Source of the DNA: Acidiphilium acidophilum
GTDB taxonomy: Bacteria > Pseudomonadota > Alphaproteobacteria > Acetobacterales > Acetobacteraceae
DNA length: 64,000 bases
Assembly (NCBI RefSeq): GCF_033842475.1
Contig: NZ_JAWXYB010000018.1
Coordinates: 2,959,501-3,023,500 of the forward strand
Direction: 5' to 3'
The position numbers and the translations under genes were made by a program. Shown here in pieces: positions 1 through 64,000 of this stretch. The notes under the pieces were generated by a model. It was given only the letters and a program-made list of their open reading frames with translations. It searched no databases and was not told the DNA's origin. Position 1 is the stretch's first letter. Every line of letters begins with the position of its first letter.

Positions 1-669
1 CCCGAGTTCCGCCGCGAAGGCCGAGCCAGTGCGACCCGCCAGGATCACCGCCGCCAGCAACGGCCCCAACTCGCGGAACAGCGAGAGCGAAACCAGCGCC
101 GCGACATAGATATCCGCGCCGAACTGGCGCATCGGAATCGCGGACTGGAACGCGAGGATCATCCCGATCAGGAACCCCATCATCCCCACCAGCGGCATGG
201 CCTGAATGCCCGCCCGCTCGGTCAGCCGGAAAAAATCGCCGCCGCGCAGAAACCGCACTTTCCCCGGCAATCCGAGCGTCGCCAGAATCGTCTCGCCGAA
301 AAACGTCACGCGAACGATGAAGGTCCGCCAGAGGCTGCCGCGCACAACCGTCCGCGCCGGCACCTTCACGGTCGCCCCATCCGGCACTGCCTCGCGCAGC
401 CGCGTCATCAAAGCCTCGGGCCGTTCGGCCAATCCGCGCCACTCGGTGGTACCCTGATGATCCCGCTCCAGCTTGAGCAGCAGCGCCGCGCCGGACGTAT
501 CGACCAGATCCGCCCCGCCGAGATCGATCGCGAGCCCTCCATCCGCCCGCCGTGCCGCATCCACCGCCCGGGTCCACACCGGCGCCAGCGAGGTCGCGGT
601 GAGCGGACCGCCGAGCGTGATCACGGTCCCCGCCCCGTCACGCGCAACATCCAGCCTCGCCGCTACCAT
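1..669 (-). CDS. MlaE/YrbE-family ABC transporter permease with N-terminal STAS domain (partial)
   Basis: The reading frame stays open from an ATG at 667-669 to the window edge, giving the first 223 residues of a longer protein. Residues about 1-85 look like a STAS domain (LDVARDGAGTVITLGGPLTA, later DLVDTSGAALLLKLE). From about 110 onward it matches the MlaE/DUF140 permease pattern (FRLTERAGIQAMPLVGMMGF, FRELGPLLAAVILAGRTGSA). This family moves phospholipids or hydrophobic compounds between outer and inner membranes with an MlaF-type ATPase and an MCE protein, which should lie beyond the edge. Its start overlaps the end of the upstream TerC-like gene by 7 bp, so the two are probably co-transcribed. 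The C-terminus is not in the window. Confidence 0.8.
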   Translation of the reverse strand, partial: MVAARLDVARDGAGTVITLGGPLTATSLAPVWTRAVDAARRADGGLAIDLGGADLVDTSGAALLLKLERDHQGTTEWRGLAERPEALMTRLREAVPDGATVKVPARTVVRGSLWRTFIVRVTFFGETILATLGLPGKVRFLRGGDFFRLTERAGIQAMPLVGMMGFLIGMILAFQSAIPMRQFGADIYVAALVSLSLFRELGPLLAAVILAGRTGSAFAAELG

Positions 670-1280
670 TTCAGCCACCCCGGCACGTGATAGCCAAAAT
701 GCGTCGCAACCTGCAGGCCTCCGGCATGGATCATCGTCAGCGCCACATATAGGACGATCGCCAGCCCGATCCAGACGAGCCACCGATGCCGCGTCAGCAG
801 CTTCGCCACGAGATTGGCGGCCAGCCCCATCAGCGCCACCGAAAACACCAGCCCCGCCGCGAGCAACGCCGGATGATCCCGTGCCGCCCCCGCCACCGCC
901 AGCACATTGTCCAGACTCATCGACAGATCGGCGGCAATGATCCGGATCGCGGCATCCCGCAATTTGCCCGCCGCCGGTACCGCACCCTCGGCCAGCGGCG
1001 CGCGGCGGAACTCCCGCCACGATTTCCACACCACGTAGAGCAGCAATATCCCGCCCGCGAGGGTCAGCCCGATCACCGCCATCAGCCGCAGCGCGACCAG
1101 CGCGAGCCCGATCCGAAGGACCGTCGCCGCCCCGACCCCGATCAGGATCGCCTGCTTCTGCTGCGCCTTCGGCAGCCGCGCGACCGCGAGCCCGATCACG
1201 ATCGCATTGTCCCCGGCCAGCACGAGGTCGATCATCAGCACCTGCGCCAGCACGATGAAATCAGCAACGGCCATGTTCAT
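663..1280 (-). CDS. TerC/YjbE-family integral membrane protein
   Basis: A 205-residue, very hydrophobic protein with about six to seven membrane segments. It carries the two acidic motifs of the TerC family: DLVLAGDNAIVI near residue 19 and DLSMSLDNVLAVAG near residue 120, where the Asp-Asn pairs probably bind a metal ion. Family members act in metal export (manganese, tellurite resistance) in the inner membrane; the substrate cannot be told from sequence. Its length is typical of the YjbE subgroup. It overlaps the downstream MlaE-like gene by 7 bp. Confidence 0.75.
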   Translation of the reverse strand: MNMAVADFIVLAQVLMIDLVLAGDNAIVIGLAVARLPKAQQKQAILIGVGAATVLRIGLALVALRLMAVIGLTLAGGILLLYVVWKSWREFRRAPLAEGAVPAAGKLRDAAIRIIAADLSMSLDNVLAVAGAARDHPALLAAGLVFSVALMGLAANLVAKLLTRHRWLVWIGLAIVLYVALTMIHAGGLQVATHFGYHVPGWLKW

Positions 1281-1368
1281 CGCGCGTCGTTCGGGGTTGC
1301 ACCGGATATTGTCAATCGCGCCGCTGTGATCCCTCGCGCGGCCGTGTCAGGCCAGACCCCGCCTTCGT

Positions 1369-2550
1369 TCAAAACAGAACCGCCTGACGATCCCTCATCC
1401 CGGCGATTTCCGCCTCGTCATACCCCAGTTCCACCAGCACATCGCGCGTATCCGCCCCCGGCTGCGGCACATCCCGCCGCGCGCCGGGCCGCTCGCCATC
1501 CATGCTGATCGGCAAGCCCGGCAGGCCGATCTTCCGGCCATCCGGCAGGCTGACTTCAACGAGCCCGCCCGATTGCCGCAGATGCGGGTCCTCGAACAGA
1601 TCCGCCGGCCGGGCAATCGGCGCGAAAGGCAGGCCGAGCCGCTCGCAGCGCGCCGCGAGATCCGCCGTGCCGAACCGCCCGAACGCCTCGGCGATCACTT
1701 TCAGCGTGCGGGGCCGCGCCGCGCGCCGTTCCGCCTGGGTCCGCAGCGTCGGGTCGGAGGCAAGTTCCACCAGCCCGAATTCCGCGCACAGCACCTGCCA
1801 CTGGGTATCGGTCACCACGCCGATGAAAATCTGCCCGCCATCGGCGGTCGCGAAAATATCATAGACCGGCCACGCCACGTCCCGCGCGCTCATCGGCGGC
1901 GGCGCGGTGCCGGTTATCGCGGCCTGCGCCATGTGCTGGGCCATCAGCATCGCCACGCTCTCGAACAGGCCGGACTGCACGAGCTGCCCGCGCCCGGTGC
2001 GCTCACGCTCGGCCAGCGCCGCCAGAATCGCGACCGCCCCATACGTCCCGCCCATGATATCGATCACCGAGGCCCCGGCACGCAGCGGCTGGCCCACCGG
2101 CCCGGTCATATAGGCAAGCCCGCCCATCATCTGCACCACCTCATCGAGCGCGGTGCGGTGCTCGTAAGGCCCGGGCAGAAATCCCTTCAGCGAACAATAA
2201 ATCAACCGTGGATTGGCCGCCGCGCAGGCCGCATAGCCGAGACCGAGCTTGTCCAGCGCCCCCGGCCTGAAATTCTCGGTCAGAACATCCGCCCGCCCGA
2301 TCAACCGGCGCGCCACCTCGATCCCCGCTTCGGATTTCAGATCGAGCATGACACTGCGCTTGTTCCGGCTCGCCATGGTGAAAAACCCGATGCCCGAGCC
2401 GGTCAGCCGCCTTGTGTTATCACCCGCCGGGGTCGGCTCGATCTTCACCACATCGGCACCCAGATCACCGAGAATAAGCCCGGTGGTCGGCCCCATCACC
2501 ATATGGGCGAACTCGACGACGCGGAGCCCCGCAAGCGGCGTGGCGCTCAT
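1369..2550 (-). CDS. CaiB/BaiF family (class III) CoA-transferase
   Basis: A 393-residue protein starting MSATPLAGLRVVEFAHMVMG. The start at 2548-2550 forms an ATGA overlap with the stop of the HMG-CoA-lyase-like gene; a longer open frame exists but its extra N-terminus is not family-like. Typical features are the N-terminal GADVVKIE nucleotide-binding stretch, SRNKRSVMLDLKS, and the probable catalytic aspartate D136 in ALDEVVQMMGG. The family transfers CoA between organic acids and acyl-CoA thioesters. Coupling to an HMG-CoA-lyase-type enzyme suggests one catabolic step pair for a branched C5/C6 dicarboxylate. The actual substrate is not deducible. Confidence 0.8.
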   Translation of the reverse strand: MSATPLAGLRVVEFAHMVMGPTTGLILGDLGADVVKIEPTPAGDNTRRLTGSGIGFFTMASRNKRSVMLDLKSEAGIEVARRLIGRADVLTENFRPGALDKLGLGYAACAAANPRLIYCSLKGFLPGPYEHRTALDEVVQMMGGLAYMTGPVGQPLRAGASVIDIMGGTYGAVAILAALAERERTGRGQLVQSGLFESVAMLMAQHMAQAAITGTAPPPMSARDVAWPVYDIFATADGGQIFIGVVTDTQWQVLCAEFGLVELASDPTLRTQAERRAARPRTLKVIAEAFGRFGTADLAARCERLGLPFAPIARPADLFEDPHLRQSGGLVEVSLPDGRKIGLPGLPISMDGERPGARRDVPQPGADTRDVLVELGYDEAEIAGMRDRQAVLF

Positions 2551-3467
2551 GCCGCGCGCTGGAACGTCCGGGGAATCCCGGCCCTTGCCACCTGACCGTG
2601 CATCGCCTCGCCCGGCAGCCCGGCATGAAGCAGGGCGCGGGCCGCGATCAGCCCGTCGAGATCGATCCCGGTGACAAACCCCATGCTTTCGAGCATGAAC
2701 ACCAGATCCTCGGTGACGATATTGCCCGAAGCCCCCGGCGCGAACGGGCAACCGCCCAGCCCGGCCAGCGCCGAATCGAAGTCGCGGATTCCCTCCTCCA
2801 GCCCCGCCAGCGCATTGGCGATCCCCAGCCCCATCGTGTCGTGCAGATGCAGCCCGACCAGCGCCGGTCCAATCTCCGCCCGCACCGCCCGCACCACCGA
2901 TCTGATCTGCGCCGGATTGGCATACCCCACGGTATCGGCCAGCCCGATCTGGCTCACCCCCGCCGCCGCCAGCGCCGCCGCGATCCGCACCACCTCATCC
3001 TCAGGCACCACCCCGTCGATCGAGCAGCCGAACGCGGTCGAACACGCAACCTCAAGCTCCACCTGCGGCGCATGCGCGCGCATCCAGTCCACGATCGCAC
3101 CGACCACGGCGACCTGCTCATCCGGCGTGCGGTTCAAATTGGCCCGCGAATGCCCCGCACTCACCGAAACCGGCACACTGACCCGATGCGCCCCCGCGTC
3201 CACCGCCGCCTCCGCCCCCCGCAAATTCGGCGCCAGCGCCACCACGGTCAGCCCCGGCAAAGTGCGTGCAAAGCGAACCACCGCCCCGGTATCCGCCATC
3301 TGCGGGATCAGCCGGGCCGGCACGAAGCTCCCCACCTCGATCTCGCGCACCCCGGCAGCGGCGAGCCCTGCGATCCACGCGCATTTCGCCTCGGTCGCCA
3401 TAATCGACTTCGCCATCTGAAGCCCATCGCGCGGACCGACTTCGCAGATCGTGACCATCTCGCTCAT
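2547..3467 (-). CDS. hydroxymethylglutaryl-CoA lyase-like enzyme
   Basis: A 306-residue HMGL-like TIM barrel. It shows the metal/catalytic motif EVGPRDGLQ at residues 9-17, the metal-binding HLHDTMG motif, and the C-terminal glycine-rich loop GLGGCPFAPGASGN containing the catalytic cysteine. HMG-CoA lyase cleaves HMG-CoA to acetyl-CoA and acetoacetate in leucine breakdown; relatives cleave other 3-hydroxy-3-methyl acyl-CoAs. The gene overlaps the CoA-transferase by 4 bp. No other leucine degradation genes lie nearby, so an orphan pair working on a related acyl-CoA is also possible. Confidence 0.8.
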   Translation of the reverse strand: MSEMVTICEVGPRDGLQMAKSIMATEAKCAWIAGLAAAGVREIEVGSFVPARLIPQMADTGAVVRFARTLPGLTVVALAPNLRGAEAAVDAGAHRVSVPVSVSAGHSRANLNRTPDEQVAVVGAIVDWMRAHAPQVELEVACSTAFGCSIDGVVPEDEVVRIAAALAAAGVSQIGLADTVGYANPAQIRSVVRAVRAEIGPALVGLHLHDTMGLGIANALAGLEEGIRDFDSALAGLGGCPFAPGASGNIVTEDLVFMLESMGFVTGIDLDGLIAARALLHAGLPGEAMHGQVARAGIPRTFQRAA

Positions 3468-3515
3468 CCCCCCAATCTGCCCCGGCGCGCGGACCGGGGC
3501 AAGAGAGACTCCGGC

Positions 3516-5855
3516 TCAGAACTTCACAGTCACCGTCCCGTAGAAGGCGCGCGGCGCGCCGGGATTGGCGATCGCGTAACCACCATTCGGCGTGTTGAAG
3601 TAGCCGCCGGCAGAAATGTATTCGGTGGCGTTATATTTCCGCCCGAGCAGATTGGTTGCGTAAAAACTGACATCGACCTCGCCGAGATGCGAGACGAACC
3701 GATTGAAATAAGGGGTCTTTACAGTGATCGAGGCATTGAGCAGATTATAGGGAACGATGGCGATATGGGTCGGCGCGCCGATCGCGTTACTGAACAGATA
3801 CCGCTTGCCGACATACTGATCCCATACATTGGTCGCGATCAGGGTCGAGCCGACGAACCGGCGGTAACGGATGCCGATGTCAGCCGTATCCCGCGGCGAT
3901 GCCGGGTCGGGCAGGTTATTATAAACCGCCCCCGAATTCGACGTATAGGTAAGGTACCTCGCATCGAGATAGCCGAGGTTGGCGAACGCCATCCAGTTGA
4001 AATCGAACCGCGCCCGCAAACTGGCGTTCACCCCCTGCAACCTGCCCGAACCGAAGCCGAACGTGGTCTGGGTCGGATTGTTCGGGTTGGCGATCGGAAC
4101 GGTTTCGTCTTCCAGATCGTCGCGGAAATAATTGATATCCGCAGACGCGTCCTGAATGCCGAACAGGCCCTTGCGATCCATCCGCACGCCGATTTCATAA
4201 TCGGTGCTCTTCACCGGTTTCAGGGCGGGCAGGTTGGTCTGGTTGTTGGCGAAATTCCCTGCGGTCGGATTTTGGTACGTCACAGCAAAATTGCCATACA
4301 GCGTCGCCCAGGGGAGCACATCGTAGCTCGCCCCGATCGAGGGCTGCACCCGGTTGAAATCCTTGCTCACACTGGGATACGCATTGAACGAAGCCCCCGG
4401 CAAATCGATCGCCGCCTGCGGTGCCAGATTATCGTAGCCGGTATCGTAATTGACGATCTGCACCCCCGGCACGATGCGCAACCCGGCCACGGGTTCGATC
4501 CGATCCTGCGCGAAGCCCGCGATGTAGAGATTGTTATAGACATCGCGCGAAATCGATGCCGGCAACTGCCGGCTGGTGCCGAGAGCGGTATTGTAACCGT
4601 CGTATACATCATGCGTGTGGGCGTTGATGATATAGGCACCATAACTCAATTTATTGTATTTCAGGTCGGTATCGAAATACAGCTTGTCTCCGATCGTATC
4701 GGAAAACGGCGCATAATATTCGGTATCCTGCGAGCTTGTCCCGATGAAACCGGCATTGATCCGGTAATGAATGATGTCGCCATGCCGGTACCAGAACAGA
4801 TCGTGCAGCGTCGTATCGGCACTGATCCGCCTGGTGAGGCGCGCATAGCCGATATAGTCGATGACCTGATTTTCCTTGAACCAGACATTATTCGGCAGAT
4901 CGGAATAAAACCCCGACGTCTTCTGGCTGTAGAGCGGCGCGTCGGCATCGAGTCCACCGAGCGTGACACCCGCCACGGGGTTCACCGGAATCTGGTTCGG
5001 TCGGAACTCGCGGTTATGGATGTAATAGCCGCCAAGGCTGATATGGCCGCCGTCGAAATGCCGGGTGATCTTGAAATAAACCTGGTCGTTGCGCGCCGGC
5101 CAGTCATACTCGCCCTGGCGGAACGTGTGGTTGAATGCGTGGTTGAGACCAATCACGGCTTCCCAGCCATCGTGCAGGCCGCTTTGGGCCACGGCGCTGT
5201 AAACCTGACTGTCGAAACTGCCGTAGCTTGCCGAAACCGTGGCCCCGGCCCGCGCGCTCGGCTGCACCGGAATGAAATTCACCGTGCCGCCCAGACTGTC
5301 ATACCAGCGGTCCTGCGGATTGCCCGGACCATAAATCACATTCACCCCGGCGAGCAGCGCGCCGAACGGGATCTGCACGGAATGAAATCCGGTACCCTGG
5401 ATCAGGCTGTTCAGGGGGACGCCATCGAACAGGTTGGTGATGCCATCGGTTTCGATATCGCCCGGCACCGAGTTGAACCCGACCTTGACGCCGCGAATCG
5501 AAATCGTCGAGCGCGCGGTGCCCGCATTCGAGGAATAGCCCGAAATCACCACCCCCGGCAGGGTCGAGATCGCCTGGGTTCCCGAAGCGATCGGCGCGAG
5601 CAGATCGATCGTACCTTTGCTCACCGCCGAAACCGACTGCGCCTGATGCTTGATCGCCTTGCGCGTCAGAACCCGGCTGGCGAACCCGCCCGGCGCCACC
5701 GCCGGTCCCGTGGCCGAGACCGTACCGGCATTCACCGCCTGCGCCGCCGCCGGGCTCATCCCCGCGCCCAGCAGCACCGGCACACTCACCGCGCCGAGCA
5801 GGCCCAGACGAAACCGTCGCCCAATCGTCTCATCCTTGTGTTCCAGCCGCATCAT
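3516..5855 (-). CDS. TonB-dependent outer-membrane receptor
   Basis: About 779 residues with a signal peptide (RFRLGLLGAVSVPVLLGAGM ending in AAAQA), an N-terminal plug (LPGVVISGYSSNAGTARSTI, SIRGVKVGFNSVPGDIETDG, VIYGPGNP) and a long beta-barrel ending in aromatic TVKF. The start is placed at the ATG-ATG pair 5850-5855 because an AGGAAAG sequence lies just upstream; an in-frame start at 5918 would add an unlikely leader. The type resembles iron or siderophore receptors of acetic acid bacteria, but no ligand can be assigned. It stands alone, divergent from hisG. Confidence 0.8.
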   Translation of the reverse strand: MMRLEHKDETIGRRFRLGLLGAVSVPVLLGAGMSPAAAQAVNAGTVSATGPAVAPGGFASRVLTRKAIKHQAQSVSAVSKGTIDLLAPIASGTQAISTLPGVVISGYSSNAGTARSTISIRGVKVGFNSVPGDIETDGITNLFDGVPLNSLIQGTGFHSVQIPFGALLAGVNVIYGPGNPQDRWYDSLGGTVNFIPVQPSARAGATVSASYGSFDSQVYSAVAQSGLHDGWEAVIGLNHAFNHTFRQGEYDWPARNDQVYFKITRHFDGGHISLGGYYIHNREFRPNQIPVNPVAGVTLGGLDADAPLYSQKTSGFYSDLPNNVWFKENQVIDYIGYARLTRRISADTTLHDLFWYRHGDIIHYRINAGFIGTSSQDTEYYAPFSDTIGDKLYFDTDLKYNKLSYGAYIINAHTHDVYDGYNTALGTSRQLPASISRDVYNNLYIAGFAQDRIEPVAGLRIVPGVQIVNYDTGYDNLAPQAAIDLPGASFNAYPSVSKDFNRVQPSIGASYDVLPWATLYGNFAVTYQNPTAGNFANNQTNLPALKPVKSTDYEIGVRMDRKGLFGIQDASADINYFRDDLEDETVPIANPNNPTQTTFGFGSGRLQGVNASLRARFDFNWMAFANLGYLDARYLTYTSNSGAVYNNLPDPASPRDTADIGIRYRRFVGSTLIATNVWDQYVGKRYLFSNAIGAPTHIAIVPYNLLNASITVKTPYFNRFVSHLGEVDVSFYATNLLGRKYNATEYISAGGYFNTPNGGYAIANPGAPRAFYGTVTVKF

Positions 5856-6026
5856 ATCGCCATCTTTCCTGTCGTGGATGTAACCGGTTGGTAACCCCGG
5901 TCGATGGCATGGCGACATAATCGAACCGCTCCCCGCTGTGCGTGAAGCTTCGACGAACGTATCGCGTCAGTTTCAAGACATCGCCACCGTTTGGCAGCCC
6001 GCCCCGCCAATGCTAAAGCGCGGCGC

Positions 6027-6737
6027 ATGACCGCCGTCACCGCCACCATGCCCGCCAGCGAAGCGAGCAGCCGCACCCTCGTCCTCGCTTTGCCGAAAGG
6101 CCGCATCCTGGCCGAATGCGCGCCCCTGCTCGCCCGCACCGGCATCGTCCCCGAAGCCGACTACACCGATGAAAACAGCCGCCGCCTGCGCTTTCACACC
6201 AGCGCGCCGGATCTCGACATCATCCGCGTCCGCAGCTTCGATGTCGCCACCTTCGTTGCCTTCGGCGCGGCGGATATCGGCATCTGCGGCGGCGACGTGC
6301 TCGGCGAGTTCGATTATCCCGAAATCTACGCCCCGCTCGACCTCGGCATCGGCGCCTGCCGGATCGCGGTGGCCGAACCCGCCGATGAAGCGGGCACCAC
6401 CGATTTCGCCCGCCTCTCGCGGGTCCGCGTCGCCAGCAAATACCCCAACACCACCCGCCGGCATTTCGCGGCGCGCGGCATCCAGGCCGAAATCGTCGCC
6501 CTCAACGGCGCGATGGAACTCGCCCCCGGCCTCGGCCTCTCGCGCCTGATCGTCGATCTGGTCCAGACCGGCTCGACCCTGATCGCCAACGGGCTGGTCG
6601 AAACCGAGGTGATCGCGCATGTCACCTCGCGGCTGATCGTCAACCGCACCGCGCTCAAAACCCGCCCCGAAGCCATCTCCGGCTGGATCGCCCGGTTCCG
6701 CGCCGCCCTCGCCGCCACCGTCCCCGCCGCCACATGA
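6027..6737 (+). CDS. hisG: ATP phosphoribosyltransferase, short form
   Basis: Catalyses the first step of histidine synthesis (ATP + PRPP to phosphoribosyl-ATP). The 236-residue length and absence of a C-terminal regulatory domain mark the short form that needs HisZ, and a hisZ gene lies at 12997 in this window. Visible motifs include the N-terminal LVLALPKGRILAE and DLVQTGSTLIANGL near the PRPP-binding loop. The ATG at 6027 was chosen over one at 5991 because family homology begins shortly after it. It overlaps hisD by 4 bp (ATGA). Confidence 0.9.
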   Translation: MTAVTATMPASEASSRTLVLALPKGRILAECAPLLARTGIVPEADYTDENSRRLRFHTSAPDLDIIRVRSFDVATFVAFGAADIGICGGDVLGEFDYPEIYAPLDLGIGACRIAVAEPADEAGTTDFARLSRVRVASKYPNTTRRHFAARGIQAEIVALNGAMELAPGLGLSRLIVDLVQTGSTLIANGLVETEVIAHVTSRLIVNRTALKTRPEAISGWIARFRAALAATVPAAT

Positions 6738-8020
6738 TCAACCGCCTCGCCACCCGCGATCCCGATTTCACCCGATCCCTCGCCGCGCTGATCGCGGACC
6801 GCGCGACCGCAACCGATGTCGCCGCCCCGGTCGCCGCCATCATCGCCCGCGTCCGCGCCGAAGGCGATGCCGCCCTGCTCGACCTCACCGCCCGGTTCGA
6901 CCGTTTCCCGATCACCCTCGATCAGCTCGCGGTCACCCCCGCCGAAACCGCCGCGGCCCTCGCCGCCATCCCCGCCGATCAGCGCGACGCGATCGATCTT
7001 GCCGCCCGCCGGATCGAGGCGTTCCACCGCGCCCAACTGCCGCGCGATTTTTCCTACACCGACGATCAGGGCGTCACCCTTGGCCTGCGCTGGGGCGCGC
7101 TCGATGCGGTGGGCCTCTACGTCCCCGGCGGCAAGGCGTCCTACCCGTCCTCGGTGCTGATGAACGCCATCCCCGCCCGCGTCGCCGGCGTCGCCCGCAT
7201 CGCCATGGTCGTCCCCACACCGGACGGCATCATGAACGATCTGGTGCTCGCCGCCGCCCACCGCGCCGGCATCACCGAAATCTACCGGATCGGCGGCGCC
7301 CAGGCGGTTGCCGCTCTCGCCTGGGGCACCGCCAGCATCGCGCCGGTCGATCGCATCGTCGGCCCCGGCAACGCCTATGTCGCGGAAGCCAAGCGCCAGG
7401 TGTTCGGCCGCGTCGGCATCGACTCGATCGCCGGCCCCTCCGAGGTGCTGATCATCGCGGATGCCGACAACGACCCCCACCACATCGCGCTCGACCTGAT
7501 CGCCCAGGCCGAACACGCCGAAGACAGCCAGTCGATCCTGGTGACCGACAGTCCCGCCCTCGCCGAAGCGGTCGCCGCCGCACTGGCCTCGGCACTGCAA
7601 ACCCTGCCGCGCGCCGCCATCGCCGCCGCCTCCCTCGCGGCCCACGGCGCGATCATCGAGGTCGCCGATCGTGCCGAAGCCATCGCGCTCGCCAACCGCA
7701 TCGCACCCGAACACCTCCAGATCATGACCGCCGATCCCGAAGGCGATTTCGCGGCCATCCGCCATGCCGGATCGGCGTTCCTCGGCCGCTCCGCCCCCAC
7801 CGCGATCGGCGATTACGCCGCCGGTCCCAACCACGTCCTGCCCACCGCCGGCACCGCGCGTTTCTCCTCGGGACTATCGGTGTTCGATTTCCTCAAGCGC
7901 ACCACCACAACCTCGCTCACCCCCGCTGCCCTCGCCGCGATCGGCCCGGCGGCAGTAACCCTCGCCGAAGCCGAACATCTCGAAGGCCACGGGCGATCGA
8001 TCACGGCAAGACTGGCCTGA
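6734..8020 (+). CDS. hisD: histidinol dehydrogenase
   Basis: A 428-residue enzyme of the last two histidine steps (histidinol to histidine, NAD and zinc dependent). Hallmarks seen are YVPGGKASYPSSVLMNAIPA, the signature GPGNAYVAEAKRQVFG, the zinc/catalytic region AGPSEVLIIAD, QAEHAEDSQSILVT, and the C-terminal SGLSVFDFLKRTTTT plus EAEHLEGHGRSITARL. The start overlaps hisG by 4 bp, implying translational coupling. It ends 15 bp before the convergent pyrG. Confidence 0.95.
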   Translation: MINRLATRDPDFTRSLAALIADRATATDVAAPVAAIIARVRAEGDAALLDLTARFDRFPITLDQLAVTPAETAAALAAIPADQRDAIDLAARRIEAFHRAQLPRDFSYTDDQGVTLGLRWGALDAVGLYVPGGKASYPSSVLMNAIPARVAGVARIAMVVPTPDGIMNDLVLAAAHRAGITEIYRIGGAQAVAALAWGTASIAPVDRIVGPGNAYVAEAKRQVFGRVGIDSIAGPSEVLIIADADNDPHHIALDLIAQAEHAEDSQSILVTDSPALAEAVAAALASALQTLPRAAIAAASLAAHGAIIEVADRAEAIALANRIAPEHLQIMTADPEGDFAAIRHAGSAFLGRSAPTAIGDYAAGPNHVLPTAGTARFSSGLSVFDFLKRTTTTSLTPAALAAIGPAAVTLAEAEHLEGHGRSITARLA

Positions 8021-8035
8021 ACACCGGCGCAACCT

Positions 8036-9727
<1,692 letters not shown>

Positions 9728-9734
9728 TCAGCCA

Positions 9735-10265
9735 TCAGTTTTTGGCGGGCGCGGAGGTGGCCGGGGTCTTGGTCGGAGTCTCGGTCGAAGTCTTGGCCGG
9801 AGTTTTGGTAGGAACCGGCGTCGTGGCCGTCGTGGACGTCGTGGAATCGGGCGCAGGCGTCGTGCCCGCACTCTGTGCCGGCGGGGTCGCCGTCGTGGTC
9901 CCGGCGGATTCACCCGGAATCGGCGGCAGCGGGGCCAAGGGCGTCGCCGGGGCCTTGGTGCTGGCCGGGCTGCTCGAAGCGGGGGCGCTGGTGGCGGGAA
10001 CCGGCCCGTTGAGGATCGACTCGCCGCTGCTGGTGCCGCCATTCTTGTAAAGCAGCGCGAGAATCAAACTCAGCGCCATGAACGCGGTCGCCAGCACCGC
10101 CGTGGTGCGGGTCAGAAAGCTCGCCGTGCCGCGCCCGGTCATGAAATTGCCCATGCCCTGGCTGGAGCCAAGCCCCAACCCGCCGCCCTCGCTGCGCTGG
10201 ATCAGCACGACGCCGATCAGCGCGAGGGTCACGAACGCTTGCAGCACGAGCAGAACCGTAATCAT
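9735..10265 (-). CDS. secG: SecG, preprotein translocase subunit, with long Thr/Pro/Ala tail
   Basis: Residues 1-80 are a normal SecG: a first membrane helix (MITVLLVLQAFVTLALIGVV), the conserved LIQRSEGGGLGLGSSQGMGN loop, GRGTASFLTRTTAVLA and a second helix. The remaining 95 or so residues are low-complexity (TPVPTKTPAKTSTETPTKTP and similar), making 176 residues against about 75-130 in most bacteria. SecG assists SecYEG-mediated export. The tail is probably disordered and cytoplasmic or periplasmic depending on topology; its role is unknown. Confidence 0.88.
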   Translation of the reverse strand: MITVLLVLQAFVTLALIGVVLIQRSEGGGLGLGSSQGMGNFMTGRGTASFLTRTTAVLATAFMALSLILALLYKNGGTSSGESILNGPVPATSAPASSSPASTKAPATPLAPLPPIPGESAGTTTATPPAQSAGTTPAPDSTTSTTATTPVPTKTPAKTSTETPTKTPATSAPAKN

Positions 10266-10368
10266 GGGAAAATTCCAGACATGGCGCGCCTTCTAATCCG
10301 CCGCAGCGCCGGTGGCAATCTGGCCCCCTGCATCCGGCGCCTCATCCGGCACGCGCCGCTCCGGCGCC

Positions 10369-11391
10369 TTATTCAACCCGCGCCGCGATCGTCATGCGCG
10401 CCGAAGGGCAGGTCGCCGCCAAAGCGCGCATCGCGGCACTCGGCGGCCGCACCGCCCGATCGAGCAGCGGCCCCAGCGCGCGCGCCACCGCGATCGAGTG
10501 AAGATATTGGCAGGGCTGCGCGAGGTGATCCTCGCTGTTGTAAAAATCCGCGCGCGGATAGCGGCTGCGATCGGGCAGTTCGACGAAGTGCCCGCCATGC
10601 CGGGTAAAAATCCGCCTGATCGCCACGATATCGGCCTCAGGCAGCCGCACCGTATCGAAATCGGTCGGCAAACCGCCGATCACGATCACGCCGCGCGCCG
10701 ATAAGCGGCGGACGAAGCGGGCGGTTTCGCGCGCCCCATACCCATCGGCAATCGCGCGCGGCCCGGGCTCGATGCGATGCAGCGTCGCCAGAAAGCCAGG
10801 ATCGGCGGTCGCGAGCGTGGTGCCGATCCGGTCGCCCTCCCGGTCGAACTGCGCCGCGAGCATCGCGCGCCGATGCCCGAGCCCCGCCGCATGCGCCGCC
10901 ATTTCGGCCAGCGCCTCCAGCCCGTCCGGCATGGTGCTGCCGAACGCCCCGGCCAGCACCCGCAGCGCACCGAGATGCCACAGCAGCGCGCGATTGCGAT
11001 AAAACAGCCACGCCCCGTCCATATCCATGCGGTTCTGCGCGGCGGTGATGTCGTATTGCTGGATCTCGATCGGCAGATACACGCTATCGCCCCGGTGCAG
11101 CAGCGGGCCCCAGCGCGCGAACAGATCATCGAGCCCGATCCCCACGGCCACCCCGCCATTCTCGCATGGCAGGCCGAGCATCGCCCCGATCACCCGGCAG
11201 GAATGCGAGAACGGCGCGTTCGACCCTGCCAGAACCACCAGCTTGGGCGAAGCGAGCCGCGCCCCGCGCGCCAGTTTCCGGTCCATTTCCATCCGCAACA
11301 GTCCCACCGAAAGCGGGCGATGCAGCACGAAGGCGAACGCCGCGAAATAGAGCGCGAGCGAGGCGGCGGCACAGAGAACCAGCCGGCGCAT
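10369..11391 (-). CDS. membrane-anchored SGNH-like protein paired with MBOAT acyltransferase
   Basis: A 340-residue protein with an N-terminal signal anchor (LVLCAAASLALYFAAFAFVL) and a periplasmic domain starting LVVLAGSNAPFSHSC, where GS-N resembles the SGNH/GDSL block I. Late residues DFYNSEDHLAQP (Asp/His) could supply the rest of a catalytic set. Such proteins (AlgX/AlgJ/DltD-like) finish O-acetylation of polysaccharides begun by an MBOAT membrane protein. The start overlaps the MBOAT stop by 1 bp (TGATG), so the pair is coupled. The substrate polymer is unknown. Confidence 0.6.
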   Translation of the reverse strand: MRRLVLCAAASLALYFAAFAFVLHRPLSVGLLRMEMDRKLARGARLASPKLVVLAGSNAPFSHSCRVIGAMLGLPCENGGVAVGIGLDDLFARWGPLLHRGDSVYLPIEIQQYDITAAQNRMDMDGAWLFYRNRALLWHLGALRVLAGAFGSTMPDGLEALAEMAAHAAGLGHRRAMLAAQFDREGDRIGTTLATADPGFLATLHRIEPGPRAIADGYGARETARFVRRLSARGVIVIGGLPTDFDTVRLPEADIVAIRRIFTRHGGHFVELPDRSRYPRADFYNSEDHLAQPCQYLHSIAVARALGPLLDRAVRPPSAAMRALAATCPSARMTIAARVE

Positions 11392-12848
11392 CAGAACTGG
11401 AAATAAATGAACGGGCGGGCGAAGGGCGCGAAAAACAGCGCCTGCACCGAAAACGCGAACCCGGCGATCAGGGCGGCATTGCGCCCCCGCACCCGCAGAC
11501 TGTGAACATCCGGTGCCAACAGAATGATCCCCCAGGCGAGCCCCACCAGCGCCACCCCCTGCACCACGCTCATGGTGCGCGCCGCGCCAAGGTAAGGCAG
11601 CACCGCAACCGGCGTCGCAACCAACCTCAATGCCGGAACCGCCTTGACGATCAGGTCCGGCAGCAGCAGCCCCCCCGCGCCGCACAGCCCGCGCAGCATG
11701 ATCCAGCTCGCCCGCAGGCTCTCCGCCCGGAACGGCACCCACGCCACCAGCACCGCCAGCAGCGTGATCCCCTGCGCGAGCCGCGCCCCCATCTGCCCGC
11801 CAAACCGCCGCCATTGCTGATGCACGATCAGATAAATCCCGTGCAGCCCGCCCCAGGCCAGAAAACTCCACGCCGCCCCGTGCCAGAACCCGCCAAGCAG
11901 CATGGTGATCATCAGATTGGCGTTGCGCCGCGCCTCGCCGTGCCGGTTGCCGCCGAGCGGAATATAAAGGTAATCGCGCAGAAACCCCGACAGGGTGATA
12001 TTCCAGCGCCGCCAGAAATCGCTGATGTCGCGCGCCTGATAGGGGCTGCGGAAATTCAGCGGAAACCGGATGCCGATCATCCGCGCCAGCCCGATCGCCA
12101 TGTCGGAATAGCCCGAGAAATCGAAATAGATCTGCGCGCCATAAGCCAGCAGCGCGACCCAGGCCTCGACCAGCGACAGCGGATGCCCGGCGGCGGCGGC
12201 GCGAAACCCCGGATCGGCAAAGCGCGCGAGGCTGTCGGCCAGAACCAGCTTCTTCGCGAGCCCGAGCAGAAACATCTCGATCCCCGCGACCAGATCGCCC
12301 GACCGCACCCGCCCGTCATGGCGCACGAATTGCGGAACGATCTCGCGTGGCCGCACGATCGGCCCCGCCAGCAGATGAGCGAAAAACCCGACGAAACAGG
12401 CATAATCCACAAAGCCGCACTCCGGGGTTTCATCCCGATAGGAATCGACCAGATACATGATCTGCTGAAACGTGAAAAAACTGATCCCGAGCGGCAGAAC
12501 AATGCCTAAATCCGGTGCGCGCGCCCCGAACAGGCTGGCCCCGGTCGCCGCGAACAACCCGGCATATTTGAACCAGCCGAGCAGGCCGAGATTCGCCGCC
12601 AGCCCCGCGACCAGCAGCGGCTTGCGCCGCATTGCGCGCCGCATCACCCTCACCCATACATAATTCCCCACGATCGAGCCGGCCAGCAGCGGCAGAAACA
12701 CCGGCTTCCACCAGCCGTAAAACACCAGACTCGCGGCCAGCAGCACAACCAGCGCCGCGCGCGGGCCGAACCGCCACCCCGCCAGCGCGAACAGCCCGAG
12801 ACACAGCGGCAGGAACGCAACCACAAAGACCGGTGAGTTGAACAGCAT
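11391..12848 (-). CDS. MBOAT-family membrane O-acyltransferase (AlgI/DltB-like)
   Basis: A 485-residue polytopic membrane protein. It has the MBOAT signature segments SDFWRRWNITLSGFLRDYLY, IPLGGNRHG and LGGFWHGAAWSFLAWGGLHG, with the catalytic histidine in WHGAAW. The N-terminus (MLFNSPVFVVAFLPLCLGLF) matches AlgI-type proteins. It moves acyl groups, usually acetyl, across the membrane onto an exported polysaccharide. Translationally coupled to the SGNH-like gene downstream. No exopolysaccharide polymerase genes are adjacent. Confidence 0.88.
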   Translation of the reverse strand: MLFNSPVFVVAFLPLCLGLFALAGWRFGPRAALVVLLAASLVFYGWWKPVFLPLLAGSIVGNYVWVRVMRRAMRRKPLLVAGLAANLGLLGWFKYAGLFAATGASLFGARAPDLGIVLPLGISFFTFQQIMYLVDSYRDETPECGFVDYACFVGFFAHLLAGPIVRPREIVPQFVRHDGRVRSGDLVAGIEMFLLGLAKKLVLADSLARFADPGFRAAAAGHPLSLVEAWVALLAYGAQIYFDFSGYSDMAIGLARMIGIRFPLNFRSPYQARDISDFWRRWNITLSGFLRDYLYIPLGGNRHGEARRNANLMITMLLGGFWHGAAWSFLAWGGLHGIYLIVHQQWRRFGGQMGARLAQGITLLAVLVAWVPFRAESLRASWIMLRGLCGAGGLLLPDLIVKAVPALRLVATPVAVLPYLGAARTMSVVQGVALVGLAWGIILLAPDVHSLRVRGRNAALIAGFAFSVQALFFAPFARPFIYFQF

Positions 12849-12996
12849 GAGATAATGCCCGCACAGGTTGTATTCCTGATGCCATACCCGCGCGCACCTG
12901 ACCAGTCCCTTTCCTCACCCGATTTGCCCCAAGTTGCCCCCGATTTGCCCTCGCGACCCCCGGTGCTATACGCCCGCTGCATTAGGAAACGCCGCC

Positions 12997-14136
12997 ATGA
13001 CTGACGATCCGCCGCCCCACCCCGCGCTGCTCCCGGCCGGGTTCACCGATCTGCTGCCGCCGGACGCCGAAGCCGAAGCGCGGCTGACCGAAACCCTCAC
13101 CGCCAGCTTCACCGCCCATGGCTACCAGCGGGTGAAACCGCCGCTGGTCGAGTTCGAATCCACCTTGTTCGCCGGATCGGGTGCCGCGGTCGCCGAACAG
13201 ACCTTCCGCTTCATGGACCCCGAATCCCAGCGCATGATGGGCTTGCGCGCCGACACCACCCCCCAGATCGCGCGCATCGCCACCACCCGCCTCGCCCACG
13301 CGCCCCGCCCGCTGCGCCTTGCCTATGCCGGGCAATGCCTGCTGGTCCGTGGCTCCCATCTCGCCCCCGAACGGCAGGTCGCCCAGGCCGGCATCGAACT
13401 GATCGGCCCCGATCTCCCCGCCGCCGATGCCGAAATCATCACCGCCGCCGCCGCCGCGCTCCACGCCGCCGGGCTGGAGAGCATCAGCATCGACCTCACC
13501 ATGCCGCCGCTGATCCCCGCCCTGCTCGGCGATGCCGCGCCCCACGCCGCCCTCATCCGCGCGCTCGACCGCAAGGACGCCGCCGACATCACCGCCCAGG
13601 GTGGCAGCCTCGCCCCGGTCCTGCTCGCCCTGCTCCACGCCGCCGGCCCCGCCGAACCGGGCCTCGCCGCCCTCGCTGCCATCGCCCTGCCGCCCCAGAT
13701 CCGCCTTTTGGCCGACCGTCTCGCCGCCACGGTCGCCGCCATCCGCGCCGAAGCCCCCGACCTCCGCCTCACGATCGACCCGGTCGAGTTTCGCGGCTAT
13801 CGCTACCACACCGGCATCGCGGTCACGATCTTCGCCCCGGGCCGTCAGGCCGAACTCGGGCGCGGCGGGCGCTATCTGTGCGACAACGGCGAATCCGCCA
13901 CCGGCATCACCCTCTATCCGGACACCATCCTCGCCGTCGCCCCGCGCCACGCCCCCCGCCCGCGCATCTTCCTGCCCCACGGCACCGCCCCGGCCATCGC
14001 CGCCTCCTGCCGCGCGCAGGATTTCGCCACCATCATCGGGCTGGTCCCGGCCGCCGACGACGCCGCCGAAGCCCGGCGCCTGCACTGCACCCATCTCTGG
14101 CGCGCCGATCGCGCCCTGCCCCTGCAAGGATCGTAA
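12997..14136 (+). CDS. hisZ: ATP phosphoribosyltransferase regulatory subunit
   Basis: A 379-residue HisRS-like paralogue without a tRNA-binding domain. It shows the class II core ([57 protein letters not shown]) and the motif-3-like stretch [15 protein letters not shown]. It activates the short HisG found at 6027. An AGGAAAC ribosome-binding site precedes the chosen ATG. The gene runs straight into purA, 5 bp apart, so purine and histidine genes probably share a transcript. Confidence 0.9.
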
Positions 14137-14141
14137 AACTC

Positions 14142-15431
14142 ATGGCAAATGTCACCATCATCGGCGCGCAATGGGGCGACGAGGGCAAGGGCAAGGTGGT
14201 CGACTGGCTGGCCTCGCGCGCCGACATCGTGGTCCGCTTCCAGGGCGGCCATAATGCCGGGCACACGCTGGTGGTCGGCAATCAGGAATACAAACTCTCC
14301 CTGCTGCCGTCCGGGCTGGTGCGCGGCAAGCTCGGCATCATCGGCAACGGTGTCGTGATCGATCCGGTCGCGCTATTGGCCGAAATCGAGCGGGTACGCG
14401 CCCAGGGTCTTTCGGTGTCGCCGGAAACCCTGCGCATCGCCGACAACGCCCCCCTGATCCTGCCGGTCCACGCCGCGATCGACGCCGCGCGCGAAACCGC
14501 CCGGGGCGAGCGCAAAATCGGCACCACTGGTCGCGGCATCGGCCCCGCCTACGAAGACAAGGTCGCCCGCCGCGCCATCCGCGTCTGCGACCTCGCCGAA
14601 CCCGAAACCCTCGACTGGCGGCTCGACGAGCTTCTGCTCCACCACAACACCCTGCTCGCCGGCCTCGGTGCCGCGACCTTCGAAAAGGCTGCCCTGCGCG
14701 CGCAACTCCTCGCTCTCGCGCCCCAGATCCTGCCCTTCGCCGAACCGGTGTGGGAACGCCTCGCCGCCGCCCGCAAATCCGGCGCGCGCATCCTGTTCGA
14801 AGGCGCGCAGGCGGTCATGCTCGATGTCGATCACGGCACCTACCCCTTCGTCACCTCGTCCAACACCGTCGCCGGTCAGGCCGCCGCCGGTTCGGGCATC
14901 GGCCCGGACGCGATCGGCCGCGTCCTCGGCATCGCCAAAGCCTATTGCACCCGCGTCGGCTCCGGCCCGTTCCCGACCGAATTGTTCGACGAAACCGGCC
15001 GCCGCCTCGGCGAACGCGGCCGCGAATTCGGCACCGTCACCGGCCGCCCCCGCCGCTGCGGCTGGTTCGACGCGGCTCTGGTCCGTCAGGCCGTCAAGGT
15101 CGGCGGCATCACCGGCCTCGCCTTGACCAAGCTCGACGTGCTCGACGGCATGGAATCCCTGAACATCGGAACCGGCTACACGATCGACGGCGCCACCTTC
15201 AAACACCTGCCTCCCGGTGCCGCCGCGCAGGCGAAGGCGAAGCCGATCTACGAGACCATCGAAGGCTGGCCCGGCTCGACCCGTGGTGCCCGCTCCTACG
15301 CCGAACTCCCGGCCCAGGCGATCAAATACATCCGCCGCATCGAGGAACTGGTGGAATGTCCGGTCACCCTGCTCTCGACCAGCCCGGAACGCGACGACAC
15401 CATCCTGATGCAGGACCCGTTCGCCAACTGA
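14142..15431 (+). CDS. purA: adenylosuccinate synthetase
   Basis: A 429-residue GTP-dependent enzyme joining IMP and aspartate on the way to AMP. Motifs seen are [16 protein letters not shown] (P-loop and catalytic Asp) near residue 8, [23 protein letters not shown], the [12 protein letters not shown] region and the [11 protein letters not shown] motif. The ATG at 14142 begins exactly at the conserved N-terminus. It lies immediately after hisZ. The next purine-pathway gene in the window, purB, is at 36.4 kb. Confidence 0.96.
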
Positions 15432-15584
15432 TCACGATGCCGCCATCATGCCGGTTCCGTGATACGAAACAAAAGTCCAGGAATTGCCAGAACGCTCGGA
15501 TGTCACTATGGTCGAAACCGTTAAAAAACGTCCGCTGCACTAAAATCGCGCCACGACCGGGATAACATCTCAAGGGGGAAACCG

Positions 15585-16691
15585 ATGCCAGTTAAAATCG
15601 AGGATCAAAAAATTCAGGAGCAGGCCGCCGAGCGCGCCGCCTCGCATTTGCCACGCCGCGCCGTGATGAACGGTGTTTCGCTGGCCGGTGCCGCGGCTCT
15701 CATCGCCGCCGGCACCCGCACCGCCGCCGCCGCCGATGCCACGCCGTTCCCGAGCCACAAGCGGTGGAAATTCGTCTTCGTCAATCACGTCACCACCAAC
15801 CCGTTCTTCGTGCCGACCCAGTACGGCATCCACGACGCCTGCGCCCTGCTCGGCTGCGACTATCAATGGACCGGCTCGCAAACCTCCAACGTCTCGCACA
15901 TGGTCGATGCCATGAACGTCGCGATCGCCGGCAAGGCCGATGCCATCGCGGTGCCGATCGTCGATCCCACCGCCTTCAACGCGCCCACCGCGAAAGCCAT
16001 GGAAGCCGGCATCCCGGTCTTCGCCTACAATGCCGATGCCCCGGCCAACTCACCCAACAAGCGCCTCGCCTATATCGGGCAGGACCTGTTCAAATCCGGC
16101 TATCAGATGGGCGAAAAAATCGTCAAACTGGTCGGCTCGGGCGAGGTCGCCCTGTTCATCGCCACCCCCGGCCAGCTCAACATCCAGCCCCGGATCGACG
16201 GTGCCGCCGCCGCCATCAAAAAACTCGGCAAAGGCATCACCTATCACGAAATCACCACCGGCCCGACCGTCAACGAGGAACTGACCAAAATCAAGGCGTA
16301 TTACCTCGGCCACCAGAAGGTCAAAGGCATGTTCGCGGTCGATGCCGGGAGCACCCAGGGCGTCGGCGAGGTGATGCGCCAGTTCAACCTCGCCAAAAAA
16401 GGCATCCACGCCGGCGGGTTCGACCTCCTGCCCAAAACCCTCGACCTCATCAAGTCGGGCGATCTCGATTTCTCGATCTACCAGCAGCCCTATCTTCAGG
16501 GCTTCTACACCGTGATGGAAATGTTCATGTGGAAGGTCTCGGGCGGGCTGGTCGGCCCGGCCGACATCAACACCGGCCTCGAATTCATCACCAAAGCCAC
16601 GGTCGAGCCCTACATGGTCAGCAAAAACCGCTACGAAGGCAGTTCCTCGAAACCGACGATCGTGCCCCACACCGGCCCGATCGCCACCTGA
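15585..16691 (+). CDS. sugar ABC transporter substrate-binding protein (CUT2 type)
   Basis: A 368-residue periplasmic binding protein of the ribose/galactose type. It begins with a twin-arginine-like signal (PRRAVMNGVSLAGAAALIAA) ending near ADA. The lobe pattern is typical: ADAIAVPIVDPTAFNAPTAK, GIPVFAYNAD, and FAVDAGSTQGVGEVMRQFNL. An AAGGGGGAAA ribosome site lies before the ATG. It is the first gene of a six-gene operon (binding protein, permease, ATPase, dehydrogenase, KDGal kinase, KDPGal aldolase), pointing to galactose or a related aldose as ligand. A strong hairpin follows its stop codon. Confidence 0.85.
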   Translation: MPVKIEDQKIQEQAAERAASHLPRRAVMNGVSLAGAAALIAAGTRTAAAADATPFPSHKRWKFVFVNHVTTNPFFVPTQYGIHDACALLGCDYQWTGSQTSNVSHMVDAMNVAIAGKADAIAVPIVDPTAFNAPTAKAMEAGIPVFAYNADAPANSPNKRLAYIGQDLFKSGYQMGEKIVKLVGSGEVALFIATPGQLNIQPRIDGAAAAIKKLGKGITYHEITTGPTVNEELTKIKAYYLGHQKVKGMFAVDAGSTQGVGEVMRQFNLAKKGIHAGGFDLLPKTLDLIKSGDLDFSIYQQPYLQGFYTVMEMFMWKVSGGLVGPADINTGLEFITKATVEPYMVSKNRYEGSSSKPTIVPHTGPIAT

Positions 16692-16713
16692 CCACGCCGT
16701 CCCCTGAACCTGC

Positions 16714-16741
16714 CATGGCGGCACCGGAAGGTGCCGCCATG
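16714..16741 (+). promoter_or_regulatory. intercistronic stem-loop between binding-protein and permease genes
   Basis: A perfect 12-bp stem (CATGGCGGCACC paired with GGTGCCGCCATG) closed by a GGAA (GNRA) tetraloop, just after the binding-protein stop. There is no following U-tract, so it is more likely an mRNA 3'-end stabiliser or attenuator than a full terminator. Such structures commonly let the binding protein be made in excess over the membrane components. Confidence 0.6.
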
Positions 16742-16773
16742 TCTCGCATGGTCCGCTGCCATCTGGAGATGCC

Positions 16774-17751
16774 ATGAGCGCGTCCGCCCTCACGTTCCGT
16801 CAGCGCAGCCGCAAGATCTTCGCGCTGCGCGAGGCCAGTATCGTCGTCGTCGCGATTCTGCTGTTCGTCTATTTCGCGTCGGTCAACGGCAATTTCCTGA
16901 CCACGCCCAATCTCGAAACCCTCTCGCAATTCATCGCCCCGCCGGCGATCATCGCGTGCGGCGAGGTGTTCCTGCTGATCTGCGGCGAAATCGACCTCTC
17001 GGTCGGTCAGGTCTTCGCGCTGGCCCCCTTCGTCATGGCCTTCAGCGTCCACGCCGGTCTCGGCATCGGCGTCGGCATCGTGCTCGCCATCGTGGTCTCG
17101 GCCCTGGTCGGGCTGATCAACGGTGCCATCACCGTGCTGCTGAAAGTGCCGAGCTTCGTCACCACCCTCGGCACCCTGTTCCTGATCAACGGCTTCACCC
17201 TCACCATCTCGCGCGGCTACCCGATCAACACGCCCGGCGGCCAGACCATCGCGAACATCTTCGGCGCCGCCGGCTATAACGAATTCCTCTGGGCGCTCCT
17301 GATCGTGGCGATCATGCACATGGTGCTGCGCCACCGCCGCTGGGGGCTGCACACCATCGCGGTCGGCGGCAACCTGACCGGCGCCACCGAGGCGGGCATC
17401 AACGCCGCCCGCATAAAAATCGGCAATTTCATGCTCACCAGCATGCTCGGCGGCATCACCGGCATCCTCGAAGCCTTCCGGATCGGCTCGACCGACCCGC
17501 TCGCCGGCGGCACCAACATCATGTTCCTCGCGGTCGCCTCCGGCGTCATCGGCGGCACCTCGCTCGCCGGTGGCTCCGGCACCATCATCGGCGGCCTGAT
17601 CGGCGCCACCGTGCTCGGCGTCCTGCAGGACGGCTTCACCCTCCAGGGCATCAACGCCTTCACCTTCGACATGATCATCGGCGGCGCGATCCTGATCGCC
17701 ATGATCGCCAACATCCATGTCGGCCGCCTCAACCGTGGAGGCCGCTCATGA
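16774..17751 (+). CDS. sugar ABC transporter permease (CUT2 type)
   Basis: A 325-residue inner-membrane protein with many hydrophobic helices and the family signature region SGVIGGTSLAGGSGTIIGGL. LICGEIDLSVGQVFALAP is characteristic of RbsC/FrcC-type permeases. It works with the binding protein upstream and the ATPase whose start overlaps its stop by 4 bp. Confidence 0.88.
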   Translation: MSASALTFRQRSRKIFALREASIVVVAILLFVYFASVNGNFLTTPNLETLSQFIAPPAIIACGEVFLLICGEIDLSVGQVFALAPFVMAFSVHAGLGIGVGIVLAIVVSALVGLINGAITVLLKVPSFVTTLGTLFLINGFTLTISRGYPINTPGGQTIANIFGAAGYNEFLWALLIVAIMHMVLRHRRWGLHTIAVGGNLTGATEAGINAARIKIGNFMLTSMLGGITGILEAFRIGSTDPLAGGTNIMFLAVASGVIGGTSLAGGSGTIIGGLIGATVLGVLQDGFTLQGINAFTFDMIIGGAILIAMIANIHVGRLNRGGRS

Positions 17752-18506
17752 GCACCGAAGCCCTGCGCGCCACCGACATCACCAAGAATTTCGGCTCGAT
17801 CTCGGCACTCTCCGGCATTTCCCTGCATGTCAACAAGGGCGAGGTTCTCGGCATCCTCGGCGATAACGGCGCCGGCAAATCCACCCTGATGAAAATCATC
17901 ACCGGCTATCACAAGCCGAGTTCGGGGCAGATGTTCATCAACGGCGAGGCCGTCAGCCTCAACTCGGTCGATCACGCCCGCAGCCTCGGCATCGAATGCG
18001 TCTATCAGGATCTCGCTTTGATCAACACGCTGCCGATCTATCACAACATGTTCCTCAACCGGGAACTGCGCAATTCCTTCGGCATGCTCGACCACAAGGC
18101 CATGCGCAAACGCGCCGCCGCCGCCCTCGACGATATCGGCGTCACCGTCCCCTTGGTCGATGACGAGGTTGCCCTGCTCTCCGGCGGCCAGCGCCAGGCC
18201 ATCGCCATCGCCCGCGCGGTCTATTCCAACGCCAAAATCCTCCTGCTCGACGAACCCCTCGCCGCCATGGGCGCGCGCGAAGCCGGCCTGATCATCGACC
18301 TGATCCAGCGCCAGCGTGCGCGCGGCGACATCTCGATCATCATGATCATGCACAACTACGCCCAGACCCTCGAAATCGCCGATCGCGTCATGATGATGCA
18401 GCGCGGCACCGTCACCTTCGAGGGCGCGGCAAAAGACACATCCGTGGAGGCGCTGCTCGATATCGTGCGGCGCGAATACCGCGCCATGCGCGCGGCAGCA
18501 CAGTGA
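17748..18506 (+). CDS. sugar ABC transporter ATPase, single-domain (FrcA-like)
   Basis: A 252-residue ATPase with Walker A GDNGAGKST, signature LSGGQRQAIAIARAV, Walker B ILLLDEP and a switch histidine in MIMHNY. CUT2 sugar importers usually use a ~500-residue double ATPase (RbsA). A single-domain subunit is the arrangement of the fructose-type FrcBCA systems, so the enzyme presumably dimerises. Overlaps the permease by 4 bp; the next gene follows after 6 bp. Confidence 0.85.
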   Translation: MSTEALRATDITKNFGSISALSGISLHVNKGEVLGILGDNGAGKSTLMKIITGYHKPSSGQMFINGEAVSLNSVDHARSLGIECVYQDLALINTLPIYHNMFLNRELRNSFGMLDHKAMRKRAAAALDDIGVTVPLVDDEVALLSGGQRQAIAIARAVYSNAKILLLDEPLAAMGAREAGLIIDLIQRQRARGDISIIMIMHNYAQTLEIADRVMMMQRGTVTFEGAAKDTSVEALLDIVRREYRAMRAAAQ

Positions 18507-18512
18507 GAGACC

Positions 18513-19283
18513 ATGACTGACATCAAAAAAGCGATCTACCCCAGCCTGCATGGCCGCGCCGTCTTCATCACCGGCGGCGGCGGCGGCATCGGCACCTCCC
18601 TGGTGCGCCATTTCGCCGAACAGCACTGCAAGGTCGTCTTCGTCGATATCGACCCTGCCGGCGGCCAGCGCGTCGTCACCGAATGTCAGGGCGATTTCCC
18701 CGCCCCGCACTTCATCGAATGCGACCTGCGCGACATCGCCGCCCTCAAATCCGCCATCGCCAGAGGCCACGATGCGGTCGGCGACTTCACCGTCCTGATC
18801 AACAACGCCGCCCACGACGAACGCCACGACACCATGGACGTCACGCCGGACTACTGGGACGAACGCATGGCGGTGAACCTCCGCCACCAGTTCTTCGCCG
18901 CGCAGGCGATCATCCCGATGATGCAGCGCGCCGGCGGCGGCGCCATCGTCAATTTCGGCTCGACAAGCTGGCACCTCAGCCAGGGCGGCATGCCCGCCTA
19001 CGTCACCGCCAAGGCCGGTATCGAAGCCCTCACCCGCAGCCTCGCGCGCGATTACGGCCCCGACCACATCCGCGCCAACTGCATCCTCCCCGGCTGGATC
19101 ATGACCCAGCGCCAGATCGAGAAATGGCTGACCCCGGAAGGCGAGGCCGACCTGCTCAAGCGGCAATGCCTCAAGGAAAAACTCGACCCCGCCGACTGCG
19201 CCCGCATGGCCCTCTGGCTCGCCGCCGACGACAGCCGCCTGATCACCGCCCACAATTTCTACGTCGATGCCGGAGCGGTCTGA
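18513..19283 (+). CDS. SDR aldose 1-dehydrogenase (xylose/galactose dehydrogenase-like)
   Basis: A 256-residue short-chain dehydrogenase: nucleotide motif ITGGGGGIGTSL (TGxxxGxG), INNAAHDERHD (NNAG-like), catalytic Ser in NFGSTSWH, and YVTAKAG (YxxxK). Stretches such as AIYPSLHGRAVFITGGGG, YWDERMAVNLRH and GGGAIVNFGSTSWHL resemble what I recall of the Caulobacter D-xylose 1-dehydrogenase family. With KDGal kinase and KDPGal aldolase downstream, oxidation of D-galactose (or a stereoisomer) to the lactone is the likely role. Confidence 0.75.
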   Translation: MTDIKKAIYPSLHGRAVFITGGGGGIGTSLVRHFAEQHCKVVFVDIDPAGGQRVVTECQGDFPAPHFIECDLRDIAALKSAIARGHDAVGDFTVLINNAAHDERHDTMDVTPDYWDERMAVNLRHQFFAAQAIIPMMQRAGGGAIVNFGSTSWHLSQGGMPAYVTAKAGIEALTRSLARDYGPDHIRANCILPGWIMTQRQIEKWLTPEGEADLLKRQCLKEKLDPADCARMALWLAADDSRLITAHNFYVDAGAV

Positions 19284-19310
19284 CCCCCGCCCACATCCCG
19301 GCCCGCTTCA

Positions 19311-20192
19311 ATGATCGGCATCGACTGGGGCACCACCTCGCTCCGGGCATGGCGCCTCGAACGCGACGGCGCGATCATCGAAGCCCGAACCTCGCCACGC
19401 GGGATCATGACCATCCCCGATGGCGAATTCGAGCCGGTCCTGCGCGAAACCGTCGGGGACTGGCTGACAGGAGGCGAAACCCGGATCCTGCTCTGCGGCA
19501 TGATCGGCAGCCGCCAGGGCTGGGTCGAAGCGCCCTATCTGCCCTGCCCCGCCGGCATCGAAGACATCGCCTCCCACCTGACCCGTGTGGCGTTCCCCGA
19601 TGCCGACATCATGATCGTCCCCGGCCTCGTCACCAGCGACAGCAACGGCGTGCCGGACATCATGCGCGGCGAGGAAACCCAGATCCTCGGCGTCACCGCC
19701 GACGCGGCAGCCCCCATGATGGTCTGCCTGCCCGGCACCCATTCCAAATGGGCCTTCGTCGCCGGGGGCCGGATCGAACAATTCCGCACCTTCATGACCG
19801 GTGAGGCCTTCGCCGCACTCTCCACCCACACCATCCTCGCCCGCACCATCCGCCCCGCCGCGATCGACCCTGCCTCATTCGCCGCCGGCCTCGCCCGCGC
19901 CCGCGAACCCGGCGGCCTCCTGCACCACGCCTTCGGTGTCCGCACCCGCTCCCTGCGCCTCGGCATCGGCGAGGCCGAGTCCTACGCCTACCTCTCCGGT
20001 CTCCTGATCGGGCACGAGCTGAACGCGGCGCTCGACGATCAGTCCGGCACCGTCGCAGTCGTCGGTGCCCCCGCCCTGACCAGCCTCTACGTCACCGCAA
20101 TCCAGACCCTCGGCGGCACCGCCGTCGCGATCGACGAAACCGCCGGGGCCACCGGCCTCGCCCATCTCGGAGCCCGCGCGCCATGGACCTGA
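19311..20192 (+). CDS. dgoK: 2-dehydro-3-deoxygalactonokinase
   Basis: A 293-residue DgoK-family kinase (N-terminal IGIDWGTTSLRAWRLERDG phosphate motif, ILLCGMIGSRQGWVEAPYLP, MVCLPGTHSKWAFV, FMTGEAFAALSTHTIL). It phosphorylates 2-keto-3-deoxygalactonate in the oxidative galactose pathway. The start ATG at 19311 directly begins the conserved core. Overlaps the aldolase gene by 10 bp. Confidence 0.9.
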   Translation: MIGIDWGTTSLRAWRLERDGAIIEARTSPRGIMTIPDGEFEPVLRETVGDWLTGGETRILLCGMIGSRQGWVEAPYLPCPAGIEDIASHLTRVAFPDADIMIVPGLVTSDSNGVPDIMRGEETQILGVTADAAAPMMVCLPGTHSKWAFVAGGRIEQFRTFMTGEAFAALSTHTILARTIRPAAIDPASFAAGLARAREPGGLLHHAFGVRTRSLRLGIGEAESYAYLSGLLIGHELNAALDDQSGTVAVVGAPALTSLYVTAIQTLGGTAVAIDETAGATGLAHLGARAPWT

Positions 20193-20797
20193 AATCCCGC
20201 CTCGCCGCCTCGCCCCTCATCGCCATCCTGCGCGGCGTCCGCCCCGACGAAGTCGAAGCCATCGCCGCCGTCCTCATCGAGTCCGGCATCACCATCATCG
20301 AAGTCCCGCTCAACTCGCCCGACCCGTTCGACAGCATCGCCCGCCTCGCCCGAACCTTCGGCACCACCGCCCTGATCGGCGCCGGCACCGTCATGACCGG
20401 AATCGATGTCGCACGCGTCGCCGATGCCGGGGGCCGCATCATCATCACCCCCCACGCCGACCCCGCCATCGTCACCGCCGCCAAATCCCACAACCTCCTC
20501 GCCGCCCCCGGCTTCTTCACCCCCGCCGAAGCCTTCGCCCTGCTCCGCGCCGGCGCCGACGCCCTCAAACTGTTCCCCGCCGAAGCCGCCAGCCCCGCCA
20601 TGCTCCGCGCCATCCGCGCCGTGCTCCCGCCGGAAACCCTGATCCTCCCCGTCGGCGGCATCGCCCCGGACACCATCGCCCCCTGGCAGAAAGCCGGCGC
20701 CGCAGGCTTCGGCATCGGCAGCGCCCTGTACCAGCGCGGCGATACCCCGGCAGACGTGGCGGCGAAGGCGGGGCGGTTTGCTGGCGTGACTAAATAA
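20183..20797 (+). CDS. dgoA: 2-dehydro-3-deoxy-6-phosphogalactonate aldolase
   Basis: A 204-residue KDPG/KDPGal aldolase-family class I enzyme. Landmarks are ILRGVRPDEVEAIAAVLIES, IIEVPLNSPDPFDSI (catalytic Glu region), IGAGTVMT, and the Schiff-base lysine in ADALKLFPAE. The NSP(D/F) and LNSP context after EVPL favours the galactonate enzyme over KDPG aldolase. It splits KDPGal to pyruvate and glyceraldehyde-3-phosphate and closes the operon; a palindromic element follows. Confidence 0.88.
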   Translation: MDLKSRLAASPLIAILRGVRPDEVEAIAAVLIESGITIIEVPLNSPDPFDSIARLARTFGTTALIGAGTVMTGIDVARVADAGGRIIITPHADPAIVTAAKSHNLLAAPGFFTPAEAFALLRAGADALKLFPAEAASPAMLRAIRAVLPPETLILPVGGIAPDTIAPWQKAGAAGFGIGSALYQRGDTPADVAAKAGRFAGVTK

Positions 20798-20808
20798 GGA
20801 AAGTAAAA

Positions 20809-20942
20809 GCAAGCGGTTCTTTTTTGTAAAAAAGAACCAAAAAACTTTTATTTACTTGGGCACGGGCGCTCGAACAGCACCGGCCCAGATCAAAAAAGTT
20901 TTTTTGCTTCTTTTTGTTCACAAAAAGAAGTCTTTTTCTTGC
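20809..20942. repeat. composite poly-A/T palindrome, copy A (probable bidirectional terminator)
   Basis: Two hairpins with 10-11-bp arms face each other: 20815-20838 (GGTTCTTTTTT arm) and 20907-20930 (CTTCTTTTTG arm). They are separated by about 70 bp that also holds mirrored AAAAAACTTTT / AAAAGTTTTTTT tracts, with GCAAGC / CTTGC at the outer edges. It lies between the convergent dgoA and the sigma-54 regulator, as expected for a two-way terminator. Related copies occur at 32344, 35509 and 39016-39129. Confidence 0.7.
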
Positions 20943-20958
20943 CCCTCCCTTTACGTTT

Positions 20959-22622
20959 GTAACCGTTCACACCCCCCGGGTCAGACCGCTACCTGGGCAG
21001 GGATTGTGGGCAGCAGATTGTTAGCTCGTGCGGCGGTGATGAGGGCGCAGGCATAGGCCCATGGATCAGTGCCACGCTTGCGGCAGGTGTCAATGACGCT
21101 GAGCGCGGCGGCATAGAACCGGCTCCCTTCATCGGATCGCGTGCCAAAGCTGATGCGCCTCGAGATCACCGCGTGGCGGAGCGCACGTTCGGCATCATTG
21201 TTGGTGGGCGGTAAATCCCGATCGGCGACGAAGGCGACCACTGCGTCCCAGTCATTGAGGATTTCACCTGCCAGCCCGCGAACTTTCGCATCGATCTCAT
21301 GGCGATTGCATTGACAGTTCCATTTGATGCTCGCGGTCAGGCGCTTGATGGCGGCGGGGTCGTCGCCGTCATGCACGCGCTCGATCAGGCGGCGCAGATC
21401 GCGGACCAGATCGCTGCCGAAGCCTGATCCCGCGCCGTAATGCCCCTCTGCCAGCGCGCGGGCCTTACGGATCAGGTGCGCCAGACATCTCTGGCGGCGT
21501 GGATGATCGCGATAGGCACCGTAACCGTCGGTGACGAGCCAACCCAGAAAGGCCTCGCCGATCAGCGCGGCCAATTCGCAGTGCTTGCGGCTGCCGATCC
21601 GATAGACGATCGTGGTTGCCGTCACCGCAACCCAGAGCCACAGCAGACTTGCCTTTTGATACCACGGGGTTTCGTCGAGATGGACGATGTCAGCCGCACG
21701 CACATCTTCGATCAATTGCTCGACCACGGGTTCGCTCGCCAGACCGAATTCGTGAATGCAGCGTTCGATGGTGGCAATCCCGAGCTCAACGCCCAGCCAG
21801 TCAGCCAGGAATTCAGCGATCTTGACGCGCGAGAGGCGGAAACGCAGCGACAGCGCCGCGATGAAGGTGGCGAGCATCGGGCCAACCAGGCAGCGCTCGC
21901 TCATCAGCAGGTCGCGCCGGCGCCCCTCGACATGTGAGCACAGTCCGGTTGCGGGGCGTGCGATGGTCTCGTGGCCACAGTCGCAGCGTATCGCCAGATA
22001 GCAATGTTTCGTGGCTGCGACATGAAGGCTCATGTCGCCGCGGGTGAGTTCAAAGCTCAGATGAGCGCTGACTTGGCGGCTTTGCGAGACGGTGGAAGAT
22101 CCGAAAACTGCACGGCATGCGTCGCACGCTGTCGGCGCATGCAGGAGTTCACCGCTGACTATAATCGGCAACCGGCGCCAAAACCCTTTCGTCCCTGGCC
22201 GTTTGCCGGCCGGCTTGGGTCCAGGGTTGCCGGCGGAAGCGTTGCCGCCCGGCGCGGAACCACCACCCCCATCGGTTTTGTCGTCCCGGTCGGAGCGCTC
22301 AGAACTTTGCCCGCTCTTGGTGTTACGCCGGTAGGGATTGTCGCTGGAAGGCGGACGGGAACTGGTTGTTGAATCCTCGCCGGCATGGTTTGCCAGCGCT
22401 CGCGCCAATTCATGTAAATCCCAGGTCAGTTCTTCAAGCTCGACGCGCGACATCGCAGATAAATCAGTACGTTTAATGTCTTTCAGGCCGGGGATTCTCT
22501 GACGGGGCATCAGAATCGTAGAGTCCGGTTCGGGTGGAAAAGCAAGCCCAGCCTTTCGACATTTTACCGGCCGTTGGCTAACGCTTCATTCGAGGCAAGA
22601 AAGGGGGGGTGTGAATGGTTAC
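20959..22622 (-). mobile_element. IS66-family insertion sequence, complete, with 8-bp target duplication
   Basis: The 1664-bp element is bounded by imperfect terminal inverted repeats: left GTAACCGTTCACACCCCCC, right (reverse complement) GTAACCATTCACACCCCCC. GTAA ends are typical of IS66. The flanks are a direct repeat TTACGTTT at 20951-20958 and 22623-22630, an 8-bp duplication as this family makes. It carries a single transposase gene and no tnpA/tnpB, like the ISBst12 subgroup. Intact ends, duplication and open frame suggest recent movement. Confidence 0.9.
20981..22510 (-). CDS. IS66-family transposase
   Basis: A 509-residue TnpC-type transposase. The N-terminal coiled/leucine region is followed by a Ser/Gly/Lys-rich linker (SSRPPSSDNPYRRNTKSG) and a zinc-finger-like segment (CDACRAVF, CDCGHE). 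The catalytic acidic residues sit in VHLDETPWY, VTDGYGAYRDH and NNDAERALRHA, the usual IS66 DDE arrangement. The frame is uninterrupted. Confidence 0.92.
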   Translation of the reverse strand: MPRQRIPGLKDIKRTDLSAMSRVELEELTWDLHELARALANHAGEDSTTSSRPPSSDNPYRRNTKSGQSSERSDRDDKTDGGGGSAPGGNASAGNPGPKPAGKRPGTKGFWRRLPIIVSGELLHAPTACDACRAVFGSSTVSQSRQVSAHLSFELTRGDMSLHVAATKHCYLAIRCDCGHETIARPATGLCSHVEGRRRDLLMSERCLVGPMLATFIAALSLRFRLSRVKIAEFLADWLGVELGIATIERCIHEFGLASEPVVEQLIEDVRAADIVHLDETPWYQKASLLWLWVAVTATTIVYRIGSRKHCELAALIGEAFLGWLVTDGYGAYRDHPRRQRCLAHLIRKARALAEGHYGAGSGFGSDLVRDLRRLIERVHDGDDPAAIKRLTASIKWNCQCNRHEIDAKVRGLAGEILNDWDAVVAFVADRDLPPTNNDAERALRHAVISRRISFGTRSDEGSRFYAAALSVIDTCRKRGTDPWAYACALITAARANNLLPTIPAQVAV

Positions 22623-24590
22623 TTACGTTTTCCCCGCCGCCATCAACCCATAATGATGCATCTTCCGATACAACGTATTCCGGCTCATCCCCAGTGCCAG
22701 CGCGGTCGCCGCGATGCGCCAGTGATGATCTTCGAGGCTCGCGAGAAGTCTCCCCTTTTCATCCGGCGTCGCGCTCGCGCGGCGCGGCGCGGCGGAAATC
22801 GCCGGGCGCGCCTGTGCCAGTTGCGGCAGGTCGTTGCGCTCGATGATCCCGGTATCCGCGAAGGCGATGGCGGTGCGCAATGTGTTGCGTAATTCACGGA
22901 TATTGCCGGGCCAGTGATGCGCCAGCAATGCCGCTTTCGCCTCGGGTGCAAGGGTGACCGGGCTTGGCGCTTCCTCGCGGCAGATCTGCTCGATCAGCGC
23001 GGCGCGGTCCGTGCGGGCGCGCAGTGTCGGCATGGTGAGGGCGATGCCGTTGAGCCGGTAGAACAGGTCCATCCGGAACTGCCCGTCGGCGACGAGGGTT
23101 TCGAGGTCGCGATGGGTCGCGCTGATCACCCGGATATCCACCGGAATCGGCGTGGAACTGCCGAGCGGCACGATCTCCTTTTCTTCGAGCAGGCGCAGCA
23201 GCCGGGCCTGGATCGCGAGCGGCATATCGCCGATCTCATCGAGAAACAGCGTGCCGCCATGCGCCGCCAGCGCCTTGCCGCGCATCCCGCCCGCCCGCGC
23301 GCCGGTAAAGGCACCCGGCTCGTAGCCGAACAATTCGCTCTCGATCAGCTGTTCGGGAATCGCGGCACAGCTCATGGCAATGAAGGGTTGATCCCGCCGG
23401 TCGCTCGCCCGGTGGATCGTGCGGGCAAAACTATCCTTGCCGGTCCCGGTCTCGCCGAGCAGCAGGATGTTGATGTCGCGGTTCATCACCCGTTCCGCCC
23501 GCCAGGCATTTTCCACCATGACGGGATCGGTCCCGGCGAAGCTCGCGAGCGAGGGTCCGGCGGTCTCGCGGGGTCGGGCGCGTGGTGCCGGCGTCCGTGG
23601 CGCGGGCGTAATCGCCCGTGGCCGCGGGCGTGGCCGCGCCTGCTTGGCCGGCCAGATGCTGGCGAACCCGTGCCGGTCCGCGCCATGCGCGATCGGCCAG
23701 ATCGCGAAAGGCTGGGTCTCGGCGTGTTCGAACAGCCGGTCGGCGGTAATGTCGAACAATTCCCCCACGCTGCGCCCGATCATCCCGCTGTGATCCGGCT
23801 TGCCGAGCTGCCCCGGCACCGTGCTGTCCACCGCGCGGATATTCCCCTGCTCATCGATTGCCAGCAGGCTGTCATACGGCAGCCCGACCAGTTCGGGCCG
23901 CTCATGAAACCGCAGGATCAGGCAATCGCGATAGAAGTGGGTGAAATGCAGCTGCTCGATGATCCGCGCCGACATGCTCACCAGCGCGATCGTCGGCACC
24001 TGGGCCGCCCGGCTGTCGTCGCAATCGAGGCACGAGGCATCGAGCACCCCGAGCAACGCCCCGTTCGCGCCCCAGATCGGCGCGGCGGAACAGGTCATCC
24101 GCGCATTGCGGGTGAAATAATGATCGTCGCGATGCACCACCCGCGCCCGCCGGTCATGCAGGCAGGTTCCCGGCCCGTTGACCCCGGCATGCCGCTCGCC
24201 CCACAGAAATCCCGGCGCCATATTGGCATTGCGCGCGTGATCGGCGTTGGCATTGTCGGTGAACACATCGAGCAGCGCGCCCGACGCATCGGCCAGCATC
24301 AGCACGTAGCGCGACCCGGCGGCGGACTGGGTCACCTGATGTTCGATCTGCCCGTGCAGCCGGTGCATCTCGACCCGCCCGACCCGCTCGAACAACCCGC
24401 GCTCCTCGCGCAACCGCTTCAGCGCCGCCCCGCCGATATGCTCCCCCGGCGGCGGCCGGTCGGGATCGAGCCGGTACTCGTCGCGGCACCGCTGCCAGGC
24501 CGCCTCGATATAGGCCGCCCGTCCCGCCGCGCCCTCCTGCGACACGCGCCCGCCAGCGCCGAACGGTCCCGCTCTCGTGGCCTGGGTCAT
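22623..24590 (-). CDS. sigma-54-dependent activator, AcoR type
   Basis: A 655-residue enhancer-binding protein. Residues about 80-210 form a GAF-like sensor, then a basic linker (about 315-345). The AAA+ domain has Walker A GETGTGKD at 379-386, the sigma-54-contacting GAFTGA at 426-431 and Walker B GGTLFLDEIGD. A C-terminal Fis-type helix-turn-helix lies in HHWRIAATALALGMSRNTLY. It is divergent from xoxF, whose promoter has a sigma-54 consensus, so it probably controls that operon in response to an alcohol, aldehyde or related signal. Its stop codon lies inside the IS66 target duplication and is intact. Confidence 0.85.
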   Translation of the reverse strand: MTQATRAGPFGAGGRVSQEGAAGRAAYIEAAWQRCRDEYRLDPDRPPPGEHIGGAALKRLREERGLFERVGRVEMHRLHGQIEHQVTQSAAGSRYVLMLADASGALLDVFTDNANADHARNANMAPGFLWGERHAGVNGPGTCLHDRRARVVHRDDHYFTRNARMTCSAAPIWGANGALLGVLDASCLDCDDSRAAQVPTIALVSMSARIIEQLHFTHFYRDCLILRFHERPELVGLPYDSLLAIDEQGNIRAVDSTVPGQLGKPDHSGMIGRSVGELFDITADRLFEHAETQPFAIWPIAHGADRHGFASIWPAKQARPRPRPRAITPAPRTPAPRARPRETAGPSLASFAGTDPVMVENAWRAERVMNRDINILLLGETGTGKDSFARTIHRASDRRDQPFIAMSCAAIPEQLIESELFGYEPGAFTGARAGGMRGKALAAHGGTLFLDEIGDMPLAIQARLLRLLEEKEIVPLGSSTPIPVDIRVISATHRDLETLVADGQFRMDLFYRLNGIALTMPTLRARTDRAALIEQICREEAPSPVTLAPEAKAALLAHHWPGNIRELRNTLRTAIAFADTGIIERNDLPQLAQARPAISAAPRRASATPDEKGRLLASLEDHHWRIAATALALGMSRNTLYRKMHHYGLMAAGKT

Positions 24591-24659
24591 GTCGATTTCC
24601 CCCTTTTATTCAATAATCGTGATGTATAGTCACGACTTGTTCAACCGAGCGTAGCAGAT

Positions 24660-24697
24660 TGTCCCACCGATGACACGAATTGTCACTCACAAGTGAG
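24660..24697. promoter_or_regulatory. candidate activator-binding sites upstream of the xoxF promoter
   Basis: Two dyads sit about 65-105 bp upstream of the -24/-12 element, where enhancers for sigma-54 promoters normally lie. One is TGTC-N8-GACA (24660-24675) and the other CTCAC-AA-GTGAG (24686-24697). TGTC...GACA resembles sites of AcoR-like activators. Assignment to the divergent regulator is inference. Confidence 0.4.
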
Positions 24698-24763
24698 CGA
24701 TTGTGATCGACCTCGGCGCGCAGATCATAGTCACGCCGCCACTCCGCCCCGCCCACACCCCTT

Positions 24764-24778
24764 TGGCACGATCCTTGC
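24764..24778 (+). promoter_or_regulatory. sigma-54 (-24/-12) promoter of the xoxF operon
   Basis: TGGCAC-GATCC-TTGC matches the sigma-54 consensus (TGGCAC, 5-bp spacer, TTGC) at every conserved position. It lies 87 bp before the xoxF ATG, predicting a transcript start near 24790. The adjacent divergent gene encodes a sigma-54 activator, which makes a functional promoter very likely. Confidence 0.85.
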
Positions 24779-24865
24779 TGTAGTCGTTCAGCCGGACAAA
24801 TCCGGTTCGCAATGAACGACTTGCGGCTCACCACCGGGTGACACCGCGCATTTGGAGGGAACACA

Positions 24866-26716
24866 ATGGAAAGACTGAAACGGAAATCGTTAAGTCGTTC
24901 ACTGAAAGTGACGACGCTCGGCCTCTTCGGCGCATCCGCGCTCATGCTCAGCGCCCACGCCCAATCGAACGCCCCATCATCCAACGCCTCGCTGGTCTCG
25001 ATGCAGAAGAACGCGAATGACTGGGTGATGCCGACCGGCACCTACAACAACTGGCGCTACAGCCCGCTCAAGCAGATCAACACCTCGAACGCCAAAAACC
25101 TCCAGGTCGCCTGGTCGATGTCCACCGGCACCGATCGCGGCCTCGAAGGCCAACCGATCGTGATCGGCAACATGATGTATTTCGAAACCTCCTACCCGAA
25201 CTACGTCTACGCGATCGACCTCAACCACCCCGACCAGATCGCCTGGAAATATTCCCCCCCGCACGATTCCAACGCCCCCCCGGTCGCCTGCTGCGACGTG
25301 GTCAATCGCGGCCCCGCCTACGCGGACGGCATGGTCTACGCCAACGCGCTCGACGGCGTCCTCTACGCGCTCGATGCCAAAACCGGCAAAGTCGTCTGGC
25401 AGGCCAAAAACGCCCACCCGCAAAAGGGTCAGACCATGACCGGCGCGCCCATGGTGGTGGGTGACAACGTGATCACCGGGGTCGCCGGCGGCGAATATGG
25501 CGTGCGCGGCTACCTCACCGCCTACAACGCCAAAACCGGCAAGCAGGTCTGGCGCGCCTACAGCGAAGGTCCGAACAAGGACATGCTGATGAGCGCCACC
25601 CACACCATCAACGGCGCTACCGGCAAGCCGATCGGCCCGCATTCCAGCCTCAAGACCTGGCAGGGCAACGAGTGGAAAGTCGGCGGCGGCACCACCTGGG
25701 GCTGGTTCTCCTACGATCCCAAACTCAACCTGCTCTATTACGGCACCGGCAACCCCGGCACCTGGAACCCGAGCCAGCGCCCCGGCAAAAACCGCTGGTC
25801 CATGACCATCATGGCCCGCAACCCGGAAACCGGCGAAGCCAAATGGGTCTACCAGATGACCCCGCATGACGGCTGGGACTATGACGGCGTCAACGAAATG
25901 GTGCTGGTCAACGTCGATGACAAAGGCAAGGAAGTCCCCGCTCTGGTCCATTTCGACCGCAACGGCTTCTCCTACGTCATGAACCGCGAAACCGGCGCGC
26001 CGATCGCGATCCACAAATACGACCCCTCGGTGAACTGGGCGACCGGGATCAACCCCAAAACCAACGAACCGATCGTCGATCCGGCAAAAATGACCGGCAA
26101 CAACAAGGACGTGAAGGACATCTGCCCCGCCTCCCAGGGCGACAAGGACGAACAGCCGGTCTCCTACGATCCCCAGACCAAACTGTTCTACGCCCCGCTG
26201 AACCACCTGTGCATGAGCTATCAGGCGTTCAACGTGAAATACAAAGCCGGCTTCCCCTTCGTCGGCGCCATCGTGAACATGATCCCCGGCCCCGGCGGCT
26301 ATCGTGGCCGCTTCATCGCCTACAACCCGATGACCGGCAAAACCATCTGGCAGCATCACGACATGTTCCAGGATTGGGGGGGCGCCATGACCACGGGCGG
26401 CGGCCTCGCCTTCTACGGCACGCTGAAAGGCATGTTCCGCGTCGTCGATGCCAAAACGGGTAAAATGCTCTACCAGTTCAAAACCCCGTCCGGCATCATC
26501 GGCAACCCGATCACCTACATGCACGATGGCAAACAGTACGTCGCGATCCTCAGCGGGGTCGGCGGCTGGGCCGCGATCGGCATGGCTGACAACCTGCACA
26601 AGGCCAGTGCGGGTCTTGGTGCCGTCGGTCTCAACGCAACGCTGACCGACTACACCAACCTTGGCGGCACGTTGATGGTGTTCGCACTGCCCTCGAAAGT
26701 GGCCAGCGCGAACTGA
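24866..26716 (+). CDS. xoxF: lanthanide-dependent PQQ methanol dehydrogenase
   Basis: A 616-residue periplasmic quinoprotein with a signal peptide cleaved near SAHAQ. It has the eight-bladed propeller of MxaF/XoxF. The vicinal disulfide cysteines are C142-C143 in PVACCDVVNRG. Metal ligands are E210 (AGGEYG), N296 (GTGNPG) and D338. The extra aspartate D340 in GWDYDGVNE is the lanthanide signature; calcium enzymes have alanine there. It oxidises methanol (and often formaldehyde) and passes electrons to a c-type cytochrome. It heads an operon with xoxJ, a cytochrome and formaldehyde genes; a terminator-like hairpin follows the gene. Confidence 0.95.
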   Translation: MERLKRKSLSRSLKVTTLGLFGASALMLSAHAQSNAPSSNASLVSMQKNANDWVMPTGTYNNWRYSPLKQINTSNAKNLQVAWSMSTGTDRGLEGQPIVIGNMMYFETSYPNYVYAIDLNHPDQIAWKYSPPHDSNAPPVACCDVVNRGPAYADGMVYANALDGVLYALDAKTGKVVWQAKNAHPQKGQTMTGAPMVVGDNVITGVAGGEYGVRGYLTAYNAKTGKQVWRAYSEGPNKDMLMSATHTINGATGKPIGPHSSLKTWQGNEWKVGGGTTWGWFSYDPKLNLLYYGTGNPGTWNPSQRPGKNRWSMTIMARNPETGEAKWVYQMTPHDGWDYDGVNEMVLVNVDDKGKEVPALVHFDRNGFSYVMNRETGAPIAIHKYDPSVNWATGINPKTNEPIVDPAKMTGNNKDVKDICPASQGDKDEQPVSYDPQTKLFYAPLNHLCMSYQAFNVKYKAGFPFVGAIVNMIPGPGGYRGRFIAYNPMTGKTIWQHHDMFQDWGGAMTTGGGLAFYGTLKGMFRVVDAKTGKMLYQFKTPSGIIGNPITYMHDGKQYVAILSGVGGWAAIGMADNLHKASAGLGAVGLNATLTDYTNLGGTLMVFALPSKVASAN

Positions 26717-26735
26717 CATCGACCGACTGAACTAA

Positions 26736-26778
26736 CCAGCCCGGGTTTTCTCCCCTGCCCGGGCTGGTCCTTCTTTTT
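26736..26778 (+). terminator. rho-independent terminator/attenuator between xoxF and xoxJ
   Basis: A perfect 10-bp GC-rich stem (CCAGCCCGGG with CCCGGGCTGG), a 12-nt loop, and a following TCCTTCTTTTT tract. It sits 19 bp after the xoxF stop and before xoxJ. Because xoxJ and the later genes have no evident promoter in the short gap that follows, it probably allows partial read-through so that XoxF is made in excess. Confidence 0.75.
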
Positions 26779-26835
26779 CCCGTCCGTCCCCCCTCGACCT
26801 CCCGATCCGCCTTACCGCCCAATGGAGTGAAAACC

Positions 26836-27708
26836 ATGAAACATTCGGCCCTTCGCCGGGCGACCCTGGCCGGCATGACGCTCGCCACCGCCGCCGCCCT
26901 CGCCGTCTCCCCCGCCGCCACCGCCGCCAACGCCGCCCCCGCCGCGAACGGCAAAGTCCTCCGCGTCTGCGCCGACCCGAATTACCTGCCCTACTCCAAC
27001 CGCGCCGGTCAGGGCTTCGAAAACAAGGTCGCCGAACTCGTGGCCAAGGCCATGGGCCGCAAGCTCGAATACACCTGGGCCAGCTATCGCGGCCACGGCG
27101 GCTATTCGAATTTCCTCGCGCTCAACCTCGACAAACACAAATGCGACGTCGTGATGAACCTCCCCTTCGGCGATCACGAGGAAGCCTACACAAAGCCCTA
27201 TTACCAATCCTCCTACGTGTTCATCACCCGCAAGGACAAACACCTCCACATCCGCTCGATGAACTCGGTCTCGATGCGCAGCATCAAAATCGGCTTCGAG
27301 GCCGATACCACGCCCGAAACCGCGATCAAGCTGCTCGACCTCATCAACAACGCGGTCGAATTCAACGTCGCGAGCAACCCGCAATCCTCGCCGAAGGAGC
27401 TGCTCCAGGCCGTGCAGGACGGCAAGGTCGGCGTCATGATCACCTGGGAACCCGCGATCGGCGATTTCCTGAAGGACTACCCGGATCTCAAGATTGCCCG
27501 CGTCCCCTCCGAGGAATACGGCCCCGGCCTGCCCACGGTCGATTACACCTACGGAATGTCGATGGGCGTGCGCAAGCACGACACTGCCCTGAAACTGGCG
27601 CTCGACAAGGTCATCGCGGCCAACAAGGGCGAAATCGCGGCGACCCTCGCGAAATACGACGTCAAGCTGCTGCCCAATCCCCGCCACGTCAACTTCCCGA
27701 ACCAGTAA
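26836..27708 (+). CDS. xoxJ: XoxJ/MoxJ-type periplasmic binding protein
   Basis: A 290-residue solute-binding-like protein with a signal peptide (ATAAALAVSPAATAANA). The mature start LRVCADPNYLPYSNRAGQGF is typical of the quinoprotein-associated family, and ESSYVFITRK-like lobes follow. XoxJ is thought to assist XoxF maturation or activation in the periplasm rather than import a solute. GGAG nine bases upstream favours the ATG at 26836 over a GTG at 26827. It is the second gene of the methanol operon. Confidence 0.88.
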   Translation: MKHSALRRATLAGMTLATAAALAVSPAATAANAAPAANGKVLRVCADPNYLPYSNRAGQGFENKVAELVAKAMGRKLEYTWASYRGHGGYSNFLALNLDKHKCDVVMNLPFGDHEEAYTKPYYQSSYVFITRKDKHLHIRSMNSVSMRSIKIGFEADTTPETAIKLLDLINNAVEFNVASNPQSSPKELLQAVQDGKVGVMITWEPAIGDFLKDYPDLKIARVPSEEYGPGLPTVDYTYGMSMGVRKHDTALKLALDKVIAANKGEIAATLAKYDVKLLPNPRHVNFPNQ

Positions 27709-27738
27709 GCCGAACCCAAGGATAAGAGAGCCGCACGC

Positions 27739-28488
27739 ATGACGATCCCCAAATTCCGCACCATCATCGCCACCACCGCGATCGGCCTTTCCGCCGCCGC
27801 CCTGCTCAGCCTCGCCGCCCACGCCGCCGACCCATCGGGCACCACCACGCCCAAAGGCGAAACCCTCGCCAAAGGCAGCGACTGCTTCTCCTGCCACGCG
27901 GTCGACCAGAAAGTCGTCGGTCCCGCCTTCACCGCGGTCGCCGCCAAATTCGCGGGCAAACCCGGTGCCGAAACCACCCTGAGCGACGCGATCATCAAGG
28001 GCCATGTCGGCACCTGGGGCAACGTGCCGATGCCCCCGCATCCCAAAATCACCCAGACGGATGCCAAGGAAATCGTCTCCTGGATTCTCAGCCTGAAAAA
28101 ACCCGGCACCACCGCCTCCGCAGCCAGCGGCCAGAAATTCACCTACACCGTCAAAGGCAAAACCGTCACGACCGATTTCCCGATCCTGCAAAAGGGCACC
28201 GACAAGGTCACCCCGATGGTCTTCCGCGGCTACGAGCTGTTCAACTCCTACTGCTTCCGCTGCCACGGCGCCGACGCCGATGGCGGGTCCTACGCCCCCA
28301 ACCTGCGTGCCTCGCTCAACAACGGCATGAGCGAAAGCAAATTCCTCAGCATCGCCATGACCGGCGTGAAAGCGAAGGGCATGCCGAGCTGGGCGGGCTT
28401 CTTCACCCCCCACCAGATCAAGGCGATCTACCAGTACACCGCCGCCCGCGCGGTCGACGTCGTCCACCAGGGCACGCCGAAGCACTGA
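27739..28488 (+). CDS. di-heme c-type cytochrome, XoxG-like electron acceptor
   Basis: A 249-residue exported protein with two heme motifs: CFSCH at 49-53 and CFRCH at 172-176. The first half looks like a small cytochrome c551/552 unit ([18 protein letters not shown] with a distal Met). The second ([30 protein letters not shown]) resembles the single-heme cytochrome that takes electrons from methanol dehydrogenases. The usual XoxG has one heme, so this may be a fusion carrying electrons onward to the oxidase. Located directly after xoxJ. Confidence 0.82.
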
Positions 28489-28523
28489 CATCCGATCAAC
28501 CAACGTCCAGGGAGGACACGTCA

Positions 28524-29096
28524 ATGCCTATCGCTCTCCACCCGTCGATCGATAACGGGATCAAACACGGCAACCCCGGTTTCCACGGCGGCACGCTCCA
28601 CTGCCACTGCGCGAGCCACAAGGTCGAAGTCCGCATCGATGCGCAAACCGCGCACAACCACGCCTGCGGCTGCTCGAAATGCTGGAAGCCGAAAGGGGCC
28701 AAATTCTCGGTCGTCGCCGTCGTCCCGCGTGACGCCGTCCATGTCACCGCCAACGGCAACAAACTCCACATCATCGACCATAACGCCACCATCCAGCGCC
28801 ACGCCTGCCGCGAATGCGGCGTCCACATGTTCGGCCGCATCGAAAACAAATCCCATCCCTTCTACGGGCTCGATTTCGTCCACACCGAACTGTCGGACGA
28901 GCAAGGCTGGTCCCAGCCCGAATTCGCCGCCTTCGTCTCCTCGGTCATCGAACAGGGCACCCCGCCCTCCGAAATGGCCGCCATCCGCAACCGCCTCAAG
29001 GAACTCGGCCTCGAACCCTATGATTGCTTGTCGCCACCGCTGATGGACGCTATCGCGACTCATCTCGCGAAAGCATCAGGCGCTCTCGCGGCTTAA
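28524..29096 (+). CDS. gfa: glutathione-dependent formaldehyde-activating protein
   Basis: A 190-residue Gfa-family protein with zinc-binding cysteines: TLHCHCASH near residue 25, CGCSKCW near 48 and [10 protein letters not shown] near 93. It is proposed to speed the joining of formaldehyde and glutathione into S-hydroxymethylglutathione; in vivo the reaction may also be spontaneous. A ribosome site (GGGAGGAC) precedes the ATG. It lies between the cytochrome and the dehydrogenase that uses its product. Confidence 0.9.
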
Positions 29097-29115
29097 CCGA
29101 AGGGAACCGAAACCA

Positions 29116-30224
<1,109 letters not shown>

Positions 30225-30225
<1 letters not shown>

Positions 30226-32327
30226 TGAAACACCGGCTGGCGGCCAGCGCGTTGTCGTTGTGGGCAAGCACGGCATTGACCGCCGTGGCCATGGCCCAAG
30301 TCGCCCCGCCAGCCATCCCTGTTCCCGGCTCCGTCGCCATCCAGCGGATCGTGGTCAGCGCCACCCGCACGCCGGAATCCAGCTTCAACGTCCCCGCCTC
30401 GATCTACACCGTCACCGGGCGCGAGGTCAGCGAGGCCAACGAACAGGAAAACCTCACCGAAAGCCTCCGCCGCGTCCCCGGCCTCGACGTCCAGAACCGG
30501 CAGGACTATGCTCAGGGCATCCGCATCACTTCGCGCGGCTTCGGCGCGCAGACCGCCTTCGGCACCCGCAACGTCAAAATCCTGATCGACGGCATCCCCG
30601 CCACCCAGCCCGACGGCACCGGCGATTCCGAAGTGATCGACCTCGGCGACGTCTCGCGCATCGAGGTTCTCAACGGCCCCTTCTCGGTCCTCTACGGCAA
30701 CGCCGCCGGCGGCGTCATCCAGGTCTTCAGCAAAAACGGCCCCGCCGAACCCACGCTCAGCGGCGGCATCCTCGCCGGCAGCTACGGCTCATGGCGCGCC
30801 AGCGCCTCCTACGGCGGCAACGAAAAAATCGGCACCGACGGCTCGTTCAACTACATGATGAACGCCTCGGATTTCTACTCCGGCGGCTACCGCGACCACA
30901 GCGCCGCCCGCCGCCAACAGTTCTACGGCAAATACCGCGTCAAGGTCGATGCCGACACCAGCTACACCCTCCTGATCGACGGCCTCGACGAACCCAATTC
31001 CCAGGACCCCGGTGCCCTCACCGCCGCCCAGTACCACGCCGACCCCCGGCAGGCCGGCACCGGCGCGGATCAGTTCGACACCCGCAAAACCCTGCGCCAC
31101 TTCCAGTTCGGCTTCATCCTCCGCCACCGCTTCAACGCAAACAACAGCATCCGCCTGCTGGTCTACGATGTCGATCACTCGGTCCTGCAATATCTGCCCT
31201 TCACCGGCAGCTTCGCCGCATCCGGCGGCGGCGTGGTCGATCTCGAACGCAAATCCGGCGGCGTCGGCGCCCGCTTCACCCACAAGGACGACATCGCCGG
31301 CATCCCGATCACCGCCGTCGCCGGCATCGATTTCGGCTACGAAGACCAGCACCGCAAAGGCTACGTCAACAATTACGGCACCATCGGCGCCCTCCGCCGC
31401 AACGAACAGGACACCGCCCGCAACATCGCCGAATACGCCCAGCTCAACGCCGACCTCACCCCGAAACTCATCCTCGACGCCGGCATCCGCCACAGCCAGG
31501 ATCAGTTCACCGTTCAGGATCTCTACGTCACCCCCACCCTCACCAACGACACCGGCAGCGTCACCTACGGCCATACCAGCCTCGTCGCCGGCGTCACCTA
31601 CCACCTCACCCCCACCACCAACCTCTTCGCCGACTACGGGGAAGGCTTCGAAACCCCCACCCTCGACCAGCTCGCCTACCTCCCCAACGGCGAAGCCGGC
31701 TTCAACTCGGCCCTCGTCCCCACCACCAGCGAAAATTACGAGGCCGGCATCAAATCCCTGCTCGGCAGCCGCACCTACCTCACCCTCGCCGGCTTTCACA
31801 TCCACACCAGCAACCAGATCGTGGTCTCCTCCTCGACCGATGGCCGCACCGCCTACGCCAACGAAGGCCAGACCGACCGCAACGGCGTCGATGCCAGCAT
31901 CGACAGCTTCCTCCCCCACCATATCGAACTCTACGGCGCCTACAGCCTGCTCAAGGCCGTCTTCACCAACAGCCCGGTCGCCGGAAAATTCCTCCCCGGC
32001 GTTCCCGCCCAGCGCATCTACGGCGAATTCGACTGGCACGACCCCGCAAGCGGCTTCTACACCTCGCTCAACGGCCAGTGGCAGACCCGCATGTATGTCG
32101 ACAATGCAAACTCCGCCTACGCCGCCGGCTACTTCACCGCGGGCATCGCCGGCGGCTTCCGCCAAACCCTCGGCAAATTCGCCTTCAACGAATTCGCCCG
32201 CGTCAACAACATCCTCAACCGAACCTATGTCGGCGCCGTCGTCATCGCCGCCAGCAACGGCGAATACTACGAACCCTCACCGGGCCGGAACTTCATCATC
32301 GGCATGACGGGGAAAGTGAAGTTCTGA
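30225..32327 (+). CDS. TonB-dependent receptor of the PqqU (YncD) type, probable PQQ importer
   Basis: A 700-residue outer-membrane receptor with a signal peptide ending in AMAQ. The plug contains LTESLRRVPGLDVQNRQDYA, FGTRNVKILIDGIPATQPDG and VLNGPFSVLYGNAAGGVIQV; the barrel ends YYEPSPGRNFIIGMTGKVKF. These stretches closely resemble my recollection of E. coli PqqU/YncD, the PQQ uptake receptor (PGLQVQNRQNYAQ, DGIPATMPDG, RYYEPSPGRNY). Being the last gene of a PQQ-enzyme operon supports that role. Start overlaps frmA by 1 bp. Specificity is unproven; a lanthanophore receptor is an alternative. Confidence 0.75.
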
Positions 32328-32343
32328 AGTAGGCAAGGCAAGC

Positions 32344-32440
32344 GCTTCTTTTTTGCAAAAAAGAAGCAAAAAACTCTCTGACTCAGGGCCCGTGCCGACG
32401 CCCAGTGCCGCCGGAGTCACCCCCGCCCGCAAGAGGGAGC
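32344..32440. repeat. composite palindrome copy B, left half
   Basis: A perfect 24-bp palindrome (GCTTCTTTTTT / AAAAAAGAAGC arms, 32344-32367) is followed by AAAAAACT and a core dyad TGACTC (32379-32384) / GAGTCA (32414-32419), as in copies A and C. The mirrored right-hand hairpin is missing here; after about 32430 the sequence turns AT-rich and unrelated. A matching right hairpin lies 3.1 kb on at 35509. It follows the end of the methanol operon. Confidence 0.65.
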
Positions 32441-32490
32441 ACTTGGAAGAATCCTCAACCAGAAGGAGGAGAATTTTAGCGTCAAGCAAC

Positions 32491-32573
32491 ATGCAAGCAC
32501 ATTTGTAAAAACATGCTTGCATAAACCTTCGTTTGGTTGTATGGTGCAAGCATAATTTTCTGGATTGCTTGCA
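32491..32573. promoter_or_regulatory. array of four TGCAAGCA operator-like sites before the P63C gene
   Basis: The 8-mer TGCAAGCA occurs at 32492 and 32545, and its reverse complement TGCTTGCA at 32515 and 32566. They make two inverted pairs; the first is a perfect 9-bp repeat, ATGCAAGCA / TGCTTGCAT. The last site ends 2 bp before the ATG of the P63C gene. The spacing and symmetry look like a repressor operator, perhaps autoregulatory. The regulator is unknown. Confidence 0.5.
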
Positions 32574-32973
32574 ATATGAGCGATGTAAACGAACCAACTG
32601 GCCGGGCTAGAGGTGGTTTGGCTAGAGCTAAAAAGCTAACCGCGAAAAAGCGCTCCTTGATCGCGTCGAATGCCGCCAAAAAACGCTGGGCACCTGTAGA
32701 ACCTTTGCCTCAACATTTGCCGTGCGTATTAGAGGGCTATTCGAGTTCGCTGGAACTTGCGGGGACAAAATTACCCTGCGCCGTGATTGAGGGGCCCAAT
32801 GGTGTGCAGCGGGTTCTAAGCGAAAGTGGCATCACCAACGCAATTTTAGGAACACGGAGCGGCGCTTCAAAACGTCTCAAGAAAGCAGCCGAAGAAGATG
32901 GTGCCCTCTTACCCCTTTTTGTTGCCCCAAGTCAGCTAAATGAGTTTATTACCAATGATTTATTGGACGGCCC

Positions 32974-34342
32974 CTCATTCATCCCCTCATATTGAATTCG
33001 CAACTATCGTTTAAAGAGAATCGAGAGGGCCGGGTTGGATTTTCGGAAGGAATCGGGATCGGTTGATCCAGGTTCTTTTCGTTCGAATTTTCTGGCTGCC
33101 CTTGTTCCTCGGTGCACGATTCCAAGGTTGCCCGGCAATCAGTCTGGTTTCTGGAGGATCGGATGGCTGCCAGGAGGAGACCCATGTCGTTTGACGATGT
33201 TCAGCGCTTTCTGGAAGGTTTGCTGGGGGAGGACCTGCATGCCAAGCGGATCCTGTCCCTGGCAGGAGCAACACTGGGGGTCATCGAGACCGCATCGCTG
33301 GCGATTGGCGCGATTGGCCAGGGGCTGGCTCTGGCACGTGGGCGACTGACCAAGCATGCGATCAAGCAGGTCGATCGCATGCTCTCGAACCCCGGGATTG
33401 ATCTGGACGTCGTGCTGCGGCGGTGGGTATCGTTCGTGATCGGGACGCGTGAGCGTATCGTTGTCGCGATGGATTGGACCGAATTCGACGCCGATGGGCA
33501 GGCGACGCTGATGCTCTCGCTGCTGAGTTCGCACGGTCGCGCGACGCCGCTGATCTGGCATACGGTTGATAAGGCCAATCTGAAGAACCGGCGCAATGAA
33601 GAGGAATACCGCTTGCTGGTCGCGCTGGCGGAAATCGTGCCGGCCGAAACAAGCGTCTGCATCGTCGCCGATCGTGGGTTCGGCGATCATAAGCTCTACC
33701 GGGTGCTGACGGAGGAGTTGAAGTTCGACTACGTGATCCGCTTTCGCGGCAATATCCTGGTCACCGCGGCGAGCGGCGAGGCCAGACCAGCCGCTGAGTG
33801 GGTGATGGCCGCCGGACGCGCCAGAACACTCCGCGCAGCCGCCGTCACCGCGGAACGGTTCACCGTCGGCACGGTGGTTTGCGTGCGGGACAAAGGTATG
33901 AAGGAACCGTGGTGCGTGGCCGCGAGCACCACCGATGATACCGCGCGCCAACTGATCAATCTCTACGCGAAACGCTGGACCATTGAACCGGGTTTCCGCG
34001 ACACCAAAAATTTGCGCTTCGGCATGGGGATGGGCGCCCTCCACGTCAGCACCCCGGAGCGGCGCGATCGCCTGTGGCTGCTCAATGCCTTCGCTGTCGC
34101 CCTGCTCACTCTGCTCGGTGCCACCGGAGAAGAACTTGGCTATGACAGGCACCTCAAATCCAATACCTCAAAGCGGCGGACCCACTCGCTCTTTCGGCAA
34201 GGATGCATGCTCTACGAGCTCATCCCCAATATGCCAGAGCATCGTCTCCGCCCATTGATCGAAAACTTCGCCCAAAACCTCGCTCAACAGTCAGTTTTCA
34301 ATGGAACCTTCGGTACGATATAGGAATGAGGGGAGTCCTGAG
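32974..34342 (+). mobile_element. IS4-family insertion sequence with target duplication
   Basis: About 1.37 kb between copies of GGACGGCCCC (32965-32974 and 34343-34352), a 9-10-bp target duplication. The ends share an imperfect inverted repeat of the form CTCA-N4-TCCCCTCAT (13 of 17 positions). It carries one transposase gene in the same direction as the disrupted P63C gene. The first base is uncertain by one, because a C is shared between duplication and repeat. Confidence 0.85.
33184..34323 (+). CDS. IS4-family transposase
   Basis: A DDE transposase of about 379 residues. Catalytic positions are the Asp in VVAMDWTEFD, the Asp in CIVADRGFGDHK and the Glu in the Y-(2)-R-(3)-E-(6)-K signature YAKRWTIEPGFRDTK. 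The ATG at 33184 has AGGAGG six bases upstream; a second well-placed ATG (33163, after GGAGG) would add seven residues, and a GTG at 33112 more. The frame is intact, so the element may still be active. Confidence 0.88.
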   Translation: MSFDDVQRFLEGLLGEDLHAKRILSLAGATLGVIETASLAIGAIGQGLALARGRLTKHAIKQVDRMLSNPGIDLDVVLRRWVSFVIGTRERIVVAMDWTEFDADGQATLMLSLLSSHGRATPLIWHTVDKANLKNRRNEEEYRLLVALAEIVPAETSVCIVADRGFGDHKLYRVLTEELKFDYVIRFRGNILVTAASGEARPAAEWVMAAGRARTLRAAAVTAERFTVGTVVCVRDKGMKEPWCVAASTTDDTARQLINLYAKRWTIEPGFRDTKNLRFGMGMGALHVSTPERRDRLWLLNAFAVALLTLLGATGEELGYDRHLKSNTSKRRTHSLFRQGCMLYELIPNMPEHRLRPLIENFAQNLAQQSVFNGTFGTI

Positions 34343-35019
34343 GGACGGCCCCCTAAAGCCCGTTGATTATATCGAAGGTGATCGGGTTGTTCGTGGATAT
34401 GACGCGTCAGTTCTGGTAGCAGTTTGCGGGGTCTGGCTAAAAGCTCGCGAAAATAAGAGGCTTCAAAAGCAGCAACTCTCAAAAGCCCAAAAAGCTGAAA
34501 ACTTGATGCTTGCGTTGGCCGAGACTGGGGTTGTCGCATTAATTGACGAAGCGACAGGCTATCAAGACGACAGGGCCAAAGACGCTTTAGCAAAGATTTT
34601 CACTACTTTCTTAGCAAAAGAGCGACAAAAATGGACTCCAACATTCCCTTTGGCGTTCTACAAGGAAATATATCGTTTGCGGGGCTGGAAATTTGAACCT
34701 TGGAATACGAAGAGACCGAGTGTAATTGCAGCGTGGACGGATGATTTTGTTTACGACAGACTTGCTCCAGGGCTGACTGAAGAGTTGCGTAATAAAAATC
34801 CTATTGTAGAAACTGGTAGGCGCACACATAAACATCATCAATGGTTTAATCCGGAAAGAGGCCATCCTAGCCTTAAAGAGCATATCTCTGGGGTAATTGC
34901 TCTGCTTCGCGCGGCTGAGAATTGGGGCGCGTTCAAACGCGGGTTAGATCGGGCATATCCGAAATTTGGAACAACGATTGAGTTGGCCTTGGCTGGAGGT
35001 AATAACGGAACGAAACGCC

Positions 35020-35178
35020 TTACTTAGCCCACCTCTTAGTCGCCGCCTTATTAGCGATCTCAGCACGTCGCTCTGGCGTCATGCCCGCGGCGCGAGCTTT
35101 GCCTCCCAATTTGCCAAGAGTAACCCCCGCGCTGGACGCGGGTAACACGTTCTCTTCCTCGCTGGTCGAAATCCGCAT
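35020..35178 (-). CDS. small basic protein with GGKARA…RRAEIANKAATKRW motif
   Basis: A 52-residue reading frame (MRISTSEEENVL… ending KAATKRWAK). Its core GGKARAAGMTPERRAEIANK matches a short motif common in mobile DNA, and also resembles the N-terminus of the neighbouring P63C protein (GGLARAKKLTAKKRSLIASN). It runs antisense, overlapping the end of the P63C gene by 8 bp. Its ATG and that of the plus-strand gene share the palindrome CATG at 35176-35179. It could be a DNA-binding accessory or regulator; function unknown. A fragment is also possible. Confidence 0.5.
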   Translation of the reverse strand: MRISTSEEENVLPASSAGVTLGKLGGKARAAGMTPERRAEIANKAATKRWAK

Positions 35179-35461
35179 GAGTAAAAAGGATGAATTGGTA
35201 GAGATATATACCCGAGTTGAAATTACGGCGAGAGACGTAGCTTCTATTTTAGGATGGGGCTACGACCCTAAAATTTTAGGCGTAGTGCTTTCCACTCGAT
35301 CGAACATTCTTAGCATCATTAGATATATGGCTTTAACCAAAGATGATCTTGCAGCCAAACGTAAGGTGGTAGAAAATTATTTTGATATCGAGGGTTCGAT
35401 CGGTGCTTGGGTTAGCGAGTTCGCCAAAAAACTAGGCATTCCGACAACAGGAGAAGAATAG
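35177..35461 (+). CDS. small hypothetical protein of the low-GC island
   Basis: A 94-residue protein (MSKKDELVEIYTRVEITARD… IPTTGEE) with AT-rich codon use unlike the chromosome around it. The sequence is rich in charged and aliphatic residues, predicted mainly helical, without signal peptide or membrane segment. I do not recognise the family. It is divergent from the 52-residue gene and lies at the right edge of the island, just before the palindrome at 35509. Confidence 0.5.
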   Translation: MSKKDELVEIYTRVEITARDVASILGWGYDPKILGVVLSTRSNILSIIRYMALTKDDLAAKRKVVENYFDIEGSIGAWVSEFAKKLGIPTTGEE

Positions 35462-35508
35462 TCTAAATCCAAAGGATTTTCGAACTGCGAGGCCGCTATG
35501 TTTTTTTT

Positions 35509-35532
35509 GCTTCTTTTTTCCAAAAAAGAAGC
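35509..35532. repeat. composite palindrome copy B, right half
   Basis: GCTTCTTTTTT / AAAAAAGAAGC arms of 11 bp around a CC centre, preceded by a T-tract (35501-35508) as in the right halves of copies A and C, and followed by CGCTTTCTTTC. Together with the left half at 32344 it looks like one element split by about 3.1 kb of low-GC DNA. Confidence 0.65.
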
Positions 35533-35618
35533 GCTTTCTTTCTTCCTTTCCCCCCACCCCCACCCGTCACCAAAACTAACCCTTTCCCACCCCCCACCCC
35601 TCATGCTCTAACGTGAGC

Positions 35619-36311
35619 ATGAACGCGGCATCACCCCTCTTCACCCGTTTCGCGGGCTTCATAGATCGCCTGAAGCAGACCATCGCCGCCGCGAGCGTGA
35701 AGGTGCAGGGCCGTCCCGCACGTCTGCCCGCCCCGATCGGCCTCCTGCTCTACGGTCGCCTTTCCCGCCTCACCACCCGCCTGCGCGACCTCCTCGCCCG
35801 CATCGAGGCGGAACGCACCAAGCCCCGCCGCATCGCCGCCCCACGCACCGGGCGCAAATCCACAACCAAACCACCCCCTGTTTTACCGCGCCGCTTCGGC
35901 TGGATCGCCCAACCTCTCCCGGAGGCCAACGCCCACGCCCAGACCCTCCGCCAGTTCCTCTGCGAGCCCGAAACCGAATCCCTCATCGCGAGCGACCCCC
36001 GCATCGGCCGCATCCTCCGCCCCCTCTGCCACCTCCTCGGCATCGACCTCACCCTCATCTACCGCATGGTCCCCCCACCCCATCCGCAGGACGCCCCTCA
36101 AACCAAACCCCACCCCCTCCTGCGCAACCCATCCACCAAACCCCGCCCGCAAAACCCACACCCACGACTCCCCAAACCCCCCGACCCGCCACTCCGCGCC
36201 CCCACGCTGGACGCCATCCAATCCCTCCTCGACCAGACCTTCAGCCCCCGTGCCCAAACCCATAACCCCTGGTTCACCCCATCCGATTTTTTCATCGTCC
36301 ACCCGAAATAG
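35619..36311 (+). CDS. hypothetical proline-rich protein
   Basis: A 230-residue, high-GC protein of unknown function. Residues 1-65 are basic and probably helical (GRLSRLTTRLRDLLARIEAE). About 95-150 form a second helical block (EANAHAQTLRQFLCEPETES, IGRILRPLCHLLGIDLTLIY). The rest is Pro/His/Lys-rich and ends in NPWFTPSDFFIVHPK. No signal peptide or membrane span. Similar ORFs of unknown role occur in acetic-acid-bacterium relatives as far as I recall. ATG at 35619 preferred to a GTG six bases earlier. Confidence 0.6.
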   Translation: MNAASPLFTRFAGFIDRLKQTIAAASVKVQGRPARLPAPIGLLLYGRLSRLTTRLRDLLARIEAERTKPRRIAAPRTGRKSTTKPPPVLPRRFGWIAQPLPEANAHAQTLRQFLCEPETESLIASDPRIGRILRPLCHLLGIDLTLIYRMVPPPHPQDAPQTKPHPLLRNPSTKPRPQNPHPRLPKPPDPPLRAPTLDAIQSLLDQTFSPRAQTHNPWFTPSDFFIVHPK

Positions 36312-36422
36312 CCGAACCACGCCCATTTCGTTACGTTATCATAACAATATAACCCCCGGCGCAACCCTTGCCAGCCCTGCCCGCCTTGCCCCAAATGCGG
36401 GCAAGCAAGGAGAGCATCCCCC

Positions 36423-37757
36423 ATGGTTCCGCGTTATTCCCGCCCGCAAATGGTCGCCATCTGGCAGGACCTCAACCGTTACCGCATCTGGTTCGACATC
36501 GAGGCCCACGCGGCGGAGGCCATGGTTGCCACCGGCGATGTCCCCGCCGCCGCCGCCGCCGCCATCCGCGAAAAAGGCGGTGCCGCCCTTGCCGCCATGA
36601 CCGAGGCGGATGTCACCAAAATCGCCGAAATCGAAGCCGTCACCCGCCACGACGTCATCGCCTTCCTCACCTGGCTCGCGGAATCCATCGGCCCGGACAG
36701 CCGCTTCGTCCATCTCGGCATGACCAGTTCGGACGTGCTCGACACCTGCCTCGCCGTCCAGCTCACCCAGGCGACCGACCTGTTGCTCACCGGCATCGAT
36801 GCCGTGATGGCCGCCCTGAAAAAGCGCGCCCTCGAACACAAACTCACCCCCACCATCGGCCGCAGCCACGGCATCCATGCCGAACCCACCAGCTTCGGCC
36901 TCAAACTCGCCGGCCACTACGCCGAATTCGCCCGCAACCGCGCCCGACTTCTCACCGCGCGCACCGAAATCGCCACCTGCGCCATCTCCGGCGCCGTCGG
37001 CACCTTCGCCCATCTCGACCCCAGCATCGAAGCCCATGTCGCGGCCCAACTCGGCCTCGCGGTCGAACCGGTCTCGACCCAGATCATCCCGCGCGACCGC
37101 CACGCCGCCTATTTCTGCACCCTCGCGGTCATCGCCTCGGGCATCGAACGCCTCGCCACCGAAATCCGCCACCTCCAGCGCTCGGAAGTCCGCGAAGCCG
37201 AGGAATTCTTCCACCCCGGCCAGAAGGGTTCGTCGGCCATGCCGCACAAGCGCAACCCGGTCCTGTCGGAAAACCTCACCGGCCTCGCCCGCATCGTCCG
37301 CGGCTACGCCACCCCCGCCCTCGAAAACGTCACCCTCTGGCACGAACGCGACATCAGCCACTCCTCGGTCGAACGCGTCATCGCGCCGGACGCCACAATC
37401 ACCCTCGATTTCGCGCTGAACCGCCTCGCCGGCATGATCGACAAACTCACGATCTACCCCGACCGCATGACCGAAAACCTCGAAAGCCTCGGCGGCGTCG
37501 TCCACTCCGGCGAAATCCTGCTGCTCCTGGCCCGCTCCGGCATCTCGCGCGAAGATTCCTATAAAATCATCCAGCGCAACGCCATGGCCACCTGGACCAC
37601 CCTCGGCCACCCCGACGCCAAACGCTTCCGCGACCACCTCGCCACCGACCCCGAAGTCGCCGGCCGGATCACCCCCGAAGCGATCGACACCGCCATGGAC
37701 CCCAACCTCCATTTCGCCCGGATCGAAACCATTTTCGCACGGGTCTTCGAGGCATAA
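36423..37757 (+). CDS. purB: adenylosuccinate lyase
   Basis: A 444-residue enzyme of the fumarase/aspartase superfamily acting twice in purine synthesis. Seen are TRHDVIAFL, HLGMTSSDVLDT, TIGRSHGIHAEPTSFGLKLA (catalytic His) and the superfamily signature GSSAMPHKRNP, followed by NVTLWHERDISHSSVER. AAGGAGAG precedes the ATG. It stands alone between a hypothetical gene and the convergent RidA gene. Confidence 0.96.
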   Translation: MVPRYSRPQMVAIWQDLNRYRIWFDIEAHAAEAMVATGDVPAAAAAAIREKGGAALAAMTEADVTKIAEIEAVTRHDVIAFLTWLAESIGPDSRFVHLGMTSSDVLDTCLAVQLTQATDLLLTGIDAVMAALKKRALEHKLTPTIGRSHGIHAEPTSFGLKLAGHYAEFARNRARLLTARTEIATCAISGAVGTFAHLDPSIEAHVAAQLGLAVEPVSTQIIPRDRHAAYFCTLAVIASGIERLATEIRHLQRSEVREAEEFFHPGQKGSSAMPHKRNPVLSENLTGLARIVRGYATPALENVTLWHERDISHSSVERVIAPDATITLDFALNRLAGMIDKLTIYPDRMTENLESLGGVVHSGEILLLLARSGISREDSYKIIQRNAMATWTTLGHPDAKRFRDHLATDPEVAGRITPEAIDTAMDPNLHFARIETIFARVFEA

Positions 37758-37784
37758 GGCCAGCCGATCGCACCGGTCCCGCCC

Positions 37785-38168
37785 TCAGCCTCGCCCCCGT
37801 CGCGCGGTCACCTCGATCTCGATCTTCATGCGCGGATCGGACAACCCCGCCGCGATCATCGTCGCCGCCGGGCGGATCTCACCAAAAACCCGGCGCAAAG
37901 CCGGCCAACACGTTTCGAACTCGCCCGCCTCGGGCAAAATGTAACGCACCCGCACCACATCCGCGAAGGAAAACCCGCCCTCCGCCAGCGCCGCCCCGAT
38001 ATTACGCAGCGCCTGTTCGGCCTGCTCCCCCACATCGTCGGATATCATCATCGTCGCGTAATCGAACCCGGTGGTGCCGGACACGAACATCCAATCCCCA
38101 TCGATCACGGCACGGGAATACCCGATATCCGCCTCGAACGAAGACCCCGATGATACCAGCCTGCGCAT
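37785..38168 (-). CDS. RidA/YjgF-family protein
   Basis: A 127-residue RidA-like protein (FVSGTTGFDYATMMISDD, QAEQALRNIGAALAEGGFSF, VVRVRYILPE, AATMIAAGLSDPRMKIEIEV). RidA proteins hydrolyse reactive enamine/imine intermediates; the key arginine appears in VVRVRYILP but this looks like a divergent subgroup (Rid1-7 type). AGGAGG six bases upstream fixes the ATG at 38168. Divergent from the pentapeptide gene. Confidence 0.8.
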   Translation of the reverse strand: MRRLVSSGSSFEADIGYSRAVIDGDWMFVSGTTGFDYATMMISDDVGEQAEQALRNIGAALAEGGFSFADVVRVRYILPEAGEFETCWPALRRVFGEIRPAATMIAAGLSDPRMKIEIEVTARRGRG

Positions 38169-38230
38169 CGACAACCTCCTGAAACCGGATGAAGATCATA
38201 CCACCTGCCACGCGCACCGAAAGTCACCCC

Positions 38231-38998
38231 ATGCTCGACGACATCCTCGCCCGCATCGCCGATCACAAACCCGTCGCCAACCTCACCTGCATCGACCTTC
38301 CCTGGAGCGACGCCGCCTGCGAAGACGCCAGTTTCATCGATTGCACCTTCACCGACTCCCATTTCAGCGCCACCGATTTCACGGGCGGCCGCTTTGAACG
38401 CTGCCAGTTCCACCGCTGCCGGTTCTCCCGCACCATCCTGCGCGATGCCACCTTCGAAGACTGCCGCTTCACCCTCCCCGGCAACCCGCCCAGCGGGACC
38501 AGTTTCGCCATCGCCGACCTCCGCAACGCCCGCTTCCGCCGCTGCGATCTCGCCTTCGCCGTCTTCGAACGCAGCGACCTCCACGCGATCGAAATGCACG
38601 GCTGCACCCTGCGCGGCGCCCGGTTTCATCAGGTCGACTCCAGCCACGCCTTCGCCCGCAAAACCATCGTCACCCGCGCGGTCTTCAACGACTGCAATTT
38701 CGAGTTCGCCCTGCTCGCCGACGCGAAACTGCCGCTCTGCGATCTCGCCCGCTGCCGCTTCCGCGAAGCCGATCTCGGCGGCGTCGATTTCACCCATGCC
38801 ATCCTCACCGCATGCGACTTCACCGAAGCCCTCACCCCCGGCCTCGCCCTCGCCGGAGCCGATCTGCGCGGGTCCGACCTCGGTGCCATCAACCTCCTCA
38901 CTCTCGCCAGCTTCGCCCGCATGAAAATCACCCAGAGCCAGGGCGACACTCTGCTTCGGACCTTGCGGATCGAGCTTCATCCTGAGCCTGCGGTTTGA
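38231..38998 (+). CDS. pentapeptide-repeat protein, Qnr/McbG-like
   Basis: A 255-residue protein made largely of A(D/N)LXX-type five-residue repeats (FERCQFHRCRFSRTI, DLAFAVFERSDLHAIEMHGC, DLARCRFREADLGGVDFTHA), predicted to fold as a right-handed quadrilateral beta-helix. The ending ADLRGSDLGAINLLTLASFA, then ITQSQGDTLLRTLRI, parallels the C-terminus of Qnr/McbG gyrase-protection proteins. A DNA-mimic role is plausible but not shown. An alternative start lies at 38189. A palindromic repeat follows immediately. Confidence 0.75.
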   Translation: MLDDILARIADHKPVANLTCIDLPWSDAACEDASFIDCTFTDSHFSATDFTGGRFERCQFHRCRFSRTILRDATFEDCRFTLPGNPPSGTSFAIADLRNARFRRCDLAFAVFERSDLHAIEMHGCTLRGARFHQVDSSHAFARKTIVTRAVFNDCNFEFALLADAKLPLCDLARCRFREADLGGVDFTHAILTACDFTEALTPGLALAGADLRGSDLGAINLLTLASFARMKITQSQGDTLLRTLRIELHPEPAV

Positions 38999-39004
38999 AA
39001 GCGC

Positions 39005-39140
39005 AGGCAAGAAGAAGGGTTCTTTTTTGCAAAAAAGAACCAAAAAACTCCCTGACCGGGGACCGTGCTGGTCACACCGCCCGGAGCCCAAATGACAGAA
39101 GTTTTTTGCTACTTTTTTTCAAAAAAGTAGCTCTTGCTTC
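39005..39140. repeat. composite poly-A/T palindrome, copy C (complete)
   Basis: Left hairpin 39016-39039 (GGTTCTTTTTT / AAAAAAGAACC), right hairpin 39106-39129 (GCTACTTTTTT / AAAAAAGTAGC), and a core dyad CTGACC…GGTCA. The outer edges GCAAGAAG / CTCTTGC are mirrored. The two hairpin stems differ at paired positions (GGTTC with GAACC, GCTAC with GTAGC), i.e. compensatory changes. It lies just after the pentapeptide gene, before the aldo/keto reductase. Confidence 0.75.
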
Positions 39141-39223
39141 CCGTCCTCCCTGATTCGCCGCCCCCGCCTTTGCACCCCGCCGTCGCGCGCACATATACCG
39201 CTCGAACCATTTCAGGAGCCCGC

Positions 39224-40204
<981 letters not shown>

Positions 40205-40302
40205 GCCCTCGCTCCCATGCGGCCCGCGTGCCGCATGGGGGACTTGCGTAACCCATGCGCAAGCCGCAAACTCGCGCCCAATAATCGAGGGAAACGATCG
40301 CC

Positions 40303-41586
40303 ATGGAATTCCGCTATTCCGCCAGAACCGAAGCCCTGCGGACCCGCGTGGCGGATTTCATGGCCGCGCACATCTATCCCAACGAACAATCCCTGTTCCA
40401 CACCGCCCACACCCAGCCCGATCGCTGGCAGCCGCTCCAACTCCTCGATGAGATCAAGCAGAAAGCCCGGGCGGAGGGCCTCTGGAACCTGTTCCTGCCC
40501 GATTCCGAACACGGCGCCGGGCTCACCAATGTCGAATACGCCCCGCTCGCCGAAATCATGGGCCGCAGTCCGTTCGGCCCGGAAGCCTTCAACTGTTCCG
40601 CCCCCGATACCGGCAACATGGAAGTGCTCACCCGCTACGCCGGGCCCGAAGCCAAAGCCCGCTATCTCGCCCCCCTGCTCGCCGGTGACATCCGCTCCGC
40701 CTTCGCGATGACCGAACCCGGCGTCGCCTCCTCGGATGCGACCAACATCGAAACCGAAATCCGCCGCGACGGCGATGATTACGTCATCAACGGCCATAAA
40801 TGGTGGATTTCCGGCGCGCCCGATCCGCGCTGCCGCGTCCTGATCGTGATGGGCAAATCCGACCCCGCCAACCCGGACCGGCATCGCCAGCAATCCATGA
40901 TCCTGGTCCCGTTCCCGCATCCCGGCGTCACCCTGAAACGCCCGTTGCCGGTGTTCGGCGATGTCGATGCCCCGCACGGCCACGCCGAACTCATCTTCGA
41001 GAACGTCCGCGTCCCCGCCGCCAATATCCTGCTCGGCGAAGGGCGCGGCTTCGAGATTGCTCAAGGCCGCCTCGGGCCGGGCCGCATCCACCATTGCATG
41101 CGCTCGATCGGCGTCGCCGAACGCGCGCTGGAACGCATGATCCGCCGCCTTGACTCCCGCATCGCCTTCGGCAAGCCGGTCGCCGACCAGAGCGTCTGGC
41201 GCGAGCGCATCGCCGAATCCCGCATCATGATCGATCAGGCCCGCCTGCTCACCCTGAAAGCCGCCCACATGATGGACACGGTCGGCAACAAGGCCGCCCG
41301 CGCCGAGATTGCGATGATCAAGGTGGTCGCCCCCAACATCGCCTGCAAAATCGTCGACTGGACGATCCAGGCCTTCGGCGGCGGCGGCGTCGCCGACACC
41401 TGGCTCTCGACCGCCTACGCCCATCAGCGCACCCTTCGCCTCGCCGACGGACCCGACGAAGTCCACCGCGACCAGATCGCGCGGCTCGAACAGCGCCGCC
41501 ACCACAACACCGACCCCGCCCGCACCGGCGGTTTCGCCGAGGTCATGATCGCGGACGGTATTTCCGCCCCGGGAGCCCCGCTCTGA
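40303..41586 (+). CDS. acyl-CoA dehydrogenase
   Basis: A 427-residue flavoenzyme resembling the ACAD10/11 subgroup. It shows [20 protein letters not shown] (FAD contacts), [34 protein letters not shown] and [14 protein letters not shown] near the C-terminus. It introduces a double bond in an acyl-CoA, passing electrons to electron-transfer flavoprotein. It is the first gene of a three-gene operon whose next start overlaps its stop by 1 bp. The chain-length preference is not readable. Confidence 0.9.
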
Positions 41587-42560
41587 TGCGCGCCATCGTC
41601 TGTGAAACCTGGGGCGGCCCCGAGACCCTGCATGTCCGCGACGTGGCGGACCCGGTGGCCAAACAGGCCGAAATCCTCATCCGGGTCCATGCGGCCGGGG
41701 TCAATTTCCCCGATGTCCTGATCATCCAGAAAAAATATCAGGTCCAGCCCGACCTCCCGTTCATCCCCGGTGCGGAAATCGCCGGCGAGATCGAGGCGGT
41801 GGGCGAGGGCGTCACCGGTTTCAAGGTCGGCGACCGGGTCTCGGCCCTGTGCTCGATCGGCGGTTTCGCGGAAAAAATCGCGCTGAACGCGCATCTCTGC
41901 ATTCCGATCCCGCAGCACATCCCCTACGAAATCGCCGCCGGCTTCATCCTCGCCTTCGGCACCGCCCATCACGCCCTGATCGATCGCGGCGAGCTCAAAT
42001 CGGGCGATACCGTGCTCATCCTCGGTGCCGCCGGCGGGGTCGGTCTCGCCGCCGTCGAGATCGCCAGGGCGCGCGGTGCCAGAGTCATCGCCGCCGCCTC
42101 GACCGATGCGAAACTGGTGATCTGCCGCGAGCGCGGTGCCGATGCCACGATCAACTACACCACCGAAGACCTCCGCGAGGCGATCAAGACCCACACCGAA
42201 GGACGCGGGCCGGACATCGTGTTCGATCCGGTCGGCGGGCGCTACGCCGAACCCGCCTTCCGCTCGATCGCGTGGCGGGGCCGCTACCTCGTGATCGGCT
42301 TCGCCGACGGCGACATCCCCCGCCTGCCGCTCAACCTGCCTCTGCTCAAGGGAGCCTCGCTGGTCGGCGTCTTCTGGGGCGAATTCGCCCGCCGCGAGCC
42401 GAAAAACCAGATCGCGATGATGCAGGACCTGTTTGAAATGCTCGCCGCCGAAACCATCCGCCCGCTGATCTCGAAAACCTACCCGCTCGATCAGGCCCCC
42501 CAGGCGCTGGCCGACATGGCCGCCCGCAAGGTCACCGGCAAGATCGTGATCACGCCATGA
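41586..42560 (+). CDS. NADPH:quinone oxidoreductase-type MDR protein
   Basis: A 324-residue medium-chain dehydrogenase of the zinc-free quinone oxidoreductase branch (VHAAGVNFPDVLIIQKKYQ, PFIPGAEIAGEIEAVGEGV, LILGAAGGVGLAAVEIARAR, GRYLVIGFADGDIPRLPLN). It reduces a quinone or an enoyl double bond with NADPH. Start and stop overlap both neighbours (1 bp and 4 bp), so it works with the acyl-CoA dehydrogenase and the SDR, probably in one lipid or alcohol breakdown route. Confidence 0.85.
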   Translation: MRAIVCETWGGPETLHVRDVADPVAKQAEILIRVHAAGVNFPDVLIIQKKYQVQPDLPFIPGAEIAGEIEAVGEGVTGFKVGDRVSALCSIGGFAEKIALNAHLCIPIPQHIPYEIAAGFILAFGTAHHALIDRGELKSGDTVLILGAAGGVGLAAVEIARARGARVIAAASTDAKLVICRERGADATINYTTEDLREAIKTHTEGRGPDIVFDPVGGRYAEPAFRSIAWRGRYLVIGFADGDIPRLPLNLPLLKGASLVGVFWGEFARREPKNQIAMMQDLFEMLAAETIRPLISKTYPLDQAPQALADMAARKVTGKIVITP

Positions 42561-43432
42561 AGACCTTCGCAAACCGGGTCGCGGTGATCACCGGCGCCGC
42601 CAGCGGCTTCGGCCGCGAATTCGCCCGCATCGCCGCCGCGCGGGGCATGAAACTCGCCCTCGCCGACATCGAACCCGCGGCACTCGACGCCGTGGCCGCC
42701 GAATTGCGCGCGACCGGCGCGGAGGTCGCCCCCTTCATCGTCGATGTCGGCAATGCCGAGGCGATGGACGGGTTCGCCGATGCGGTGTTCGCCCGGTTCG
42801 GCACGATCCATCTCCTGTTCAACAATGCCGGGGTCGGACTGGGCGGGCTGATCTGGGAACACACGGTCGCCGACTGGCAATGGGTGCTCAACGTCAATCT
42901 CTGGGGCGTGATCCACGGCATCCGCTGCTTCGTCCCCCGCATGATCGAGGGCGGCGACGAAGGCCACATCGTCAACACCGCCTCGGTCGCCGGGCTGCTC
43001 TCGGCGCAGACCATGGGTGCCTATAACGTCTCCAAGCACGGCGTGGTCACCTTGTCGGAAACCCTGTTCCAGGATTTGCGGATCACCGGCGCGCGCCTGG
43101 GCGTGACGGTGCTGTGCCCCGCTTTCGTCGATACCGGCATCAAGGACGCCGCCCGCAACCGCCCGGCCGACCTCGCAAGCCCGACCCCGCCGACCGCCAG
43201 CCAGCTCATGGCCGAGGCCCAGACCCGCAAGGCGGTGATTTCAGGCCGTACCTCCGCCGCCGAGGTCGCCGCCATGACCTTCGCCGCGATCGAGGCGGAG
43301 CGCTTCTATTGCCTGACCCATAAAAAAATTCTCGGTGCGGTCGAACTCCGGCTGCAGGACATCCTGCACGACCGCAGCCCGAGCGATCCGTTCGCCCAGA
43401 AAAAAGAGGTCGCCTTCACCGCACCGGTTTGA
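42557..43432 (+). CDS. short-chain dehydrogenase/reductase
   Basis: A 291-residue SDR with ITGAASGFGREFAR (cofactor motif), LLFNNAGVGLGG, catalytic Ser in NTASVAGLLSAQ and YNVSKHG (YxxxK). The longer C-terminus (SGRTSAAEVAAMTFAAIEAE) is typical of family members acting on hydrophobic alcohols or ketones. Last gene of the acyl-CoA dehydrogenase operon, 4-bp overlap with the preceding gene; convergent with thiL. Confidence 0.85.
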   Translation: MKTFANRVAVITGAASGFGREFARIAAARGMKLALADIEPAALDAVAAELRATGAEVAPFIVDVGNAEAMDGFADAVFARFGTIHLLFNNAGVGLGGLIWEHTVADWQWVLNVNLWGVIHGIRCFVPRMIEGGDEGHIVNTASVAGLLSAQTMGAYNVSKHGVVTLSETLFQDLRITGARLGVTVLCPAFVDTGIKDAARNRPADLASPTPPTASQLMAEAQTRKAVISGRTSAAEVAAMTFAAIEAERFYCLTHKKILGAVELRLQDILHDRSPSDPFAQKKEVAFTAPV

Positions 43433-43448
43433 GCCGGTTTGGGCCGGT

Positions 43449-44438
43449 TCAGAAATGGGTCCAGCCCGACCGGCTGAGCCTGATGCGCTGGCCGGTCGCG
43501 TCGCACACAACCACATCGGTATGCCGATCGGTGAACTGCCCGATCCGGGTGAGCGGCACCGCGCCGCACGCCGCCCGCAACGCTTGCTCGTTCGCCCCCG
43601 GGGCGGCAAGGACGAGTTCGTAATCATCGCCCCCGGTCAGGCGCTGTTCCAGCCAGTCCGGCCCCGCCGCGCGCGCCGCCGCCGATGCCGGCACCAGCGC
43701 CGCCTCGATCACCGCCCCGCAGCCCGCCGCCCGGCACAGATGCCCGACATCCTGCACCAGCCCGTCGGACACATCGATCACCGCATGAACCAGCCCGCCG
43801 AGCGCGAGCCCCACCCTGGGTGACGGCAGCAACCGCCGCTCGCGCAACGACCGGTCGGGATCGGCAAGCTGCCCGCGCGCCGCCGCGAGTCCCAGCGCCG
43901 CATCGCCGATCGTGCCGGTGACAAAAATCGCATCGCCCGCCACCGCCCCGTGCCGCCGCCACGCGGCCCCCGGCGTCACCGTGCCGAACATCGTCACCGA
44001 ACTCATCACCGGCCCCGCGGTCGAACTGCTGTCCCCGCCGAACAGGCCGATCCCGAATTCCGCCTGATCGCGCCGCAATCCCCCGGCGAACCCGGCGAGC
44101 CATGCCTCCGGCGTATCCGCCCGCAAGGCGGTCGTCAGCAGATACCCGACCGGTGCCGCCCCCATCGCGGCCAGATCGGACAGGTTGCGCCGCAGCAGCT
44201 TGCGCGCCACCGCATCGGGCGGATCATCCGGCAGGAAATGCACCCCCTCGATCATCTGATCGACGGTCATCACCACCGCGAGGCCCGCAGGCGGGGTCCA
44301 CACCGCCGCATCGTCCGCGAGGCCGAGCCCCGCCGGGTGCGCGAGCGGCGCGAAATAGCGGGCGATCCGGTCGAACTCCCCTAACCCGGCGAAATCTCCG
44401 CGCCCACCGGAATCCCCGCCGTGGGCGGCCCCGGTCAC
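43449..44438 (-). CDS. thiL: thiamine-monophosphate kinase
   Basis: A 329-residue PurM/ThiL-type ATP enzyme that makes thiamine pyrophosphate. Visible motifs are LADDAAVW, VMTVDQMIEGVHFLPDDPPD, RNLSDLAAMGAAPVGYLLT, GLFGGDSSSTAGPVM and DVSDGLVQDVGHL, plus TGGDDYELVLA. It ends the riboflavin-nusB-thiL run and overlaps nusB by 4 bp, an arrangement seen in many proteobacteria. Confidence 0.93.
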   Translation of the reverse strand: MTGAAHGGDSGGRGDFAGLGEFDRIARYFAPLAHPAGLGLADDAAVWTPPAGLAVVMTVDQMIEGVHFLPDDPPDAVARKLLRRNLSDLAAMGAAPVGYLLTTALRADTPEAWLAGFAGGLRRDQAEFGIGLFGGDSSSTAGPVMSSVTMFGTVTPGAAWRRHGAVAGDAIFVTGTIGDAALGLAAARGQLADPDRSLRERRLLPSPRVGLALGGLVHAVIDVSDGLVQDVGHLCRAAGCGAVIEAALVPASAAARAAGPDWLEQRLTGGDDYELVLAAPGANEQALRAACGAVPLTRIGQFTDRHTDVVVCDATGQRIRLSRSGWTHF

Positions 44439-44935
44439 CCCGGCGCGCTTTCGGCGAAATCCTGCGGCCTAAGAATCCGCGCCATCCGGTCGAGCACCGC
44501 ATTGCCGAGCTGCACCGCGTCCTCCTTGAGGAATCCATGCGCGACATCGAGATATTCGTTGATCACCACGCGCGGTGGTGGCCCGTCGCTCATCCACAGT
44601 TCGGCCCCGGCGGCCCGCAGCAGCGCCCGCAGCACCGGGTCGAGCCGTTCGAGCGGCCACGCCTCCGGCAACAGGCTCACGATCATCGGATCGATCACAT
44701 CCTGCTGCTGCGTCGCGACCCGCACGATCCGCCCGAACAGCGGCGCATGCGCCTCGGGCACCCGCCCGTCCGCCACACCGGGCATGCCCGGCAGCGCGCC
44801 GATCCGGTGGCGGATGAACTGCCCGATCACGGTTTCCGCCGTCTCGCCCGCCTGTTCGGTCTGATACAGCGCCTGCACCGCCGCCACCCGCGCCAGCGTC
44901 CGCGCCCGCACGCCCTTGCCCGGCGAGGCGGTCAT
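44435..44935 (-). CDS. nusB: transcription antitermination factor NusB
   Basis: A 166-residue all-helical RNA-binding protein (RTLARVAAVQALYQTEQAGE near the N-terminus; VVINEYLDVAHGFLKEDAVQ and FVNAVLD-like QLGNAVLDRMARI at the C-terminus). It binds boxA RNA with NusE/S10 for rRNA antitermination. The ATG at 44935 overlaps the ribH stop by 4 bp; a longer open frame adds no conserved sequence. Confidence 0.92.
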   Translation of the reverse strand: MTASPGKGVRARTLARVAAVQALYQTEQAGETAETVIGQFIRHRIGALPGMPGVADGRVPEAHAPLFGRIVRVATQQQDVIDPMIVSLLPEAWPLERLDPVLRALLRAAGAELWMSDGPPPRVVINEYLDVAHGFLKEDAVQLGNAVLDRMARILRPQDFAESAPG

Positions 44936-45414
44936 GCCGCCCCCAGCCGGCGCGCGAGCACGATCTGCTTGAGGCACGCCACCGCCGCCTCGGCGCCCTT
45001 GTTCGCCCCGGTCTCGGCGGACCGCGCCTCGGCCTGCGCGATGGTATCGACCGTGAGCAACGCGGTGCCGAGGCAGATGCCATGCTCCAGCGCGACGCTC
45101 ATCAACCCGTGCATCGCGCTGTCGCAGATGTAATCGTAATGATCGGTCTCGCCGCGCACCACGCAGCCGAGCGCCACGAACCCGTCGAACCGGGTGCGGC
45201 TGTGCATGGCGATGCCGAGCGCCTGCGGCAGTTCGAACGCCCCGGCGACATCCACCGTCTCGACATGCGCCCCCACCGTCGCGAACAGCGCCTGCGCCGA
45301 GACCGTCATGCCATCGACGATCGCACGATAATACGGCGCGCGGATCATCAGGATGCGCGGCGGCGGCCCATCGAGCACCGGGGCTTCGGGCAGTGGCGCG
45401 TCGGCGGTGCTCAT
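44932..45414 (-). CDS. ribH: 6,7-dimethyl-8-ribityllumazine synthase
   Basis: A 160-residue lumazine synthase. Seen are DVAGAFELPQAL, VALGCVVRGETDHYDYICDS (with the catalytic His) and CLGTALLTVDTIAQAEAR, with KGAEAAVACL near the end. It joins the dihydroxybutanone phosphate and pyrimidine precursors of riboflavin. Both ends overlap neighbours by 4 bp (ribBA upstream, nusB downstream). Confidence 0.93.
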   Translation of the reverse strand: MSTADAPLPEAPVLDGPPPRILMIRAPYYRAIVDGMTVSAQALFATVGAHVETVDVAGAFELPQALGIAMHSRTRFDGFVALGCVVRGETDHYDYICDSAMHGLMSVALEHGICLGTALLTVDTIAQAEARSAETGANKGAEAAVACLKQIVLARRLGAA

Positions 45415-46532
45415 GACCCGGCTTCGATCGGCAGTTGATCCACGATGTTGAGCCCGTACCCGTCGAGGCCGATCAAAGCGCGCTTGTGGTTCGAGAGCAG
45501 AATCATGTCCCGCACTCCGAGATCGTTGAGGATCTGCGCTCCGATGCCGTAATCGCGCAGCACGCTGCCGGTCCGCGCCCCGCCGGTGATCTGCGCCAGC
45601 CGGGCGGAAACCGCATCGGGCCGGGTCTCGCGGATCAGCACGACCACGCCGCGCCCCGCCTCCGCGATCTGCGCCATCGCGCGCCGGAGGTCGCGGATAT
45701 GATCGCCGCCCAGAATATCGTCGATCGTGCTGATCGCGTGCATCCGCACCAGCACCGGCTCCTCGGCGGCGATATCGCCCTTGATCAGCGCGAGATGCTC
45801 GACATGATCGAGCGAGTTTTCGAAACTCACCATGCGCCATTGATGCCCGGCGCCATCGGTCACGTTGCCCTCGCCGGACCGGCGGATCAGCTTCTCGGTC
45901 CGCCGCCGGTGCGCGATGAGGTCGGCGATCGTGCCGAGCTTGAGATTGTGGTACTGCGCGAAGGCGACCAGATCGGGCAACCGCGCCATGGTGCCGTCCT
46001 CGTTCATGATCTCGCAGATCACCCCCGCCGGCGTCAGCCCGGCGAGCCGCGCGATATCCACCGCCGCCTCGGTATGGCCGGTGCGGATCAGCGTGCCGCC
46101 ATCGCGGGCCATCAGCGGGAAAATATGCCCCGGTGTGGCAATGTCCGCGCCGGTCGATTCCGGGTTGATCGCCACCGCAATGGTCCGCGCCCGGTCCGCC
46201 GCCGAAATCCCGGTGGTGACACCCTCGCGCGCCTCGATCGAGACCGTGAAGGCGGTCTCGTGGCGCGAACCGTTCGACTGCGTCATCATTTTCAGCCCGA
46301 GCGTGTCGCAGCGCGCTTTGGTCAGCGCGAGGCAGATCAACCCGCGCGCATGCTTGGCCATGAAATTCACCGCATCCGGCGTGGCGAACTGCGCCGGGAT
46401 CACGAGGTCGCCCTCGTTTTCGCGGTCCTCGTCATCCACCAGAATGAACATCCGCCCCGCCCGCGCCTCGTCGATGATCTCGGAGGCGGAGGACAAATAG
46501 GTCTGCAAACTGGCCGTCTTGATCTGATCCAT
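45411..46532 (-). CDS. ribB: DHBP synthase with degenerate GTP cyclohydrolase II-like domain
   Basis: A 373-residue two-domain protein. Residues 1-205 are a full 3,4-dihydroxy-2-butanone-4-phosphate synthase (VDDEDRENEGDLVIPAQF, RGLICLA, TAFTVSIEAREGVTTGISAA, RTGHTEAAVDIARLAGL). Residues 210-373 look like GTP cyclohydrolase II but lack the zinc cysteines: where the family has ECLTGD…RCDCG this has ISTIDDILGGDHIRDLRR. YGIGAQILNDLGVR and the GYGLNIVDQLPI end remain. So RibA activity should come from a gene elsewhere. 1-bp overlap with ribE. Confidence 0.9.
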   Translation of the reverse strand: MDQIKTASLQTYLSSASEIIDEARAGRMFILVDDEDRENEGDLVIPAQFATPDAVNFMAKHARGLICLALTKARCDTLGLKMMTQSNGSRHETAFTVSIEAREGVTTGISAADRARTIAVAINPESTGADIATPGHIFPLMARDGGTLIRTGHTEAAVDIARLAGLTPAGVICEIMNEDGTMARLPDLVAFAQYHNLKLGTIADLIAHRRRTEKLIRRSGEGNVTDGAGHQWRMVSFENSLDHVEHLALIKGDIAAEEPVLVRMHAISTIDDILGGDHIRDLRRAMAQIAEAGRGVVVLIRETRPDAVSARLAQITGGARTGSVLRDYGIGAQILNDLGVRDMILLSNHKRALIGLDGYGLNIVDQLPIEAGS

Positions 46533-47146
46533 CAGGAAAACTCCGCAAGCCGCGCGACGTAGCGCGCCAGCATGTCAATCTCGATATTCACCGCATCCCC
46601 CACGGCGAGCGTGCCGAAACTGGTGACGAGTTCGGTATGGGGAATGATATTGACCCCGAATTCCACCCCGTCCACCTCGTTCACGGTGAGTGACACCCCG
46701 TTGATCGCCACACTGCCTTTCGGCGCGATGAACCGGGCCAGCGCGCGCGGCACCGCGAACCGCCAGCGGGTCGAACCGCTTTCGGGCTGCACCGATACCA
46801 CATGTCCCACCCCGTCGACATGGCCGGAAACCACATGGCCGCCCAACTCGTCGCCCATCCGCAGGGCCCGCTCCAGATTGACCGGCGCGCCCGGCGCCCA
46901 ACTCCCGAGCGTGGTTTTCGACAGGGTCTCGCCCGAGACATCCACCGCGAACCAGTCCGCCCCGGCCTCGACCACGGTGAGGCAGCATCCCGAACAACTG
47001 ATCGAGGCCCCGAGCGCGATCGAGGCGAGATCGTTCCAGCGCTCGTTGCGCACCGGCACCTCGATCACGAAGCGGGCATCGTTGGTGGCGGTCGGGCGCG
47101 AGGCCTCGCGCAACCGCCCGATGGCGCTGACAATGCCGGTGAACAT
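46532..47146 (-). CDS. ribE: riboflavin synthase, alpha chain
   Basis: A 204-residue protein with two lumazine-binding repeats: [15 protein letters not shown] / GASISCSGCCLTVV, then GHVVSGHVDGVGHV / GSVAINGVSLTVNEVDG. It dismutates two lumazines to riboflavin. Coupled by 1-bp overlaps to ribD upstream and ribBA downstream. Confidence 0.94.
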   Translation of the reverse strand: MFTGIVSAIGRLREASRPTATNDARFVIEVPVRNERWNDLASIALGASISCSGCCLTVVEAGADWFAVDVSGETLSKTTLGSWAPGAPVNLERALRMGDELGGHVVSGHVDGVGHVVSVQPESGSTRWRFAVPRALARFIAPKGSVAINGVSLTVNEVDGVEFGVNIIPHTELVTSFGTLAVGDAVNIEIDMLARYVARLAEFS

Positions 47147-48240
47147 CAGTCCAGTCTCCGATAGGTGGTGAGCCGGTCGCCGCCGCTCGCACGCGTTGCA
47201 TTATGGGCAAACCGGATCGCCTCGGCCAGCGCGGTCACGCCGAACCCCGCCACCGCCGCAACGCCATCGCCGCCGATCACCAGCGGCGCGGTGAACCAGG
47301 CGATGTCATCGACCAGCCCGGCCCGCAGCAGCGAGGCCGCCAGCGTGCCACCGCCCTCGACCAGAACCCGGGTCAGCCCCGCCTCGCCCAGCGCCCGCAA
47401 CGCCGCCGCCGGATCGACCCCGATCTCGGCGGGCGCCACCTCGATCAACCGCGCCCCGATCGTCCCGAACGCCTCGATCCGCGCCGGGTCCGCCCCGCTG
47501 CGATGCAAAATCCAGAGCGGATGCTCCGCCGCCCCCCGCGCGAGCCGCCCGCTCAGCGGCAGGCGCAGATGCGAATCCACGATCACCCGCGTCATCGGCG
47601 CGTCCCGATAGGCATCGATCCGGCAGGTCAGCTCCGGATCATCGGCGAGCGCGGTACCCACGCCGATCATCACCGCATCATGCGATCCGCGCAGCGCGTG
47701 GGCGGTGCGCCGCGAGGCCTCGCCGGTAATCCACTGGCTGTCGCCGCCTTTCGTTGCGATCCGCCCATCCAGCGAGGTCGCGAGCTTGAGGGTGACCATC
47801 GGACGCCCCTGGCCGATCCGGGCGAAAAACCCGGCATTCAGCGCCATCGCCTCCGCCGCGCGCACCCCTTCGACCACCGCGATCCCCGCCGCCTGCAACC
47901 GCGCGATCCCCGCGCCATCCACCCGTGGATCGGGATCGCGGCACGCGATCACCACCCGCGCAATCCCCGCCGCCGCCAGCGCATCGGCGCAAGGCGGGGT
48001 CCGGCCATGATGCGCGCAGGGTTCGAGCGAAACATAGGCGGTCGCCCCGGTGGCCCGATCGCCCGCCATCGCCAGTGCCTCGGTCTCGGCATGGGGCCGC
48101 CCGCCCGGGCCGGTGCGCCCGCGCCCGGCCACGCGCCCTTCATTCACGATCACGCACCCCACGGTCGGGTTCGGCGCCGTCTCGCCCAGGCCCCGCCGCG
48201 CGAGCGACAGGGCCGCGCGCATATACTCGTCATCGGTCAT
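47146..48240 (-). CDS. ribD: bifunctional riboflavin deaminase/reductase
   Basis: A 364-residue two-domain enzyme. The N-terminal deaminase has the zinc motif [12 protein letters not shown] and [16 protein letters not shown]. The C-terminal reductase has [40 protein letters not shown] and [19 protein letters not shown]. It carries out the second and third pyrimidine steps of riboflavin synthesis. Overlaps nrdR by 4 bp, so the riboflavin genes probably share a transcript with glyA-nrdR; I see no FMN riboswitch upstream. Confidence 0.93.
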
Positions 48241-48692
48241 TTCGGCGGGTCCATCGTGCCGAGAAACGCCTTGAAATCCTTGGTCTCGCGGAAATCCCGA
48301 TAGACCGAGGCGAACCGGACATAGGCCACCGCATCGACCTCCTTGAGCGTATCCATCACCAGCTCGCCGATCTCGGTGGACGCGATCTCGGCCTCGCCCG
48401 AGGCTTCGAGCTTGCGGACGATGCCATTGACGATCCGCTCGATCCGCTCCTCCTCGACCGGGCGCTTGCGCAGCGCGATCCGCACCGACCGGGCCAGCTT
48501 GTCACGGTCGAACGCCACCCGCCGCTGATCGGCCTTGACCACCACGAGTTCGCGGAGCTGCACCCGCTCGATCGTGGTGAACCGCTGGCTGCATTGCGGG
48601 CAGAACCGGCGGCGGCGGATCGCGCTGCCATCGTCGGTCGGGCGGCTGTCCTTCACCTGGGTGTCGGCCTCGCCGCAGAACGGGCAGCGCAT
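48237..48692 (-). CDS. nrdR: ribonucleotide reductase repressor NrdR
   Basis: A 151-residue regulator with the N-terminal zinc ribbon ([16 protein letters not shown]… CPQC) and the ATP-cone domain ([47 protein letters not shown]). It represses ribonucleotide reductase genes in response to dATP/ATP. Located 6 bp after glyA, a very common partnership. Confidence 0.95.
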
Positions 48693-48698
48693 GACGGC

Positions 48699-49997
48699 CT
48701 ACCGATAGATCGGGAACTTCGCGCACAGCTCCTGCACCTTCGCCCCTACCGCCTGCTCGACCGCGCTGTTGGCTCCGTCATTCGACGCGGCCAGCCCATC
48801 GAGCACCTCGACGATGAAGCGCCCGACCATGCGGAACTCCTCGGCGCCGAAGCCGCGCGTGGTCGCCGCCGGCGTGCCGAGCCGGATGCCCGATGTCACC
48901 GCAGGCTTCGCCGGATCGAACGGGATCGCATTCTTGTTCGCGGTCATGTGCGCCCGCTCCAGCGAGGCCTCCGCCGCCTTGCCGGTGACGTTCTTGGGCC
49001 GGAGATCGACCAGCATCAGATGCGAATCGGTCCCCCCGGTCACGATATCGAGCCCGCCTTCCACCAGCGTCGCCGCCAGCACTTTCGCATTCTCGGCCAG
49101 CGCCTTCTGATAGGCGCGGAACTCGGGCCGCAGCGCCTCGCCGAACGCCACCGCCTTGGCCGCGATCACATGCATCAGCGGCCCGCCCTGAAGCCCGGGA
49201 AAAATCGCCGAATTGATCTTCTTGCCGAGTTCGGGATCGTTGCTGAGAATCATCCCGCCGCGCGGACCCCGCAAGGTCTTGTGGGTGGTCGTCGTCACGA
49301 CATGGGCATGGGGCAGCGGCGAGGGGAAAATCTCCGCCGCGACCAGACCCGCGAAATGCGCCATATCGACCATGAAATACGCGCCGACCTCATCCGCCGC
49401 TCGGCGGATGCGCGCGAAATCGATCACGCGCGGATAGGCCGACCCGCCCGCGATGATCATGCGCGGCTTGTGCGCGCGGGCCAGCGATTCCAGTTCCTCG
49501 TAATCGAGCGTGCCATCCTCGCGCCGCACCCCGTACTGCACGGCGTTGAACCATTTGCCGGACTGGTTGGGCGCGGCCCCGTGGGTCAGATGCCCGCCCG
49601 CTGCCAGCGACATGCCCAGAATCGTATCGCCGGGCTGCAGCAAGGCCAGAAACACGCCCTGATTCGCCTGCGCGCCGGAATGCGGCTGAACATTGGCGAA
49701 CTCGCAGCCGAATAACTGCTTCGCCCGGTCGATCGCCAGTTGCTCGGCAATATCGACCGCCGCGCACCCGCCGTAATAGCGCTTGCCGGGGTAACCCTCG
49801 GCGTATTTGTTGGTCAGGACCGACCCCTGCGCCTCCAGCACCGCGCGCGACACGATGTTCTCCGAGGCGATCAGCTCGATCCCGTCCTGCTGGCGGGCAA
49901 GCTCCTGCGCGATCGCGGCGGCCAGATCGGGATCGGTTTCGGCGAGGCCCGCATTGAAAAACCGGTCCATGCTGGCGATCGGGGCGTGCTGGTTCAT
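48699..49997 (-). CDS. glyA: serine hydroxymethyltransferase
   Basis: A 432-residue PLP enzyme interconverting serine and glycine with tetrahydrofolate. Motifs are [35 protein letters not shown], the PLP lysine in [18 protein letters not shown], and [16 protein letters not shown]. It supplies one-carbon units and glycine, also relevant for growth on C1 compounds. First gene after rpiB in the minus-strand run. Confidence 0.96.
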
Positions 49998-50008
49998 CGG
50001 GGCGGTTC

Positions 50009-50458
50009 CTATGCCTTGGGTGCAGGAGTCAGTTTCGCGACGCGCAGATCATGGCGGCCGCCTTCGTAATCCGTGGTCAGAAACGCCCGCAATGCATCGA
50101 GCGCCAGGGTCTCGCCGGTAATCCGCGCCCCGAGGGCCAGCATGTTGGCATTGTTGTGCGAACGCGACAGCCGCGCCTCGGTCGCATCATGCGCCTGCGC
50201 ACACCGCACCCCGGCATGCCGGTTCGCCGCAATCGCCATGCCGATACCCGAACCGCACACCAGCAAACCAAGCTGGGCCTCGCCCCCCTCGATCCGCGCG
50301 CTCACCGCATGCGCAATATCGGGATAATCGACGCTCGCCGCCGAATTGGTTCCACAATCGATCACCGACCAGCCGGCATCGCGCGCGGCCTGGGCCAGAG
50401 TGTCCTTCAGGGCAAAGCCGGCATGATCAGCGCCGACGACCAGTGTTTTCGTGCTCAT
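50009..50458 (-). CDS. rpiB: ribose-5-phosphate isomerase B
   Basis: A 149-residue RpiB/LacA-type isomerase ([60 protein letters not shown] with the catalytic Cys, [15 protein letters not shown]). It interconverts ribose- and ribulose-5-phosphate. Lies 11 bp before glyA on the same strand. Confidence 0.93.
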
Positions 50459-50548
50459 CCCCGCGCTTTAGCACGCCACCCCCACACGCGAAACCTGCCC
50501 GTGCGACGGGAGGACATGATGAAGACGACGAGACGGACGGGCGGCAGG

Positions 50549-51986
50549 CTAAGGGATCCACCCGATCTGACGGGCAAGGGCTTCGGCATGTGTTTGTGAA
50601 AGTCGGTTGGATCCGCCCAGTCCGTATAGCTCGTGCTCGATCTGCGCTATGACAGCCGTCATGCCAGGGTCGGCGGGAGCCGTCCGATTTAACCATTGGC
50701 GCAAGGTTGCCGATGGCGGGACGCCGGGGGGAGGAGAGCAGAAGATCGCGGGCTTGCATCGCCGTGGAGGCCTTGCGCAGCCGTGCCCGGGCGCGAGCAA
50801 CCAGCATCAATCGCCATGCCGCGCGGACTCCAAACCAGCCGGTCACGAGGCTGAGCAGGATAACGGCGGCGACCATGACCGCAATCCCGATTTCCCGTTT
50901 CATCGGGTCACCCACGCGAAGCGATCGGGGTTGCAGAAATATTGTGCGGGGAACCCCATCCAGCGGGTCGAAGTAGTCGATCCGAAGCCGTGGGTAGATG
51001 AGGTGCCCTGCCCGCACCGCTTTGAACGGCAGATCGATCTGCCAGACATCCGCGAGGGAGCCATCGCCTGATGTCGCCCGGCTGATCAATGGAGGACCGA
51101 AACGCAGGCCGGGAGATATCGGAGGGGGATCGAACACCGCGGCCACCATCGGCCGGGTCAGGCCGACACCGCCCAGCCGAACCGCCAACAGGCCGGTGCC
51201 CCCGATATCAAGCCGATGCGATGCGGCCAGGATGGTGGCGGTGGGCGCGCCGATCAAACTCTCCGCCGGCATGAAAGCCGGCACGGCGCGGACATTGACC
51301 TGCACCGACGGCGGTGCCGGCCAGATTTCGATGGGACCCGCGTGTCGTGCGGTAAGCCGGCCGAACCGCACCGTCAGGCGGCCGGACTTCAGCGGCAGGA
51401 TGGTCCAGGCGAAATGCCGAACGTTGATGAGCGGCCCGGTCTGTTTGCCCTGGGCGATGTGGATCGGCCGTAATTCGGCATTCGTGCTGTGTGGAGTGAC
51501 AGAATCCCAGGTAAGATCGCCCGCATAGGCGACCTCCATCGTCAGATATACGGCTTGGCCCCGATAGGGATGCGGCGGGTCGAGCCGCGTGGTGACGGTC
51601 ATGCCGGATTGGCCGGGCGCATGGGCGGCGATGGTCAGGTCGCGCGGCGGACAGATCATGCCTCCCGCGCGTACCGCCGGCAGAGCGAGAATGCCCGCGC
51701 GCATCGGGTAGAGGGTGATCTCGGCGCTCTCACGAGCACGACCTTGTGCGTCGGTCCACCGGGATTCGCTCTGGTAGGCGATATGCCAATCGGGAGCGAG
51801 CTGTGAGGGCATGATCTCAGGTAGAGGCGACCCCGCGCCGTCACGGCGCAAATGCCAGGTTACCGCTTGGCCTAGCCAGCGATGCGGCGCATCGATCACG
51901 CAGCGCAGGCCTGGATTGGCGTGTGCGCTCGGCGCTGCCATCAATCCTATCGCGGTCGGCAGGAGACAGATGAATTTCCGGGTCAT
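50549..51986 (-). pseudogene. BatD-like membrane protein, frameshifted
   Basis: The protein starts with a signal peptide (ICLLPTAIGLMAAPSAHANP), then BatD-like beta domains (LRCVIDAPHRWLGQAVTWHL, DPPHPYRGQAVYLTMEV) and a membrane helix near residue 370 (IGIAVMVAAVILLSLVTGWF). In the six-C run at 50726-50731 (G on the plus strand) the frame changes. Read straight on, it ends in non-protein-like sequence overlapping rpiB. Dropping one C gives a sensible tail (LRQWLNRTAPADPG… HELYGLGGSNRLSQTHAEAL) ending at 50549. The overall length (1438 nt) is one base too long. Sequencing error in the run is possible. Confidence 0.65.
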
Positions 51987-53166
51987 CGGCTTTGCCCAAG
52001 CACATTTGCCGCATCGCGATTATCCGCGCGCAGCAGGCTGGCGATGACCGGGATTCTCTGGTCATGCAACAGCGCGATCTTCCGCAGCGCAGCGGCGATA
52101 TAGTTACCAAGCCGGTAGAGGCTGTCGCCCTCGCCCATGCGCGCCGCCCAGCCCGGCCCGATCGCGTAGAGGGACGCGGCGCGCCGGTCGTCATGTGCCA
52201 ACCAGCTCTGCCATGCGCGGCGCAGATCAGATCGCGCGCCCGCCTTCGCCTGCGTGGGCAGGAACACCACGAGGGCAAGGACAAGCAACTTCGCAACATG
52301 CCCGGCCTTGTTCAGCCGACGGGGCCAAGCGAGCACCGCCATCAGGATCAGCGCCGGGATCAGCGGCCAGGTGAACAGATCGTACCAGGACGATTGCGCA
52401 TCGACCGGTGGCCTGTTGGATTTGAGGCGGGCGATGCCGTTTCGATAGAGCGCCGTCCAGCCGTCCTGCCCCGTGACCAGCCTGCCGCCGGTCTGCCGCG
52501 CCAGAAGGCGCAGGGGGCTGTGCCGGCGATCAGCAGGATCGCATCGGATCGGCCCGGCATGCGCCGAAGCGCGTGGCGCGCCAGATAGAGCGCCCCGGCC
52601 AAACCGGAATCCCGGGGGATGGCGGCGGCGACATCTGGCCGCCACGTCGTCAGCGCGAGGTCGGGTCCGACGTGATCGAGATAATAATCAAACAGGGCCG
52701 GATCATCAGTCGGTGGCACTATTTCTCCGCTGGCCCGGCCATAGACCACAAGGCCGAGCCGCTCGCCTCGCAGGAGTTGCTGCAAGGTCAGCAGGTCACT
52801 GCGCGCCTCGACGGCCAACGGTGCCGGGCTCCGCCTGAGATACATGCCGGCGGACGTATCGAGCACCACCATGATGTTCACCGCGTGCACGCTCTGCATC
52901 ACGCCGTGCAGCGATTGCACCAGCCGCTCGCGCGGACCCGCCATAGCTGTGGCGAGCAGAAGCCAGACCAGCACTTCCGCGATCGAGCGTGGCCATCTTT
53001 GCCGCAGTGGCCGGGCAATGACCGCCCAGGGCCGCAGCGCCTTATCTGCATAGTCATCCGCTCCTGCGATCAGCCGCCGCGCGCGGACCATTCGCCAGGC
53101 TGGAACCAGCAGACATCCAGCGCCGAACAGAAAGGCCCAAGGATGCGCCCAGTGCAGCGAGGTCAT
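51983..53166 (-). pseudogene. BatB-like VWA/TPR membrane protein, frameshifted
   Basis: Begins MTSLHWAHPWAFLFGAG with a membrane helix, then a VWA domain (NIMVVLDTSAGMYLRRS, GERLGLVVYGRASGEIVPPT, SDAILLIAGTA). At the five-base homopolymer 52513-52517 the frame breaks; adding one base continues the domain (PLRLLARQTGGRLVTGQDGW), a membrane helix (FTWPLIPALILMAVLAWP) and a TPR/BatC-like end (WLAHDDRRAASLYAIGPGWA). The span, 1184 nt, is one base short of whole codons. The MIDAS motif is DTSAG rather than DxSxS. It overlaps both neighbours by 4 bp, keeping operon spacing. Confidence 0.65.
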
Positions 53167-53696
53167 CGGCTTCGATCCGCCTGCCAGATGCCGCCGAGCA
53201 GCCATAGCAGCGCAGCAACCACAAGGGGCCCTGAGTAGAGTGCGGTGGCCAGCCGATGTCGCCCGCCGGGTGGACGCAGACGTGGAACGATGGTGCCGAT
53301 GGTGCGGATCGCCGCCCGTTCGGCGCCCGTGCTGGCGGCGTAGAAGAACCGGCCCCCGGTATCGCTGGCGATCAACCGCATGTCCGGTTGCTCCCCCTCA
53401 TAGGATGAAACTTTATACGGCCGGCCTTTGGCAGGATCGCCGCCGACCTGCACGCTGAAGATTTTTACCCCCAGATGCCGCGCGATCGCGACCGCCTGTG
53501 CCGGACTGACCTGCCCGGCATTGCTGGTGCCGTTATCGGAATACAGGATCAGCACCGGCTTCAGCCCGGATCTCGGAGTAATCTGCCGCAATGCCAGCCC
53601 GATCGCATCGCCGAGCGCGGTATTGTCCCCGAGCACGCCGATCCGGGCACGCTCGACCATGCGGCTTGCGGTCAGGTTATCGAATGTCGGTTCCGG
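53163..53696 (-). pseudogene. C-terminal fragment of a BatA-like VWA protein
   Basis: Only the second half of a VWA domain and the terminal membrane helix remain: PEPTFDNLTASRMVERARIG, VLGDNTALGDAIGLALRQI, VLILYSDNGTSNAGQVSPAQ, GVKIFSVQVGG and ATALYSGPLVVAALLWLLGG. The MIDAS DxSxS and the N-terminal helix are missing. Upstream, the frame stops at 53697-53699 and runs into the moxR remnant, so the missing part was deleted rather than frameshifted. The ATG at 53658-53660 could start a short product but lacks a good ribosome site. Confidence 0.75.
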
Positions 53697-53943
53697 TCAA
53701 GTCACCCGGCAATAGGTCAGGCGTGAACTGGATGCGCTGGAAACTCGCGTGCACCGCGGCGGCAAGCGTTTTCACCGCCGTGGTCTTCGCCAGACCCGGT
53801 AAGCCCTCAACGAGCAGATGTCCGCCTGTCAATAACGCGAGCGTCAGCCGGTCGAGCAGGGCGTGCTGCCCGACGATGGTTTGGCCAAGCTGGGCACGCA
53901 AAATCGCGATAGCGGGCTGATGGACGAAAGCTGTGGCGGTCAT
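53677..53943 (-). pseudogene. N-terminal fragment of a MoxR-type AAA+ ATPase
   Basis: 88 residues that match the start of MoxR ATPases: QTIVGQHALLDRLTLALLTG, GHLLVEGLPGLAKTTAVKTL (Walker A) and RIQFTPDLLPGDLTGTDI. The protein then stops (R, stop), whereas MoxR proteins continue to about 320 residues with Walker B and lid. The break coincides with the start of the VWA fragment, which points to a deletion joining the two genes. MoxR/Bat (and MxaR-S-C-K-L) systems act as chaperones for periplasmic or metal enzymes. Confidence 0.8.
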
Positions 53944-54284
53944 GCAGGGGCACTACAGCAAATCCGCGCATTCAACACCATCTTTGAACCTGCTGGTGCT
54001 GCCCGCACGGCCTGACGGGTATCAGTTTCCCTCAGAGTCCATCCGGGATCAATTTGTTTCTGACAGAGCTTTCGCACCATCAGCTGCTTGCATGGTTTGA
54101 TGCAGTGCATGGCCGCCATCGGGGGCGATATCTGACGGCCCGTCACGGGGGCCCGCGCGAGCAGGACGAACAGATTGGATGTTGCCTTCCTCTTGACACC
54201 CTCACGTTTTCGTCTCCACGACGAAACGAACCTCGCCAGATGGGTGTAGCGGCTTGTGAAGGCCACGGCGGCGGCTGTCGCGCT
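53944..54284. other. intergenic stretch between moxR remnant and pqqE, no gene seen
   Basis: 341 bp between two minus-strand genes. The longest open frames have no protein-like character and no ribosome sites. I see no tRNA, clear terminator or repeat. It may hold the former moxR promoter and the 3' end of the pqq transcript. Confidence 0.5.
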
Positions 54285-55367
54285 TTACGAGATCATCCGG
54301 TAGGCGAAATTATCGGAGGCTGCCGCGCTTTCGGCAACGGCGAGGTCGGCCATCATCGCGTGGTCGGGTGACAGGCCGCAGGCGGGATCGGTGGCCGCGG
54401 CGTTGCCGGTGAGTGCGAGGGCCTGGCAGCGGCAGCCGCCCCAGTCGATCTCGGCGCGGGCGCAGCCCCGGCACGGCGGGGCCATCCAGTCGGTACCGCG
54501 ATAGGCCCTGAAGCCGGGCGAATCGGCCCAGATCGCGCCGACGCTGCGCTCGGTGACCCGTTCGAACGGAAGATCGAGTGTTTCGGCGGCATGGCATGGC
54601 AGCATTTTGCCGCTGGGTGTGATGTTGAAAAATTGCCGTGCCCACCCGCCCATGCAGGCCTTCGGGCGGGAGGCATAATAGTCCGGAACGACATAATCGA
54701 TCACCAATTGGCCCGCGAGGCGGCGGCGCGCGTCCTCGACGATGCGGGTTGCCTCGTCGAGCTGGGTGCGGGTCGGGATCAGGGCGGCGCGGTTTTTCAG
54801 GGCCCATCCGTAATACTGGACGTGCGCCACCTCGATCCGCTGGGCACCGCTTGCGATGGCGAGGTCGAGCATGGCGGGGAGCTGATCGAGGTTCTGGCGG
54901 TGCACAACGGCGTTGATGGTCAGGGCAAGGCCTGCCTCGCGCACGAGGCGGGCCGCGGCCAGCTTTTTCTCGTGGGCTCGATCGAGGCCGGCAATGCGAT
55001 CGGCCATGTCCGGCTCGGCGCCCTGGAAGCTGATCTGGACATGATCGAGCCCGGCTTCGGCGAGGGCGGTCATGCGCCGTTGGTCGAGCAGGACCGCCGA
55101 GGTGATCAGGTTGGTGTAGAGGCCCTCGGTACGGGCGTGGCGAATCAGGTCGGGGAGGTCCTGGCGCACCATCGGTTCGCCGCCCGAGAAATGGGCCTGC
55201 AGGATGCCGATGCCGGCGGCCTCGGAGATCACGCGCTGCCAGGTTGCGGTGTCGAGTTCGTCGCGGGCGCGGTCGAGCCCGAGCGGGTTGGAGCAGTAGG
55301 GGCATTTCAGCGGGCAGCGATGGGTGAGTTCCATCAGCATCGCCAGCGGCGGGGGCAACATTGTCAT
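54285..55367 (-). CDS. pqqE: PQQ biosynthesis radical SAM enzyme PqqE
   Basis: A 360-residue radical SAM protein. The 4Fe-4S motif is C18-x3-C22-x2-C25 (HRCPLKCPYCSN), with GGEP at about 62-65 and a C-terminal SPASM-type cysteine set (CMGGWARQF, CHAAE, CRGCARAEIDWGGCRCQ). It forms the C-C bond between Glu and Tyr of PqqA with PqqD as chaperone. The ATG at 55367 overlaps the pqqD stop by 4 bp. Last gene of pqqABCDE. Confidence 0.95.
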   Translation of the reverse strand: MTMLPPPLAMLMELTHRCPLKCPYCSNPLGLDRARDELDTATWQRVISEAAGIGILQAHFSGGEPMVRQDLPDLIRHARTEGLYTNLITSAVLLDQRRMTALAEAGLDHVQISFQGAEPDMADRIAGLDRAHEKKLAAARLVREAGLALTINAVVHRQNLDQLPAMLDLAIASGAQRIEVAHVQYYGWALKNRAALIPTRTQLDEATRIVEDARRRLAGQLVIDYVVPDYYASRPKACMGGWARQFFNITPSGKMLPCHAAETLDLPFERVTERSVGAIWADSPGFRAYRGTDWMAPPCRGCARAEIDWGGCRCQALALTGNAAATDPACGLSPDHAMMADLAVAESAAASDNFAYRMIS

Positions 55368-55639
55368 GAGGCGATCATGCCTTTCGTGGCCAGATCGTCG
55401 AGCATTTCGAGGCAGTCGGCCAGCACGGCCTCGATCGGCGCCTGATAGCGGGCGGCGAGGCGGTCCGCGATGGTTGTGATGTCGGTGGTGCCGTCGCAGG
55501 CTTCGAGAATGGCGACGGCGATGGGGTCCGGCATGACGACGCGTTCGGGGGCGAGCAGGACGTGGCAGTTCCGGGCCGTATCGAACCGGAACCGGACATG
55601 CCGGGCGAGGCGGGGGATGCTGGCTGGGGTGAGGTTCAT
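55364..55639 (-). CDS. pqqD: PqqA-binding chaperone PqqD
   Basis: A 91-residue protein of the RRE fold (RLARHVRFRFDTARNCHVLL, RVVMPDPIAVAILEACDGTT). It binds the PqqA precursor and presents it to PqqE. The ATG at 55639 overlaps the pqqC stop by 4 bp; the longer frame upstream is the shadow of pqqC. Confidence 0.93.
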   Translation of the reverse strand: MNLTPASIPRLARHVRFRFDTARNCHVLLAPERVVMPDPIAVAILEACDGTTDITTIADRLAARYQAPIEAVLADCLEMLDDLATKGMIAS

Positions 55640-56376
55640 GACCAGGTGTCGCGATAGCCGAAGGCACCGGGCGGGATCATGCCCGGCATGACATAGGCAT
55701 GATGCAGCGCGTCGAGCTGGGCCCAGAGCACATCGCATTTGAAGCCGAGTGCGGCGATCACGGCCTGTTGCTGATCGGGGGTCCGGGCGTGACGCTTGAC
55801 GTAGTCGAGCGCGAAATCGGCATCGCGCGGGGCCTGATCGAGCCTCGCGTTGAAATAGGACAGGGTCTCCTTCGTGATGAAGTTGTAGTTGGCGAGCATG
55901 CCGGCGACGCGTTCGGAGATGATGGTGGGAGAGAACATCTCGGTCAGGGATGAGGCGACCGCTTCGAGCAAAGGGCGGTCACGCACGAAATCGACATAGG
56001 CCTGCACCGCGAAACGGGTGGCGGGAAGGGCGCGGGTGCGGCTGGTGACCATGTCGCGGTCAAGGCCGAGACCTTCGGTGAGGGCGAGCCAGCGGACGAT
56101 GCCACCTTCGCCGGGGGCGGTGCCGTCGTGGTCGATGAGGCGCTGGCGCCAGAGGCGGCGAAGATCGGGGTCGTCGGTGCGGGCGATCAGGGTGGCGTCC
56201 TTGATCGGGATGGCGGCCTGATAGCAATAGCGGTTGAGCGCCCAGGCCTGAACCTGACGCCGGTTCAGCGCGCCACCGTGGAGCAATTGATGGAAGGGAT
56301 GGCGGTTGTGGTAGCGCGCTGCACCAACGCTGCGAAGCTCGGCTTCCAATTCATCGGCGCTCATCAGAACGGTCAT
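55636..56376 (-). CDS. pqqC: pyrroloquinoline-quinone synthase
   Basis: A 246-residue all-helical oxidase that performs the last ring closure and oxidation of PQQ. Motifs are RYHNRHPFHQLLHGGALNR, VQAWALNRYCYQAAIPIKDA, SSLTEMFSPTIISERVAGM and YFNARLDQAPRDADFALDYV. Overlaps pqqB by 4 bp and pqqD by 4 bp. Confidence 0.95.
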   Translation of the reverse strand: MTVLMSADELEAELRSVGAARYHNRHPFHQLLHGGALNRRQVQAWALNRYCYQAAIPIKDATLIARTDDPDLRRLWRQRLIDHDGTAPGEGGIVRWLALTEGLGLDRDMVTSRTRALPATRFAVQAYVDFVRDRPLLEAVASSLTEMFSPTIISERVAGMLANYNFITKETLSYFNARLDQAPRDADFALDYVKRHARTPDQQQAVIAALGFKCDVLWAQLDALHHAYVMPGMIPPGAFGYRDTWS

Positions 56377-57296
56377 AGGGTCAGTTCCAGTCCGTCATGG
56401 GCGACGATCCACCCGGCGTGCGTGGCTGCGGCGCGTTCGGGCGAATCATCGAGGATCATCGGGTTGCTGTTGTTGATGTGGACGAAAACTTTCTGCCCGA
56501 TCGCGGCATTGGCGAAGGCTTCGAGCGTGCCGCCGGCCCCCCCGACGCTGATGTGACCCATGCGGGTGCCGGTTTTGGGCAGGAGCCCGGCATCGATCAT
56601 TTCGTTATCATGCCAGAGTGTGCCGTCGAACAGCAGGAGCGGGGCCCCGTGGAGCCGGGCGGCGAGTTCGGGCGGGACCGCGGCGCAGGCGGGGATGTAG
56701 TAAAAGAATGCGCCGTCGGGACCGGTGATTTTCAGGCCCAGCGTGTCGCCTTCGGTCGAACCGAGATCGGGGCGGTCCGTATTTTCGGCGTAGAGGGCGA
56801 TTTTGCCGGGGACCGCGAAGGGTTCCACCGTGAGCGCGAGGTCATGGCCCGCCGCATCGAGCAGGCGGGTTGCCGTGTCGATCTCGATGCGGCGCTGCGG
56901 GACGGTGGTGGGGGCGAGGACGCGGAAGATCGCGCTTTCGGCCAGACGGTCGAGGGTGCGCTGACCGGCGTAGAGGGCGAAGGGCTGGCCCTCGCGCAGA
57001 TTGAGCAGACCGGCGGTGAAATCGACGTCGGCACCGGTCAGGACCACGGCGGCGATCGGACTGTCACGCTGACCGGTGCGGGGGTGGAGTGCCGGGGTTC
57101 CGAGGATCTGCTGGCGCAGGTCCGGCGAAGCGTTGAAGATGACATAGTCTTGCCCGTTGGCGGTCACCGCGAGAGCCGCCTGGGTGCGGGGTTTGGCATG
57201 CGGGTCGCCCGCCCGGGCACGGGTGCAATTGGCGCAGGCGCAGTTCCATTGCGGAAAGCCGCCACCGGCGGCAGCACCCAGGATGATCAGTTTCAT
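56373..57296 (-). CDS. pqqB: PqqB, metallo-beta-lactamase-fold oxygenase of PQQ synthesis
   Basis: A 307-residue protein starting MKLIILGAAAGGGFPQWNCA with a CxCxxC zinc motif (CACANC). The characteristic LTGADVDFTAGLLNLREGQP, FFYYIPACAAVP and FVHINNSNPMILDDSPER follow. PqqB hydroxylates the cross-linked diamino acid intermediate. ATG at 57296 begins the conserved N-terminus and is 58 bp after pqqA. Confidence 0.94.
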   Translation of the reverse strand: MKLIILGAAAGGGFPQWNCACANCTRARAGDPHAKPRTQAALAVTANGQDYVIFNASPDLRQQILGTPALHPRTGQRDSPIAAVVLTGADVDFTAGLLNLREGQPFALYAGQRTLDRLAESAIFRVLAPTTVPQRRIEIDTATRLLDAAGHDLALTVEPFAVPGKIALYAENTDRPDLGSTEGDTLGLKITGPDGAFFYYIPACAAVPPELAARLHGAPLLLFDGTLWHDNEMIDAGLLPKTGTRMGHISVGGAGGTLEAFANAAIGQKVFVHINNSNPMILDDSPERAAATHAGWIVAHDGLELTL

Positions 57297-57354
57297 GGTC
57301 GGCGGAGCGTGCCGGACCCGGCGGTAGCGACCGCGCCCGGCACTGGTCAGTCGT

Positions 57355-57432
57355 TCAATCGATATCGGCGCAGGCGTAGCAGTTGATTTCGGTTCCCACG
57401 GCGATTTCGACGAGTTTCGGTTTGGTCCACAT
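57355..57432 (-). CDS. pqqA: PQQ precursor peptide PqqA
   Basis: A 25-residue peptide (MWTKPKLVEIAVGTEINCYA, then CADID). The glutamate and tyrosine that become PQQ are E15 and Y19 in the conserved E-x3-Y spacing. GAGGAG seven bases upstream gives strong translation. First gene of the pqq operon. Confidence 0.95.
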   Translation of the reverse strand: MWTKPKLVEIAVGTEINCYACADID

Positions 57433-57503
57433 GGTTGTTTCTCCTCGATATTCATCAATGGCGGTGTTGCCCGCCTTAGTCTCCGCGAATGCGAAGATAC
57501 GCA

Positions 57504-57531
57504 ACCATAAAGCGAGTCCCGGCGAATGCAA
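57504..57531 (-). promoter_or_regulatory. candidate promoter for pqqA
   Basis: On the minus strand TTGCAT (57526-57531) and TATGGT (57504-57509) are 16 bp apart, a plausible housekeeping -35/-10 pair about 70 bp before the pqqA ATG. No sigma-54 motif is visible here, unlike xoxF. Confidence 0.3.
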
Positions 57532-57605
57532 GCGCAATCATTTGTCTGGAGGCGGATGTTAAATTACGAGATCGTAACAGTATAAGCGTGCGAAGGTGAG
57601 TTCGG

Positions 57606-57821
57606 TCAGGAGGTGATTTTCAGGTGTTTTCGTCGTGGGGGCCAGGATCGGTTGCCGGGACCGAAATGGACGCCGTGGTAGTTGGCATCGGGGATACGGA
57701 TATCGGCGGGGTCGAGGGGGATCGGCCAGATGATGCGTTTGGGTTTGGGGTTGCGGCGCTGCCCCCCGAGGTCAAGCGCTGCCCGGCAGATTTCAGCCGA
57801 CGCGATCGCCACGAACTGCAC
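57606..57821 (-). CDS. small hypothetical ORF, doubtful
   Basis: A 71-residue frame (MQFVAIASAEICRAALDLGG… HLKITS) between pqqA and the second quinoprotein gene. The stretch RIIWPIPLDPADIRIPDANY looks protein-like and GC use is normal, but I recognise no family, and there is no clear ribosome site. It may be a remnant of a larger gene. The rest of 57433-57958 holds only regulatory sequence. Confidence 0.25.
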   Translation of the reverse strand: MQFVAIASAEICRAALDLGGQRRNPKPKRIIWPIPLDPADIRIPDANYHGVHFGPGNRSWPPRRKHLKITS

Positions 57822-57958
57822 GCTCTGATCGCAAAGATGATGGCCTGATAAAAAACTGCTTGCATCACGCGCGCGTTATGATAGCGTTACCATCGTTCCG
57901 AACGCTGGCCCGCGTGGTGGGCCGATCGCGGTCATCAAAAAAAGGGGAAACGGGAACG

Positions 57959-59629
57959 ATGCCGAACATAAGGTCGATTTTGCATAAACGCAGTCTCGTC
58001 AACGGGCTGGCGGGCATGGCGCTTGCCGCCGGTATGGCGAGTGTCGCCCATGCCGGGGCGATGGCGAGCGCCACGACACCCTCGATCAATGACTACGTCG
58101 CGACCCAGGGCGATCACGCCAACTGGATCCTGCCGGCCAAGAATTACGACAACGACCGGTATGTCGATCTAAGCGCGATCACACCGTCCAATGTCGGCCA
58201 GCTCAAGCCGGCCTGGACCTTCAAGATCGATGATAACGGTCCGATCGAGGCCACGCCGATCATCTGGCACGGGATCGCCTACATCACGTCCGCGCACGAT
58301 CATGTCTATGCGATCGACGTCAAGACCGGGAAGCTGAAATGGCAGTTCTCGGACGATCCGCATGTCATTTCGTTCGCAGCCAATCGCGGAGTCGCGCTGC
58401 TCGACGGCAAGGTTTACCTTGCCACGCTCGATGGCAAGCTGATCGCCCTCGATGCCGAGACCGGCAAGGTGGTATTCAGCAAATTGCTGGTCAGCGATCC
58501 GTCGAACTCGTTCTATACCATGGCGCCGATGCCCTATAAAGACCCAAGGACCGGTAAGGCCGTTCTCATTCTCGGCGTGTCGGATGGCGATTGGGGCGGA
58601 ATCGGCAACATCGCCGCCTATGATCCGAAAAACGGCAACGAGCTCTGGCAGTGGGACGCGGTGCCCAAGCCCGGCCAGCCCGGCCACAAGACGTGGAGCG
58701 GCGACAGCTGGAAACGCGGCGGCGGCGCGATCTGGACCATGATGGCGATCGATCCCAAGACCGACATGCTCTATGCCAATACCGGCAACCCGCAGCCCGA
58801 TTTCAACGGGCCGGTGCGCAAGGGATCGAACCTCTATACCGATTCTCTGGTGGCGCTGAATATCTCGGGCGCCAAGCCCAGGCTGGTCTGGTATCACCAG
58901 TTCATCGCTCACGACACCCACGACTGGGACCCGGTGATGCCGCCGGTGCTGTTCAACGGCAAGGTCGGCGGAAAAACGATGCCGCTGGTCGCGGATGGCG
59001 ACAAGGCCGGTAATTTCTGGCTGTTGAATTCGCACACCGGCGCGCTGGTCAATCATCTGGCCGTGAGCATGCAGTACAACCAGAAATCCGAACCCTCGCT
59101 CAAAGGCAACATCGCCTGTCCGAACACCAATGGCGGGGTGGAGTATAACGGCGGAACCTACGATCCGCAGACCAACATGATCTATCTGCCCAGCAGCAAC
59201 GAATGCGGCTTCTGGCGGGCGACGAAATCGGTGGTCTATATTGCCGGTCAGTTCTACCTCGGCGGTGCGTTTCCGAAATTCGTCGGGCCGAATACCGGGC
59301 AGCTGAATGCCATCGATGTCGATACCGGGGTGTTTGCCTGGCGCCATCCGGAAAAACTGCCGATGGCGGGGGGTGCGCTCGCAACCGCCAGCGGCCTCGT
59401 GTTCACCGGTCTCGAAAACGGCGACTTCGCGGCGTTCGATGCGAAGAGCGGCAAGCAATTATGGTCGTATGATACCGGTTCGCCGATCATCGCGCCGCCG
59501 GTCGCCTTCACCGAAGGGGGGACCGAATACGTCGCTGTGGCATCCGGGCCGGCGGGTAACCAGCAACTTCCCAACATGCCCAAGGACAATAAGGGCACGA
59601 TGCTCACGATGTTCGCTCTCACGAAGTGA
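57959..59629 (+). CDS. PQQ-dependent dehydrogenase lacking the vicinal disulfide
   Basis: A 556-residue exported quinoprotein (signal peptide ending AHAGA) with propeller repeats such as DVKTGKLKW, DAETGKVVF and DAKSGKQLWSY. In place of the CC pair that sits under PQQ in methanol-type enzymes it has VISFAANRG (136-144). The catalytic region is HDTHDWDPV with D322 and D324; an Asp two residues after the catalytic one is the lanthanide-type pattern. Substrate unknown, probably an alcohol or aldehyde. An upstream ATG (57860) was rejected because the signal peptide starts at 57959 after GGGGAAACGGGAA. Overlaps the cytochrome gene by 4 bp. Confidence 0.8.
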   Translation: MPNIRSILHKRSLVNGLAGMALAAGMASVAHAGAMASATTPSINDYVATQGDHANWILPAKNYDNDRYVDLSAITPSNVGQLKPAWTFKIDDNGPIEATPIIWHGIAYITSAHDHVYAIDVKTGKLKWQFSDDPHVISFAANRGVALLDGKVYLATLDGKLIALDAETGKVVFSKLLVSDPSNSFYTMAPMPYKDPRTGKAVLILGVSDGDWGGIGNIAAYDPKNGNELWQWDAVPKPGQPGHKTWSGDSWKRGGGAIWTMMAIDPKTDMLYANTGNPQPDFNGPVRKGSNLYTDSLVALNISGAKPRLVWYHQFIAHDTHDWDPVMPPVLFNGKVGGKTMPLVADGDKAGNFWLLNSHTGALVNHLAVSMQYNQKSEPSLKGNIACPNTNGGVEYNGGTYDPQTNMIYLPSSNECGFWRATKSVVYIAGQFYLGGAFPKFVGPNTGQLNAIDVDTGVFAWRHPEKLPMAGGALATASGLVFTGLENGDFAAFDAKSGKQLWSYDTGSPIIAPPVAFTEGGTEYVAVASGPAGNQQLPNMPKDNKGTMLTMFALTK

Positions 59630-60915
59630 GTGCTCGGATCTTAACGCGGGTGGGGGTGGCGGCGCTGGTGGCCGTCGGGGCTTCGACGCTGGGCGCTCCG
59701 GCAGTCGGGGCCCCGGCGGCCAAGGTGTCGGCGGCCAAGGTCTCAGCGGCCAGTGTTTCCAGGACCGGTGTTTCCAGGACCGGTGTTTCCAGGACCGGAG
59801 TTTCGGCCCCATCCGAACACGATGAAGCGATGGCGGTTCTGCATGATATCAGGGCCGCCATCGCCGCCGTGCTGGCGGCCGAAAACGGCACGTCCAGCGG
59901 GCCGGCCGATTACATCACGGCGGCACATTCGGCGGTTGATGCGCTCGTGGGACGCAACGACCCGGCTTTCGACGCGCGCAGCCCCGATCCCGGGGATGCG
60001 CGCGGGGCTTTGGGACAGTTAAACGATCTGCTCGATCATGAAGCCACCCCCCCATTCGTTCCGGCCCTGCACGGTGTGCAGATCAACCTGCTCGCGGCGG
60101 TGGCGTCGCTGCAGGATGCGCTCAAGGCGCGCAGCCTCGACGGGTTCCAGGAAAACGCCTCCGATGCGCTGGAAAACCTCGAAATCGCCCAGGGGCGCTC
60201 GAGCCAGTACGATGTGCTCGGCGGAATTGCCGGCGCGATCGCCAATACCCGCCTCGGTGTGCCCGATGACGCGCGCATAGCCGATGGCTGCGCCGCACCG
60301 CATCGCCCCGGCTTTGGTGTGAGCCACGGCTGGCTGGCGTGGAGGGCGGTGAAGCGCGGCCACACGCCGGTCGCGACCGGCGGTTATGCTTCTGTCAAAA
60401 TGGAGAACGATATGATGATCCTCTACACGACGGCGGCGCCGATGGTGCAGCAGCATTGCACACGCCATGCCGACGCCAAGGCGGCAGCGGCTCCCGCACT
60501 GATAAAGGCTGCGGTACCGGCAGCCACGACCCCGCTCTACACCACGGCCCAGGCCGCGCGGGGCAAGGCGGTGTACGCCGCCAATTGCGCCAGCTGCCAC
60601 GGCACCAACCTTCAGGGCGTGGCGGCACCGGCGATCGCCGGTTCGGCCTTCCTGAAGACCGCCACGACCAATAAATATACCGTCTCGATCCTCGACACGA
60701 TCGTGACCCAGAACATGCCGTTCAACAATCCGGCCTCGCTCAAGCCGGGCCAATATGCCGACGTCATGGCCTATCTGCTTGCCTCCAATTGTTATCCGGC
60801 CGGGAAGATGGCCTTCCCCTCCGATCCGAAACCTGGATTCGGGACCGCGATCGTCGGGGTCCAGGCCCATCCGGCGGGAACGCCCGATGCCAAAGGCGTC
60901 TGTCCGGTCAAATAA
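59626..60915 (+). CDS. c-type cytochrome with unusual N-terminal helical domain
   Basis: A 429-residue exported protein using a GTG start that overlaps the dehydrogenase stop (GTGA). After the signal peptide come low-complexity repeats (AAKVSAAKVSAASV, SRTGV three times). A mostly helical domain of about 180 residues follows (HDEAMAVLHDIRAAIAAVLA, LHGVQINLLAAVASLQDALK, SDALENLEIAQGRSSQYDVL). The C-terminal cytochrome domain has one heme site, CASCH, and ligand methionine candidates in TQNMPFNNPASLKPGQ. It is presumably the electron acceptor of the quinoprotein upstream. I do not recognise the helical domain. Confidence 0.75.
   Translation: MSARILTRVGVAALVAVGASTLGAPAVGAPAAKVSAAKVSAASVSRTGVSRTGVSRTGVSAPSEHDEAMAVLHDIRAAIAAVLAAENGTSSGPADYITAAHSAVDALVGRNDPAFDARSPDPGDARGALGQLNDLLDHEATPPFVPALHGVQINLLAAVASLQDALKARSLDGFQENASDALENLEIAQGRSSQYDVLGGIAGAIANTRLGVPDDARIADGCAAPHRPGFGVSHGWLAWRAVKRGHTPVATGGYASVKMENDMMILYTTAAPMVQQHCTRHADAKAAAAPALIKAAVPAATTPLYTTAQAARGKAVYAANCASCHGTNLQGVAAPAIAGSAFLKTATTNKYTVSILDTIVTQNMPFNNPASLKPGQYADVMAYLLASNCYPAGKMAFPSDPKPGFGTAIVGVQAHPAGTPDAKGVCPVK
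59751..59802. repeat. tandem 15-bp repeat inside the cytochrome gene
   Basis: Three consecutive copies of a 15-bp unit (consensus GTTTCCAGGACCGGT), encoding SRTGV each time, directly after a looser AAKVSA repeat. In-frame length change would vary the linker between signal peptide and helical domain. Confidence 0.8.
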
Positions 60916-60979
60916 GGGGGGTTTGCCAGATCGGGCGCGGGCATCTACCTCTGATCTCTCACAGCGCCGGAGCCGCAAG

Positions 60980-61372
60980 ATGAAGTATCTGCTGATCTGC
61001 CTTGCCGTCGCGCCGATGCTCGGCGGCAGTTGCGCCTGGGCCGGGCAGGATGATTTCATCCCGCCCTCCACGTTTCCGCCGCTGCCGGATGCCACCGTGA
61101 TGGCGATGAACCAGACGGCGGCGAAAATGTTGAAGCAGCCGGGGGTTGCGCGGGTCGGGTTCTACGAATTCGTCGTCGATGCCGCCGGCAAGCTGACCAA
61201 GATCGGGATTGCCCGCTCCGCCGGCGATGTGATCGACGATGACAAGGCGATCGCGGCGATCGAGGCGACCCATTTCGATCCGGCGGCGCAGGGCAAGCAG
61301 GTGTTCCGCCTGCTGCCGATCCGGTTTACTGCGCAGGAAGGCTTCTACATCCCGCCCGCCGGGCAGCGCTGA
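60980..61372 (+). CDS. small periplasmic protein with TonB-C-like fold
   Basis: A 130-residue protein with a signal peptide (LLICLAVAPMLGGSCAWAGQ). The mature part reads like a TonB C-terminal domain: ARVGFYEFVVDAAGKLTKIG, then IARSAGDVIDDDKAIAAIEA and HFDPAAQGKQVFRLLPIRFT. It has no membrane anchor or proline spacer, so it is not a working TonB. It follows the quinoprotein/cytochrome pair by 64 bp on the same strand and is probably in their operon. Function unknown. Confidence 0.65.
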   Translation: MKYLLICLAVAPMLGGSCAWAGQDDFIPPSTFPPLPDATVMAMNQTAAKMLKQPGVARVGFYEFVVDAAGKLTKIGIARSAGDVIDDDKAIAAIEATHFDPAAQGKQVFRLLPIRFTAQEGFYIPPAGQR

Positions 61373-63031
61373 TCAAACGATCCCGGCCCGCCTGATGTAA
61401 TCGCCGAAGCCTTCGCCCGGTCTCCGCTGCTGCGCGTACCGGGTGAACAACGGGCGCAGTGCTGCCAGGATTTCGGCCTCGTCAGCGTTTTCGCGGTAGA
61501 TCGTGTTCAACCGCGATCCGTCCGCAGCACCGCCGAGCAGCAGATTGTACCGGCCCGGATTGCGCCCGACCAACCCGATCTCGGCGAGATAGGGCCGGGC
61601 GCAGCCATTGGGGCAACCGGTCATGCGCACCGTGATCCGCTGATCGGACAGGTTGTTTTCGTTCAGCAATCCATCGATCGCGGTGATCAGATGCGGCAGA
61701 TACCGCTCGCTCTCGGCCAAAGCGAGACCGCAGGTCGGCAGGGCGACGCAGGCCATTGCGCCCTCGCGCAGCACCGACACATGCTGCACCACGCCATGCT
61801 CGGCCAGAATTCGCTCGATCGCGGCCCGCTCGGCATCGCTCGCGCGCGCGATGATGATGTTCTGGTTGGCGGTCATGATGATCGCGCCACGATCGATGAA
61901 ATCGGGCATCGAATTGATCGCGACCAGGGCCGATTTCAGCCGCCACGCCCCGACGTCCGCGATCCGCCCGTTCTCGATGAACAGCGTCAGATGATGCAGC
62001 CCCTCATGATCGGTCAGCCAGCCGAGCGCATCGCCGTTGCCGGTGAATTCGAACGGCCGCGCCGGCGCCAGCGGTGTGGCCAGCCGGGCGTTTACCTCGC
62101 GCTTGAACCAGTCCAGCCCGTGCGTGTCGATCGTGTATTTCAGCCGCGCGTGCTTGCGGTTGGTGCGGTCGCCGTAATCGCGCTGCACCGTGACCACCGC
62201 CTCGGCCACCGGAATCAGATCCGCCGCCGCGCAATAGCCGATCACATCACCCACCCGCGGATACGTCGCGGGCTCGCCGTGCGACGCGCCCATGCCGCCA
62301 CCCGTCACCACATTGTAGCCGACGATCGCCTCGCCCTCGACGATCGCGATGAACGACAGATCATGCGCGAACACATCGACATCGTTCGACGGCGGCACCG
62401 CCACGGTCATCTTGAACTTGCGGGGCAGATAGGTTGGCCCATAAATTGGCTCGGCCTCCGGCTCGCCGCCCAGCACCCGCTCGTCACCAATGAAAATCTC
62501 GCGCCACGCCCCCGTGCGCGGCAGGAAATGCGCGGATAACTGCCGCGCCGCCTCCACCGCCTCGCCATGCGCGCGCGACAAATACGGGTTCGCCGCCGCC
62601 ATCACGTTGCGATTAACGTCGCCGCACGCCGCAATCGTATCGAGCAAAGCCGCATCCATCGCGCGCATCGCCTCGCGCACGTTGCTCTTGATCACGCCAT
62701 GAAATTGAATCGTCTGCCGCGTGGTGAGCCGCACCGTGGCATTGCCGCGCTCGGTCGCCAGACGGTCCATCGCCAGATACTGCCGTGGCGTCAGAACCCC
62801 GCCGGGAACCCGCAAACGCGCCATGAACATATACGCCAGATCCAGCTTCCGCTTGGCACGCTCCGGCCGCAAATCACGGTCGTCCTGCACATAGACGCCA
62901 TGGAACTTGATGAGCTGGCCATCGTCCTCGCCCAACCCGCCGAACGCCTGCACATCCAGCTCATCCGCCAGAGTGCCACGTAGAAAATCACTCCGCGCCT
63001 TGATCGTTTCATTGCGCGCTAAATCAGCCAT
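61373..63031 (-). CDS. cysI: sulfite reductase hemoprotein (CysI type)
   Basis: A 552-residue siroheme/4Fe-4S enzyme. Features are LKFHGVYVQDDRD-like LIKFHGVYVQDDRDLRPERA, RLTTRQTIQFHGVIKSNV, DVNRNVMAAANPY, VTGGGMGASHGEPATYPRVG, and the cluster cysteines in CVALPTCGLALAE (C-x5-C) and TGCPNGCARP (C-x3-C). It reduces sulfite to sulfide for cysteine synthesis. The ATG at 63031 begins MADLARNETIKARSDFLRGT; a longer frame starting at 63085 runs back into the GC-rich repeat. The flavoprotein partner is not in the window. Confidence 0.9.
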   Translation of the reverse strand: MADLARNETIKARSDFLRGTLADELDVQAFGGLGEDDGQLIKFHGVYVQDDRDLRPERAKRKLDLAYMFMARLRVPGGVLTPRQYLAMDRLATERGNATVRLTTRQTIQFHGVIKSNVREAMRAMDAALLDTIAACGDVNRNVMAAANPYLSRAHGEAVEAARQLSAHFLPRTGAWREIFIGDERVLGGEPEAEPIYGPTYLPRKFKMTVAVPPSNDVDVFAHDLSFIAIVEGEAIVGYNVVTGGGMGASHGEPATYPRVGDVIGYCAAADLIPVAEAVVTVQRDYGDRTNRKHARLKYTIDTHGLDWFKREVNARLATPLAPARPFEFTGNGDALGWLTDHEGLHHLTLFIENGRIADVGAWRLKSALVAINSMPDFIDRGAIIMTANQNIIIARASDAERAAIERILAEHGVVQHVSVLREGAMACVALPTCGLALAESERYLPHLITAIDGLLNENNLSDQRITVRMTGCPNGCARPYLAEIGLVGRNPGRYNLLLGGAADGSRLNTIYRENADEAEILAALRPLFTRYAQQRRPGEGFGDYIRRAGIV

Positions 63032-63044
63032 CGTGCGTCCTTTC

Positions 63045-63297
63045 GCGATATGTGCCGAAGGGTGGGGCTTCGCCCCACGCCCCACCAGGGGCTCCGCCCC
63101 TGGACCCCGCTGGGGCCTTAGGCCCCAGACCCCGCTAGTTTCAGATGAGAGGGGGCATCAATTCCGTTGCCTTTCAAAGGGCGTGGTAAGCCCCCTCTCA
63201 TCTGAAACTAATGAGGTCCAGGAACTAAGTTCCTGGCGGGGGTCCAGGGGGCAGAGCCCCCTGGTCGGGGTCCGGGGCGGAGCCCCGCCTTGCCGGC
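63045..63297. repeat. GC-rich palindrome cluster between cysI and cysH
   Basis: No gene here. The left part has several hairpins (GGGGCTTCGCCCC, GGGGCTCCGCCCC, TGGGGCCTTAGGCCCCA). The right part has the mirrored GGGGTCCAGGGGGC, AGAGCCCCCTGG and GGGGCGGAGCCCC. Such GGGGCTCCGCCCC-rich blocks are dispersed repeats in several high-GC alphaproteobacteria. The two arms flank a separate AT-richer inverted repeat. It may uncouple or attenuate cysI transcription after cysH. Confidence 0.6.
63136..63210. repeat. 75-bp MITE-like inverted repeat
   Basis: Two perfect 21-bp arms, starting TAGTTTCAGATGAGAGGGGG at 63136 and ending in its reverse complement at 63210, enclose a 33-bp centre. No coding capacity. 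It sits in the middle of the GC-rich palindrome cluster, which it seems to interrupt. No clear target duplication is visible at the edges. Confidence 0.6.
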
Positions 63298-63978
63298 TCA
63301 TGCCGCGACCGGCCGTGTGAGGAAGATGCCGCATTCGATTTTGCCGGTACCGCTCCAGCGTCCGGCGCGTGGTGGTTCGCCGGGCTGGATGCGGCGGGTG
63401 CAGGTATGGCAGCCGATCGAGGCGAAGCCATCGGCCTGAAGCGGGTGGTGGGGCAGGTTGCGGCTGGTGAAGTAGGTTTCGATATCGGTCTGGGTCCAGG
63501 CGCGCAGCGGGTTGACGATGATGCGGCCATCGGGGCCGGTTTCGGTGGCTTGCAGGGTGGCGCGGCTGTCGGACTGGGTGTGTTTGCGCCCGCTGATCCA
63601 GGCTTCGAACGGCAGCAGCGCGTCGTCGAGCGGCATGGTTTTGCGCAGGGTGCAGCATAAATCGGGGTCGCGGGCGAACAGGGTGCCGTTAGGGTCGAAG
63701 CTGGCGAGGTGGGCGGGGTCGGGGCGGATGGTCCGCACGTCCGACAGGCGCAGCCGGGTGATCAGGGCGTTGCGATAGGCGATGGTATCGGGGAAGAGTT
63801 TGCCGGTATCGAGAAAGATGACCGGCAGGGTGCGGTCGATCCGCGCGACCAGGTCGAGCAGCGCGGCGGATTCGGTGCCAAAGGATGAGACCAGGGCGAT
63901 GCGGCCAGGGTGGGCCGCGATGCTGGTGCGCAGCAGATCGAGCGCTTCGGCTTCCGGTTTTGTCAGGGTTTCAAGCAT
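63298..63978 (-). CDS. cysH: APS/PAPS reductase, iron-sulfur type
   Basis: A 226-residue thiol-dependent reductase. It has the P-loop-like LVSSFGTESAALLDLVARID, FLDTGKLFPDT, and both cysteine pairs that bind a 4Fe-4S cluster: CC in DPDLCCTLRK and CxxC in GCHTCTRR. The cluster pairs indicate the assimilatory APS-reductase branch rather than the E. coli PAPS enzyme. The terminal ECGIF motif carries the catalytic Cys (KIECGIFL). It feeds sulfite to the cysI product downstream. Confidence 0.92.
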   Translation of the reverse strand: MLETLTKPEAEALDLLRTSIAAHPGRIALVSSFGTESAALLDLVARIDRTLPVIFLDTGKLFPDTIAYRNALITRLRLSDVRTIRPDPAHLASFDPNGTLFARDPDLCCTLRKTMPLDDALLPFEAWISGRKHTQSDSRATLQATETGPDGRIIVNPLRAWTQTDIETYFTSRNLPHHPLQADGFASIGCHTCTRRIQPGEPPRAGRWSGTGKIECGIFLTRPVAA

Positions 63979-64000
63979 CAGTAGACGTCCTTTTTGTAGC

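Follow-up and report, generated by a model that had tools for sequence, protein, structure and literature searches.

A methanol operon of Acidiphilium acidophilum ends with the gene for a relative of the PQQ receptor PqqU whose predicted binding pocket is altered, and this arrangement suggests, as far as sequence can tell, that a bacterium that makes PQQ also recaptures it. The gene lies in a 64,000-nucleotide stretch of DNA, the whole of which was analysed and is called the window here. PQQ is synthesized in the cytoplasm, is used in the periplasm and is small enough to leak (PMC12124388). That paper describes PqqU as almost absent (n = 1) from Alphaproteobacteria, which are PQQ producers. 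The Acidiphilium set carries, in the operon of a PQQ-needing enzyme, a PqqU relative that the residue signature given in the same source would discard. Among the papers listed and the passages covered, none reports a PqqU relative from Acidiphilium or from a xoxF operon. With this gene, cofactor recapture by a producer becomes directly testable.

The receptor gene and the xoxF operon

The receptor is encoded by an open frame of 700 residues plus stop (30225..32327, + strand), which was assigned to the PqqU family of TonB-dependent receptors by HMM, Pfam, PDB sequence and tree. Pfam Plug and barrel domains identify it as a full-length TonB-dependent receptor homologous to PqqU. It matches the NCBIfam model for PqqU, NF041535, with 550 bits (E 7.6e-165, residues 43-695), and the runner-up family is the siderophore receptor model TIGR01783 with 147 bits, below its cut-off of 223.5. 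The seven Acidiphilium receptors score 542-562 bits against NF041535, and the 550 bits of the window protein fall short of the curated equivalog cut-off of 1200 bits. The top PDB sequences are the YncD/PqqU entries 6v81 and 9c4o (E 1.7e-132 and 2.3e-131), followed by a third at 6.5e-13, and identity to E. coli PqqU is 36.4% over 676 aligned positions. The motifs from which the first-pass annotation had recognized a PqqU/YncD-like protein (VQNRQ-YAQ, DGIPAT-PDG, GPFS-LYGNA-GGV and YYEPSPGRN) do align with E. coli PqqU without gaps.

Phylogeny had been proposed as a check on this assignment, and the receptor falls inside the PqqU clade. In two quick IQ-TREE trees, with SH-aLRT support alone, the Acidiphilium receptors form one clade (100) within the group of E. 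coli PqqU (98 and 100 in the two trees), and the surrounding clade that holds E. coli PqqU comprises 53 rows (SH-aLRT 100). As to the possibility, also raised in that annotation, of a siderophore receptor or a protein that has lost its PQQ residues, siderophore families score far lower, while the PQQ site is conserved only partly. Comparison of the window gene with six congeners gave dN/dS values of 0.08-0.24, which are rough, as dS reaches up to 1.5; this purifying selection indicates a gene in use. An AlphaFold2 model calculated from the window protein and five Acidiphilium relatives, one of them partial, had a mean pLDDT of 25.7 and a pTM of 0.18, too low for reading pocket geometry from it. 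A scan of viral contigs for relatives of the receptor returned three, all partial.

Upstream of the receptor gene and on the same strand lies xoxF (24866..26716), encoding a predicted PQQ-dependent methanol dehydrogenase of the lanthanide type. The window XoxF is closest to lanthanide-dependent XoxF structures (6oc5), and its WDYDG motif at residue 337 contains the second Asp of the D-x-D motif (WDxDG), which we take to be a mark of lanthanide-dependent XoxF. It is followed by genes for an xoxJ/MoxJ-like periplasmic protein (26827..27708, +; TIGR03871 at 203.5 bits, slightly below the cut-off of 212) and for a c-type cytochrome in the position of xoxG (27739..28488, +), assigned from synteny and weak cytochrome c matches that are all below cut-off. 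Next are gfa (28524..29096, +) and frmA (29116..30225, +), assigned by HMM as S-(hydroxymethyl)glutathione synthase and S-(hydroxymethyl)glutathione dehydrogenase, respectively. The stop codon of frmA (TGA, 30223-30225) and the receptor ATG, which begins at 30225, overlap by one base, in agreement with the translational coupling proposed previously. The resulting TGATG is found in six of the seven Acidiphilium loci, the two codons abutting as TGAATG in the other; in G006 a second in-frame receptor start follows the first.

The gene order xoxF-xoxJ-cytochrome c-gfa-frmA-receptor is shared by the window and four congeners (G003, G004, G006 and G008) and is consistent with the clusters of G007 and G011, which are interrupted by contig ends; the order in G408 could not be resolved. 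Because the gene after the receptor in the congeners runs opposite to the operon, the receptor gene is the last of the operon, a placement that the first-pass annotation had also made.

A sigma-54 (-24/-12) promoter-like site, TGGCACGATCCTTGC (24764..24778, +), lies 87 nt upstream of xoxF, and a sigma-54-dependent activator with GAF, AAA+ and Fis HTH domains, identified by HMM, is encoded divergently (22623..24590, -). With TGGCAC-N5-TTGC, presumably the sigma-54 consensus, this is the single mismatch-free occurrence in the 64 kb. When one mismatch is allowed there are 7 sites in the window compared with about 5 in shuffles, so the site counts by its place and its conservation: TGGCA[CT]-N5-TTGC is present about 100 nt upstream of xoxF in seven of eight Acidiphilium, and in the more distant genome G1159 it is also upstream of xoxF, closer to the start. 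No such site was found upstream of xoxF in G011 (L110), G1128 or G792. Between 24500 and 32900, all 13 terminator-like sites (10.4 expected in total) are on the - strand and none is on the + strand. A low G+C stretch behind the receptor (32500-35500) contains a DDE transposase gene (33112-34323), and an IS66 transposase gene (20981-22510) lies on the other flank of the operon. The closest xoxF of the family outside the genus (G792, 71%) is followed by xoxJ and cytochrome genes; gfa, frmA and the receptor were not found in the stretch fetched around it. The gfa and frmA genes of Acidiphilium, along with a methanol dehydrogenase, have been ascribed to horizontal transfer (PMC7677001).

Distribution and origin of the receptor

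Of 12 genomes of the genus, its own among them, seven carry the receptor; a thirteenth, G408, has a fragment of it. Close relatives, 77-83% identical, come from A. rubrum, A. iwatense, A. sp. PA and two metagenome assemblies, one of them partial. In G408 (L007, L084, L109) the fragment (residues 323-700) is 83% identical to the window receptor and the XoxF of that assembly is 99% identical to the window's, a disparity because of which one contig may come from another Acidiphilium and be mis-binned. Among 150 genomes of the family the receptor was found in two, both of the genus, and xoxF (E 1e-180) in 35. Among 385 sampled genomes of the class it was found in one, its own, absence from the class being defined at E 1e-60 in this sample. 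Distant relatives (23-28% identity) do exist in the class. Three of them (L021, L022 and L024; 23-26%) have Asp at the position of E. coli Gln121, and at E 1e-6 none of the xox and pqq genes of the window had a match in their neighbourhoods. Two alphaproteobacterial plasmids, of Novosphingobium and Tistrella, encode relatives 26-28% identical over 90-95% of the query. The plasmid search gave 1030 further records, and in many of the listed ones the match spans no more than half of the query.

The sister of the Acidiphilium clade (SH-aLRT 100) and its nearest relative, at 51% identity, is encoded in a non-alphaproteobacterial genome, G1128 (L168/L196). The rows from outside the class are inferred to be Gammaproteobacteria because E. 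coli PqqU falls among them, and the simplest reading is transfer of the receptor from a methylotrophic gammaproteobacterium, the direction of transfer being presumed. Like the Acidiphilium gene, the G1128 gene has xoxF (67%), xoxJ and a cytochrome gene nearby, at about 7-9 kb. In contrast to it, the gene is on the strand opposite to the xoxF cluster, matches to gfa and frmA were not found in the fetched stretch, and the protein keeps R304, with Tyr and Ser at positions 121 and 477, respectively. No PqqC match was found in G1128 (98% complete) at E 1e-20. Its xoxF-xoxJ-cytochrome c cluster (L196/L201) includes a second TonB-dependent receptor (L196:3107-5464), and its PqqU relative lies beside genes that, by eye, are putatively for formaldehyde oxidation.

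A second relative, in G1159 (L197/L202), adjoins a gene for a sigma-54 activator (41%) and has xoxF (55%), xoxJ (30%), frmA (79%) and gfa (67%) within the same 13 kb, in a genome with PqqC. It differs from the Acidiphilium receptor in its lower identity (37.5%), in keeping both R304 and Q121, and in lying on the strand opposite to xoxF. The G1128 and G1159 contexts were chosen as the two best new matches, so their linkage to xoxF is no random sample. Among 20 other neighbourhoods (10-18 kb), three show a quinoprotein dehydrogenase homologue, in one case a weak match, and a single one contains pqqB, pqqC and pqqE.

Substitutions in the predicted PQQ pocket

The published signature for PQQ in E. 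coli PqqU consists of Y/F/W99, R304 and R365, and an R304E mutant of that protein supports slower PQQ-dependent growth (PMC12124388). E. coli PqqU/YncD (b1451; 6v81, 9c4o) and the Acidiphilium receptor share the plug and barrel and are homologous over their full length, and the window equivalents of the PQQ contacts could be read from the alignment. Six contacts are identical in the window protein: Q84 (Gln97), K274 (Lys288), Q308 (Gln322), R365 (Arg377), Y481 (Tyr485) and R536 (Arg541). An aromatic residue is kept at Y99 (Phe112). The Acidiphilium receptor differs from E. coli PqqU in carrying Y99F, Q121D (Asp134), R304H (His318) and N477D (Asp481), and Q310 aligns with Leu or with a gap of the window protein, depending on the alignment. 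It also differs in its setting, an alphaproteobacterial PQQ producer and a methanol operon. All seven full-length Acidiphilium receptors have the same residue at each of these positions (Phe99, Asp121, Lys274, His304, Gln308, Arg365, Asp477, Tyr481 and Arg536, in E. coli numbering); at position 84, three have Gln and four have Thr. The signature thus holds at position 99 and at R365 in all seven and fails at R304, where all seven have His, a change that is fixed in the genus sequences seen.

For comparison, 72 outside-class rows were used, of which a first set contributed 49 and a second set 23. The first set used 49 of 52 matches other than the receptor's own, G483 (later recovered as L173), G693 and G526 being left out; removal of five loci that repeated earlier rows and of five outgroup rows left the 23 new rows of the second. 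Position 304 is Arg in 69 of the 72 relatives, Lys in two, Thr in one and His in none. Asp121 does not occur among them, and Asp477 occurs once (L171). In the first alignment, 60 columns were invariant, that is, with at most one deviating row among 50 outside-class rows; all seven Acidiphilium keep 49 of these columns and replace six, and the other five vary. The six replacements are R96Q, G103N, Q121D, R304H, E478Q and E551D, in which Q121 and R304 contact PQQ and E478 adjoins a contact. Two of four invariant contact columns are thus replaced compared with four of 56 other invariant columns, for which a p of about 0.05, worked by hand, is weak taken alone. E478Q is common to Acidiphilium and G1128 and hence is not confined to Acidiphilium, and the same holds for Asp477, owing to L171.

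We considered whether the whole receptor had turned acidic and rejected this: the outside rows have a mean net charge of -9.5 (sd 14.2), and the seven proteins, at +2 to -13, fall inside that spread. The net charge change over 108 well-conserved columns is +2. Hence only the pocket has become more acidic. Among the 23 rows of the second set, 14 have Glu in place of K274 (L172, L174, L176-L178, L180-L183, L185-L187, L193 and L195), and each of these has Ser, Gly, Asn or Ala rather than Gln at 121. This covariation bears on the idea of metal cotransport put forward in PMC12124388.

At neutral pH, the substitutions would leave the Acidiphilium pocket with less positive and more negative charge, and a tricarboxylate should bind to it less well. 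Acid tuning, a metal complex and a changed ligand are candidate causes of the pocket change. Because K274, R365, R536 and the stacking aromatic residue are retained, PQQ or a PQQ complex is the most likely ligand. The receptor most likely takes up PQQ through a pocket adapted either to acid or to a complex of PQQ with a metal. As a natural variant with His and Asp in place of Arg, Gln and Asn, this pocket offers a tool for studying the recognition of PQQ, acid and metal by PqqU.

Proposed recapture of PQQ and alternative readings

The same window contains pqqABCDE, as the first-pass annotation had noted, all on the - strand between 54285 and 57432. The pqqB (56373..57296), pqqC (55636..56376) and pqqD (55364..55639) genes score above their HMM cut-offs; pqqA (57355..57432), coding for 25 residues with the ExxxY motif EINCY, and pqqE (54285..55367), coding for a radical SAM protein, were read by eye from their translations. 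Eight of 13 Acidiphilium genomes have XoxF and PqqC, and these eight also have the receptor, if the fragment of G408 is counted; the receptor was not found in the five genomes without PqqC and XoxF, three of which are 78-88% complete. Two genes would agree in this way by chance in about 1 of 1287 cases if the genomes were independent, which they are not. The expected co-occurrence with PQQ synthesis is thus complete in Acidiphilium (8 of 8). Among other carriers of PqqU relatives, PqqC is present in 24 of 54, a count that took in three of 21 new carriers of the second set, so a PqqU relative in a PQQ producer is not odd in itself.

We consider it somewhat probable that the receptor works as a PqqU-type importer in the outer membrane, dependent on TonB, and recaptures PQQ to supply XoxF, a quinoprotein of the same cell. 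Import of PQQ is inferred from family, place and linkage. The earlier proposal that a PQQ producer re-imports its cofactor fits the family assignment, the place in the operon and the linkage to PqqC; the lack of R304 in the PQQ site stands against it. During growth on methanol the operon would be switched on, freshly made PQQ would escape from the periplasm, the receptor would bind the leaked PQQ with high affinity, and TonB-ExbBD would power the return of the cofactor for insertion into XoxF. If this is true, a producer makes, loses and retakes its own cofactor under one promoter, and the published residue signature misses a PqqU. More speculatively, in acid the His would be charged like Arg and the Asp largely protonated like Gln or Asn, and PQQ would be bound strongly at pH 2-4 and weakly at pH 7; such a pocket would work because Acidiphilium lives in acid. 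We propose only tentatively the fuller version, in which a receptor acquired horizontally changed Arg-Gln-Asn to His-Asp-Asp and came to bind PQQ or PQQ-lanthanide at acid pH alone.

An alternative that we regard as unlikely is uptake of a preformed complex of PQQ with lanthanide or calcium, by which the receptor would supply XoxF with both cofactor and metal, with His318, Asp134 and Asp481 serving as metal ligands or the pocket being adapted to the complex. The gain of a His and two carboxylates at PQQ-contact positions in a receptor of a xoxF operon is in line with this reading, as is the cotransport proposed for PqqU relatives with Glu at K274 (PMC12124388). However, all seven Acidiphilium receptors keep Lys at K274, the residue that stands in for the metal in E. 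coli PqqU, and the convergence of the three side chains on one spot is presumed, the residues being known from sequence. The linkage to the operon could also come from a PQQ-metal complex or from another methanol-related ligand. That the ligand is no longer PQQ, and that a lanthanophore, a siderophore or another small acidic molecule linked to methanol uses a PqqU-derived scaffold, seems just as improbable. Three contact positions are altered, one of them a signature residue, and methylotrophs take up lanthanides with the aid of the TonB receptors LanA and LutH (PMC12482762). Against it, 49 of the 60 family-invariant columns are retained, R365 among them, as are K274, R536, Y481 and the aromatic residue at 99; siderophore families are far lower in score, in a comparison set that did not include LutH and LanA; and metallophore synthesis families were not found in the 21 window frames run through HMMs. 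Least probable is piracy, in which the receptor would mainly take the PQQ of neighbours. In its favour, scavenging is the role of PqqU in E. coli (PMC12124388), and the nearest relative's genome, G1128, has xoxF and the receptor with no PqqC match at E 1e-20. Against it, the Acidiphilium receptor is always found with PqqC and in none of the five genomes without it, a distribution that recapture fits better.

Recapture by the producer would resemble the role described for PqqT of Methylobacterium extorquens, a methylotroph that makes PQQ, where PqqT is said to retain the cofactor or take it back; PqqT is a periplasmic binding protein, unlike the outer-membrane receptor of Acidiphilium, and the two are likened by description alone (PMC12124388). 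The receptor's own genome has three ExbD matches. Beside pqqA-E, the window has genes for another quinoprotein dehydrogenase (57860-59629) and for a cytochrome c protein (59626-60915), as well as one, within 60755-61372, for a small secreted protein that carries a TonB C-terminal domain. In G006 this trio was not seen in the 7.5 kb behind the receptor. In G003 and G007 it lies instead about 1.5-2.6 kb beyond the receptor, where G004, G008 and G011 have genes for a quinoprotein dehydrogenase and a cytochrome c protein.
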